DNA of 39,755 bases from Opitutaceae bacterium (lineage in GTDB: Bacteria > Verrucomicrobiota > Verrucomicrobiia > Opitutales > Opitutaceae): NCBI GenBank assembly GCA_018667915.1, contig JABIRI010000170.1, positions 1 through 39,755 of the forward strand, read 5' to 3'. The notes beneath the pieces were generated by a model. That model was not told where the DNA came from. It saw only the letters and a list, made by a program, of their open reading frames with translations, and did not search any database. The position numbers were made by a program, and so were the translations under genes. Within the stretch, counting starts at the first letter, position 1; the number at the start of each line of letters is the position of its first letter. Positions 1 through 39,755 of the stretch are shown here, in pieces.

Positions 1-20
1 ACCAATTTTTCCACAACCCG

Positions 21-47
21 CTGTAGCCGGGGTCGCTGACCCCGGTC
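21..47 (+). repeat. GTAGCCGGGGTC palindromic intergenic repeat, copy 1
   Basis: A short imperfect palindrome in which GCCGGGGTC is followed after a few bases by GACCCCGG. Near-identical copies lie at 23014-23040 and, with an internal insertion, at 4801-4858. A related inverted copy lies at 22963-22987. It resembles a REP-like dispersed element; the function is unknown. Confidence 0.75.
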
Positions 48-48
48 T

Positions 49-90
49 CCTTCTTACTCGTTCTCTTTCTCTTCGAAAACCCGTCTCCCA
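49..90 (+). repeat. CTTACTCGTTCTC intergenic repeat, copy 1
   Basis: Pyrimidine-rich repeat built on TTACTCGTTCTC followed by TTCGAAAACCC and CTCCCA. The same string order recurs at 6578-6628, in part at 12258-12290, and in inverted form at 6725-6767. All copies are intergenic. Confidence 0.7.
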
Positions 91-116
91 GCACACTCGA
101 ATTTCCTCCGCATTCT

Positions 117-183
117 GTCGGGCAAAAAGCCCGACCCACCCTCTCCTCACCCACTCCGACGTGGGTCGGGCTTTACGCCCGAC
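117..183. repeat. nested inverted repeat (GTCGGGC / GCCCGAC)
   Basis: GTCGGGC, five A, then GCCCGACCCAC is mirrored by GTGGGTCGGGC, TTTAC, GCCCGAC. Each half can fold alone, or both can pair as one long hairpin. It lies 45 bases before the first gene of the corrinoid operon. A related half-element lies inside a coding region at 4749-4774. It could be a dispersed repeat or a terminator or attenuator; there is no T-run after it. Confidence 0.7.
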
Positions 184-227
184 AACTCCTGCCTCCAAGC
201 ACCTCCCATTTTTCCCACACCCATTTT

Positions 228-1199
228 ATGAACACCGAATCATCAGCAGCTTCCGTCGTTGCAAACGGATCTGCCCCTCAACTCAAAATCATTGGCGAAC
301 TCATCAACAACGCCTACGGCCGCGCTCGGCGCGCTTGGGAGGCCCGTGATGTAACCGGATTCCAGCACCTCGCCAAACTGCAAGACGATGCCGGAGCTGA
401 ATTCGTAAACCTCAATATCGACGGCACCCAAAAAGTGTCGGTGCGGGTCGAAGAAATGCTCGAATTCCTCCCCACCCTCATTCCCGCCGTGCAAGAGGTC
501 ACCGACGTTTCTCTGAGTTTCGACAATCCCAATATAGCCTACCACCGCGTCGCCCTCGAAGCCTTCGATCGCAGTAAGAGCCGAGGCAAACCGCTCTTCA
601 ATTCCCTTGCCGCTTCTCGCGAAGATCTCGACGACATGATCGCGATGATTGGGGAGCATGACATGCGTTGTATCGTCATGGCCTCCGAATGCTTCCGGCC
701 CGACGGCAGCACCGGCCAAAGCCTCGATCCCCAACAGAGCTACGAGGCCGTCAAACGCTTCGTCGATCTGTTGGTGACCAAGGCAAACCGCACCGTCGAC
801 GACATCATCGTCGATCCCGGTCTCGCTCCCGTCGGCGCCGACACCTATGGACTGGTCAACATCGGTCTGGACACTCTACGCCTGTGCTCCTCCGATCCCG
901 ACCTCAAAGGCCTGCACTATTCCGTCGGACTATCAAATTTCGCCTGGGGCACACCCAAGGCCGTAAAACCTCTACTTGAGCGCGCCTACCTCACCATCGC
1001 CGGCCGCCTCGGGCTCGACTACGCGCTCGCCAACGTCGAAGCCAATGCCACGCCACTCGAATCGGATCATCCGATAATCGCTGAACTGGAAGCGGCTCTC
1101 GAATACGGCCGGACCCAAGACGGTGAGACCGCGGAAGACGCCGGCTTCCGTCAGGCCGAGAAGATCATGGATCTTTGCGCCGACTACATCGACGAATGA
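228..1199 (+). CDS. pterin-binding methyltransferase (methyltetrahydrofolate:corrinoid type)
   Basis: A 323-residue protein of the pterin-binding (dihydropteroate synthase-like TIM barrel) family, as in AcsE, MtgB and the MetH folate domain. These move a methyl group between tetrahydrofolate and a corrinoid protein in the cytoplasm. Seen in the sequence: an N-terminal IIGELINN segment, equivalent to the usual IGERIN start of the barrel; a GAEFVNLNIDG strand near residue 57; SFDNPN, PLFNSLA and IIVDPGLAP strands; and a late YSVGLSNFAWG segment. The length suits a stand-alone enzyme. It is the first gene of a packed operon and its stop overlaps the next start as ATGA. No corrinoid-binding protein or substrate-specific methyltransferase is beside it, so direction and donor are unknown. 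The family call is firm; the exact substrate is not. Confidence 0.85.
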   Translation: MNTESSAASVVANGSAPQLKIIGELINNAYGRARRAWEARDVTGFQHLAKLQDDAGAEFVNLNIDGTQKVSVRVEEMLEFLPTLIPAVQEVTDVSLSFDNPNIAYHRVALEAFDRSKSRGKPLFNSLAASREDLDDMIAMIGEHDMRCIVMASECFRPDGSTGQSLDPQQSYEAVKRFVDLLVTKANRTVDDIIVDPGLAPVGADTYGLVNIGLDTLRLCSSDPDLKGLHYSVGLSNFAWGTPKAVKPLLERAYLTIAGRLGLDYALANVEANATPLESDHPIIAELEAALEYGRTQDGETAEDAGFRQAEKIMDLCADYIDE

Positions 1200-2497
1200 G
1201 TGACGCTAACTCCAGTTCCGACCCCATCACCGAGGTGCTTTCCAGCATCGTCGGGCCGATCTGGCTTAAAGTCGGCCAGATGTTCTGTGGCACCGATCAC
1301 ACGGTTATCGCCGATGCGCACATCGTTTACGACGCCGATGGAATTCGGCACGCCGGTCCCGAATCACCTTCGCGAGATTTGATCCGAATGGGCCAAGAGA
1401 AACCCGACCTATATCTCCCCGACCACACGATCTTGCCCGGGCTGACCGATGCCCACACGCATCTCTTTCTCGAAGGCGGCGAGACCGATCCCGCCAAACG
1501 CTCGGTCTACTTGAAACTCACAGCCGCAGAGCAACTCAATCACGCCCAGTCACGCCTCAAACGCCTCGTCTCCCTAGGAATCACCGCGGTGCGAGAAGCC
1601 GGTGACAAAGCGAGTGTCGGGCTCGCCCTGCAGTCACGCTATTGGTCCAATCAACGCGGTAGCATGCCCTACGTGGATGCACCGGGAGCAGCGATAAATC
1701 ACCACAAACGCTACGGCTCATTCATGGCGCGCCCCACCGAGGAATACGATTCCCCTGCCGCCACCGTGGCCGCCCGAATCGCCGACGGCGCTCACCGCAT
1801 CAAGCTACTCGCTACCGGCATCATCAATTTCGAAAAAGGTGCCGTAACCGCCAAACCACAGATGCCCGCCGAAGAGCTCACCGCGTTCGTCAAAGCGGCG
1901 CGCGAACATGGCAAACAGACCATGGTGCACTGCTCCGGCAACGATGGCGTTGCCAATTGCATTGCCTCCCGGGTCGACACCATCGAACACGGCTACTTCA
2001 TCGACGACGACCAACTCGCTCGTATCCGTGATGCAGATATGGTGTGGGTGCCGACGTTCGCGCCCGTTCAATTTCAAGTCGATCAACCCGACCACATCGG
2101 CTGGTCCAAGCAGGTCTGCACCAACTTGCAACGCATCGTGGGTGCCCATTCTCGCAGCCTCGTGAAAGCGCAAGAACTCGGCGTGCGGGTCGTCGCCGGT
2201 AGTGATGCCGGATCACATGGCGTGGCCCACGGCTGGGGTTTCATCCGGGAACTCGAACTCATGCAGGCCGCCGGTATCTCTGCCGCGCACGTGCTTCACG
2301 CCGCAACCGGCGCCGGTCGTGAGCGGATGGGTTACGCCGAACAATTCGGCGCACTACAAGCTGGCTGCAAATCTCGATTCCTGCTCACCAACCAAGACGT
2401 ATTAAACGACGTCTCGAACTTGCGACGGGCAAAAATTGTCGTCTTTGACGGCACGACCATTTCCACCGGCGACGACGAGTCTCAACCCGGTCTCTAG
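1196..2497 (+). CDS. metal-dependent amidohydrolase (imidazolonepropionase-like)
   Basis: A 433-residue amidohydrolase-superfamily enzyme that hydrolyses C-N or similar bonds using a metal in a TIM barrel. Seen in order: LPGLTDAHTHLF (the HxH metal motif, residues near 90), HRIKLLATG (candidate bridging Lys), MVHCSGN and TIEHGYF (metal His residues), and AGSDAGSH (catalytic Asp). The start at 1196 is chosen because it overlaps the preceding stop as ATGA and precedes a natural MSDANS start; an in-frame ATG 21 bases earlier lies inside the methyltransferase gene. Its position between a pterin methyltransferase and a corrinoid activator suggests it prepares or releases the methylated substrate. 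That is inference; the substrate cannot be read from the sequence. Confidence 0.85.
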   Translation: MSDANSSSDPITEVLSSIVGPIWLKVGQMFCGTDHTVIADAHIVYDADGIRHAGPESPSRDLIRMGQEKPDLYLPDHTILPGLTDAHTHLFLEGGETDPAKRSVYLKLTAAEQLNHAQSRLKRLVSLGITAVREAGDKASVGLALQSRYWSNQRGSMPYVDAPGAAINHHKRYGSFMARPTEEYDSPAATVAARIADGAHRIKLLATGIINFEKGAVTAKPQMPAEELTAFVKAAREHGKQTMVHCSGNDGVANCIASRVDTIEHGYFIDDDQLARIRDADMVWVPTFAPVQFQVDQPDHIGWSKQVCTNLQRIVGAHSRSLVKAQELGVRVVAGSDAGSHGVAHGWGFIRELELMQAAGISAAHVLHAATGAGRERMGYAEQFGALQAGCKSRFLLTNQDVLNDVSNLRRAKIVVFDGTTISTGDDESQPGL

Positions 2498-2506
2498 ACC
2501 CCAACG

Positions 2507-4150
2507 ATGTCCAAAAAAGTCACGATCAATCAACGCGTCGGAGAGTTTGCCGTCGGCACATCCTTATTCGAGGCCGGCGAGGGTCTCGACATCAGTGTGC
2601 CGTCCTCTTGCCGTAAACAAGGCAAGTGTCGCGAGTGTTTGATGGAGATCACCACCGGCATGGAAAGCCTCTCTGCACCCACGGAAGAAGAGGGGCATCT
2701 GAAGGACAATTTCCGGCTCTCCTGCTGCGCGCGCCTGCTGGACGTGCCCGGTGAAATTCAAGCTCACACCATGCGTCGGGCCGAGATCCACATCGAAGAC
2801 GAGGCCATGAACTTGCCGCCGGAAGCGGCCCTCGAGAAGATCGATCCTGCCGTAACCCGGGACGGTGATCGCGTGCTGCTCGACGGCAAAAAAATCGCGA
2901 CGTCGACCGGTCCCTTGGTAGGGCTCGCCATCGACATCGGCACCACGACCGTGGTAATTCGGGCCCTCGACTTGGAGTCTGGCGAAATCATCGCCAGCAC
3001 ATCTCTCGAGAACCCGCAGCGCTTCGGCGGCACGGACGTGATGTCGCGCATAGAGTTCGATACCGATCACAAAGGAAAACTACTTCATCGCACGCTATTG
3101 GGCTACCTGACTCGCGCCATCAAACAGCTACCCGTTGACCCCGAAACCATCTACGAAATCGTTGTCGCCGGAAATCCCACCATGCGGGACTTGTTTCTCG
3201 GTCTAAATGTCAGTTCTATCGGCCAACGTCCCTATCGTTGCCTGAGCGAGAAAGCCTGGCGAGACGGAGAGGCGGACACCACCGCCGTCAGCATACTTGC
3301 CCGCAAACTCCGCCTCCCCTGCCACCCGCAGGCCCGCCTCTATGCGATGCCCGTCGTGAGTGGACACGTTGGCGGTGATGCGGTCGCTTGTTTGCTCGCC
3401 GTCGCCGGAGATCGCAGTGACGAGTTGATCGCCATCATGGACATCGGCACCAACACCGAAGTCTTCATGGGCTACCGCGACAGACTGCTGGCTGCTTCCT
3501 GTCCTGCCGGCCCCGCGTTTGAGGGTCGCGCCATCAGCCAAGGCATGCCCGGGCTCGACGGCGCGATCGAGAAGGTGCACATCAACGACGATGGCGAAAC
3601 GGAGATCGCCGTCATCGGCGACAAAACTCCCGAAGGCATTTGCGGATCAGGATTAATCTCATTGCTGGCCGAGTTAAAGCGCACGGAAATCATGAATACA
3701 TTCGGTCGTCTCGAAGACGACGAATCGGCGTTCGTGGTGGATGAGGCCAACAACATTTCCTTTCTGGAGAGCGATGTGAATGAGCTGGCTCAGGCGAAAG
3801 GTGCGAACGTCGCGGGTTTGAGAATCGTGGCTCAAAGCTATGGCCGCAGCCTTGCTGAGGTGGACAAATTCTACCTCGCCGGCGGCTTCGGCCGTCATCT
3901 CGATATTGAAGCCGCCAAAGAAATCGGACTGATCCCCGATCTGCCCACGGAAAAGATCGTGCAGATCGGAAACGCCGCCATCGAAGGTGCCTGCTTGGCA
4001 CTGTTCTCGGTGAGTCGACGCCGAGATATGGAAGAGCGCGTGAAAACCATCGAACACGTTGAACTCGAAACCGACCCGAACTTCTTCGATCACTTCGTGG
4101 AAGGTTGCCAGTTTCAGCCCTATGGCGTCGACCCGGAGGAAACCACATGA
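2507..4150 (+). CDS. RACE-type corrinoid reductive activator (2Fe-2S plus ASKHA ATPase domain)
   Basis: A 547-residue protein with an N-terminal plant-type ferredoxin domain followed by an actin-like ATPase domain. This is the layout of reductive activators of corrinoid enzymes (RACE, DUF4445), which use ATP to drive inactive Co(II) to Co(I). Cluster cysteines are C35, C41, C44 and C73 or C74 (CX5CX2C...C). The ATPase domain shows GLAIDIGTTTVV near residue 145, MDIGTNTEVF, EGICGSGLIS and YLAGGFGRHLD. It begins nine bases after the amidohydrolase stop and overlaps the next gene as ATGA. Its presence implies that a corrinoid methyl carrier works with this operon even though none is encoded in the window. 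Confidence 0.92.
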   Translation: MSKKVTINQRVGEFAVGTSLFEAGEGLDISVPSSCRKQGKCRECLMEITTGMESLSAPTEEEGHLKDNFRLSCCARLLDVPGEIQAHTMRRAEIHIEDEAMNLPPEAALEKIDPAVTRDGDRVLLDGKKIATSTGPLVGLAIDIGTTTVVIRALDLESGEIIASTSLENPQRFGGTDVMSRIEFDTDHKGKLLHRTLLGYLTRAIKQLPVDPETIYEIVVAGNPTMRDLFLGLNVSSIGQRPYRCLSEKAWRDGEADTTAVSILARKLRLPCHPQARLYAMPVVSGHVGGDAVACLLAVAGDRSDELIAIMDIGTNTEVFMGYRDRLLAASCPAGPAFEGRAISQGMPGLDGAIEKVHINDDGETEIAVIGDKTPEGICGSGLISLLAELKRTEIMNTFGRLEDDESAFVVDEANNISFLESDVNELAQAKGANVAGLRIVAQSYGRSLAEVDKFYLAGGFGRHLDIEAAKEIGLIPDLPTEKIVQIGNAAIEGACLALFSVSRRRDMEERVKTIEHVELETDPNFFDHFVEGCQFQPYGVDPEETT

Positions 4151-4701
4151 CCCTCCCGCATATCGACATATCACCATCGATCGATGTGGACGAGCGCGTC
4201 TTCAAACGCTTCCTGCGTTTTCCGGTCGCCCGCGACTTCGAGGGCGCAGTGGGAGAGAATGCCTCTTGGGCGCGGGAATGGTATACCCAGAACGGGCGTC
4301 CATGGCTGGTCGCGGTCGAGGCCGATGAAACCATTCAACACCTCAGCTCGGACATCTGGCCAGAGGCTCCAAAACTCGGCGTGATCATCGCCAGCGCCGG
4401 TGCCGAGGCTGAACTCGCCGCCGCCGAACATTGGGAGAACGACGAACCCGACCGTTACTACTTTCTCGAGTGCTTCGCTTCGGCCGTGGTCGACGAATTG
4501 CTGACCCGAACCCGCGACGGCTTGGGCGCCGCCAAGCACTACTGCCCCGGTTACCCCGATTGGAGCATCGCCGCCAACATCCCGCTGCTCGCTGCGATCA
4601 AAAACATCACTGAACTTCCCCACACATTAGAAACCTTGGACTCCGGCATGCTCACCCCTAAAAAATCTCAAATCGCCGTCTTCGAACTTCCTTCCGCATG
4701 A
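4147..4701 (+). CDS. stand-alone MetH-activation-domain-like protein
   Basis: A 184-residue protein resembling the cobalamin-dependent methionine synthase activation domain, which binds S-adenosylmethionine and remethylates oxidised cobalamin. The supporting segments are HYCPGYPDWSI near residue 138, which matches the family's R/H-x-PGYP signature, and SGMLTPKKSQIAVF near the C-terminus, equivalent to the family's LTES or LTPxxS segment. It starts with an ATGA overlap on the activator gene and ends with an ATGA overlap on the next gene, so translation is coupled. Small proteins of this kind occur in corrinoid methyltransferase clusters. I am fairly sure of the relationship but not of activity, since the first third is not recognisable. 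Confidence 0.65.
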   Translation: MTLPHIDISPSIDVDERVFKRFLRFPVARDFEGAVGENASWAREWYTQNGRPWLVAVEADETIQHLSSDIWPEAPKLGVIIASAGAEAELAAAEHWENDEPDRYYFLECFASAVVDELLTRTRDGLGAAKHYCPGYPDWSIAANIPLLAAIKNITELPHTLETLDSGMLTPKKSQIAVFELPSA

Positions 4702-5333
4702 GCTCACCCAACGAGAACCCAACGCGATCCCCCGCTAAGGCAGAGACTGTCGGGGATAACGCCCGACCCACGTCCGAAACCAATAATTTCCCAAAGACCC
4801 CTGTAGCCGGGGTCGTCATGGGCGACGAAGCCTTGGCGAAGTCGGCTGACCCCGGTCCGCCCGCTTCTAAGCCCAACGACACCCCGCCCACCTACACCTT
4901 CACTCCGCGCGTCCTCGATCGCTGGTCGAAAAAAAATCTTAAATTCACCGCCTCAGAAACCGACGGCGGCGGATGCGCCGAATTCCGGTTCCACGGCAGC
5001 ACCTGTGGCAACATCGAATTCGATCTGCTCTACCACGTCAAAGTCGGCACCGCCGAAGCGGGTTGGCCGATCCTCGAGCAGCGTTGCGAGCCCGCGCCCC
5101 ACGGCGACGGGCACACCCGCATGTGTTGCTGGCGCGAAAGTTCCGCCATGGTTGAAGGCTGGATGTCCGGAGAGGCCCCCTTGCTCAGCCAGCCCCTAGC
5201 CAACGCCCTCACCTGGGCTCCGGCTAAATCCGCCTCCGGCTGTCTCTGCCACGTCGACGGCCGCATGCACAAATGGAACGCCGTGCTGCAAACCCTTCAC
5301 TTCGCTTTATCAAAAACCACCAACCCATCATAA
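4698..5333 (+). CDS. Cys-rich protein of unknown function with repeat-derived N-terminus
   Basis: A 211-residue protein that I do not recognise. The conserved-looking part starts near residue 65 (TYTFTPRVLDRW) and holds seven cysteines, in GGGCAEFRFHGSTCGN, LEQRCEP, TRMCCWRES and SGCLCHVDG. They could bind metal or a cluster, but no named motif fits. The start overlaps the previous stop as ATGA, which fixes it. Residues 1-60 are low-complexity and coincide with two palindromic repeats (4749-4774 and 4801-4858) that elsewhere in the window are intergenic, so this end looks like repeat invasion of an open reading frame. Its place in the operon links it to corrinoid chemistry by context only. 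Confidence 0.6.
   Translation: MSSPNENPTRSPAKAETVGDNARPTSETNNFPKTPVAGVVMGDEALAKSADPGPPASKPNDTPPTYTFTPRVLDRWSKKNLKFTASETDGGGCAEFRFHGSTCGNIEFDLLYHVKVGTAEAGWPILEQRCEPAPHGDGHTRMCCWRESSAMVEGWMSGEAPLLSQPLANALTWAPAKSASGCLCHVDGRMHKWNAVLQTLHFALSKTTNPS
4749..4774 (+). repeat. GCCCGACCCAC repeat inside a coding region
   Basis: GTCGGGGATAACGCCCGACCCACGTC has the same arms as the intergenic nested repeat at 117-183. Here it is translated in frame near the N-terminus of the Cys-rich protein. Confidence 0.6.
4801..4858 (+). repeat. GTAGCCGGGGTC repeat, enlarged copy, inside a coding region
   Basis: CTGTAGCCGGGGTCG and GGCTGACCCCGGTC, the two arms of the repeat at 21-47, are separated here by about 28 extra bases (ATGGGCGACGAAGCCTTGGC and flanks). 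It sits in frame within the 4698-5333 gene. Confidence 0.7.
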
Positions 5334-5337
5334 TCTC

Positions 5338-5685
5338 ATGAAAACCGAACTCGCCCCCCTCAATCCTGACGTCGAAGAAGCCCTGCGCCCCGAAAAGAAT
5401 GATCGCTCTGGAGTTGGCGTGCACTACGCCGACGCCTACCTCAAGCCGATCAAGAAGCGAATCACCCTACCCGACGGTTCCAAGTTCTCCGCCAAACGTC
5501 GCGGCCTCAAAATTACCCTAGCCCTTGGCACCGAAAAAGGCGAAGGCCTGCTGCGCCGGATCGAAAAAGGCCCTAACCCCGTGGACATGTTCCAAGCCGC
5601 TCTCGAAGAGGCCAACGCCAACTTCGCCGCGAAACTGATCGTGGAAGACGGCAAATTCTGGTTAGAACACGAGGAAGCCAGTTAA
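5338..5685 (+). CDS. small hypothetical protein, last gene of the C1 operon
   Basis: A 115-residue soluble protein with no signal peptide or membrane segment. I do not recognise the family. It is rich in charged residues, with segments such as VHYADAYLKPIKKRITLPDG and GLKITLALGTEKGEGLLRRI. It starts four bases after the preceding stop and is followed 40 bases later by a separate-looking gene. Operon position is the only clue and points to a helper role in the corrinoid pathway. Confidence 0.6.
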   Translation: MKTELAPLNPDVEEALRPEKNDRSGVGVHYADAYLKPIKKRITLPDGSKFSAKRRGLKITLALGTEKGEGLLRRIEKGPNPVDMFQAALEEANANFAAKLIVEDGKFWLEHEEAS

Positions 5686-5725
5686 CCTTTTCCCCCACGG
5701 CTGTTTAACTCTAAACCCTGTCCCC

Positions 5726-6571
5726 ATGTCTGATCCCACTCTCGTCCTCCAAGCCAACCTGTGGAGCTTGACCAACCAACAAAACGCCGATGGCACCGAC
5801 TGGTCCACCGAACAAAAACTCGAAGCCATCAAGGCGGCCGGCTTCGACGCCTGCACGACTGGTATAAATGTCCCCGGCCTCGCCGAAGGACTGGCTGCAA
5901 CCGGCCTCCGCTACGGAGGATTTTTCGATGCAGGCGCAATGGACCACTTCGAGCCCCGTATCGCCAAAGCGCTCTCGCTCGACGATGGCCCCATCAATTG
6001 CCAACTCGCCGATCACGATACATCGGTCCAACAATCCGTGGAGTTGACGATTGGACTCATGGCCGAGGCCGAGAAACAAGGCGCCGAGGTCTACTTAGAA
6101 GTCCATCGCGACACCTGCACCGAGACACCGGAAAAAACCTATGCCATCGCGGAAGGCGTCAAGGCGAAGACCGGCAAATATCCCCGCGTAAATTTCGACT
6201 TCTCACATCCCGCTTCCGTGAAGCATCTGGGACCTTCTAACTACATCGAGCGGCTGTTCGAGAACATTCCCCTTTTCCAGGCCTCGCGCCTGTGGCACAT
6301 GCGCCCCTTTAACGGCCACCACTGCCAAGTTCCGGTAACCGACGGGACCTCAGCCCATTCGCCCGAATACATTGAATTGCGTCCCTTCATCCGCAAAGCC
6401 TTCGACCTCTGGCTGGCCGGCCCGCGTCCCGGCAATGCATTCTGGGCCTGTCCCGAAGTCGGTCCTAAAATCGGCTATGGCCTAAGCTGCTTCCCCGATA
6501 GCTGGCACGAAGCCCAGGAACTCGGCAAAGACCTCCGCGTCCTTTGGGCCGAAGCCCTCGCCGCCGCCTAA
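5726..6571 (+). CDS. sugar phosphate isomerase/epimerase-like TIM-barrel protein
   Basis: A 281-residue protein resembling the xylose isomerase-like TIM-barrel (AP_endonuc_2) family. The pattern is QANLWSL at the first strand, KLEAIKAAGFDACTTG at the first helix-strand unit, GAEVYLEVHRDTCTETPEKT with a likely metal-binding Glu, VNFDFSHP with Asp and His metal-ligand candidates, and a late FWACPEVGP strand. Members isomerise or epimerise sugars, or cleave dehydroshikimate and related compounds, so the substrate is open. It lies 40 bases after the C1 operon on the same strand and may be read from the same transcript. Confidence 0.7.
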   Translation: MSDPTLVLQANLWSLTNQQNADGTDWSTEQKLEAIKAAGFDACTTGINVPGLAEGLAATGLRYGGFFDAGAMDHFEPRIAKALSLDDGPINCQLADHDTSVQQSVELTIGLMAEAEKQGAEVYLEVHRDTCTETPEKTYAIAEGVKAKTGKYPRVNFDFSHPASVKHLGPSNYIERLFENIPLFQASRLWHMRPFNGHHCQVPVTDGTSAHSPEYIELRPFIRKAFDLWLAGPRPGNAFWACPEVGPKIGYGLSCFPDSWHEAQELGKDLRVLWAEALAAA

Positions 6572-6577
6572 TCAGGC

Positions 6578-6628
6578 TCCTCTCTCTTACTCGTTCTTCG
6601 TTCTCGTTCTCGAAACCCTGCCTCCCAG
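6578..6628 (+). repeat. CTTACTCGTTCTC intergenic repeat, copy 2
   Basis: Contains TCTTACTCGTTC, then repeated TTCTCGTTCTCG units and GAAACCCTGCCTCCCA, closely matching 49-90. It pairs with the inverted copy at 6725-6767. Confidence 0.7.
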
Positions 6629-6724
6629 ATCAGCCTTTCATGTATTCGGTAGATCCCATGAGTTGTGCGCTTCAACCGGATTTAAGCATAAATTTACCCC
6701 GAAATCGTTCTCCCAATCCGACCG

Positions 6725-6767
6725 CTTCGAGAACGAGAATGAGTAGGAGTAAGAGAACGAGTAGCCT
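6725..6767 (-). repeat. CTTACTCGTTCTC intergenic repeat, inverted copy
   Basis: Reads CGAGAACGAGAATGAGTAGG on the plus strand, the reverse complement of the repeat core. Together with 6578-6628 it brackets about 100 bases, so the 6572-6795 gap holds a large inverted pair and no gene that I can support. Confidence 0.65.
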
Positions 6768-6795
6768 CTAGATTTTCCGCGATCATTGCTTCCAA

Positions 6796-9102
6796 ATGTC
6801 TGCCACTAAGTCACCTCCACTTCCTGACGCCGAGCCGCCTCGGAAGCTGCTGAATATTTCCCGGGGCGCCCCCTCAGAAAAAGCCGTCGGCACGACGGCA
6901 GTGGTGAATTCGATGAAGCATATCCAGGCGCAGGCAGGCCTGGCGCGCGGCACCTCCGCACTCTTACGGGCGAATCAAAAAGGCGGGTTCGATTGCCCAA
7001 GCTGCGCGTGGCCCGATCCCGACGGCGAACGCTCCAGTTTCGAGTTCTGCGAAAATGGCGCCAAAGCCATCGCGACCGAAACCACCAAAAAGCGCGCGGA
7101 CGCCGATTTCCTCACCCGATATTCCGTCGCCGAACTCGGCGAAATGTCCGACTTCGTGCTCAACGATGCCGGTCGCCTCACCGAGCCGATGTTGCTCGAT
7201 GTCGCATCGACCCACTACCAACCCATATCATGGGAAACGGCGTTCAATCTGATCGCAAAAGAGCTCAACGCCTGCGCCACGCCCGACGATGCGATCTTCT
7301 ACACGTCGGGTCGCGCGAGCAACGAAGCGGCCTTTCTCTACCAACTTTTTGTTCGGCAATTTGGCACCAACAATCTGCCCGACTGCTCCAACATGTGCCA
7401 TGAGTCCAGTGGCGCCGCGCTGAATCAGACCATTGGGATCGGAAAAGGCACCGTAACGCTGGAAGACATTGAACACACCGACTGTGTTATGGTCATCGGG
7501 CAAAATCCCGGCACCAATCATCCACGCATGCTCACTTCTCTGGAGCAGACCGTGCTGAACGGCGGCAAGATCGTCTCCGTGAACCCGCTACTCGAAACGG
7601 GCGTCAAGGCGTTCGCTCACCCCCAGAAAATTTCCGGCATCCTCGGGCAAGCTACCCCGCTGCAATCCGTCCACGTGCCCGTGCGATTAAACGGTGACCT
7701 TCCCTTCATCAAGGGGCTGCTCAAGTGCGTGCTTGAAGCCGAGCATGCGCGTCCCAGAACTATCGTAGATCACACGTTTATCTCCGAACACACGGCCGGC
7801 TACGAAACCATGATCGCCGATCTCGCCCAAGTCAGTTGGGCGGAAATCACCGATCAATCCGGCGTAACCGAATCCCAGATCCGCGAAGCCGCGGCGGTGT
7901 TTATCGAGGCGAAGGAGTGTATCACCTGCTGGGCCATGGGACTCACGCAACATCACAACGCGGTCGAAACGATTCGCGAACTGGTAAACCTGCACCTCCT
8001 AACGGGAAAAATCGGTCGACCGCGCAGTGGGCTGTGCCCCGTGCGTGGCCACAGCAACGTGCAAGGCGATCGCACGATGGGAATCTGGGAACGCCCAGCT
8101 ACCACGTTTCTCGATAAACTTGATGCGGAATTCGATTTCACCTCTCCCCGTGAATTCGGCTACGACACCGTCGAAGCAATCGAAGCCATGCATGAGGGCA
8201 AAGGGCGCGTCTTCTTCGCCTTGGGTGGAAACTTCCTCTCGGCCTCACCCGATACCCATTTCACCGCCGCCGCCCTTCGGCGCTGTGAGCTCACCGTTCA
8301 AGTCTCCACGAAACTCAATCGCGGCCACTTGGTGACCGGAAAACGCGCGCTCATTCTACCCTGTCTGGGCCGCACCGAAATCGATCGGCGCGGCGACCGG
8401 CCCCAATTTGTCACCGTCGAAAACTCGATGGGCGTGGTGCACAGTTCCCAAGGCAAACTCACCCCGGCTTCCGATGCGCTACTCAGCGAAGTGGCCATCG
8501 TGTGCCGTTTGGCCCAAGCCACTCTATGCGACAAAACCGCCACCCCGTGGAATAAGTTCGAACAGAACTACGACCTGATCCGCGAACGCATTGAGCGCGT
8601 GATTCCGGGCTTCGACAAATTCAACGTGCGCATCCATCACCCGGGCGGCTTTTATCTGCCCAATGCGGTGAAAGAACGCCGCTGGAATACCAAAACAGGC
8701 AAAGCGAATTTCACGAGTAACCCCCTCCAACCCCTGGTTCTCGAACCGGGTCAAATGCTGCTGCAGACCTTCCGCAGTCACGACCAATTCAACACCACGG
8801 TCTACGGCAACAACGACCGCTATCGCGGCATCACCAACGAACGACGCGTGATCTTCCTGAACCGCGAAGACATGGCCGAGCGGGGCCTGAAAGCGGAGCA
8901 ACCCGTCGATATCACAAGTTATTTTAAAGGAGAGACGCGAACCGCAAAACTGTTCCTAGCCATCCCTTACGACACCCCCAAAGGCTGCGCGGCGGCGTAT
9001 TATCCGGAAGCCAACGTGCTCGTCCCCATCCACGCCACCGCCAACATCAGCCGCACCCCGACTTCAAAATCAATCGTGATCACGGTGGCTGCTCACGAGT
9101 AG
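6796..9102 (+). CDS. molybdopterin oxidoreductase, FdhF/YdeP family
   Basis: A 768-residue molybdopterin enzyme of the YdeP/CbbBc-like branch related to formate dehydrogenase alpha subunits. The signature GFDCPSCAWPDP (C67, C70) and FCENG (C85) near the N-terminus suggest the iron-sulfur site typical of this branch. DCSNMCHESSG puts C201 before a His where formate dehydrogenases have their Mo-ligating Cys or Sec. Later segments include CPVRGHSNVQGDRTMG (near residue 413) and the C-terminal molydopterin dinucleotide-binding domain (LQTFRSHDQFNTTVYG). No Tat signal is visible, so it should be cytoplasmic. No FdhD, electron-transfer subunit or cofactor gene is next to it. Physiological activity is not established for this branch; formate oxidation is only a possibility. 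Confidence 0.88.
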   Translation: MSATKSPPLPDAEPPRKLLNISRGAPSEKAVGTTAVVNSMKHIQAQAGLARGTSALLRANQKGGFDCPSCAWPDPDGERSSFEFCENGAKAIATETTKKRADADFLTRYSVAELGEMSDFVLNDAGRLTEPMLLDVASTHYQPISWETAFNLIAKELNACATPDDAIFYTSGRASNEAAFLYQLFVRQFGTNNLPDCSNMCHESSGAALNQTIGIGKGTVTLEDIEHTDCVMVIGQNPGTNHPRMLTSLEQTVLNGGKIVSVNPLLETGVKAFAHPQKISGILGQATPLQSVHVPVRLNGDLPFIKGLLKCVLEAEHARPRTIVDHTFISEHTAGYETMIADLAQVSWAEITDQSGVTESQIREAAAVFIEAKECITCWAMGLTQHHNAVETIRELVNLHLLTGKIGRPRSGLCPVRGHSNVQGDRTMGIWERPATTFLDKLDAEFDFTSPREFGYDTVEAIEAMHEGKGRVFFALGGNFLSASPDTHFTAAALRRCELTVQVSTKLNRGHLVTGKRALILPCLGRTEIDRRGDRPQFVTVENSMGVVHSSQGKLTPASDALLSEVAIVCRLAQATLCDKTATPWNKFEQNYDLIRERIERVIPGFDKFNVRIHHPGGFYLPNAVKERRWNTKTGKANFTSNPLQPLVLEPGQMLLQTFRSHDQFNTTVYGNNDRYRGITNERRVIFLNREDMAERGLKAEQPVDITSYFKGETRTAKLFLAIPYDTPKGCAAAYYPEANVLVPIHATANISRTPTSKSIVITVAAHE

Positions 9103-9384
9103 AACTGAAACTGCGCGCTCAGCGAGCACGCCCTACACGCAATGCCTCCAAGAGGTAGGGCGGTTTGCTTCGCCATCTACATCCCTCGGGGAGAGATTCC
9201 GTCGCCGAAACCGCCGTTTCGTCCGGCAAGTCCATCGGGATGCATTATGCGCCGCCCAACTCACTTGGATGGCCCGCAAAAAGGCTGTCGGGGGTAAACC
9301 TTCGCTATCCGCGTGGAACCTAGAGTGAGAGCGGGTCACTTCGTCGATCGGGCGTTGCGCCCAAGCGATACCCAAAGAACTTAC
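9103..9384. other. intergenic region with palindromic repeat fragments
   Basis: Lies between convergent genes. It begins with GCGCGCTCAGCGAGC, which resembles the palindrome at 22908-22925, followed by a GGTAGGGCGGTTTGCTTCGCC element. No credible gene and no T-run terminator were seen. Confidence 0.5.
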
Positions 9385-10467
9385 CTACTTTTTTGCCGCA
9401 TCCGCCATGGCCTGAGCCTTGAGCGAAATTTCGGCGGACTTGAAAATGTGTTCTTGGGTCATCGCTTTGTCGGTGCCGTTGAGCAGGTCTAGGATCATTT
9501 CGCCAAAGAACGGAAACCCAACTTTGTCGGCACATTCGATGAGCTGTTGGTCTTCCCCATTCACGAGGTAGATACGATCGCGGGGATCGTTGGGTTGGAG
9601 TGGATCCCAATACTTGCGGATTTCCAACGTTCCCTTCGTGCCCACCACAAATGTCCGGCCATCGCCCCACACCGGGGACGCATCGGGGGTAAACCAATCC
9701 AAACGGTAGTAGCCCGAAGCGCCACTGCTCATGGTGTAGGACACTTCACCAAAGTCCTCGAATCCGGGATACTCGGGGCTGGCGTAATTGGCCACGCGAG
9801 CAAAGTTGATCGTCGCGTCATCCGAGCCCGTTAAAATCAGCAATTGATCGCATTGGTGGGAGCCGATGTCGGTTATAATTCCGCCATATCGCGCCTTGTC
9901 CCAGAACCAGTCGGGGCGGCTTTCGCGGGAGAGCCGATGCGGAGCGAGATTCATCACGTGCACGACATCACCTACCGCGCCGTCTTGGATAAGTTTCGTC
10001 GCCATCACCGCGGATTCCACGTGCAGGCGTTCACTGAAATAGACCATGTAACGGCGGCCGGTCTCCGCGACCTTGACGCGCACTTGCTCCAACTGCTCGA
10101 GCGTCGTGAACGGACACTTGTCGGTGAAGTAGTCCTTGCCCGCTTCCATCACTCGGATGCCGATGGCGGCCCGTTCGTTCGGAATTGCCGCTGCAGCGAC
10201 GAGCTTGATATCCGGATCGGCGAGCACGGCTTCGAACGATTCCACGACCGGCGTGCCGGGATGGCTCTCCAGAAATTTTGCGACCTTCTCCGGGTCGGGA
10301 TCGTAAACACATTTCAGTTCGGCGCCGGCTTCAATCAGTCCGTTGCATTGGCCAAAGATGTGACCGTGGTCGAGGAATGCGGCGGCGAAGTGAAACTCTC
10401 CGGGTTGAACGACCTTGGTCGTGTGTGCCGCCTTGGGCGCGTAATCGAATCCAGTTTTTGAAGCCAT
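9385..10467 (-). CDS. Gfo/Idh/MocA family oxidoreductase
   Basis: A 360-residue NAD(P)-dependent dehydrogenase of the Gfo/Idh/MocA family. The Rossmann half is seen as FHFAAAFLDHGHIFGQ, ELKCVYDPDPEKVAKFLE, PVVESFEAVLADPDIKLVAAAAIPN and AGKDYFTDKCPFTTLEQLEQV. The sheet half carries GGIITDIGSHQCDQLLILTG, where the D-x-GSHxxD pattern holds the usual catalytic His. The gene is divergent from rhaB across 262 bases, so it may share control with the rhamnose genes and act on a sugar or sugar acid. The substrate is not predictable from the sequence. Confidence 0.85.
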   Translation of the reverse strand: MASKTGFDYAPKAAHTTKVVQPGEFHFAAAFLDHGHIFGQCNGLIEAGAELKCVYDPDPEKVAKFLESHPGTPVVESFEAVLADPDIKLVAAAAIPNERAAIGIRVMEAGKDYFTDKCPFTTLEQLEQVRVKVAETGRRYMVYFSERLHVESAVMATKLIQDGAVGDVVHVMNLAPHRLSRESRPDWFWDKARYGGIITDIGSHQCDQLLILTGSDDATINFARVANYASPEYPGFEDFGEVSYTMSSGASGYYRLDWFTPDASPVWGDGRTFVVGTKGTLEIRKYWDPLQPNDPRDRIYLVNGEDQQLIECADKVGFPFFGEMILDLLNGTDKAMTQEHIFKSAEISLKAQAMADAAKK

Positions 10468-10634
10468 GGGATGAATAAAATTGGGGTAGCGTGGGAGTCG
10501 AGCAGATGAGTTGAAGGCGCGGTTGTCCAGCGCGGTTCACTTCGACGACCCACCAGATGTTTGAGGCGGATTCCGACGGAGATACCGACGGTAAGAGTCC
10601 TACCGAATGCGTTGGTTCGCTCGAGAATTTAAGC

Positions 10635-10725
10635 AAGATTGATTTGTCTCATTTATTATATATTTAAAGTCACTCTACGTATTCTATAGGAAGAGAAACC
10701 TGGGTATTATCCTAGGCTCACTTTA
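10635..10725 (+). promoter_or_regulatory. AT-rich putative promoter region upstream of rhaB
   Basis: An abrupt AT-rich stretch (TTTATTATATATTTAAAG around 10652-10669, then TATTCTATAGG near 10679) in otherwise GC-rich DNA between divergent genes. TATATT- and TATAGG-like -10 hexamers are present, but no well-spaced -35 box was found. Placement as a promoter is inference. Confidence 0.4.
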
Positions 10726-10729
10726 CCCC

Positions 10730-12169
10730 ATGCCACCCAAGTCTACTCCAGTTTATTGTGCCGCTGTTGACCTCGGCGCGACTTCCGGTCGCGTCATGGT
10801 CGGCACGTGGGCCAAGAATCGTCTTGAGCTCCGCGAAGTCCATCGCTTCCCCAACGGCGTGCGCCAAGTCGGCGACAACGCCTACTGGGACATCCCCGGA
10901 CTATGGGAACAGGTTCAACAGGGACTCGAGCTCGCTGCCCAAAGCCTCCCTGAGGGCGAGGAACTGGCGAGTGTCGGCGTCGATACTTGGGGCGTGGACT
11001 ACGTGCTCGTCGATGAATCGGGCCGTGCAGTTTATCCGACCCACGCCTACCGCGACAACCGCACGCAGGCCGGACTGAAGGCGTTGACCGACGATCCCAC
11101 CGCGCTGCGCAAGATCTACCGCACGACCGGCATTCCCGCGATTTTCCTCAACAGTTCTCTGCAACTCGCAGAGACGGTGGCAACCCATCCGGCCATCACG
11201 ACTACGGCCAAACGGTGTTTATTTCTGCCCGATTATTTCAATTTTCTGCTTTCGGGGAAATTAACCCATGGGCAATCAATAGCCGGCACCGCCCAACTGC
11301 TGAACGTGAAAACGGGTGGTTGGTCCCGCTCGGCGCTCAAACACTTCGGCCTGCCCGCCGGCTGGTTTTCACGCCCCCTGACTAGCGGCACTAAACTAGG
11401 ACGCGTTCGTAACATTCCGGCGCTCAAACGCACCCGCGTCATCTCGGTCCCCGGTCATGATACCACCTGTGCCTATGATGCGATTCCAGCTGCTGCCGAT
11501 GGCAGCGACATTCTGATCAGCTCGGGCACCTGGTCGCTCGTAGGCATGGAGAATGATCGCCCGTTGCTCAGCGACGACGCCATCGCTGCTCGCGTGGCTA
11601 ACGATCAAACGGGCCGGGGTGACTACCGTCCCCTCGTCAACGTAATCGGTCTCTGGTTATTGGAAGAGACGCTCCAGGATTTCAAATCCCGTCCGAGCAA
11701 AGCGTCCGAGTGGACCAAACTGATCAACGCCGCACGCGCTTTACCCACCTCGGAGCAGCTACTCGATGTCACCGATCCCGTCTTCGGTAATCCCGCATCC
11801 ATGCGTCAAGCAATTGACGCTCAGCTCAAACGCCGCCGGATCAAACCACCGGTCGATTTGCCCGCCTACGTTCGTCTGATCTGCGATTCCCTAGGCCAAG
11901 GTCACGCGGACGTAGTCGCAAACCTGGCCAAGCTCTCCGGCCGCACCTTCAAACGAATCATCATGGTGGGAGGCGGCTCTCAAAATGCCCTGCTCTGCCA
12001 AGCGACCGCCGACGCCGCCCAACTTCCCGTGATGTCCTGCCAGCTCGAAGGATCCGCGGTCGGTAATATGGCCAACCAACTCATCGCACTAGGTTCGGTG
12101 AAATGCCTCGCCGAATTCCGCCGTCATTTGACCAAACAACTCACCACGAAAATTTATCGCGCGCGGTAA
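10730..12169 (+). CDS. rhaB: rhamnulokinase
   Basis: A 479-residue FGGY-family sugar kinase. It phosphorylates L-rhamnulose to L-rhamnulose 1-phosphate. The N-terminal phosphate-binding loop is AAVDLGATSGRVMVG (residues 11-25). The rhamnulokinase-type features are VGVDTWGVDYVLVDESG, PTHAYRDNRT, SLQLAETV and LFLPDYFNFLLSG, followed by the second actin-like domain with VPGHDTTCAYDAIPA, SSGTWSLVGME and MVGGGSQNALLCQATADA. Length and layout match bacterial RhaB. The next gene is rhaA, 182 bases downstream. The aldolase, transporter and regulator of the pathway are not in the window. Confidence 0.93.
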   Translation: MPPKSTPVYCAAVDLGATSGRVMVGTWAKNRLELREVHRFPNGVRQVGDNAYWDIPGLWEQVQQGLELAAQSLPEGEELASVGVDTWGVDYVLVDESGRAVYPTHAYRDNRTQAGLKALTDDPTALRKIYRTTGIPAIFLNSSLQLAETVATHPAITTTAKRCLFLPDYFNFLLSGKLTHGQSIAGTAQLLNVKTGGWSRSALKHFGLPAGWFSRPLTSGTKLGRVRNIPALKRTRVISVPGHDTTCAYDAIPAAADGSDILISSGTWSLVGMENDRPLLSDDAIAARVANDQTGRGDYRPLVNVIGLWLLEETLQDFKSRPSKASEWTKLINAARALPTSEQLLDVTDPVFGNPASMRQAIDAQLKRRRIKPPVDLPAYVRLICDSLGQGHADVVANLAKLSGRTFKRIIMVGGGSQNALLCQATADAAQLPVMSCQLEGSAVGNMANQLIALGSVKCLAEFRRHLTKQLTTKIYRAR

Positions 12170-12207
12170 CCACTCCAGCGCACCATTCGAAACCTCAGAG
12201 CTTTCCT

Positions 12208-12242
12208 GTCCGCCATAGTCCCGCTTTGCGGGACGGAGGAGG
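12208..12242 (+). repeat. GTCCCGC hairpin repeat between rhaB and rhaA
   Basis: GTCCCGC, TTT, GCGGGAC forms a perfect seven-base stem (12218-12234), embedded in TCCGCCATAG and GGAGGAGG flanks. It is probably an intergenic repeat rather than a terminator, since no T-run follows. Confidence 0.55.
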
Positions 12243-12257
12243 AACGCCCGACATCGC

Positions 12258-12290
12258 CTCTCTCCTCTTACTCGTTCTCACGATCCTGCC
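12258..12290 (+). repeat. CTTACTCGTTCTC intergenic repeat, partial copy
   Basis: CTCCTCTTACTCGTTCTCACGATCCTGCC shares the core and right side of the copies at 49-90 and 6578-6628. Confidence 0.6.
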
Positions 12291-12351
12291 CCACCGCCCT
12301 GCCCCTCAGCTATTCCAACTTCGTAATTCGTAAATCGTAATTTCCCCAAAA

Positions 12352-13626
12352 ATGCCCTCCGCCAAAAACATTTCCGCCGCCTACAAACTCGCTAAGAACA
12401 CCTACGCCGAATTTGGCGTCGATACCGATAAGGCCATCCGCAAGGCCCTTGCCATTCCGATCTCCCTGCACTCCTGGCAGGCAGACGATGTGCGCGGTCT
12501 CGAGACACCCCGCGAGGGCCTCGATGGTGGTGGCATCATGGCCACCGGCGGTTACCCGGGGCGCGCGCGCAACGGCGACGAGATGCGCTCGGACCTCGCG
12601 AAGGTTCTAGATCTCCTCCCCGGCAAACAGCGCCTGAATCTCCACGCCTTCTATGCCGAAACGGGCAAGAAGGTCGTCGATCGCGATGCTCTCGAACCTC
12701 GTCACTTCAACCGCTGGTTGGACTGGGCCAAGAGCGAAAAGATCGGCCTCGACTTTAACCCAACCTATTTCGCCCATCCCCTCGCAAACGACGGCTACAC
12801 CCTTTCACATCGCGACAAAAAGATCCGCCAATTCTGGATCGATCATGCCCACGCCTCTCGCCGCATCTCGCAGCATTTTGGTAAGCAACTGAAGAGTCCC
12901 TGCATCAACAATCACTGGGTTCCAGACGGCGCTAAGGACGTGCCCGCCGACCGCTTCGGACCACGGCAACGTTTGCGTGATTCCTACGACGCTATCTTCG
13001 CCGATAAGAAGATCAATCGCACCCACTGCGTCGATGCCGTCGAGGGTAAGCTCTTCGGTCTCGGTAGCGAGGAATACGTCGTGGGCTCCCAAGAGTTCTA
13101 CTCCAACTATGCCCTCAGTCGAAACATGATGCTGTGTCTCGATCTTGGACACTTTCACCCGACCGAGTCCGTCGCTGATAAGGTGTCCACTCACCTGCAA
13201 TTCCACGAAAACCTACTCGTCCACACCAGCCGTCCCGTCCGCTGGGACAGCGATCACGTCGTCACACTCGACGACGCCGTGCGCAACTTTTTCCTCGAGA
13301 TTGCCCGCGGCAATGCCTGGAACCGCATCAACATCGCCCTCGATTTCTTCGACGCCTCCATCAACCGGATCGGCGCCTACGTCATCGGCACCCGAGCAAC
13401 TCGTCAGGCGATTCTCGCCGGTTTGCTCGATCCGTCCGCTCAACTCAAAGCTGCCGAAAAAACCGGACGCGGCCACGAGCGTCTCGCTCTCATGGAGCAC
13501 GCCCGCGCGCTGCCATGGGGTGCCGTTTGGGACGAGCTCTGCCAACGCGCCGGTGTTCCCGCCGGAGCCGATTGGCTCGCCGAAGTCGACACTTACGAAA
13601 AGGACGTGCTGTCCGGTCGCGATTGA
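12352..13626 (+). CDS. rhaA: L-rhamnose isomerase
   Basis: A 424-residue metal-dependent TIM-barrel isomerase of the E. coli RhaA type, which converts L-rhamnose to L-rhamnulose. Recognisable segments are ISLHSWQADDVRGLE near residue 37, GGGIMATGGYPGRARN near 60, LNLHAFYAETG, LDFNPTYFAHPLA, INNHWVPDGAKD and LGHFHPTESVADK, with late RPVRWDSDHVV. These hold the Glu, Asp and His metal-site candidates. Length equals the usual 410-425. It lies downstream of rhaB on the same strand. Its TGA stop directly abuts the stop of the convergent TfoX-like gene with no spacer. Confidence 0.94.
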   Translation: MPSAKNISAAYKLAKNTYAEFGVDTDKAIRKALAIPISLHSWQADDVRGLETPREGLDGGGIMATGGYPGRARNGDEMRSDLAKVLDLLPGKQRLNLHAFYAETGKKVVDRDALEPRHFNRWLDWAKSEKIGLDFNPTYFAHPLANDGYTLSHRDKKIRQFWIDHAHASRRISQHFGKQLKSPCINNHWVPDGAKDVPADRFGPRQRLRDSYDAIFADKKINRTHCVDAVEGKLFGLGSEEYVVGSQEFYSNYALSRNMMLCLDLGHFHPTESVADKVSTHLQFHENLLVHTSRPVRWDSDHVVTLDDAVRNFFLEIARGNAWNRINIALDFFDASINRIGAYVIGTRATRQAILAGLLDPSAQLKAAEKTGRGHERLALMEHARALPWGAVWDELCQRAGVPAGADWLAEVDTYEKDVLSGRD

Positions 13627-13983
13627 TCAGCGCTGTTTCTTCTTTTTCTTCGCCGAGGCTTTTGCTCGAGGATTGAAATCGAGCGCCGCCTTTATCCAAA
13701 ACCCCAGATCAGTCGAACTGCGCATCCCTTCGTCAAACACCCACAGGAATCCTTTCATCGGACGCCCGGTGAAGTCCATCGGTTCGGCGCCCGATTTCGA
13801 GAGCATCGTTTCGTAATCCTCCGGATCGAGCCGCACCATCAACCGGTCCTCGCTCACGCCGACTAGCATCTTCTCATTCACCATAAAACAGAGCCCTCCC
13901 ATCATTCGTTTCTCGTCCCAAGCGACGTCCCGGCCCTGTAGCTGTTTTCTCACCCGCTCCGCCATGTCTTCATCATACGCCAT
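13627..13983 (-). CDS. TfoX/Sxy N-terminal domain protein
   Basis: A 118-residue protein matching the TfoX N-terminal domain. The family signature reads as DMAERVRKQLQG, then KRMMGGLCFMVNEKMLVGV, RLMVRLDPEDYETML and FTGRPMKGFLWV. The C-terminal TfoX domain of the competence regulator is absent, as in many short homologues whose role is unknown. The C-terminus is a lysine-rich tail (AKASAKKKKKQR), possibly for nucleic-acid contact. The gene converges on rhaA with adjoining stop codons. A competence role should not be assumed. Confidence 0.8.
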   Translation of the reverse strand: MAYDEDMAERVRKQLQGRDVAWDEKRMMGGLCFMVNEKMLVGVSEDRLMVRLDPEDYETMLSKSGAEPMDFTGRPMKGFLWVFDEGMRSSTDLGFWIKAALDFNPRAKASAKKKKKQR

Positions 13984-14087
13984 CGGTCACCAAGCTACCC
14001 GAATGCTTAATTGGCGCTAGCCCAATCTGGAACCCATCCAAAATCGAAATTTTTAAGCGCCTTGGGTGCTCGTAATTCCACCCCCCC

Positions 14088-15584
14088 ATGTCTTCCCCCT
14101 CATCTGATGTCGTCCTGATCGGCAGCGGTATTATGTCCGCCACCATGGGCGTTTTACTCAAACGCTTGGATCCATCGCTCTCCATCACGGTTTTCGAGGT
14201 CGCCGACAGTTTAGCCCCGGAAGCATCCGACGGCTGGCACAACGCTGGCACCGGGCATGCCGGTATCTGCGAGCTCAGCTACACGCCGAACCTGGAGACC
14301 GACGGCACGGTCAACGTCGCGAAGGCGATCGATATTTTTCAGGAATTTGAATCGTCCCTCCAGTTTTGGTCTCAATCGGTGAAAGACGGCATCCTCGCTG
14401 AACCATCAAGTTTCATCAATCCGGTGCCCCATGTGAGTTTCGTGCGCACCGATGAACAAGTCGCCTACCTCAAGGCGCGTTACGCCGGATTGGCCGATCA
14501 TCACTTCTTCAAATCGATGGAGTTTTCGACCGATCCCAATACGATCGGCGAATGGGCGCCTCTGCTCACCGAAGCACGTGAAGACGAACCCGTTGCGGCC
14601 ACCAAAATGGACGGCGGCAGTGACGTGAATTTTGGCTCCATCGCGCGGCAACTCCTCGGTTGGTTGGAAAAACAAGATGGCTGCGAGGTGCTGCCCGGTC
14701 ACCGGGTCACTAATCTCGGACGCAACCCCGCAGGCGGCTGGTTCGTGCAGGCCCGTTACAATCGCAACGGCATCTATACCACTACGGATACGAAGTTCGT
14801 TTTCGTCGGAGCCGGTGGTGGCAGTATCCTTTTGTTACAAAAGGCCGGACTGCCCGAAGCCGACGGCTTGGGCGGATTTCCGATCGGCGGACAGTGGCTG
14901 GTCTGCGACAATCCGACCATTGTCGAGCGTCACCAAGCCAAGGTGTATGGGCAGGCCCTTGGCGCCGCGCCGACCATGGCGGTGCCTCATCTCGACACCC
15001 GAATCATCGACGGCAAAAAGAGCCTGCTCTTCGGTCCCTTTGCCGCCTGGACAACCAAGTTCCTGCACGAGCACGGCCGGGCGATGGATCTACCGCTTTC
15101 GATCAAACCGCACAATCTGATGACCTTGATCAAGATCGGCTGGGGCAACTTCGATCTCGTGAGATACATGATGCAACAAGGCACCCAAAGTGTGCGCGAC
15201 CGCATGGGTGTACTGCATGAATTCTACCCCGCTGCGCAGGAGAAGGACTGGAAACTCATCGATGCCGGCATCCGGGTCCAAGCGATCAAAAAAACCGACG
15301 GAGAAGCCGGCATCGTGCACTTCGGCACGGAAGTGCTCACCAGCGCCGATCGCAGTGTTTCGGCTCTTCTGGGTGCCTCTCCCGGTGCTTCGACATCCGT
15401 GCACATCGTGACTGAAGCCATCGAGAAAAGTTTCCCGCACCTTGTTGCCGGAGAGGAAGGCATCGCTCGCATGCGCCAAATTATTCCGAATTATGCGATG
15501 GATCTCAAATCGGACGATGCCGCCGCTTCGTTCGAAAACATCGCTCGCACCGCCCGCGACACGCTGGGTTTGACCCTCGATTAA
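14088..15584 (+). CDS. mqo: malate:quinone oxidoreductase
   Basis: A 498-residue FAD-dependent membrane-associated enzyme that oxidises malate to oxaloacetate and passes electrons to quinone. The N-terminal FAD fold is DVVLIGSGIMSATMGVLLKRL (residues 7-27 region), followed by family markers SDGWHNAGTGHAGICELSYT, FINPVPHVSFVR, KMDGGSDVNFGSIARQLL, FVGAGGGSILLLQKAGL, LLFGPFAAWTTKFL and the C-terminal LLGASPGASTSVHI. The length is typical. It is flanked by opposing genes and stands alone as a transcription unit. The leader before ATG is C-rich with no Shine-Dalgarno sequence. Confidence 0.95.
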   Translation: MSSPSSDVVLIGSGIMSATMGVLLKRLDPSLSITVFEVADSLAPEASDGWHNAGTGHAGICELSYTPNLETDGTVNVAKAIDIFQEFESSLQFWSQSVKDGILAEPSSFINPVPHVSFVRTDEQVAYLKARYAGLADHHFFKSMEFSTDPNTIGEWAPLLTEAREDEPVAATKMDGGSDVNFGSIARQLLGWLEKQDGCEVLPGHRVTNLGRNPAGGWFVQARYNRNGIYTTTDTKFVFVGAGGGSILLLQKAGLPEADGLGGFPIGGQWLVCDNPTIVERHQAKVYGQALGAAPTMAVPHLDTRIIDGKKSLLFGPFAAWTTKFLHEHGRAMDLPLSIKPHNLMTLIKIGWGNFDLVRYMMQQGTQSVRDRMGVLHEFYPAAQEKDWKLIDAGIRVQAIKKTDGEAGIVHFGTEVLTSADRSVSALLGASPGASTSVHIVTEAIEKSFPHLVAGEEGIARMRQIIPNYAMDLKSDDAAASFENIARTARDTLGLTLD

Positions 15585-15664
15585 TATCGATCGGGCCTTG
15601 CTGCTTTTATTGCCACAGAAGGCACAAAAAGCACATGAAGACGGGAGAACCCTTTCACGCAGTA

Positions 15665-15693
15665 AGCTCGGTTCGTAATTGAGCCTTTTTTTT
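15665..15693 (+). terminator. weak candidate terminator after mqo
   Basis: AGCTC, an 11-base loop and GAGC are followed by a run of eight T. The stem is only four or five pairs, so this is a tentative call; the T-run is the stronger sign. Just upstream, 15611-15640 holds CCACAGAAGGCACAAAAAGC, a phrase resembling verrucomicrobial intergenic repeats. Confidence 0.35.
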
Positions 15694-15773
15694 GCCTCTT
15701 GTGGCCAAATCTCTCAACCCGACTGAAGCCCAGCACTCAGCGGAGCGGACGGAGCCGGTCCCACCTTTTGCAA

Positions 15774-16532
15774 TTAATCGAGATAATCGGCGATATTCGG
15801 GATCACCTTCTTGCGGTCACCACCGGGGTGGCGAGCGAGGTATTCATCCTCTTCTTCGGTGGTTTCGTCGTCGGGGTCGTCCGCGGCCTCGTCTTCGATG
15901 ATCACATCGTCCATGGCGGCAACCAATGTCTTCCAATCATCGCTCTCGGCCTCATCGAACCAGTGAGAAAGTCGGCGGGTTTGTTGATCGAGCACCAGTC
16001 CCGGATTCTTTACGCGGCCCTTTTTCATCATTTCGACGAGGCAAGGAATATGGCGTTTAGCGAAACGTGATTGATAATCGGATAGCCACTTGTTCTCCAC
16101 ATTATCACGGCGATTGAGCAATGTGATATCCGAGAAATGAATACAGGCATCGTGCCAAACCATCAGCGGGGGTTGGGCGGCAATGAGATCGCAATGGATG
16201 ACGCAGACGACTCGGGCCAATTCGACCCCTTGCGAGACCATCCACGGTTTAAACGCCTCGATCTGGTCGACCGGATTCCCCCGACCATCAGCAATGAAAA
16301 ATCCTACCGGAACTCCAACCGGCCAATTCGCATCGATCTCGCCCGCGTCGTTCCATTTCCAAGTCACCGAATTCAGCCCGTCAGGGGTGGTTTCAATTTC
16401 ATCTTCCGTCACGAAAACAACGGGGGAGGCATCTTTATCCATGCCGCCATCGATCACATCGGCGACGATATCGCGTCGGCCCGATCCGGCCGCACCCAGT
16501 ATCAGATAAACGAGCGGTTTGTCCGCGCTCAC
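15774..16532 (-). CDS. degenerate G3E/CobW-like P-loop protein
   Basis: A 252-residue protein starting at a GTG that overlaps the aroC stop (GTGA). An ATG further upstream would lie deep inside aroC. Residues 7-17 read [13 protein letters not shown], a Walker A-like loop whose Lys is replaced by Arg. Later [15 protein letters not shown] resembles the NKxD base-recognition strand of CobW/HypB-type GTPases, also altered. An acidic tail ([15 protein letters not shown]) precedes the end. These features suggest a G3E-like fold that may no longer hydrolyse GTP. The role is unknown; coupling to aroC is probably positional. The family call is moderate. Confidence 0.6.
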
Positions 16533-17617
16533 GATTTGAAAGTTTCGGTTTGGGCGACGTGTCGCATCCAATGATCCACCAATACCAGAGCCGCCATCGC
16601 CTCCACGATCGGAACAGCCCGCGGCACCACACAAGGATCATGGCGCCCCTTGCCCATCAATTCAGTTTCATGCCCCGCGGTGTCGACCGTGGATTGCGAC
16701 TGCAGGATCGTCGCAGTGGGCTTGAACGCGACGCGGAAAACCAGTTCCTCACCGTTACTGATGCCTCCTTGAACACCTCCCGAGCGATTGGTCGTGGTGC
16801 GCACTGTGCCGTCACGATTTTCGAAATTGTCATTGTGCTCGCTGCCTTTTTGCAACGTGCCGCCAAAGCCACTGCCCACTTCAAATCCTTTGGTGGCGGG
16901 TAGCGACAACATCGCTTTCGCCAGATCGGCTTCCAGTCGATCAAAGACGGGTTCGCCAAGTCCAACGGGCAGTCCTTGCACACGGCATTCGATCACGCCG
17001 CCCACAGAATCCCCGTCGGCTCGCACCGCCTTGATGCGATCGATCATGGCCTGAGCCGTCTCTGGATGTGGGCAACGCACCGGAGTCGCTTCGATTTGCT
17101 CCCAGGTCGGCAACTCGGCCAACGCACCTTCTGGCACCGCAATATCGTGAACTCGGGTGATAAACGCGCGCATCTGGACGGCACCGAGGAGTTTTTTGGC
17201 AATCGCTCCCGCGGCGACTCGCCCTATGGTTTCGCGTGCCGAACTGCGCCCGCCACCGCGATGGTCGCGGATGCCATATTTGGTCGCGTAAGTAAAATCG
17301 GCGTGGGAAGGACGGAACTTGTCCTTCATTTCGTCGTAGGCTCCCGGACGCTGATCGGCATTGCGCACCAGCAGCGAAATCGGCGTGCCGGTCGTGCGAC
17401 CTTCGAAAATCCCCGACATAATCTCGACCTTATCCGCCTCTTTGCGGGGAGTTACAATGTCGCTTTGCCCCGGGCGGCGGCGATCCAACTCCGCCTGAAT
17501 TTCTTCAGCCGAAATCTCAAGTTGAGGCGGGCACCCATCGATCACCACGCCAACGGCCGCGCCATGGCTTTCGCCCCACGTGGATATCTGGAATATTTTG
17601 CCGAAAGTATTGGGCAT
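16529..17617 (-). CDS. aroC: chorismate synthase
   Basis: A 362-residue enzyme that makes chorismate from 5-enolpyruvylshikimate 3-phosphate using reduced FMN, the last shikimate step. The start is set at [19 protein letters not shown], the conserved N-terminus; a longer reading frame upstream is not needed. Other family signatures are [51 protein letters not shown] and [18 protein letters not shown]. The gene is divergent from gspD across 182 bases. Confidence 0.97.
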
Positions 17618-17799
17618 GACTGAATAGACGGTTGTTGGTGAGTCCCCTGCCCCGCAAGTGTCAAAATAGCGCAACTTTATCCCTTTTGAGGCGTCTCTTA
17701 GTTAAACCACACTATATCACGGTTTACATAAACACACGGATTAGCTCTGATTCCCTCCCGGCTGGCACTGCCAGCACCCACCAATTTCCGAAGCATCAC
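17618..17799. promoter_or_regulatory. divergent aroC / gspD intergenic region
   Basis: The 182 bases between two outward-facing genes must carry both promoters if neither is read through. A locally AT-rich part (17698-17732, containing ACTATATCACGGTTTACATA) is the likeliest site for the gspD promoter, with TATATC as a -10-like hexamer. No convincing -35 spacing was found. Confidence 0.4.
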
Positions 17800-19845
17800 A
17801 TGCGTTTCACCTCTCTTTTCACCCAAATCTCCCTCGCCGGCCTCTGCTTGAGTGTGTTACCTACTGGCGCCCAAGAAGAAGAGGCGCCCGCCATACTGTC
17901 GTCGGAAATCACCCCCAGTCTTAAAGCACTTACCCCGGATGAGATTTTGCAAGATGGAATCGTGCTTCCATCTGCGGAAACCTACGCAGCTTTCGGGCTC
18001 ATCGAGATCCTGACCGGTCGTTCTGTTCTGCGCTCGGAAAAGATTCCTATCAAACCATTTCAGATGCTCATCAAGCAGCCGATCACGCACGCCGAGGCCT
18101 TGTTGGCAATTGAAACCACCTTGCAGATGAACGACATCGCGGTCGCGCCATTGGGTGAGCGTTTCATCAAAGTCGTTCCTCTCGCCACCGCCCGCATCGA
18201 GTCGCCGGAACTCATCGAAGGCTCCACTCTGGAGATGCCAGCCAGCGGGCGCGTCGCGACCAAGCTCTTCGCTTTCGAGTTTGTTCAGGTCCAACAGTTT
18301 GCTCCAAATATCGCTAACCTGTTCAACGGGCAGATGGGAGGAATATTAATCTTTCCGGAATCGAATGCGATGCTGGTCACCGACACCATCAGTTCGCTGC
18401 AACGCGTTGAAATTTTGGTAAAGCAACTCGACCAACCCAACGTGGGATCACTCGAACCTAAGTTTTACCCGCTGGTCTACGCCAAGGCTTCCGATCTCGC
18501 CAATAAGATGCGGACCATTCTCCAAGGACCTGCCGCAACTCAACTTGGCACCAGCACCACGTTCAACGCTGACGATCGCACGAATCAGATCATCGTGATC
18601 TCCGATGGACGGTTGCACCCCTTTTTCGACAAACTGATCGCCCGTCTCGACGTGCGTTCCGATCCCAACACGCGTAACGAGATCATCTACCTCAAACACG
18701 CTGAGGCTACTGAGGTAGCGAGTCTCGTCAGCAATTTGGTGTCCGGACAAAACCAAGCCACCTCACGCTCGGAGTCCGCCCGACGTCCCGGTCAAACCGG
18801 AGCGACTACCGTGGCGCCCGCCACCCTTACCCCGGCCAACGCTGCGGCTGCCATCGGCGCAAATTCCAGTGAGTTCAGCCAACTCGTCACCATCCTTCCC
18901 GACGAGCGGAGCAACGCTGTCGTCGTGAGCGGCACCGTTGAAGACATTCGTCTGATTAAAGAACTTATCGATAAAATCGACGTGCTTCTCGCCCAAGTCC
19001 GCATCGAAGTCGTGATCGCAGAGGTTTCACTGACCGATGCTTCGAGCACCGGTATCAGTGAATTGGGTCTGCTGGTCCAAGACGGAAAACTCGTGGGATT
19101 CACGGGAGGAGGCGCTGGACTCGGTGTCAGTGGCAGTGGTCGCGCCGCCGCCAACACCGCCGGAACGGACGAGTTCATCTCCGAGACGTTTGCGACGTTG
19201 GCTAACCGACAACTCTCGGGAGTGGTCTCGCTCGGAACGACTCCTCGCAAAAATAACGCCGAGTTCCTCCAAGTGCCCGCCGTGGTCACCACGCATAACA
19301 AGGAAGCCGAGTTCTTCGTCGGGCAAGATATCCCAGTTCTCGGTAGCTTCATTCCCGACGCGGGCTCCACGAGCACTTCAAATACCGCCTTCCGCACGAC
19401 CGTAAACAATCGCCAGGTCGGTATCCGGCTATTGGTCAAACCCCTCATTGGCAACGATGGCTCGGTGCAGCTGGAAATCGAACAGTCGGTCGAAGACGTA
19501 ATCGGTAATACCACCATCGATGGTAATTCCCAGCCCATCGTCGGACAGCGTGAAATGAAATCCTTCATCAGCGTGCAAGATGGCGAGATCATTGTCATGG
19601 GCGGTCTTCAACGCGGCAACAACCGCAAGGAAACCAATCGTTTCGGCCCGATCCCATTCATCGGCGATCTCCTCGGATTGCGGACCCGCTCCAAAGAAAA
19701 AACGGATCTGATCTTCTTCCTCCGACCGACCATCTTAAGTGTGGGTAGTAGCACCGATAACGACGGAGCGATGGAACGCGTGGATCGTATGTCCAATGCA
19801 GATGACGTGCGACGGGTGCTGGAAAGCGGCCCGTTGAATCAGTAA
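17800..19845 (+). CDS. gspD: type II secretion outer-membrane secretin GspD
   Basis: A 681-residue secretin forming the outer-membrane channel. The start at 17800 gives a classical signal peptide (MRFTSLFTQISLAGLCLSVL, cleavage after TGA near residue 25); an ATG 168 bases earlier would bury it. N-domains include KLFAFEFVQVQQFAPNIANLF and FYPLVYAKASDLANKM with NQIIVISDG. A Ser/Ala/Thr-rich linker follows (about residues 325-360). The secretin core reads VRIEVVIAEVSLTD, QVPAVVTTHNKEAEFFVGQDIPVLG, VGIRLLVKPLIG and VQDGEIIVMGGL, ending FFLRPTIL. It is followed by gspE and gspF. GspC is not seen. Confidence 0.93.
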   Translation: MRFTSLFTQISLAGLCLSVLPTGAQEEEAPAILSSEITPSLKALTPDEILQDGIVLPSAETYAAFGLIEILTGRSVLRSEKIPIKPFQMLIKQPITHAEALLAIETTLQMNDIAVAPLGERFIKVVPLATARIESPELIEGSTLEMPASGRVATKLFAFEFVQVQQFAPNIANLFNGQMGGILIFPESNAMLVTDTISSLQRVEILVKQLDQPNVGSLEPKFYPLVYAKASDLANKMRTILQGPAATQLGTSTTFNADDRTNQIIVISDGRLHPFFDKLIARLDVRSDPNTRNEIIYLKHAEATEVASLVSNLVSGQNQATSRSESARRPGQTGATTVAPATLTPANAAAAIGANSSEFSQLVTILPDERSNAVVVSGTVEDIRLIKELIDKIDVLLAQVRIEVVIAEVSLTDASSTGISELGLLVQDGKLVGFTGGGAGLGVSGSGRAAANTAGTDEFISETFATLANRQLSGVVSLGTTPRKNNAEFLQVPAVVTTHNKEAEFFVGQDIPVLGSFIPDAGSTSTSNTAFRTTVNNRQVGIRLLVKPLIGNDGSVQLEIEQSVEDVIGNTTIDGNSQPIVGQREMKSFISVQDGEIIVMGGLQRGNNRKETNRFGPIPFIGDLLGLRTRSKEKTDLIFFLRPTILSVGSSTDNDGAMERVDRMSNADDVRRVLESGPLNQ

Positions 19846-19881
19846 TTCAGCTACCCGGCCCTCCCCTTCCACTTCTGAAAC

Positions 19882-21627
19882 ATGGATCTTCTCGCCGCCG
19901 ATAGCCTGCCAGAATCATTGATCGGCTCCTTGGAAGAGGAGCAAGAGCAACTGATTTTCGAGGCTGCCCGTCACGAACGCGTGGCCGCTCTGGCGACCGC
20001 GCTCAATCGACCGGAACAGGAGGTGCTCCACGATATCGCCCACCATGCCGGTATCGACATCGCCTCCGATTTGCGGGCGGACGACTCTTCCCTCCGCCTC
20101 CTGCCCGCTCGACTCGTGCACGAGTATCAGGTTCTGCCGATTGCCTTAGGCGAACCCGCAGTCGAATCGACCGAGGACGAAGATGACGAACCGGTTGAAC
20201 CCGGTCCCGACACTCCGCTGCATCTCGCGACCGCTTGGTTGCCGGATGATGTCATGTCGGACTGGATACATACCTTTACGCCCCGGCCCGTCGTCTGGCA
20301 CCTGGCGGTTGCGGAACGCGTCCACCAACTGATCGTCGAGCATTTCGGCGTGGGTGCTGCTTCACTCGACGATGGCGACGACGACTACCTTTCCCCCGAA
20401 GCGGCCGAAGCCGATGCTGAGATCGTCGACGAAGATGCCGCCGTCGTGCGCTTCGTGACCGAGGTCATATCCCAAGCCATTGCCGACGAGGCCACGGATA
20501 TCCATTTCGAGCCCCAGGACGGACAGTTGCGGATTCGTTATCGCGTCGACGGCCTGTTGGTGCCCGTGCCCGTGCCGGAGAATCTCCTGCGTTACCAAGA
20601 CGCCATCATATCCCGCGTTAAAATTATGGCGCGGCTCAATATTTCCGAGAAACGACTTCCTCAGGACGGCCGGATCAATTTCAAGGCCGGCAGTGTGGTG
20701 CTCGACATTCGAGTTTCGACTTTCCCCACCATTTACGCCGAGTCCATTTCGCTACGTCTGCTCAACCAGAAGAAGCAGGCGTTCTCCATGGAAAAACTCG
20801 GCATGAGTAAGACCGAGCAGGATATCATCACCGAGGTCTTACACTACCCCCATGGCATCATTCTGGTCACGGGACCAACCGGTTCAGGCAAGTCGACTTC
20901 GCTGAACGCGTTCCTGCGCAAAATCAATTCCACCGATCTACGTATCATCACGATTGAGGATCCGATCGAATACGAAATCGAAGGCGTCAACCAACTGCAG
21001 GTGCGGTCAGAAATCGGCCTCACGTTCGCGAGCGCACTACGCCATGTGCTGCGTCAGGATCCCGATGTCATCATGGTGGGTGAGATCCGTGACCGCGAAA
21101 CCGCCGACATCGCTATCCGCGCTTCACTCACCGGTCACTTGGTGTTCTCCACCATCCATACGAACGACGCGCCCGGTGCATTTACTCGATTGGTGGACAT
21201 GGGTATCGAACCGTTCCTCGTCGCCTCATCCATTGAGCTCGTCATCGCCCAACGTTTGGTGCGTCGCCTGTGTCCGGTCTGTGCCGAGGACAAGGAAATC
21301 AACCCGATCAAACTCCGCGAGAACCTGCTCGTGCTCGGCCTCGATCCCGACAAGCCGGAACATCAAATCAAGAGCTTCAAGTCACCTTGCGGCTGCGACC
21401 GTTGCCGTGGAACCGGCTATCGCGGCCGAATCGGAATATTCGAAATCTTCCGCCTCAACGAAGAGCTCCACGAACTTGTGCTCAAACGCGAAAGCACCCG
21501 CACGCTCGGACAAGTCGCCCGCAAACACGGCATGCGCACACTTGGGCAATCGGGTTGGGAAAAAATCGTCGCAGGCTACACCACCATGGACGAGGTGCTC
21601 CGCGTCGTGACGGTGACCGAATCATAA
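19882..21627 (+). CDS. gspE: type II secretion ATPase GspE
   Basis: A 581-residue cytoplasmic ATPase powering pseudopilus assembly. The Walker A motif GPTGSGKST is at residues 331-339, Walker B is DPDVIMVGEIRD, the Asp box is ITIEDPIEY and the His box is HLVFSTIHTND. A zinc-type tetracysteine set follows (CPVC, then SPCGCDRCRGTGYRGR). The N-terminal region holds the MshEN/T2SSE_N-type fold and an acidic stretch around residues 93-105 (ESTEDEDDEPVEPG). It begins 36 bases after gspD and ends four bases before gspF, consistent with one operon. Confidence 0.95.
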   Translation: MDLLAADSLPESLIGSLEEEQEQLIFEAARHERVAALATALNRPEQEVLHDIAHHAGIDIASDLRADDSSLRLLPARLVHEYQVLPIALGEPAVESTEDEDDEPVEPGPDTPLHLATAWLPDDVMSDWIHTFTPRPVVWHLAVAERVHQLIVEHFGVGAASLDDGDDDYLSPEAAEADAEIVDEDAAVVRFVTEVISQAIADEATDIHFEPQDGQLRIRYRVDGLLVPVPVPENLLRYQDAIISRVKIMARLNISEKRLPQDGRINFKAGSVVLDIRVSTFPTIYAESISLRLLNQKKQAFSMEKLGMSKTEQDIITEVLHYPHGIILVTGPTGSGKSTSLNAFLRKINSTDLRIITIEDPIEYEIEGVNQLQVRSEIGLTFASALRHVLRQDPDVIMVGEIRDRETADIAIRASLTGHLVFSTIHTNDAPGAFTRLVDMGIEPFLVASSIELVIAQRLVRRLCPVCAEDKEINPIKLRENLLVLGLDPDKPEHQIKSFKSPCGCDRCRGTGYRGRIGIFEIFRLNEELHELVLKRESTRTLGQVARKHGMRTLGQSGWEKIVAGYTTMDEVLRVVTVTES

Positions 21628-21630
21628 GCG

Positions 21631-22908
21631 ATGCCTAATTTTGCCTACAGTGCCAAAGATCGAAACGGCCAGGCAGTCGCGGACGAACTCGAGGCGCCTT
21701 CCCGTAAGGATGCCCTTAGGCGCCTGCAGGCTCGCGGGCTTAAGCCGCTCAAACTGACCGAACGGGCAGCTGGAAAAACTCGTCCCAAGAAAGCCGCCAA
21801 AGCAAAGACCGGGAAAGCCAAGTCGGCTTCACCAAATTCAGCTGAACCGGCGGAAACCAAGACTACTAAGAAATTCCTCAGCAAGCATCGCCTGCCGTTT
21901 CTGCAATCACTGCACGATCTGACCTCCAGCGGACTCTCCGCCGGCGAGGCGATCCGTTTGCTTTCCCAACGCATCAAGGAGCCCGCCCTGCGCGGACTCA
22001 GTGAAGAGATTTGGGATCGCCTCAGCGAAGGAGCCAACCTTTCCAATGCGCTGACCGATTTCCCCACCGTCTTCGACGAATCGACGGTTAGTCTGATTCA
22101 GGCCGGAGAAGCTACCGGAAATCTCAACGACACGTTAGAGCGCCTCATCGAGCACCTCACCGAACAACGCGAACTCCGGCGGCAACTGGGCAATGCATTG
22201 GCCTACCCTGTTTTCATGACAGTCGTCGCTACCGGCGTGATCTTGTTCTTCCTCTTCTTCCTGCTGCCCCGTTTGCAAGGGCTCTTGGATGCACTGGGGG
22301 GTGAGTTGCCTTGGTCAACCCAGCTTCTCGTGATGACTTCGGACTTTGCCTTAAAATACGGCCTCTTGGTCGTGGCTGGTGCCGTCATCGGAGGTATCAG
22401 TTTTTGGCGTTGGCGCGTGAGTGAAGTTGGCCGACTGATTACCGATCAATGGAGCCTGCATATTCCGATGCTCAATACCTTCGTGCAGAGCCAAACCGTA
22501 TTGGCATTCAGCCAAACGCTTTCTGTTCTGCTGGAGAATGGCATCACCACGGCGGAGGCGCTCCGCATGACGGAGAAGCAGGTGCAGAACCGCGTGCACC
22601 GCGCCGCGTTTGATACCGCGATCGATCGTATCATGGAGGGAGAGTCGCTCTCGCAAGCCCTGCCCGAAACCGACTGTTTTCCCGACTTGGTGCTCGATCA
22701 AATGGCGGTAGGCGAAAACACCGGTAACGTGGTCCCGTCGCTTAAAAAGACGGCGGTGACTTACCGAAAATTAATCTCCAATCAGCTCAATGCATTCACC
22801 AAAGTGCTCGCGAGCGGCGTGCTCCTGAGCGTTTTCGTTTTTGTCGGCTTCATCGCCTACGCTATGGTAAGCGCGATCTTCACGCTCAGCAGCAGCTTCA
22901 GCATGTAG
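21631..22908 (+). CDS. gspF: type II secretion inner-membrane platform protein GspF
   Basis: A 425-residue platform protein with two T2SSF domains (about residues 88-210 and 290-415) and three hydrophobic segments (near 195-215, 245-265 and 390-415). The N-terminus MPNFAYSAKDRNGQAVADEL is typical. The motifs LTSSGLSAGEAIRLLSQR, LIQAGEATGNLN and MAVGENTGNVVPSLKK are family markers. Unusual is a Lys/Ala-rich linker at residues about 46-82 (GKTRPKKAAKAKTGKAKSAS) before the first T2SSF domain. It is the last plus-strand T2SS gene and converges on the cyclophilin gene. Confidence 0.94.
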   Translation: MPNFAYSAKDRNGQAVADELEAPSRKDALRRLQARGLKPLKLTERAAGKTRPKKAAKAKTGKAKSASPNSAEPAETKTTKKFLSKHRLPFLQSLHDLTSSGLSAGEAIRLLSQRIKEPALRGLSEEIWDRLSEGANLSNALTDFPTVFDESTVSLIQAGEATGNLNDTLERLIEHLTEQRELRRQLGNALAYPVFMTVVATGVILFFLFFLLPRLQGLLDALGGELPWSTQLLVMTSDFALKYGLLVVAGAVIGGISFWRWRVSEVGRLITDQWSLHIPMLNTFVQSQTVLAFSQTLSVLLENGITTAEALRMTEKQVQNRVHRAAFDTAIDRIMEGESLSQALPETDCFPDLVLDQMAVGENTGNVVPSLKKTAVTYRKLISNQLNAFTKVLASGVLLSVFVFVGFIAYAMVSAIFTLSSSFSM

Positions 22909-22925
22909 CGCGCGCTCAGCGCGCG
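22908..22925. repeat. GCGCGC TCA GCGCGC palindrome
   Basis: A GC palindrome starting at the last base of the gspF stop codon; a variant lies near 9113. It could act as a bidirectional terminator stem, though no T-run follows. Confidence 0.5.
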
Positions 22926-22962
22926 AAGTTCCAAGTAGCAGGTATCAAGTAACATGACGTTG

Positions 22963-22987
22963 CTCCCGGCTCGACGAGCCCGGCTAC
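22963..22987 (-). repeat. GTAGCCGGG(C)TC repeat, inverted variant
   Basis: On the minus strand it reads GTAGCCGGGCTCGTCGAGCC followed by GGGAG, a palindrome of the same design as copies at 21 and 23014. Together with 23014-23040 it fills the gap between the convergent T2SS and cyclophilin genes. Confidence 0.65.
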
Positions 22988-23013
22988 AATTCGTCCGCAC
23001 ACCTTACTCTTCG

Positions 23014-23040
23014 CTGTAGCCGGGGTCGGTGACCCCGGCC
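23014..23040 (+). repeat. GTAGCCGGGGTC palindromic repeat, copy 3
   Basis: CTGTAGCCGGGGTCGGTGAC followed by CCCGGCC. It nearly repeats 21-47 and ends three bases before the stop codon of the minus-strand cyclophilin gene. Confidence 0.75.
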
Positions 23041-23043
23041 GTT

Positions 23044-25071
23044 TCACTCGATCACTTCGTAGGCTTCGACGAGGATCGTGCCGGTGCCGCCATCGGCGCC
23101 CTCCGGTTTGACCGTATAGGCACCCGGCGGGAGACGCACCAGAATCACCGCATCGGCGGAGGCATCTGAATCGAGCTCAAATGCACCCGTGGTGGCAAAC
23201 GCGGCTTTGAGGGCGGCGGTGCCTCCCCAGTTATCGTTGGTCGCAATCGCGTTGGTCTGACCCGCGGGGATCAGGGAGAGCTTCGGATCGGTCATGGTGC
23301 CCGTAACGCCAAAGTTCTCTAGCGAAGGTCCCACAACTCGAATCAACATTGTCTTGGCGCCGGTGCCATCGATCACAAATCCCGGTGCGAGCACGTCCTC
23401 ACCCAAGCCCGAGAAGCCCAAGGCCGAAACGTTTGTTAGCTGCAGGTCTCCACCAATAGCTTCCGGATCATAAACCTCAGCCAATGCGATTCCCGCACTG
23501 GCACTGTCAGTCGCGGTGATGCGCACCGTGTAACCGCGGCTGCCGGCCGTATTCGGCAGAGGCAGGTCCGTCAAAATCGCGGCATCAGCCGAACCGGCAT
23601 CGAGCGCAAACGCGCCCAATGACGCACTGGTGGTGACCAGCGTGGCTGAGTTAGCCGCGTCACCCCAATTGTCATTGGTGGCCACGGCTTCGGACGCACC
23701 GGCGGGAATAATTTCCATCTTCGGATCGGTGAGAGCACTCTGCACGCCGAAGTTAAGGAGCTGCGGCCCTACCGCCCGCACCACCAACGGCTTTGTGCCG
23801 GTGCCGCGCATCACAAATCCTGGGGTCAGGGCGCCATTGGCGGGGATGCGGCCTCGCGTCGATAGATTGGCCAGGCGACTCGTGCCTCCGGAAAGCGTAA
23901 CAATCGCAATGCCCGAATTCACTTCATTGCCGCCCGATGTCAGTTTCGCCCAATAAAATCCCATGTCGCCGGCCGCGGCACTCGCGATGCTCAGGGAAGC
24001 GGCGGTCTCGCCCGTCAATAGTTGGGCGGATGATTCACCCGGTTTTTGACGATACCATTGGTAAGTGATAGCAGCATCGGAATCCGCCGCGACGGTAAGA
24101 CTCACTGCCCCACCTGCAGCCACGTTGGCTGATGAAGGTTGCGATGTGATGGCCAGTCCGCCCGTGAGATAGGAAATCTCTTGTGTGACCACCAAATCAG
24201 AGATGTCCGTGGCATTGACTGAAATGGTCGCGGAACCGGTTGAAACCGGCGTCAGCTGCAACGTGCTCCCGTTGATGGTCGCCAGTACCACGGTCTCGTC
24301 GGAACTGGTGGCGGAAAACGTCAAAGCCGAATCATTGTCACCGCCGGTTGGGTAGATATCAACGCGACGCACCGTATCGATCGTCACCAAGTTTTCTACG
24401 GATGCGGCACCTCCACTAAAGAAGCGCAACGGGATCTCCGAAAACACGCCGCCATCCAGGTTGAAACGATTGATACTCGCGATGACATCAACGACATCCA
24501 TGCCGTTACCCAGCACGCGGCCGTAAGCCGTAAATCCGCTATTATTATCGGGGCCGAGCGTCGCGGTATTGTCTTCGGTATTAAAAAAGAACTGCGCGTT
24601 GGCCGTGTTGATATTAGAGGTGCGAGCAGCTGCGAGGGTTCCGCGGGTGTTCGGCAACGAATACTCCAAATCGACGTTACCGAAGGAGGTAATTGCCGTA
24701 AGCGCCTCGACCGCATAAAACCCTCCGCCCTGCGTAATCGCAGGCGCCGACGAAGTGAACGAGGCTGTGCGATGGAAAAACGTATTATCGTAGAGTTCAC
24801 CGTCGGTGTAGCGCAGGAAATTAGTGACGTGGTTCGGCGCATGTTCCTCCAACAACTCCACATCGAATTTACCAAAAACCGTATCGAATCGAACCAACGG
24901 CGTAGTCACGCCATCCATCGCGAAGTGTGAGCGCAGATCGATGGATATCGCCGCCCCTCCCACGGAACCGGTCTGGTCGCCAATCGAGGTGGTCGTGACC
25001 GGATTTTGAGCTGAAACCACTGACGCAATCAACGCAGTGGCAAGAAGGGGGCGGATGGAAAACCGTTTCAT
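23044..25071 (-). CDS. secreted cyclophilin (PPIase) fused to Ig and C-terminal double module
   Basis: A 675-residue exported protein. The start at 25071 gives a signal peptide MKRFSIRPLLATALIASVVS with cleavage near AQ. Residues 60-235 form a cyclophilin-type prolyl isomerase; R101 (FFHR), Q114 (TQGGGF), Q160 and F162 (AQFFFN) match the usual active-site set, with Phe (SGF) where eukaryotic enzymes have Trp. A bacterial Ig-2-like region (240-295) and an Ig-like domain (305-393) follow. From residue 396 the two-copy module begins (SRLANLSTRG, KPLVVRAVGPQL, ATNDNWG, PPGAYTV). The final gene of the long minus-strand run, it converges on gspF. It may help fold or remodel exported proteins; that is inference. 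Confidence 0.85.
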   Translation of the reverse strand: MKRFSIRPLLATALIASVVSAQNPVTTTSIGDQTGSVGGAAISIDLRSHFAMDGVTTPLVRFDTVFGKFDVELLEEHAPNHVTNFLRYTDGELYDNTFFHRTASFTSSAPAITQGGGFYAVEALTAITSFGNVDLEYSLPNTRGTLAAARTSNINTANAQFFFNTEDNTATLGPDNNSGFTAYGRVLGNGMDVVDVIASINRFNLDGGVFSEIPLRFFSGGAASVENLVTIDTVRRVDIYPTGGDNDSALTFSATSSDETVVLATINGSTLQLTPVSTGSATISVNATDISDLVVTQEISYLTGGLAITSQPSSANVAAGGAVSLTVAADSDAAITYQWYRQKPGESSAQLLTGETAASLSIASAAAGDMGFYWAKLTSGGNEVNSGIAIVTLSGGTSRLANLSTRGRIPANGALTPGFVMRGTGTKPLVVRAVGPQLLNFGVQSALTDPKMEIIPAGASEAVATNDNWGDAANSATLVTTSASLGAFALDAGSADAAILTDLPLPNTAGSRGYTVRITATDSASAGIALAEVYDPEAIGGDLQLTNVSALGFSGLGEDVLAPGFVIDGTGAKTMLIRVVGPSLENFGVTGTMTDPKLSLIPAGQTNAIATNDNWGGTAALKAAFATTGAFELDSDASADAVILVRLPPGAYTVKPEGADGGTGTILVEAYEVIE
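23047..23886 (-). repeat. C-terminal double module, cyclophilin protein
   Basis: Codes for two tandem units of about 130 residues, each with LxNxSxxG, GFVxxGTGxK, RxVGPxLxxFGV, NDNWG and a late PxxxYTV motif. The same pair ends the proteins at 25225, 27140 and 28802. Confidence 0.8.
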
Positions 25072-25224
25072 GGACAAAAGGGAAGACCACCCTTGGCGGC
25101 AAAGGTGCCCTCGCCAAGGCCACATTTAACATCTTCCCCCCGAATTCCCCCTCTTTCTCCTTCCTTCTCTACCCTCGAACTCAATCTCACTGTCACTTAG
25201 CATATGACAGTGGCGCGCGCGAGG
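25072..25224. other. intergenic gap between cyclophilin and Ig genes
   Basis: A 153-base gap within the co-directional minus-strand run, pyrimidine/purine-biased (CCCCCTCTTTCTCCTTCCTT) with a CACTTAGCATATGACAGTGG palindrome-like piece near 25193-25212 that could be a hairpin (CACTGTCA...TGACAGTG). It may separate two transcripts. Confidence 0.45.
25193..25212. terminator. possible hairpin downstream of the Ig gene at 25225
   Basis: CACTGTCACTTAGCATATGACAGTG (about 25188-25212) has eight-base inverted arms CACTGTCA and TGACAGTG around a nine-base loop, 12 bases after the stop codon of the 25225 gene on the minus strand. No T-run follows in that direction, so it may be a stabilising hairpin or an operator rather than a terminator. 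Confidence 0.45.
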
Positions 25225-27126
25225 CTAGTCGTTACTGAGCACTTCGTAAGCTTCGACGAGGATCACCCCGGTGCCATCATTCGCTCCTGTAGGTCTCACC
25301 GTGTAGGCTCCGGGTGGTAATCTCACCAAAACCGCTGCGTCCAGCGAGGCATCGTCGGCGAAGGAAAATGCTCCCGTGGTCTGATAGGCCTCTTTCAACT
25401 CGGTCGTGCCTCCCCAGTTGTCGTTGCGCGCGATCGTAAAATTCTGTCCTCCCGGAATCACTTCAAGCTGAGGATCCGCCATGGTTCCCGGCACGCCGAA
25501 TCCAGCCAAGGTTGGCCCCACGACGCGAATCAACATCGTTTTGGCCCCGTCTCCATCGATCACGAACCCGGGAGCCAATACCTCAGCCCCCAAGCCACTG
25601 AATCCTCGGGCGGATATATTGGTAAGCCGAGCGGCGTCCATTGACGCTCCGTCCGGGTCATAAATTTCCGCAAGCGCGATTCCGGCGGCGCCGCTAGTCG
25701 AGGTAATCTGGACCGTAAACCCCTTACTGCCAGCGCTGTTGGGCAGAGATACCGAACTGAGCACTGCGGCATCACGTGAGTCTGCATCCAGTGGAAACGC
25801 TCCCAGCCCTCCGCTCGTTGTCGCAAGCTGCGATGCGTTAGTCGCGTCCTCCCAGTTGTCGTTGGTCAACATCGGGGTAGTTCCACCCAGGGGAACTAAC
25901 GCCAAGGTCGGATCAGCCATTGCGGTGCTTACCCCAAAGTCAGCCAACTCCGGCCCCACCGCACGGATCACGAGATCTTTCGCCCCATCACCACGCAGGA
26001 CAAATCCCGGTGTCAGCTCGCCGCCGGCCGGCACACTGCCCCGAGTCGACAAATTAGCCAAACGACTCGTGCCGCCCTTTACCGTTACTACCACAACATC
26101 GGACTCAATCGTTTCATCCGCACTGGCGATTCGAACGTAATAGAACCCCATGTCCGAAGCCGTGACTTGCGGCAGGTTAAGGGTCGGCGAAGTCTGCCCA
26201 CTCAGAATGCGAAGTCCTTCTCCGGATTGAAAACGAAACCACTGATAGCTTAGCGGCGTAGACGCGGAAGCAACGACCGAGAGTATTCCCGGGGAGTTGG
26301 GGCCAACGTCGATTGAAACCGGCGCAGAGATGATCGAAATTGCGGTGTCCGCGATGGTCAACGTGGCCACGTTACTCGTTATACTGCCCAACGAATTATT
26401 GACTACGACCGTGTAGTCTCCGGCATCGCTTGAGCTGACCGCGGGGATTACGAAGCTGGCCTCAGTGGCTCCAGCGATCTCAACGCCATCCTTGCGCCAT
26501 TGAAACGCAGGAACCGGATTTCCCTCGGCCGTAACCGAAAACGTGACCGACGCTCCCTCCGAAATCGAACGCGACGTGGGGTGGCCCGATATGACCGGCG
26601 CGGCATCCACCGCTTCCGCCACGACAATGGTATAGTCGAACTGCAGGTCCCCTCCATCCAAAGTCTTATTGATCCCCCGCCAGGCCCGTGCCTGCAGGGT
26701 GTATTCACCCGCTTGCGTGGGCGTCCCCAAAATCGACACCGACACTCCGTTAACGGTATCTCCCACTAAGTCTAAAACGCTCAGGCCGGGTGGAATTTGC
26801 CCAGTTATTTCATACGATCGAGCGGTCGCGGGAGCTCCGGTTATGGCAAACCCTCCCCCAAATGGAACTCCCACCGTGGCCCTCGCGGGCAACCCGGCGG
26901 GGCCAGGATCCAATCTCGTCGGAGTGGCTCCGGTCTGGGCATGCACCGTTTCTGACAACATCACCGCGCTTCCCGCCAGCACGCCTTTGAGCACACTCCC
27001 CAATCCTGACGTCACCACAAACTCTGTGGTAATTGCGGTCCGCAAAAGCGGCGCGCGCTGCAAAAGAACCGTCAACAGAACGACCGGCAGCTGAAAGCGG
27101 CGCAAATGGTGATAAGGCGAAGTCAC
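25225..27126 (-). CDS. exported Ig-domain protein, paralogue C
   Basis: A 633-residue exported protein, third of three tandem paralogues. I choose the GTG at 27126 (TSPYHHLRRFQLPVVLL) because it lies 13 bases past the preceding stop and makes the N-terminus and domain spacing equal to the paralogue at 28802; an ATG at 27168 is an alternative overlapping the preceding gene. Order: a hydrophobic LPVVLLTVLLQRAPLLR segment, a second hydrophobic segment ending VHAQ, a putative-Ig (He_PIG-like) domain with LGTPTQAGEYTL, an I-set Ig domain (ISGHPTSRSISEGASVTF to NVATLTI), a further Ig-like domain (YQWFRF to DMGFYYV), and the double C-terminal module from residue 351. A surface or T2SS-exported role is inferred. 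Confidence 0.82.
   Translation of the reverse strand: MTSPYHHLRRFQLPVVLLTVLLQRAPLLRTAITTEFVVTSGLGSVLKGVLAGSAVMLSETVHAQTGATPTRLDPGPAGLPARATVGVPFGGGFAITGAPATARSYEITGQIPPGLSVLDLVGDTVNGVSVSILGTPTQAGEYTLQARAWRGINKTLDGGDLQFDYTIVVAEAVDAAPVISGHPTSRSISEGASVTFSVTAEGNPVPAFQWRKDGVEIAGATEASFVIPAVSSSDAGDYTVVVNNSLGSITSNVATLTIADTAISIISAPVSIDVGPNSPGILSVVASASTPLSYQWFRFQSGEGLRILSGQTSPTLNLPQVTASDMGFYYVRIASADETIESDVVVVTVKGGTSRLANLSTRGSVPAGGELTPGFVLRGDGAKDLVIRAVGPELADFGVSTAMADPTLALVPLGGTTPMLTNDNWEDATNASQLATTSGGLGAFPLDADSRDAAVLSSVSLPNSAGSKGFTVQITSTSGAAGIALAEIYDPDGASMDAARLTNISARGFSGLGAEVLAPGFVIDGDGAKTMLIRVVGPTLAGFGVPGTMADPQLEVIPGGQNFTIARNDNWGGTTELKEAYQTTGAFSFADDASLDAAVLVRLPPGAYTVRPTGANDGTGVILVEAYEVLSND
25228..26076 (-). 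repeat. C-terminal double module, Ig paralogue C
   Basis: Two tandem units, SRLANLSTRGSVPAGGELTP to YDPDG and LTNISARGFSGLGAEVLAP to VEAYEVL. Unit one has NDNWEDA; unit two has NDNWGG and LPPGAYTVRP. Confidence 0.82.
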
Positions 27127-27139
27127 GGTATCGCCAGAG

Positions 27140-28774
27140 TTACTGTTCCAGAACCTCGTAAGCCTCAACCAATATCACTCCCGTGCCGGCGTTGGCGCCC
27201 GCGGGTCGCACGGTATAGGCACCGGGTGGCAATCGCACGACAACCGCCGCGTCCAGAGAGGTGTCATCATCAAATGCAAAGGCTCCCGTGGTTTGGAACG
27301 CCGTCTTCAACGCGGGGGTGCCGCCCCAGTTATCGTTGCTGGCAATAACAAACGTTTGTCCGCCCGGAATTACCTCAAGACGTGGATCGATCATCGTGTC
27401 CGGCACGCCAAAACCGTCCAACGTCGGCCCGACCACCCGGATCAACATCGTCTTCGCGCCGTCTCCCTCAATCACAAATCCCGGCGCGAGAACGTCGGCA
27501 CCTAACCCGCTGAAACCCCGCGCCGAGATATTAGTGAGCTGAGCCGAACCGCCGCCTACGTCGGGATCATAAACTTCGGCGAGAGCAATTCCTGCCCTGT
27601 CACTGGTAGACGTGATCTGAACAGTGAACCCCTTGGATCCGGCTGCGTTCGGTAACGAAACCGAATTCAAAACGGCGGCGTCGCGTGATCCACTATCGAG
27701 CGGAAACGCCCCGAGGGTAGCGCTGATCATAGCGAGCTGCGACGCATTCGCCGCATCTTCCCAATTGTCGTTGGTGAGCGACGGTGTGGTGCCACCCAGA
27801 GGAACGAGAGCAAGCGCGGGATCGGCCATTGCGGTCGACACTCCGAAGTCCGCTAATTCGGGGCCGACTGCGCGAATGACGAGTTCCTTATTCCCGTCTC
27901 CCCGCAGCACAAATCCAGGTGTAAGTTCGCCGCCCGCCGGCACACTGCCCCGCGTCGAAAGATTCGCCAGGCGGCTCGACCCTCCCGCGAGGGTCAAGAT
28001 CGCAGCGGACGAATCGATGGACTCGTCACCACTTGTCACGCGGGAAAAATAGAACCCCATATCCGAAGCCGCCACGTTACTCACTGTTAGCGTCGCGGTC
28101 GTTTCGCCCACCAATGCCTGCGGACCCGGCTCACCCGATCGGTGCCGAAACCATTGGTAGGTCACAGCTTCATCAGAGGTAGCTTCAGCGGTAAAAATCG
28201 CCGTGGAGCCAACCACGGTTTCGATCGATTCTGGAGAGCGCGCGAGTTGCAGATTCACCGTCGAGGCCGGCTCAATCTCGATGTTGAAATCAAAGACGGT
28301 GTTACCGCCTTCGCCCTGGAGATTTGGCATATTCCATCCCGCGATAAATACGGTGAAGGTTCCAGATTCGGTCGGCGTTCCGGTGATCGGAACAGCAACT
28401 CCGTTGAAAATGGTATTATTGAGTCCTTCGACCACCAAACCTGCCGGTAGAGTTCCCGTGACTTGATAAGACGCGGCGGCGACCGGAGCACCGATAATCG
28501 CAATAGCCGCTTGAAAAGGCTCGCCGACTACACCTCGCCCGGGGTTGCCAACCTGACCAGGGGCCGGGCTCAAAGTAGTCGCACCGGCTTGGGCATGGAC
28601 TTCACTCATCGACATCGCGCCGACCAGCACCCCTTGCAGAATACTCACCGTGCGAACCGACGCGACCGACTCCCACGCGACGGCCGCGCGCAACATCGGA
28701 AACCGTTGCAACACCACCACGAGCAACGCGGCCGGAACATGGAGCCACCGCCAGCGTTGATAAAGTTCGCTCAC
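27140..28774 (-). CDS. exported Ig-domain protein, paralogue B (short)
   Basis: A 544-residue paralogue lacking the I-set Ig domain present in its two neighbours. N-terminus: RWRWLHVPAALLVVVLQRFPMLRA (two pieces of the shared segment), then a second hydrophobic stretch ending EVHAQAG with a plausible signal peptidase site. Next come a He_PIG-like domain (residues 88-168, with ITGTPTESGTFTV), one Ig-like domain (175-262, YQWFRH to SDMGFYFSRV) and the double module from residue 264. It starts 27 bases after the preceding paralogue's stop, so the three genes are likely cotranscribed. Internal domain loss or gain between tandem copies is the simplest explanation of its size. Confidence 0.82.
   Translation of the reverse strand: MSELYQRWRWLHVPAALLVVVLQRFPMLRAAVAWESVASVRTVSILQGVLVGAMSMSEVHAQAGATTLSPAPGQVGNPGRGVVGEPFQAAIAIIGAPVAAASYQVTGTLPAGLVVEGLNNTIFNGVAVPITGTPTESGTFTVFIAGWNMPNLQGEGGNTVFDFNIEIEPASTVNLQLARSPESIETVVGSTAIFTAEATSDEAVTYQWFRHRSGEPGPQALVGETTATLTVSNVAASDMGFYFSRVTSGDESIDSSAAILTLAGGSSRLANLSTRGSVPAGGELTPGFVLRGDGNKELVIRAVGPELADFGVSTAMADPALALVPLGGTTPSLTNDNWEDAANASQLAMISATLGAFPLDSGSRDAAVLNSVSLPNAAGSKGFTVQITSTSDRAGIALAEVYDPDVGGGSAQLTNISARGFSGLGADVLAPGFVIEGDGAKTMLIRVVGPTLDGFGVPDTMIDPRLEVIPGGQTFVIASNDNWGGTPALKTAFQTTGAFAFDDDTSLDAAVVVRLPPGAYTVRPAGANAGTGVILVEAYEVLEQ
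27143..27985 (-). repeat. C-terminal double module, Ig paralogue B
   Basis: Same two units as in the neighbouring paralogues, with SRLANLSTRGSVPAGG, LTNDNWEDAANAS, then LTNISARGFSGLGAD, SNDNWGG and LPPGAYTVRP. Very similar to the module of paralogue C. Confidence 0.82.
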
Positions 28775-28801
28775 GTTAAAATCGACCCGTCGTCCGGAAA
28801 C

Positions 28802-30694
28802 TTACTCCGGGACCTCATAGGCTTCGACGAGGATTACACCGGTGCCATCGTTGGCCCCGGAAGGCCGCACGGTATAGGGTCCCGGAGGAAGGCGAACGAC
28901 CACGGCCGCATCTCGTGATCCGTCATCCGTAAATTCGAACGCACCGGTAGTCTGGAAGGCGGTTTTCAAAGCGGTGGTTCCGCCCCAATCATCATTCTCT
29001 GCGACCACGAAGGGCTGTCCTCCTGGAATAACTTCAAGACGCGGATTCGTCATTGTGCCCGGCACCCCGAAATCAGCCAGACGAGGTCCCACCACGCGGA
29101 TCAACATCGTCTTGGCTCCGTCACCATCGATCACAAATCCGGGTGACAATGCTTCGGCACCGAGACCACTGAACCCACGAGCGGAAATATTGGTGAGCTG
29201 AGCGGCAGTTCCGGCGGCATCCGGATCGTAAACCTCGGCAAGCGCGATACCGGCCGTTCCCGAGGTTGACGTGATTTGAACCGTAAATCCCTTGCTGCCG
29301 GCTGAATTTGGTAGCGAAACCGAAGTAAGCACACTCGCATCCAGCGACCCAGCGTTCAAAGGGAATGCTCCCAAGCTCGCGCTCTTGGTCGCGAGCTCGG
29401 CGGAGTTGGCTGAGTCTTGCCAGTTGTCATTGGTAAGTTGCGCGGCCGAGCCGCCCAACGGCACCAAACTCAACGTCGGGTCATCCATGGCCGTCGTGAC
29501 GCCAAAGTCGGCCAACTCGGGCCCGACCGCCCGAATCACCAGATCCTTCGACCCATCGCCGCGCAGCACAAAACCGGGAGTAAGCTCCCCTCCGGCGGGA
29601 ACACTGCCGCGGGTTGACAAGTTGGCCAGTCGGCTCGTGCCTCCCTGTAAAGTGAGAATCGCGTAATCGGAATCAACACTCGTTGAGCCACTCGAAACCC
29701 GCACAAAATAGAACCCCATGTCCGAAGCTGCCACGGGACGGATCACCAGAGAATCGGTGGTCGCTCCCGCAATCGGGCTTTGGCCATCACCGTTTTTATA
29801 ACGGAACCACTGGTAAGTAAGACTTCCGCTGCCGGTCGCACTTACTGACATCGCCGCGGTTCCACCGGCGATGGCATCTATCGACGCGGGTTGAGTGGAA
29901 ACCATCACGGCGGCCGGGGCCGTAACCGTCAAAGTCGCGGCTGCGCTGGTGGCACTTCCCGCGCTGTTGGTTATGACCACTGTGTAGTCGCCGGCATCTG
30001 AAGGAGAAACCGAAGTGATGGTGAGCGTGGAGCTCGTGGCTCCGTTGATGGCGACACCATCTTTGCGCCACTGAAATGTCGGTTCGGGATCGGCCGTGCC
30101 GTCGAGTTCAAACGTAGCCGTCCCGCCCTCGGGCACCGAAATCGAGTCAGGTTGATCGGTAATCATGGGCGCGGTTCCAGCCGCTGCTTCGACATTGATT
30201 ACATAATTGAATGTTGGGGTGCCGCCTTGCCCCGTCTTATTCGCTGCTTTCCAAGCCCGAATCATCATCGTGAATTCACCTGATTCCGTTGGAGTTCCCG
30301 AGATCGTCAGCGTGGCGCCATTCACCGTGTCACCACTCAGATTCGCGAAACTTAACCCCGCCGGAATACTGCCCGTGACCTCATAGGACGCGGCGTTAGC
30401 CGGAGCACCGGTAACCGCAATTGCGGCCGCGAAAGCTTGCCCGACGGTCGCACTGGCCGGATTGCCGGTTGACCCGGCGTTGAGTTCCGTCGCACCCGCG
30501 ACGGTTTGAACGGTGCCGAGAGCTGCACTCCCCACGAGCACCCCCTTCAGCACGCTGCTTACGCCAGAGCTGACGACAAATTCAGTAGTAACGACCGCCC
30601 GCAGCATAGGCAGGCGTTGCAACAGCACCATCAGGACAGCGGCAGGGAGATGAAGCCAACGGAAGCGGAAATAAACGGTAGCAAACGTATTCAT
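28802..30694 (-). CDS. exported Ig-domain protein, paralogue A
   Basis: A 630-residue exported protein. Hydrophobic segment one (residues 14-27, LHLPAAVLMVLLQR) is followed by PMLRA and a second hydrophobic region (40-66). Domains: He_PIG-like (85-168, with ISGTPTESGEFTMMIRAW), I-set Ig (176-258, ITDQPDSISVPEGG to AAATLTV), Ig-like (264-349, YQWFRYKNGDG to DMGFYFVRV), module A (351-490) and module B (498-628). No LPxTG or PEP-CTERM anchor is visible at the C-terminus. It begins 27 bases after the DUF4266 lipoprotein stop on the same strand, so it may be read with the flavinylation operon. Confidence 0.83.
   Translation of the reverse strand: MNTFATVYFRFRWLHLPAAVLMVLLQRLPMLRAVVTTEFVVSSGVSSVLKGVLVGSAALGTVQTVAGATELNAGSTGNPASATVGQAFAAAIAVTGAPANAASYEVTGSIPAGLSFANLSGDTVNGATLTISGTPTESGEFTMMIRAWKAANKTGQGGTPTFNYVINVEAAAGTAPMITDQPDSISVPEGGTATFELDGTADPEPTFQWRKDGVAINGATSSTLTITSVSPSDAGDYTVVITNSAGSATSAAATLTVTAPAAVMVSTQPASIDAIAGGTAAMSVSATGSGSLTYQWFRYKNGDGQSPIAGATTDSLVIRPVAASDMGFYFVRVSSGSTSVDSDYAILTLQGGTSRLANLSTRGSVPAGGELTPGFVLRGDGSKDLVIRAVGPELADFGVTTAMDDPTLSLVPLGGSAAQLTNDNWQDSANSAELATKSASLGAFPLNAGSLDASVLTSVSLPNSAGSKGFTVQITSTSGTAGIALAEVYDPDAAGTAAQLTNISARGFSGLGAEALSPGFVIDGDGAKTMLIRVVGPRLADFGVPGTMTNPRLEVIPGGQPFVVAENDDWGGTTALKTAFQTTGAFEFTDDGSRDAAVVVRLPPGPYTVRPSGANDGTGVILVEAYEVPE
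28805..29644 (-). repeat. C-terminal double module, Ig paralogue A
   Basis: Two tandem units: SRLANLSTRGSVPAGG, VIRAVGPELADFGV, NDNWQD, then LTNISARGFSGLGAE, LIRVVGPRLADFGV, ENDDWGG and LPPGPYTVRP. The units share the GP-L--FGV and NDxW positions with each other. Confidence 0.82.
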
Positions 30695-30721
30695 GACAGA
30701 AGGAGTAGTGAAAAGATGGAT

Positions 30722-30946
30722 TTAATTGCAGCCGCAGCCTGAAGCCCCGACTCCACGACCGCCCGAAGACGCTTCGCGAGAAAAGTAAATATGCTCAGAC
30801 ATCGCGTCGTGCATCGCATCGCGGTCGGCCCGCATCGTGTAATCCGCGAGTAGGCCTTTTTCCCACGGCTGCACATTTTGGCAGCCGCTAAAAACAAGTG
30901 CGACCGCGGCGAGAAAAAGAAGAAGGAAGCGTTGGCGTTTGATCAT
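30722..30946 (-). CDS. DUF4266-type small lipoprotein
   Basis: A 74-residue lipoprotein with a hydrophobic leader ending LVFSGC, so C22 is the lipidated residue. The mature part begins CQNVQPWEKGLLADYTM and ends SREASSGGRGVGASGCGCN, the Cys/Gly tail I associate with DUF4266. The start overlaps the TlpA stop as ATGA. DUF4266 genes occur beside DUF3570, ApbE and thioredoxin genes, as here. The two C-terminal Cys may be the substrate of the neighbouring TlpA or bind a metal; this is inference. Confidence 0.85.
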   Translation of the reverse strand: MIKRQRFLLLFLAAVALVFSGCQNVQPWEKGLLADYTMRADRDAMHDAMSEHIYFSREASSGGRGVGASGCGCN

Positions 30947-31446
30947 GGGGATTCAGCGAGCAGAGGTTCAATTTCGGAGCGCAACAGCTCCACGGTGCGA
31001 TCGCCGCGATAGCCTTTGTGGACTTTACGCAGTTTGCCATCGCGGCCAAAAATAAAACTGGTGGGCATGGCCGGCGGCTTGAGTGTCGCCGCGAGTTTTT
31101 GGGAAACGTCGCGAACCGTCGAAAACCCGGGAGGCGTCTGTTTAAGGAAGCGCGCGTAGTCCTTGGATTTTTTATCCACACTTATTCCCAAAATCACAAA
31201 GCCTTGATCTGCCCACTCCTGCTGCAGTTTCGCGTAGGCCGGAAATGAAGCCTTACACGGTGCGCACCACGACGCCCACACATCGACCATCACCACTTTG
31301 CCTTCAAGGTCGGGAACCTTTCCCTCCAATTCGAAATCGCCCCACTTCGGCAGGGTGTCTCCAGGTTCGAGCGCAAGGGCCAAACCAGCGGTTAGGATCC
31401 CGAGCAGGACCACCGACCCGACATTTCTAAATTTAACTGACCACAT
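30943..31446 (-). CDS. TlpA-like thioredoxin-fold protein
   Basis: A 167-residue exported thiol-disulfide protein. The start at 31446 gives an N-terminal hydrophobic segment (residues 8-26) ending LALA; a longer frame upstream lies inside apbE. The redox motif WASWCAPCK has C61 and C64, the cis-Pro loop is AMPTSFIF, and ISVDKKSKDYARFL is typical of TlpA/ResA proteins. It overlaps the apbE end by 14 bases and the DUF4266 start by four, so the four genes are translationally coupled. It likely reduces or protects Cys of exported partners, with the DUF4266 CGC tail an obvious candidate. Confidence 0.88.
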   Translation of the reverse strand: MWSVKFRNVGSVVLLGILTAGLALALEPGDTLPKWGDFELEGKVPDLEGKVVMVDVWASWCAPCKASFPAYAKLQQEWADQGFVILGISVDKKSKDYARFLKQTPPGFSTVRDVSQKLAATLKPPAMPTSFIFGRDGKLRKVHKGYRGDRTVELLRSEIEPLLAESP

Positions 31447-32428
31447 AATGAAAGAATCCTCGGGTTTGGTGTTTGGCACCGGCTGAGACCATGCAGCCTT
31501 CAGCGACGGGCGTGGATTGAATAAACTCGAGACCGTTTTCCGGTCCCAGGACAAATGCAGCCGTAGCCAGCATACCCGCCTGTAAGCACGACGGCGCCAC
31601 CACGGTGACCTGTTGCAGGCCATTGGTTGTGGGGCGACCGGTCCGAGGATCGATGATGTGACCATAGCGCTGGCCATCGATCACGAAGCCACGTTGATAG
31701 TTTCCCGAGCTGGCAACGGACGTATTCACTGCCCCGATACTTCCCCAAAGCTTCCCCGTATCGCCGGGATCTTCTAAGCCGATGTGCCACGCGGGGCGAC
31801 CCGGCGGTGTGCCGGCCACCCGGATATCATGACCGAAATCAACGAGCACGTTTTCAATACCGTGCTCTCCTGCCATCTGCACCGCCATATCGACGGCAAA
31901 TTCTTTGCCCCATCCTCCAAAATCAAGCGACATTCCGACGCGGGGTAAACGCACGCGCCCGGGTTCACGCTCGACTTTAGACCATCCTACCAACTCACGG
32001 GCGCTCCCGACTTCGTCTTCGGTCGGGATGCGCGGATGTTCGATATGGTAATCCCAGAGCTTGGCCAGCGGGCCCGCCGTTACATCGACGATACCTTGAG
32101 TCATGAAGTGCACCGTGCCGCACATCTCGAGCATGCGATCCATCTCCTCATCGATCGCCAGCCACTCGCCATTGCCAGCGGCCAAATTAATCTGACCCAC
32201 GATGCTGTCATCACGAAAGCGGGTGTAGCGCGCTTCGTAATTCTGCACCCATGCAATCACGGCTGGCTCGAAGCGGGCCGCAACGGTCGCATCAGCGGCA
32301 AACTGAATCAAACAACGCGTGCCCATGGCGTGAAATTCGATCCGACGCAGGGGTTCCGCATCGGTCGCCGTGGACTTGCCCGAATCCGCACGCTGGTTCG
32401 CGGCGTGAGTTGTCTGGATCAGAGCCAT
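31433..32428 (-). CDS. apbE: FAD:protein FMN transferase (ApbE family)
   Basis: A 331-residue flavin transferase that links FMN from FAD to a Thr or Ser of a target protein. Family motifs are present: HAMGTRC near residue 33, YTRFRDDSIVGQIN, DVTAGPLAKLWDY, MSLDFGGWGKEFAVD (residues 167-180), VLVDFGHDIRVAG, SVASSGNYQRGFVIDG and HIIDPRTGRP (257-266). The N-terminus has no hydrophobic signal, and the in-frame sequence upstream reaches a stop without one, although the other three products of the operon are exported. It overlaps the end of the DUF3570 gene by ten bases. Confidence 0.93.
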   Translation of the reverse strand: MALIQTTHAANQRADSGKSTATDAEPLRRIEFHAMGTRCLIQFAADATVAARFEPAVIAWVQNYEARYTRFRDDSIVGQINLAAGNGEWLAIDEEMDRMLEMCGTVHFMTQGIVDVTAGPLAKLWDYHIEHPRIPTEDEVGSARELVGWSKVEREPGRVRLPRVGMSLDFGGWGKEFAVDMAVQMAGEHGIENVLVDFGHDIRVAGTPPGRPAWHIGLEDPGDTGKLWGSIGAVNTSVASSGNYQRGFVIDGQRYGHIIDPRTGRPTTNGLQQVTVVAPSCLQAGMLATAAFVLGPENGLEFIQSTPVAEGCMVSAGAKHQTRGFFHYVVS

Positions 32429-33597
32429 AAACGAATTCCGAGGGTGAAGACGTTGGCGTCGACGTAGGCACTCGGCGAAGTGACTTGATCTCTACCATTC
32501 ATTAAATACCGCTCAACGGTGGCATCCACCGAGACGTGCTCATTGACTTCCCAAACTGCTTTGAGCCCGAGCATCCATGTCTCCATATTGGAGAGTCTGT
32601 AGTCTCCCGAATAATAGGGAAATCGGCCCGTGGCCTCGGCCGGCGGGACAATGGGCGAAGCATCAAGATCGACCGCGTAGAAGTCCGCGGCTGATTGCCG
32701 ATAGTAGCGCACCGCGGGACGAAGGATGAATTTCTCGCCGAAGCGTTGATACCACGCGAATTCCAAGGTTTGGCTGCTCAGTCCCCAATCGTCATCGAGT
32801 AACCGGATCGACGACTCGATAGCGGCGTTAAGCGGTTCGATGGCATGGTTGACGCTAAAAAACCCGATCAGCTTCTGCTTCGAAGAAGGCCGATTCTCGG
32901 GAAATGTCAGATCGAGTGAAAGGCCCGGTAGAATCTCCGTTTCCTTTTCGATGATCTTGTAGGGATCGGACAAATATCCACTTTGTTTACCGTAGGTCAG
33001 ATTGGCGGTGATCGAAGTCCGGGGCGATAGGACTTGAGTGATTCCGATGATCGCATCTTGGACCTTTTTATCGCGAGGCCGGCTCAGGAACGCCGCCGTC
33101 ACATCGTCGTTGGCCTCGGCATATCCCATCAAAAGCGTAGTGTCCTTCTGGTTGAAAAACAGTTGGCTGTTTAAGGACCATACATCGGAAAGATAATCGC
33201 TCTCCTTACTGTTGCCGTAGCCCAGCGTAATCGATGCGCGCTCCCACGGGTGGGTGTATTCCACCTGATAAGCTTCGCGACGGTCCTTGAGTTGGGAAAG
33301 AGGAACCTGATCACTGCCTGCCGGCGCGGGCTGCCCGGACGGAGTCGCGCCCGTAATCGTATCGATCAAGCCGACCAAACGCAGTTTGTCGCCCGTCGCC
33401 CAGGTGTGTTCAGCCTCCGCGTAGTGCGCATCGACCCGGATCCGATCGTCATCCTCCTGCCACGTCTGGAACTTGTAATGAAGCGTCGACTCGGCTCGAG
33501 CATCCTTCTGCGGTGACGACATCCAAAGCACGATTGCCCAGAGAGCAATTCGGCCGTGGCGGGGCAGGCGTAATGAGACGCGAGAAGTCAGAGACAT
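32419..33597 (-). CDS. DUF3570-type outer-membrane protein with a flavinylation-like motif
   Basis: A 392-residue exported protein. The start at 33597 gives a signal peptide (SRVSLRLPRHGRIALWAIVL, cleavage after ARA near residue 35); an earlier ATG at 33654 is less likely. The rest is alternating strand-like sequence rich in aromatic and charged residues and ends VFTLGIRLWL, as outer-membrane barrels do. Residues 79-85 read DTITGAT (33343-33363), matching the D-x-x-S/T-G-A-T motif at which ApbE attaches FMN in NqrB, NqrC and RnfG; T85 would be the acceptor. Gene order DUF3570-ApbE-TlpA-DUF4266 with overlaps supports one system. DUF3570 assignment is by context and general look; flavinylation is a prediction. 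Confidence 0.82.
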   Translation of the reverse strand: MSLTSRVSLRLPRHGRIALWAIVLWMSSPQKDARAESTLHYKFQTWQEDDDRIRVDAHYAEAEHTWATGDKLRLVGLIDTITGATPSGQPAPAGSDQVPLSQLKDRREAYQVEYTHPWERASITLGYGNSKESDYLSDVWSLNSQLFFNQKDTTLLMGYAEANDDVTAAFLSRPRDKKVQDAIIGITQVLSPRTSITANLTYGKQSGYLSDPYKIIEKETEILPGLSLDLTFPENRPSSKQKLIGFFSVNHAIEPLNAAIESSIRLLDDDWGLSSQTLEFAWYQRFGEKFILRPAVRYYRQSAADFYAVDLDASPIVPPAEATGRFPYYSGDYRLSNMETWMLGLKAVWEVNEHVSVDATVERYLMNGRDQVTSPSAYVDANVFTLGIRLWL

Positions 33598-33734
33598 ATG
33601 ACGAAACTGGAGCATGGAGTGGGGAGTGAGGCGACATCGTTCCGACACAGGCATCGAGCCGACTCTTGAGAGAGTAGCAAACGATTGTATTTGTTCCCGT
33701 AAAATCCCTCGCGCGCCCGTTCGGGAGCAGGAAA

Positions 33735-34268
33735 TCAGGGGGCTTCCGTGATTTCGACCGAGGAGACGGTCAAATTGGCGTTCAATTCCGCCGGATTATT
33801 CCGCACCGAACCCAGCGTAAATCGCTCGATGCCGATGTAAGGGGCGCGTTGCGAAAGCTCCTCATAAAACGCCAACAGGCTCGTCCACTCCACTCGATTG
33901 AGTGTCACCACAACCGTATTAAATGAAAATTGAGCAGTCGTCTCCGTCGGCTGAATCTCACTGCGGAGGTTTTGATCAATGCCAGCATTCTTCGCCAGCG
34001 TGCTGAGCTCGGCCGACAGTCGAAGACTGTTAAATGTCAGGGAACTGTCCAGATTTGCGACCGCCGCGGCAGCCTCAGCTTCGATGCGATCTTTCGCTGC
34101 GAGCCATTGCGCCTGCGTTTTTAAAACTGCACGTGTTTCCTGCACTTCCCTTACCACCAAACGAACACGTTCGGAGAGATCGGAAATCCACAACACAGCG
34201 GCGGCCCCGGCGAAGAGGAGCAAAAGAAGTTTCTCGCGAGCGATTCTGCTAATGAACCAAGCCTTCAT
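33735..34268 (-). CDS. gspM: GspM/PilO-like type II secretion protein
   Basis: A 177-residue bitopic protein: a short cytoplasmic N-terminus, one membrane helix (residues about 13-30, KLLLLLFAGAAAVLWISD), a coiled-coil-like region (LSERVRLVVREVQETRAVLK) and a small ferredoxin-like periplasmic domain. This matches GspM in layout; sequence identity alone would not prove it. The start overlaps the gspL stop as ATGA. It ends the pseudopilin-assembly operon, 138 bases before the DUF3570 start. Confidence 0.7.
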   Translation of the reverse strand: MKAWFISRIAREKLLLLLFAGAAAVLWISDLSERVRLVVREVQETRAVLKTQAQWLAAKDRIEAEAAAAVANLDSSLTFNSLRLSAELSTLAKNAGIDQNLRSEIQPTETTAQFSFNTVVVTLNRVEWTSLLAFYEELSQRAPYIGIERFTLGSVRNNPAELNANLTVSSVEITEAP

Positions 34269-35434
34269 TCGGTTTCCTCCGTTTCAGGTGCTATTTCCGC
34301 GTCGGTATCAAAGGCACCTAAACTAAAGCGCACCAGCAATCGCATGGTTGAGATCGAACCGCGCGTATCGAGATTCATAATTTCTACGCCCTCAGTCGCA
34401 TCCAAGTCGGTGAGATCCGAAACATAAACATTCACGGCCTGCGCATCATTGGTCTCCGCTTCAATTTCCAAAGAATAGAGACCCGTTGCAGCCGTCCTCA
34501 GGAAGATGATCGAATCCGGTTTGAGACTAGCAACAATATCGATCATCTCGAAGGGACGCAGACGTTTGGTGCGCAATTCTTCAATGCGGTTGGCCAATCG
34601 ATCCGCCGTTTCGATCTCGTTCACAATCGGCGTCTGCACCTGCACCTGTTCATTCAAGGCAGTCTGGTAAAAGCTCGTGCCCCATAACGAAAGTTCGGCG
34701 ATGCCCGCGAGCAGTATGGCCACCAATGCAGCCACCAATCCGCGCCATAACCATGAGTCGCGCACCCGAGTTCGGCGACGAGCGACGAGTTCGGTATGAT
34801 CTCTCACATCCAAAGATTGAGCATCATCGAGCGAGACGCGTTCTTCTTCCCCTCCCCGACTGATGATCAATTCATCCGTTCCGGCTTCGCCCGCTTTAAC
34901 GGTAGCGACCTTCAAATCGCGCACCGAAGTGCTGCCGCCGCATTCGCGGATAAGTTGCTCGCGAATCTTATCGATATCCGATTCCGATGCTTCCGGCTCG
35001 ACGGTCGCAGCGCGGACCAATGTCGGCACGCCAGAGGCATCACCAAAATGCACCGCGGTGATAGATTCTTCTCCGGCCAATATAAACGTCGTGGCCGGTG
35101 CCGGCGCGGATTCGACCAACAACGTGCTCAGCGCGGGAGTCACCCACTCGGCATCCGCCCAGTCTTCCACCTCTTCCGCGGTGAAACGTTTTTGGTAAGT
35201 CGCAAATACCAGCGCGTGATCGCCGCCCGGCTTGGCCCAATACCCCCACAAGGTTTGGTTCAACGGAAACGGAGCCATGCCTTCTAGGGCGAGCTCCACC
35301 TGATCCGCGACCGGTCCTGCCTCCGCTTCATCCGCCAACGCGACCGACCGCATGAAAAATCGATGATCCGGCAAGATCATGACTTCGCGCGTGCGGGTCT
35401 GGAGAACCGGAAGCTTTAAGGAGAGTTTTGACAT
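34265..35434 (-). CDS. gspL: GspL-like type II secretion protein
   Basis: A 389-residue protein with a large N-terminal cytoplasmic part (1-228) of the GspL/PilM-like kind, a membrane helix (about 230-251, LWRGLVAALVAILLAGIAEL) and a PilN-like periplasmic part (residues 255-375) with a helix followed by SLKPDSIIFLRTAATG. It should couple GspE to the pseudopilus through GspM. The cytoplasmic part is diverged. Its ATG shares one base with the gspK stop (TAATG), and it overlaps gspM. Confidence 0.72.
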   Translation of the reverse strand: MSKLSLKLPVLQTRTREVMILPDHRFFMRSVALADEAEAGPVADQVELALEGMAPFPLNQTLWGYWAKPGGDHALVFATYQKRFTAEEVEDWADAEWVTPALSTLLVESAPAPATTFILAGEESITAVHFGDASGVPTLVRAATVEPEASESDIDKIREQLIRECGGSTSVRDLKVATVKAGEAGTDELIISRGGEEERVSLDDAQSLDVRDHTELVARRRTRVRDSWLWRGLVAALVAILLAGIAELSLWGTSFYQTALNEQVQVQTPIVNEIETADRLANRIEELRTKRLRPFEMIDIVASLKPDSIIFLRTAATGLYSLEIEAETNDAQAVNVYVSDLTDLDATEGVEIMNLDTRGSISTMRLLVRFSLGAFDTDAEIAPETEETE

Positions 35435-36624
35435 TATTCAGTATCGAAAGCCTGGGTCAGGCGGGCAATGTGGTCTGCAGCATCCATCTCTTGGATCGAG
35501 AGCAGTGTAAAGGGATACTCGATGGAATCCGGCAGATCGTCTTCTCCCCCGGGCCCGGCAATCGCCATGGCAGCGGCGGCAATAATAGGGTTGCGAGTGG
35601 CGGACTCGGTCTCGGCCTGCCCATTGAGCGATTCACGTTCGGGTATCGGTTCGGTCGCATTGGGGGCTGCGCCGCCCGGCGGTGCAATGACCACGCTCAA
35701 CACGTAGGACGCGGCGCCTTGAGTCACCTCCACGGTGATTCGAAGCGCCTGAATCTCCGTGCCAAACCCCTCTATGACCGCCTGATCGCCCAGCACCGTC
35801 GCAACTTCGCCCGCATCCGTAAAATATCCCGGTCCCTGACTGCGATAGACCCCACCTCCGCCCAAATAATCACGCAGCAACTCCTGCTGGTTTTCGTCGT
35901 AGCGACCCAAGGCGGCCAGCGCACCATTCGAAGCGGCATTGATGTTGGGCGTGCTGTATTTGAGCAATGTCACCGACTCCTGCATGCGCTGATAATATTC
36001 ATTGGGGCGGCCGGTTTCATCGAAAAATTCATCCCGGATGAGATCGATAGCTCGAAGCTCCTCCCACGAATGAGGCGCTCGACCCGGGGGAGCGAAACCA
36101 AGAGGATCACGTTCATAATCCTCCAAGCGCGGCGCATCAAAAGTTGAGGCGACGTATTCTTCCTGGGACCAGCCCATCAAAGCATCTGCCCATTTCTCCG
36201 CATCAAACTCGCGCACGCCCCACGATTCAAACAGCACCACCCACATTTGAAAATCCAACGAACTGAACGGAATTCGGCCACTTTCATCTACAAACGTCAC
36301 CTTAACTTCCCGGCCTTCTTCAGGTTCGTAGTCCCCCCACTCCAACGGCTCAGCCCAGCCTTCGGCGGGACTGTGCAACCCCCCGATCACTTCGCGAAAG
36401 TCCACCAGCACCGCCAGGGTCGTTTCGAGCGCGGAGTAGGCCTCCTGTCGCAACCGAATCCGATCGCTATCGCGCACGTGGACGATCAGGTCCGTGCTCG
36501 CTTTCTCGATAAACAGCAACAGCGCCAGGGTGGTGAAAAGTAATGTCACCAATACAATCACCAACACCGTCCCCCGCTCGCGGCGGGGATCAAATCGGTT
36601 GGCACTGTGGTCGGTCGGTCTCAT
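35434..36624 (-). CDS. gspK: type II secretion minor pseudopilin GspK
   Basis: A 396-residue minor pseudopilin placed at the pseudopilus tip. The start at 36624 lies one base after the gspJ stop; an ATG at 36651 is possible but overlaps. The prepilin site is RRERG before TVLVIVLVTLLFTTLALLLF, lacking Glu at +5 as is normal for GspK. The big insert typical of GspK follows, with EEGREVKVTFVDESGRIPFSSLD and the helical SAM-like LLRDYLGGGGVYRSQGPGYF region. Confidence 0.88.
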   Translation of the reverse strand: MRPTDHSANRFDPRRERGTVLVIVLVTLLFTTLALLLFIEKASTDLIVHVRDSDRIRLRQEAYSALETTLAVLVDFREVIGGLHSPAEGWAEPLEWGDYEPEEGREVKVTFVDESGRIPFSSLDFQMWVVLFESWGVREFDAEKWADALMGWSQEEYVASTFDAPRLEDYERDPLGFAPPGRAPHSWEELRAIDLIRDEFFDETGRPNEYYQRMQESVTLLKYSTPNINAASNGALAALGRYDENQQELLRDYLGGGGVYRSQGPGYFTDAGEVATVLGDQAVIEGFGTEIQALRITVEVTQGAASYVLSVVIAPPGGAAPNATEPIPERESLNGQAETESATRNPIIAAAAMAIAGPGGEDDLPDSIEYPFTLLSIQEMDAADHIARLTQAFDTE

Positions 36625-36625
36625 C

Positions 36626-37285
36626 TTAAAACGGCGGCAAACCTTCACCAAAAATTGTCAGAGGCACGATGGTCTGAATCTCTTCATCCTTATAGTTGAA
36701 GGTCAGTCGAATCCGCCCCGGTGTCTCGAGCTCGCCATCATCGCCGGTGCGTAGTCGTTCCTCCACTTCCCAGCGCCCAAAATCGGCATCAAAATACTCG
36801 TAACCCAAACTCCCCACCAGCGGTGAAAGCACCATCTCCCGCGGCGGATCCGTATTAAATTCTTCCTCCAACGCCGACTGCCAATACAGCACCAAACCCT
36901 CTCCCCGTTTCACTTCGAGCGCTGCCCAGACATCCGGCAAAGGACGCTCCGGCCACTGAAGAATACGGCTCCCCTCGCGGAGGCCAAATACCAGCAAATC
37001 CTCTCTCCGACCAAAATCAACTTCGACCTCACGCGCTTCCGCCGCCGCCACGTCTCGGGCTACTCGCGGAGGTAAGGCGGCTTCTCGAAACTCGGCTTCT
37101 AGAAAACGGGTCAACGCCCGTGCATGTTGATCAAACAGGCGATAATCACGGCCGCGCCCCCACAGTTCCGACATGGAGAAAACAAATGTATTCAGGCCGA
37201 TCATCACGCCCGCGATCAATACCATCGCCACGATCAGTTCGAGCATCGTGAACCCACGCTGAGACTGCTTGCCGCGCCGCTTCAT
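36626..37285 (-). CDS. gspJ: type II secretion minor pseudopilin GspJ
   Basis: A 219-residue prepilin-like protein. The leader MKRRGKQSQRG is followed by FTMLELIVAMVLIAGVMIGL, with Gly at -1 and Glu at +5. The body has YRLFDQHARALTRFLEAEFR, typical of GspJ (DxxxLxRxL), and late RIRLTFNYKDEE. The start overlaps the gspI stop as ATGA. Confidence 0.88.
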   Translation of the reverse strand: MKRRGKQSQRGFTMLELIVAMVLIAGVMIGLNTFVFSMSELWGRGRDYRLFDQHARALTRFLEAEFREAALPPRVARDVAAAEAREVEVDFGRREDLLVFGLREGSRILQWPERPLPDVWAALEVKRGEGLVLYWQSALEEEFNTDPPREMVLSPLVGSLGYEYFDADFGRWEVEERLRTGDDGELETPGRIRLTFNYKDEEIQTIVPLTIFGEGLPPF

Positions 37286-37740
37286 CGGTTACCCCGCACT
37301 CCTTCCAAATACTGCGTAATATTATCGCGAGCTTCCAGTCGGAGTTTGTCACGATCATCGTCTTCCGACCAAGTCGGGCGCAGCAGTCGAAACCGCTCCG
37401 TAATCACCTCACCTTTCCCGGTATTCCCATCGAGCAACTCGACTTCGAATTCCACCTCAAATAAATCGGCCACCAAGGTCGGTTCGACAATTGCCCGCCA
37501 GATGACGCGACGTCCATCGGCGGTTTCAAATTCGTCGCCATCTTCGACTTCCTCCAAGTCGGGTTGACGAAAAAGGATCTCCCGCGCGAACCGCACATCC
37601 GCGTCTATTTTGGTGGCACGCTCAGCATGGGCATAGCCCAATAACACATTCACGTAGGCCGCACCCATGACAATCGCGGCCATCGCAAAAATCGCCAGCG
37701 CGGCCAAAACTTCAATGATCGTAAACGCCCGGAGTCGCAT
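37282..37740 (-). CDS. gspI: type II secretion minor pseudopilin GspI
   Basis: A 152-residue pseudopilin. The start at 37740 is one base after the gspH stop and gives a very short leader MRLRA before FTIIEVLAALAIFAMAAIVM; a longer frame from 37794 would overlap gspH. The residue before the cleavage site is Ala instead of the usual Gly, while Glu at +5 is kept. The T2SS GspI pattern (IEVLAALAI) and size fit. Confidence 0.85.
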   Translation of the reverse strand: MRLRAFTIIEVLAALAIFAMAAIVMGAAYVNVLLGYAHAERATKIDADVRFAREILFRQPDLEEVEDGDEFETADGRRVIWRAIVEPTLVADLFEVEFEVELLDGNTGKGEVITERFRLLRPTWSEDDDRDKLRLEARDNITQYLEGVRGNR

Positions 37741-37741
37741 A

Positions 37742-38278
37742 TCAGAACCGCCGCTCCTCATTGCGCAAAATGGGTGCACACGTCCACGGATCAATCTCCA
37801 ATATCAAGGGTTCTTTACCCTCTTCCTCCAGTCGGGCCCGAAAGGGTGAACACGTGCCGTCGCGAAAAAATTTCACCGCGGTGAGTAGGTTTACTTCGGT
37901 CAATCTCCCGCCAATCAGGATCGTTTGTTCGCCCTTGGTTAGGCCCAGGAATTCCAGGGAAAAGGGCTCACCCGATGGCAGCGGCACTTCGCGTGTGCCC
38001 AAATCGGTCGCCGCGACAAAAACCTGTTCCTCGTTGTCGAACGAGAGCGTCAAATCGACCTCGTATTCCAGCGCAAATTTACGCGCCTCGTTCACCGCAT
38101 ACCAAAACATATCTTCCGGCGTATCCTTCCGATCCGCCAACAAACTGGAAGCGCCCACCGCTAAGACGGTGGCCAAGGCCCCCATCAGCGCGATCACGAC
38201 GATAATTTCGATCAATGTGAAGCCGGCACCGCCCGAACGACGCCCAGATTTCGGCATAAAACGGCGGCGAAAGTTCAT
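37742..38278 (-). CDS. gspH: type II secretion minor pseudopilin GspH
   Basis: A 178-residue pseudopilin: leader with SGGAG before FTLIEIIVVIALMGALATVL, Gly at -1 and Glu at +5. The globular part has NEARKFALEYEVDLTLSFD, matching the GspH/FimT family (ARxxA region). The second Met (38257, MPKSGRRSGGAG) gives a more usual leader length and may be the real start. It begins 21 bases after gspG. Confidence 0.85.
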   Translation of the reverse strand: MNFRRRFMPKSGRRSGGAGFTLIEIIVVIALMGALATVLAVGASSLLADRKDTPEDMFWYAVNEARKFALEYEVDLTLSFDNEEQVFVAATDLGTREVPLPSGEPFSLEFLGLTKGEQTILIGGRLTEVNLLTAVKFFRDGTCSPFRARLEEEGKEPLILEIDPWTCAPILRNEERRF

Positions 38279-38299
38279 GAGACCGCCTGCAGTTGCAGC

Positions 38300-38731
38300 T
38301 TACCAATTACCGATGTCGTCATCGGTGCCCGCTGTCTGATCGCGGCCTTTGGAAAACAGATCGTAAGTGGTTTTGTTTTTCGTGCCCGGAAAACGATATT
38401 CGTAAGGCTGCTGCCACGGATCCATCGGTAGTTTTTCGATATACGGCCCCTTCCAATTCTTAACGCCCTGAGGTTCCGCAATCAAAGCCTCCAACCCTTG
38501 TGCTGTGGTCGGATTGGATCCCGTATCGAGCCGGAAAGCCAAAATCGGAGAACTCATGGTGGATTTCACAAAGAGACCGGCCGTCTGTTCCTGGCCGCGA
38601 TCGAGATCGCCCCCTACATTGCGCACCAAAACCGCCACCAAAAGACCTAGGATCGCGAGCACGACCATGATTTCGAGCAAGGTGAAGCCACGATTTCGAG
38701 AGCGGGCGGACGAAGAAACAGGTAAAATCAT
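38300..38731 (-). CDS. gspG: type II secretion major pseudopilin GspG
   Basis: A 143-residue major pseudopilin. The start at 38731 is chosen so that the leader ends SRNRG before FTLLEIMVVLAILGLLVAVL; upstream Met codons only lengthen the leader. The C-terminal half shows the GspG signature: NPTTAQGLEALI, YIEKLPMDPWQQPYEYRFPG and FSKGRDQTAGTDDDIGNW, where the late acidic loop binds calcium in known GspG. First gene of the minus-strand gspGHIJKLM operon. Confidence 0.95.
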   Translation of the reverse strand: MILPVSSSARSRNRGFTLLEIMVVLAILGLLVAVLVRNVGGDLDRGQEQTAGLFVKSTMSSPILAFRLDTGSNPTTAQGLEALIAEPQGVKNWKGPYIEKLPMDPWQQPYEYRFPGTKNKTTYDLFSKGRDQTAGTDDDIGNW

Positions 38732-38956
38732 AACAGTAGCGAATAAGACCGCTCCCCAACGGATGTCGAGAAAGCGTGTGGCGTTAAAAATGAGACGTCT
38801 GCGCCGCCCACAAGTTTCACTAAAAAACAGGAGCCGGGAACAAACTTGCGGCGCCTCGGCCGCCAAGTGAAGTTTGGCCACGTAGAAAGAGCCCCACCCA
38901 TTCATAGTTTTCCGGCGAAAACAAAAGCCCCCTCGCCCGGAGTTCATCTCCCAACC
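38732..38956. promoter_or_regulatory. divergent gspG / orphan-gene intergenic region
   Basis: The 225 bases between outward-facing genes must hold the promoter of the long gsp run. No clear -35/-10 pair or operator was recognised; a GC-rich CCACAAG/GCGGCGCC stretch lies in the middle. Confidence 0.35.
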
Positions 38957-39502
38957 ATGATCCGATTCATCCCCCTTTTATTGGCCCTCGAGCTTTCAGT
39001 CGCGCACAGCGCCGATCCCGTGCCACCGGCGATCACCCGTTACGACACCCCGATTCAACTGGATGCGACTTCTGGTTACGTCGGACAAATTCCTGACGTC
39101 GATTGGGCGCAACCCATGCTGGCGAAGAATGCGATGAAACTTTGGGAATTCACGGCATGGAAAGAACACTGGAGCGAGGGGTTCTTCGCTAAGACCAAAA
39201 TCAATGAAGCCCGTTTCCAGGAAATATGCGCCAAACCCCTGCCGATGGATGATGTCACGTTTTCATTCTTCGCGGAAGCACGGCTGTCCTTTGAAGGAGA
39301 GAAATACCTGCTCGTGTATGGATGCGCGTTTCCTCGCACCAAATATCCGACAACCGAGAAAGAATTGAACGCGATGGTTTCGACCGATTTTTTTCGTTCA
39401 GTGGACGGTCGCTGGATAATCTGGAGTATGCCCCACGACATGGGTTTCAAGTCCCCGCTGATCGACCTCTTGGACTACCAAGAGGTGCTGGGTTTCAAAT
39501 AG
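38957..39502 (+). CDS. exported hypothetical protein
   Basis: A 181-residue protein with a clear signal peptide (MIRFIPLLLALELSVAHSAD, cleavage near AHS-AD). I do not recognise the mature part, which has aromatic-rich segments such as NAMKLWEFTAWKEHWSEG and FFRSVDGRWIIWSMPHDMG. The start at 38957 is preferred over an in-frame ATG 111 bases upstream because of the signal peptide. It stands alone, divergent from gspG, and is followed by an insertion element. Confidence 0.7.
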   Translation: MIRFIPLLLALELSVAHSADPVPPAITRYDTPIQLDATSGYVGQIPDVDWAQPMLAKNAMKLWEFTAWKEHWSEGFFAKTKINEARFQEICAKPLPMDDVTFSFFAEARLSFEGEKYLLVYGCAFPRTKYPTTEKELNAMVSTDFFRSVDGRWIIWSMPHDMGFKSPLIDLLDYQEVLGFK

Positions 39503-39615
39503 CAGAATTAGACGTCCCCACCGCTCCCTATCGGCATATTCCGGCAAATAGGACCCACCCCAGAATTCAGGATCAAACCGAATCGAAATCACGTCATTTA
39601 CCCAACGCAGTCTAA

Positions 39616-39755
39616 TGGTCGGGGTTACGAGAACTGAGCCATTGAGAGAGTTAGTCTGGTCATCCAGAAAGGACCCAGACCATGAAAGGAAAGAGATACA
39701 CGACCGAGCAGAAGATCCGGATATTGCGGGAGGCCGATAAGGCCGACTGCACGAT
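39616..39755 (+). mobile_element. left end of an IS3-type insertion element (cut by window)
   Basis: From about 39616 the sequence starts TGGTCGGGGTTACGAGAACT, a plausible IS3-type left end beginning TG, and runs into an OrfA gene 66 bases later. The right end, target duplication and orfB lie outside the window, so family and completeness are tentative. Confidence 0.55.
39682..39755 (+). CDS. IS3-family transposase OrfA, N-terminal fragment
   Basis: A 24-residue beginning of a transposase helix-turn-helix subunit: MKGKRYTTEQKIRILREADK, then ADCT, cut by the window end. The YTTEQKIRILREA string is typical of IS3-family OrfA. A GA-rich AGAAAGGACC lies shortly upstream of the ATG. Confidence 0.75.
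   Translation, partial: MKGKRYTTEQKIRILREADKADCT

Follow-up and report, generated by a model that had tools for sequence, protein, structure and literature searches.

Where covalent flavins occur outside the cytosol, their attachment normally takes place in the periplasm, and in NqrB, NqrC and RnfG the FMN is attached by a phosphoester bond. The described system closest to the one reported here is that of C. luteolum, whose DUF3570 protein was flavinylated in E. coli when co-expressed with its ApbE (Meheust 2021, PMC8238504). According to that report, the serines of both [S/T]GA[S/T] motifs of this protein must be changed to abolish its flavinylation, serine-to-alanine substitutions at the two sites leading to the loss, and the protein came from the cell pellet and was obtained under denaturing conditions. 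The same source describes a cluster of ApbE, DUF3570, thioredoxin and DUF4266 genes, with 227 DUF3570 clusters that include DsbD and 316 four-gene clusters that lack it. The link of ApbE with DUF3570/DUF4266 clusters, which the first-pass annotation of the present DNA had also mentioned, is therefore in print; as a relative has already been shown to be flavinylated, the idea of a flavinylated DUF3570 protein is not new, and we set aside the notion of DUF3570 as a novel target of ApbE. In the literature that we searched, which mostly comprised sources other than subscription journals and bioRxiv, DUF3570 and DUF4266 were mentioned in PMC8238504 alone, the main text of which contains neither "barrel" nor "cytosolic ApbE". 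Among the matches listed in this search, judged by titles and the first lines of abstracts, none described a barrel topology, the altered ApbE clade or the leader family presented below. What we add to the print found is the predicted topology of the acceptor residue T85, a clade of ApbEs lacking a signal peptide and carrying an Asp to Gly change, and a family of secreted proteins with a GAT leader.

The window, i.e. the whole stretch of 39,755 nucleotides that was analysed, carries on its minus strand four genes (DUF3570, apbE, thioredoxin, DUF4266) that lie head to tail and overlap by 10, 14 and 4 bases. Their features are as follows:

33597-32419, minus strand: DUF3570 protein of 392 aa (PF12094, AlphaFold2 model, barrel alignments)
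33363-33343, minus strand: putative flavinylation motif DTITGAT, residues 79-85 of the DUF3570 protein; codon of the acceptor T85 at 33343-33345
32428-31433, minus strand: apbE, of a subfamily without signal peptide (PF02424)
31901-31903, minus strand: apbE codon for Glu176 (Lys-Glu, not Lys-Gly)
31574-31576, minus strand: apbE codon for Gly285, which replaces Asp285
31446-30943, minus strand: TlpA/ResA-like exported thioredoxin (PF00578/PF13905), CAPC at 31255-31266
30946-30722, minus strand: DUF4266 lipoprotein (PF14086, 74 bits), lipobox Cys22, C-terminal GCGCN

The DUF3570 gene, for which an upstream in-frame ATG at 33654 offers an alternative start, encodes a protein that matches PF12094 with 217.2 bits (Pfam cut-off, 25) and has a Sec-like signal peptide extending to about A35. 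The first-pass annotation had noted the sequence D79-T-I-T-G-A-T85 in a signal-peptide-bearing DUF3570 protein adjoining apbE, and both observations hold, apbE starting at 32428 and the DUF3570 gene ending at 32419; the motif occurs once in the protein. The closest named relative of the DUF3570 protein comes from an uncultured Opitutaceae bacterium (74%), the kin of the window's genome being Opitutaceae. No match was obtained in the viral contigs searched, the plasmid matches were three Vibrio records and one of Hymenobacter, and the sole match by sequence to a solved protein had an E value of 0.42. The start of the thioredoxin was chosen at MWSV, within a listed open reading frame that begins at 31677.

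We read this locus as a representative of the known DUF3570 flavin system that has one site only; FMN would be placed on T85 before export, electrons would travel outward from thiols to flavin, and to this reading as a whole we assign a probability of roughly one half. ApbE would transfer FMN from FAD to T85, most likely in the cytoplasm and on the unfolded precursor. Sec would then export this precursor and Bam would fold it into an outer-membrane barrel of 16 strands, so that the FMN would come to face the lumen close to the extracellular mouth. Electrons would pass from the cytoplasmic thiol pool through DsbD, the TlpA-like thioredoxin and the CxC tail of DUF4266, a lipoprotein of the outer membrane, to the FMN, and from there to an acceptor outside the cell; in the window's clade, the acceptors may include leader-bearing secreted proteins.

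Among 383 genomes of the phylum, DUF3570 and DUF4266 were each found in 47, and 46 genomes have both. An ApbE of any kind is present in all 47 DUF3570-positive genomes (297 of the 383 overall), and apbE stands at 67 of the 80 named DUF3570 loci. In 12 of the 13 genomes with a DUF3570 cluster devoid of apbE, the altered type of ApbE described below lies elsewhere, and in the remaining one, G388, it was not found; these 13 genomes represent 12 of the 13 apbE-less loci (L104 by way of G282, with L127, at a contig end, omitted) plus G340. The system is divided in G384, with DUF3570 and DUF4266 at one locus and apbE and the thioredoxin at another. The DUF3570 loci gathered overlap, 125 of the 134 entries being distinct by their last 300 residues. 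The window's own genome (4.28 Mb in 361 contigs) has one DUF3570, one DUF4266, two ApbE matches, one FMN_bind and one DsbD-family match, the last of these on another contig and thus outside the cluster. In a Vibrio record (L226), an unannotated stretch whose genes were called by means of profiles of our own, with confirmation from Pfam, the thioredoxin is followed in turn by DUF4266, DUF3570, altered-type ApbE and DsbD; together with the published DsbD clusters, this operon supports the thiol side of the proposed path. Against the path, DsbD is absent from the window's operon, and a single flavin is not enough to bridge the membrane.

Most DUF4266 proteins end in ...GGRGVGG[GS]GCGCN, and the terminal GCGCN is invariant in 47 aligned sequences. 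The residue that follows the lipid Cys is Asp in none of the 67 proteins with a recognised lipobox; by the E. coli rule, a residue other than Asp at this place means sorting to the outer membrane. Modelled alone, DUF4266 gave a pLDDT of 58 and no confident fold, tail included, and the tail would be compatible with a flexible, dithiol-bearing arm beneath the barrel. Homologues of GspM/L of the type II secretion system, many of them short, lie upstream in 23 of 130 loci; we considered these genes as part of the mechanism and read them as neighbourhood instead.

Beyond DUF4266, the window encodes three secreted proteins with a common leader:

30694-28802, minus strand: GAT-leader secreted protein 1, Ig-like body; QTVAGAT at 30488-30508
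28774-27140, minus strand: GAT-leader secreted protein 2, weak Ig model matches; HAQAGAT at 28577-28597
27168-25225, minus strand: GAT-leader secreted protein 3, Ig-like body; HAQTGAT at 26923-26943

The shared leader of ~65 residues comprises the sequence LLQRxPxLR and, ~40 residues further on, a hydrophobic stretch that ends in the GAT motif, with the consensus [HDNQ]xx[SATV]GA[TS]. Its genes usually lie 3' of DUF4266. We collected 94 distinct leaders from 104 genes at 87 of 131 loci, the window included, and a leader gene was found in 81 of the 113 DUF4266 loci that have at least 600 bases beyond that gene. A profile built from the leaders at DUF3570 loci (the weak L141 leader, at 20 bits, was dropped before counting) matched 27 of the 383 genomes, all of them DUF3570-positive (27/47 versus 0/336); in the window's own family, the leader is present in 19/19 DUF3570-positive and 0/19 negative genomes. 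As 20 of the 47 DUF3570-positive genomes show no leader, the association of the system with the leader proteins holds over a part of the system's range only. The leader itself corresponds to no named family in Pfam or NCBIfam; the bodies that follow it contain Ig-like and similar repeat domains, with two of ten lacking any Pfam match. As a background, the pattern [DHNQ]..[SATV]GA[ST] occurs 20 times in the 795,644 residues of 2249 other open reading frames.

The leader proteins are candidate further targets of ApbE. A serious rival, whose chances we place slightly short of even, is that the GAT leader is merely an extended signal peptide, cut by signal peptidase I at [AST]-G-A and carrying no modification. 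The residues at position -3 relative to the acceptor (A 56, S 28, T 7, V 3 among the 94) and at -1 (A 93, S 1) suit this peptidase, and later residues vary. However, the peptidase does not require the T or S found at the acceptor position in 94/94 leaders (T 87, S 7), the G at -2 (90, with A in 4) or the restriction of position -6 to H (59), D (23), N (8) and Q (4), and the confinement of the leaders to DUF3570-positive genomes likewise argues against simple cleavage. An apparent covariation between the -3 residues of the DUF3570 protein and of the leader (31/26/0/29, Fisher p 5.6e-8) was lost once phylogeny was considered: of the nine independent contrasts that the DUF3570 tree allowed, all in an Ala-leader background, every one (9/9) showed a leader residue that stayed the same when that of DUF3570 changed, as the peptidase alternative would have it. 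Since the covariation does not survive phylogeny, we do not count it as evidence, and because [AST]-G-A also fits signal peptidase I, the leader Thr is put forward as a putative site of modification only.

The window ApbE matches PF02424 with 242.7 bits (cut-off, 25.6) and the NCBIfam ApbE equivalog with 116 bits, below the 498-bit cut-off of that model. The V. cholerae ApbE has a Ser241-His257-Asp285 triad (PMC12052999), and Asp280 and Thr284 of the E. coli enzyme bind metal 1 (PMC4767422). In its own numbering, which coincides with that of V. cholerae, the window ApbE keeps S241 and H257 and carries G285 in place of the triad Asp, together with E176; the equivalence follows from spacing and from alignments to solved ApbEs, and its position 285 would map to E. 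coli Asp280 by the Asp-x3-Thr spacing. Among 110 non-identical ApbEs at DUF3570 loci, 110/110 keep the Ser and His of the triad, the metal-site Thr and the Lys, and the GGxG is kept nearly as well; the Asp to Gly and the Lys-Gly to Lys-Glu changes are each found in 106/110. The four exceptions, the only ones to retain the Asp (4/110), are those of L055-L058. In contrast, 39 ApbEs, each from a different genome of the phylum that is negative for DUF3570 (drawn from a score-sorted list, and including one from G299, which has DUF4266 and no DUF3570 match), show the canonical pair in 39/39 and a signal-like segment in 38/39, neither change being found among them (0/39).

In a tree of 115 ApbEs (non-redundant at 75%, plus Vibrio, whose row is long-branched), the altered type falls on one side of a single branch with support of 100/99, recovered in all 200 bootstrap trees. 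Its close members occur in 43 of the 47 DUF3570-positive and in none of the 336 DUF3570-negative genomes, counts that apply to the close clade only, since the line of 214 bits was set after the gap from 214.9 to 166.8 had been seen and two more distant altered-type ApbEs lie below it among canonical ones (G282:C51, 166.8 bits; G358:C24, 127.6). The four DUF3570-positive genomes without a close member are G059, G120 and G213, which have a canonical, exported ApbE, and G179, which has a weak 27.8-bit DUF3570 fragment. The presence of the same type in the Vibrio record L226 indicates that it is not limited to Verrucomicrobiota; against plasmids, the window ApbE matched 567 records, with 29-34% identity among the 15 matches listed.

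As an Asp held to be both catalytic and metal-binding is absent, the activity of these enzymes is not assured. The linked ApbE-like protein might no longer be an FMN transferase and might serve as a chaperone for the motif or transfer another group, T85 being unmodified or otherwise modified. We consider this unlikely: the concentration of both changes in the linked ApbEs and the double role ascribed to the lost Asp (PMC12052999 and, by mapping, PMC4767422) speak for it, but the triad Ser and His, the metal-site Thr and the Lys are retained in all 110 linked ApbEs and the GGxG in nearly all, the DUF3570 acceptor is still S or T, and the Glu gained could stand in for the Asp.

The reading of FMN transfer before export depends on where the enzyme resides. 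A signal-like segment, scored by a crude hydropathy measure over in-frame ATG, GTG and TTG starts and not by SignalP, was found in 6/116 ApbEs, 106/131 DUF3570 proteins (a count depressed by L069, L081 and L139, which are broken or cut by contig ends), 98/109 thioredoxins and 117/119 DUF4266 proteins. The six ApbEs are those of L055-L058, of L094, through an upstream non-ATG start, and of L132, where the stretch lies inside the domain. In the window, the first in-frame start of any of the three kinds is the ATG at 32428, and by the hydropathy test the product has neither the signal peptide nor the lipobox of an extracytosolic ApbE. With no export signal on ApbE, flavinylation would more likely occur inside the cell, before export, than in the periplasm. 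Passage of ApbE to the periplasm by a route that needs no recognisable signal peptide, followed by flavinylation of the barrel in that compartment as in NQR/RNF systems, seems to us still less probable than a loss of transferase activity: the ApbEs of bacteria and archaea seem for the most part to be secreted and the four distant loci L055-L058 have exported ones, but 110 of the 116 linked ApbEs lack a signal-like segment, and cytosolic ApbEs exist in Klebsiella and trypanosomatids (as stated in PMC12052999). The exported, canonical ApbEs of L055-L058 suggest, nevertheless, that cytoplasmic modification is not general to the DUF3570 family.

As for the substrate, AlphaFold2 run on the mature DUF3570 protein with 72 relatives gave a mean pLDDT of 96.6 and a pTM of 0.89, and in the model we count 16 strands in the membrane, with an additional hairpin within one loop. 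Over its whole length the model can be aligned with the barrel of BamA (Z 22.4, 274 residues, rmsd 3.2, 1..355 against 423..810), and also with PelB (Z 21.0), the barrel of PDB 4y25 (Z 20.2) and BcsC (Z 18.4). Foldseek returned several barrels, with query TM-scores of 0.23-0.59 among the 50 matches listed, a ranking that points to a barrel and not to a closest relative. This confident model predicts a closed 16-strand outer-membrane barrel, preceded in the precursor by the signal peptide, and bears out, through its pLDDT and its colinearity with known outer-membrane barrels, the barrel-like nature surmised in the first-pass annotation. Both termini of outer-membrane barrels are periplasmic, so that strand 3 would run outward and T85, at its end, is placed on the extracellular side, facing the lumen; the strand direction in this placement follows the usual barrel rule, and lumen facing was assigned by hydropathy and residue parity, not from coordinates. 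By parity, D79, I81, G83 and T85 point to the lumen, the call for strand 3 being helped by the motif's own Asp and the facing of strand 7 being undecided. The 44 highly conserved strand residues are divided into 33 on the lumen side and 11 on the lipid side.

Conservation of the site was assessed in 82 Verrucomicrobiota DUF3570 proteins, namely that of the window, the best one per locus for L081-L160 and the second copy at L130; as one of the 82 is cut short ahead of the site, 81 remain. The consensus is D-x-I-[S/T/A/V]-G-A-[T/S]-P-x-G, in which the acceptor is S or T in 81/81 (T 75, S 6), the G at -2, the P at +1 and the G at +3 are invariant, -1 is A in 80 and S in 1, and -6 is D in 79 and N in 2; position -3 is looser (S 39, A 21, T 19, V 2), with Ala or Val in 23/81. 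Judged from this alignment, the conservation of DTITGAT is not due to chance. It is not, however, the single most conserved block, as the first-pass annotation had proposed to check: in another, wider set of 50 proteins, S130, E132, D134, S137, D164, G207, R265, R297, Q301 and D332 are invariant, whereas the -2 G is kept in 46/50. Some families of this set outside the window's own show Asn for Asp, G-S for G-A and, once, G-M, and the four proteins of L055-L058 read DYVSSAS or DYVSCAS; the final residue of the motif is S or T in 50/50. A long loop 2 (61-166 residues, versus 15-36 in the remainder) is present in 14 of 121 site-bearing proteins, 11 of these 14 having a further GA[TS] inside it; a leader gene is found at 0/14 long-loop loci versus 82/107 short-loop loci.

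Together with the known targeting of DUF3570 by ApbE, the conserved acceptor makes a flavinylation site on an outer-membrane barrel well supported. The first-pass proposal of a flavinylated barrel is thus partly supported: the site stands, and a demonstrated target exists in the family (PMC8238504), but the neighbouring ApbE is altered and its activity cannot simply be assumed, and the electron-transfer or sensing role suggested in that annotation is a putative one. It is very improbable that the motif in the window's clade is an unmodified, structural strand-to-loop element of the barrel, for although it lies at the end of strand 3, is followed by the invariant Pro and Gly and often has Ala or Val as its first S/T, a relative has been flavinylated (PMC8238504), the acceptor is universally S or T and the gene is closely linked to an apbE.

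The first-pass finding on DUF3570 is right but known in kind; what merits pursuit is the clade of altered ApbEs, which is probably cytoplasmic, together with the leader family that occurs alongside the system. A wider version of our reading, in which a cytoplasmic ApbE with a rebuilt metal site would flavinylate both the barrel and the leader-marked secreted family before export, the barrel, the thiol chain and the FMN-tagged surface proteins forming a haem-free counterpart of porin-cytochrome conduits, is tentative and rather doubtful. If pre-export transfer is true, the passage of FMN-loaded polypeptides through Sec and Bam would mean that such cofactors can be loaded at another place and in another way, and the Opitutaceae would gain a testable haem-free electron route across the outer membrane. 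An ApbE without the triad Asp would make an essential part of ApbE chemistry directly testable, and the leader family, if modified, would render flavoproteins predictable from sequence alone.

The window system shares with that of C. luteolum the presence of DUF3570, ApbE, a thioredoxin-like protein and a CxC-ended DUF4266 in one cluster, as well as the [S/T]GA[S/T] acceptor (PMC8238504). It differs from it in that the window DUF3570 protein has one motif where the C. luteolum protein has two conserved ones, the first S/T not being required across relatives, and in that leader-bearing secreted proteins are encoded downstream; the lack of a signal peptide and the Asp to Gly change are given here for the window ApbE alone. 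With the cytosolic Klebsiella ApbE it has in common the absence of a signal peptide, but the Klebsiella substrate is a soluble fumarate reductase inside the cell (PMC12052999), whereas the substrate proposed here bears a signal peptide and is predicted to reside in the outer membrane. The D-x-x-[S/T]-G-A-[S/T] acceptor is that of NqrB, NqrC and RnfG, which are served by a periplasmic ApbE; here, in contrast, the putative substrate is an outer-membrane barrel and the ApbE has neither an export signal nor the triad Asp. MtrCAB is a porin-cytochrome conduit, i.e. an outer-membrane barrel with redox partners on both sides. The likeness of the window system to it is one of analogy and not of homology, as flavin and thiols would here take the place of haem.

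Type II secretion genes lie on both sides of the DUF3570 system in the window, and the group running from GspG to M is found directly upstream of the DUF3570 gene. Their positions, with that of an isomerase gene, are:

17632-22908, plus strand: secretin, GspE and GspF
23044-25125, minus strand: cyclophilin-type peptidyl-prolyl isomerase with Ig-like sequence
33735-38947, minus strand: GspG, three genes for proteins bearing a methylation motif at the N-terminus, and the genes taken as K, L and M

The identity of K, L and M was assigned by position only; homologues of these three genes were present in 22-23 of the 130 DUF3570 loci. The isomerase gene comes next after the leader genes, and its product was not among the matches of the leader profile.

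Among the relatives, 11 loci (L032-L035, L053, L063, L073, L074, L076, L077 and L080) encode a DUF3570 protein whose loop 2 is extended by a long insert. This insert is often acidic and rich in Pro/Ser and contains an additional GA[TS] site. A leader gene was absent from all 11 loci.

A second DUF3570 type was observed in L055-L058 and in the Hymenobacter locus L227. In L055-L058 the motif reads DYVSSAS or DYVSCAS and is followed by SGAS inside a short loop 2, and the accompanying ApbE is canonical and, according to the hydropathy test for signal-like segments, exported. The DUF4266 protein of this type ends in GCGC plus Tyr or Phe. The SSAS motif is likewise present in DUF3570 of L227, where ApbE is split into two overlapping frames with a start that, judged by eye, appears signal-like.

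The cluster thioredoxins of L135, L143 and L145 bear a twin-arginine-like signal (PRRRFLR) and scored low in the hydropathy test. The window's own genome holds a second, partial ApbE-domain match, within a 594-residue frame:

C305:5305-5865 (locus L162): partial ApbE domain

Its Lys-Gly pair is that of the canonical enzymes.
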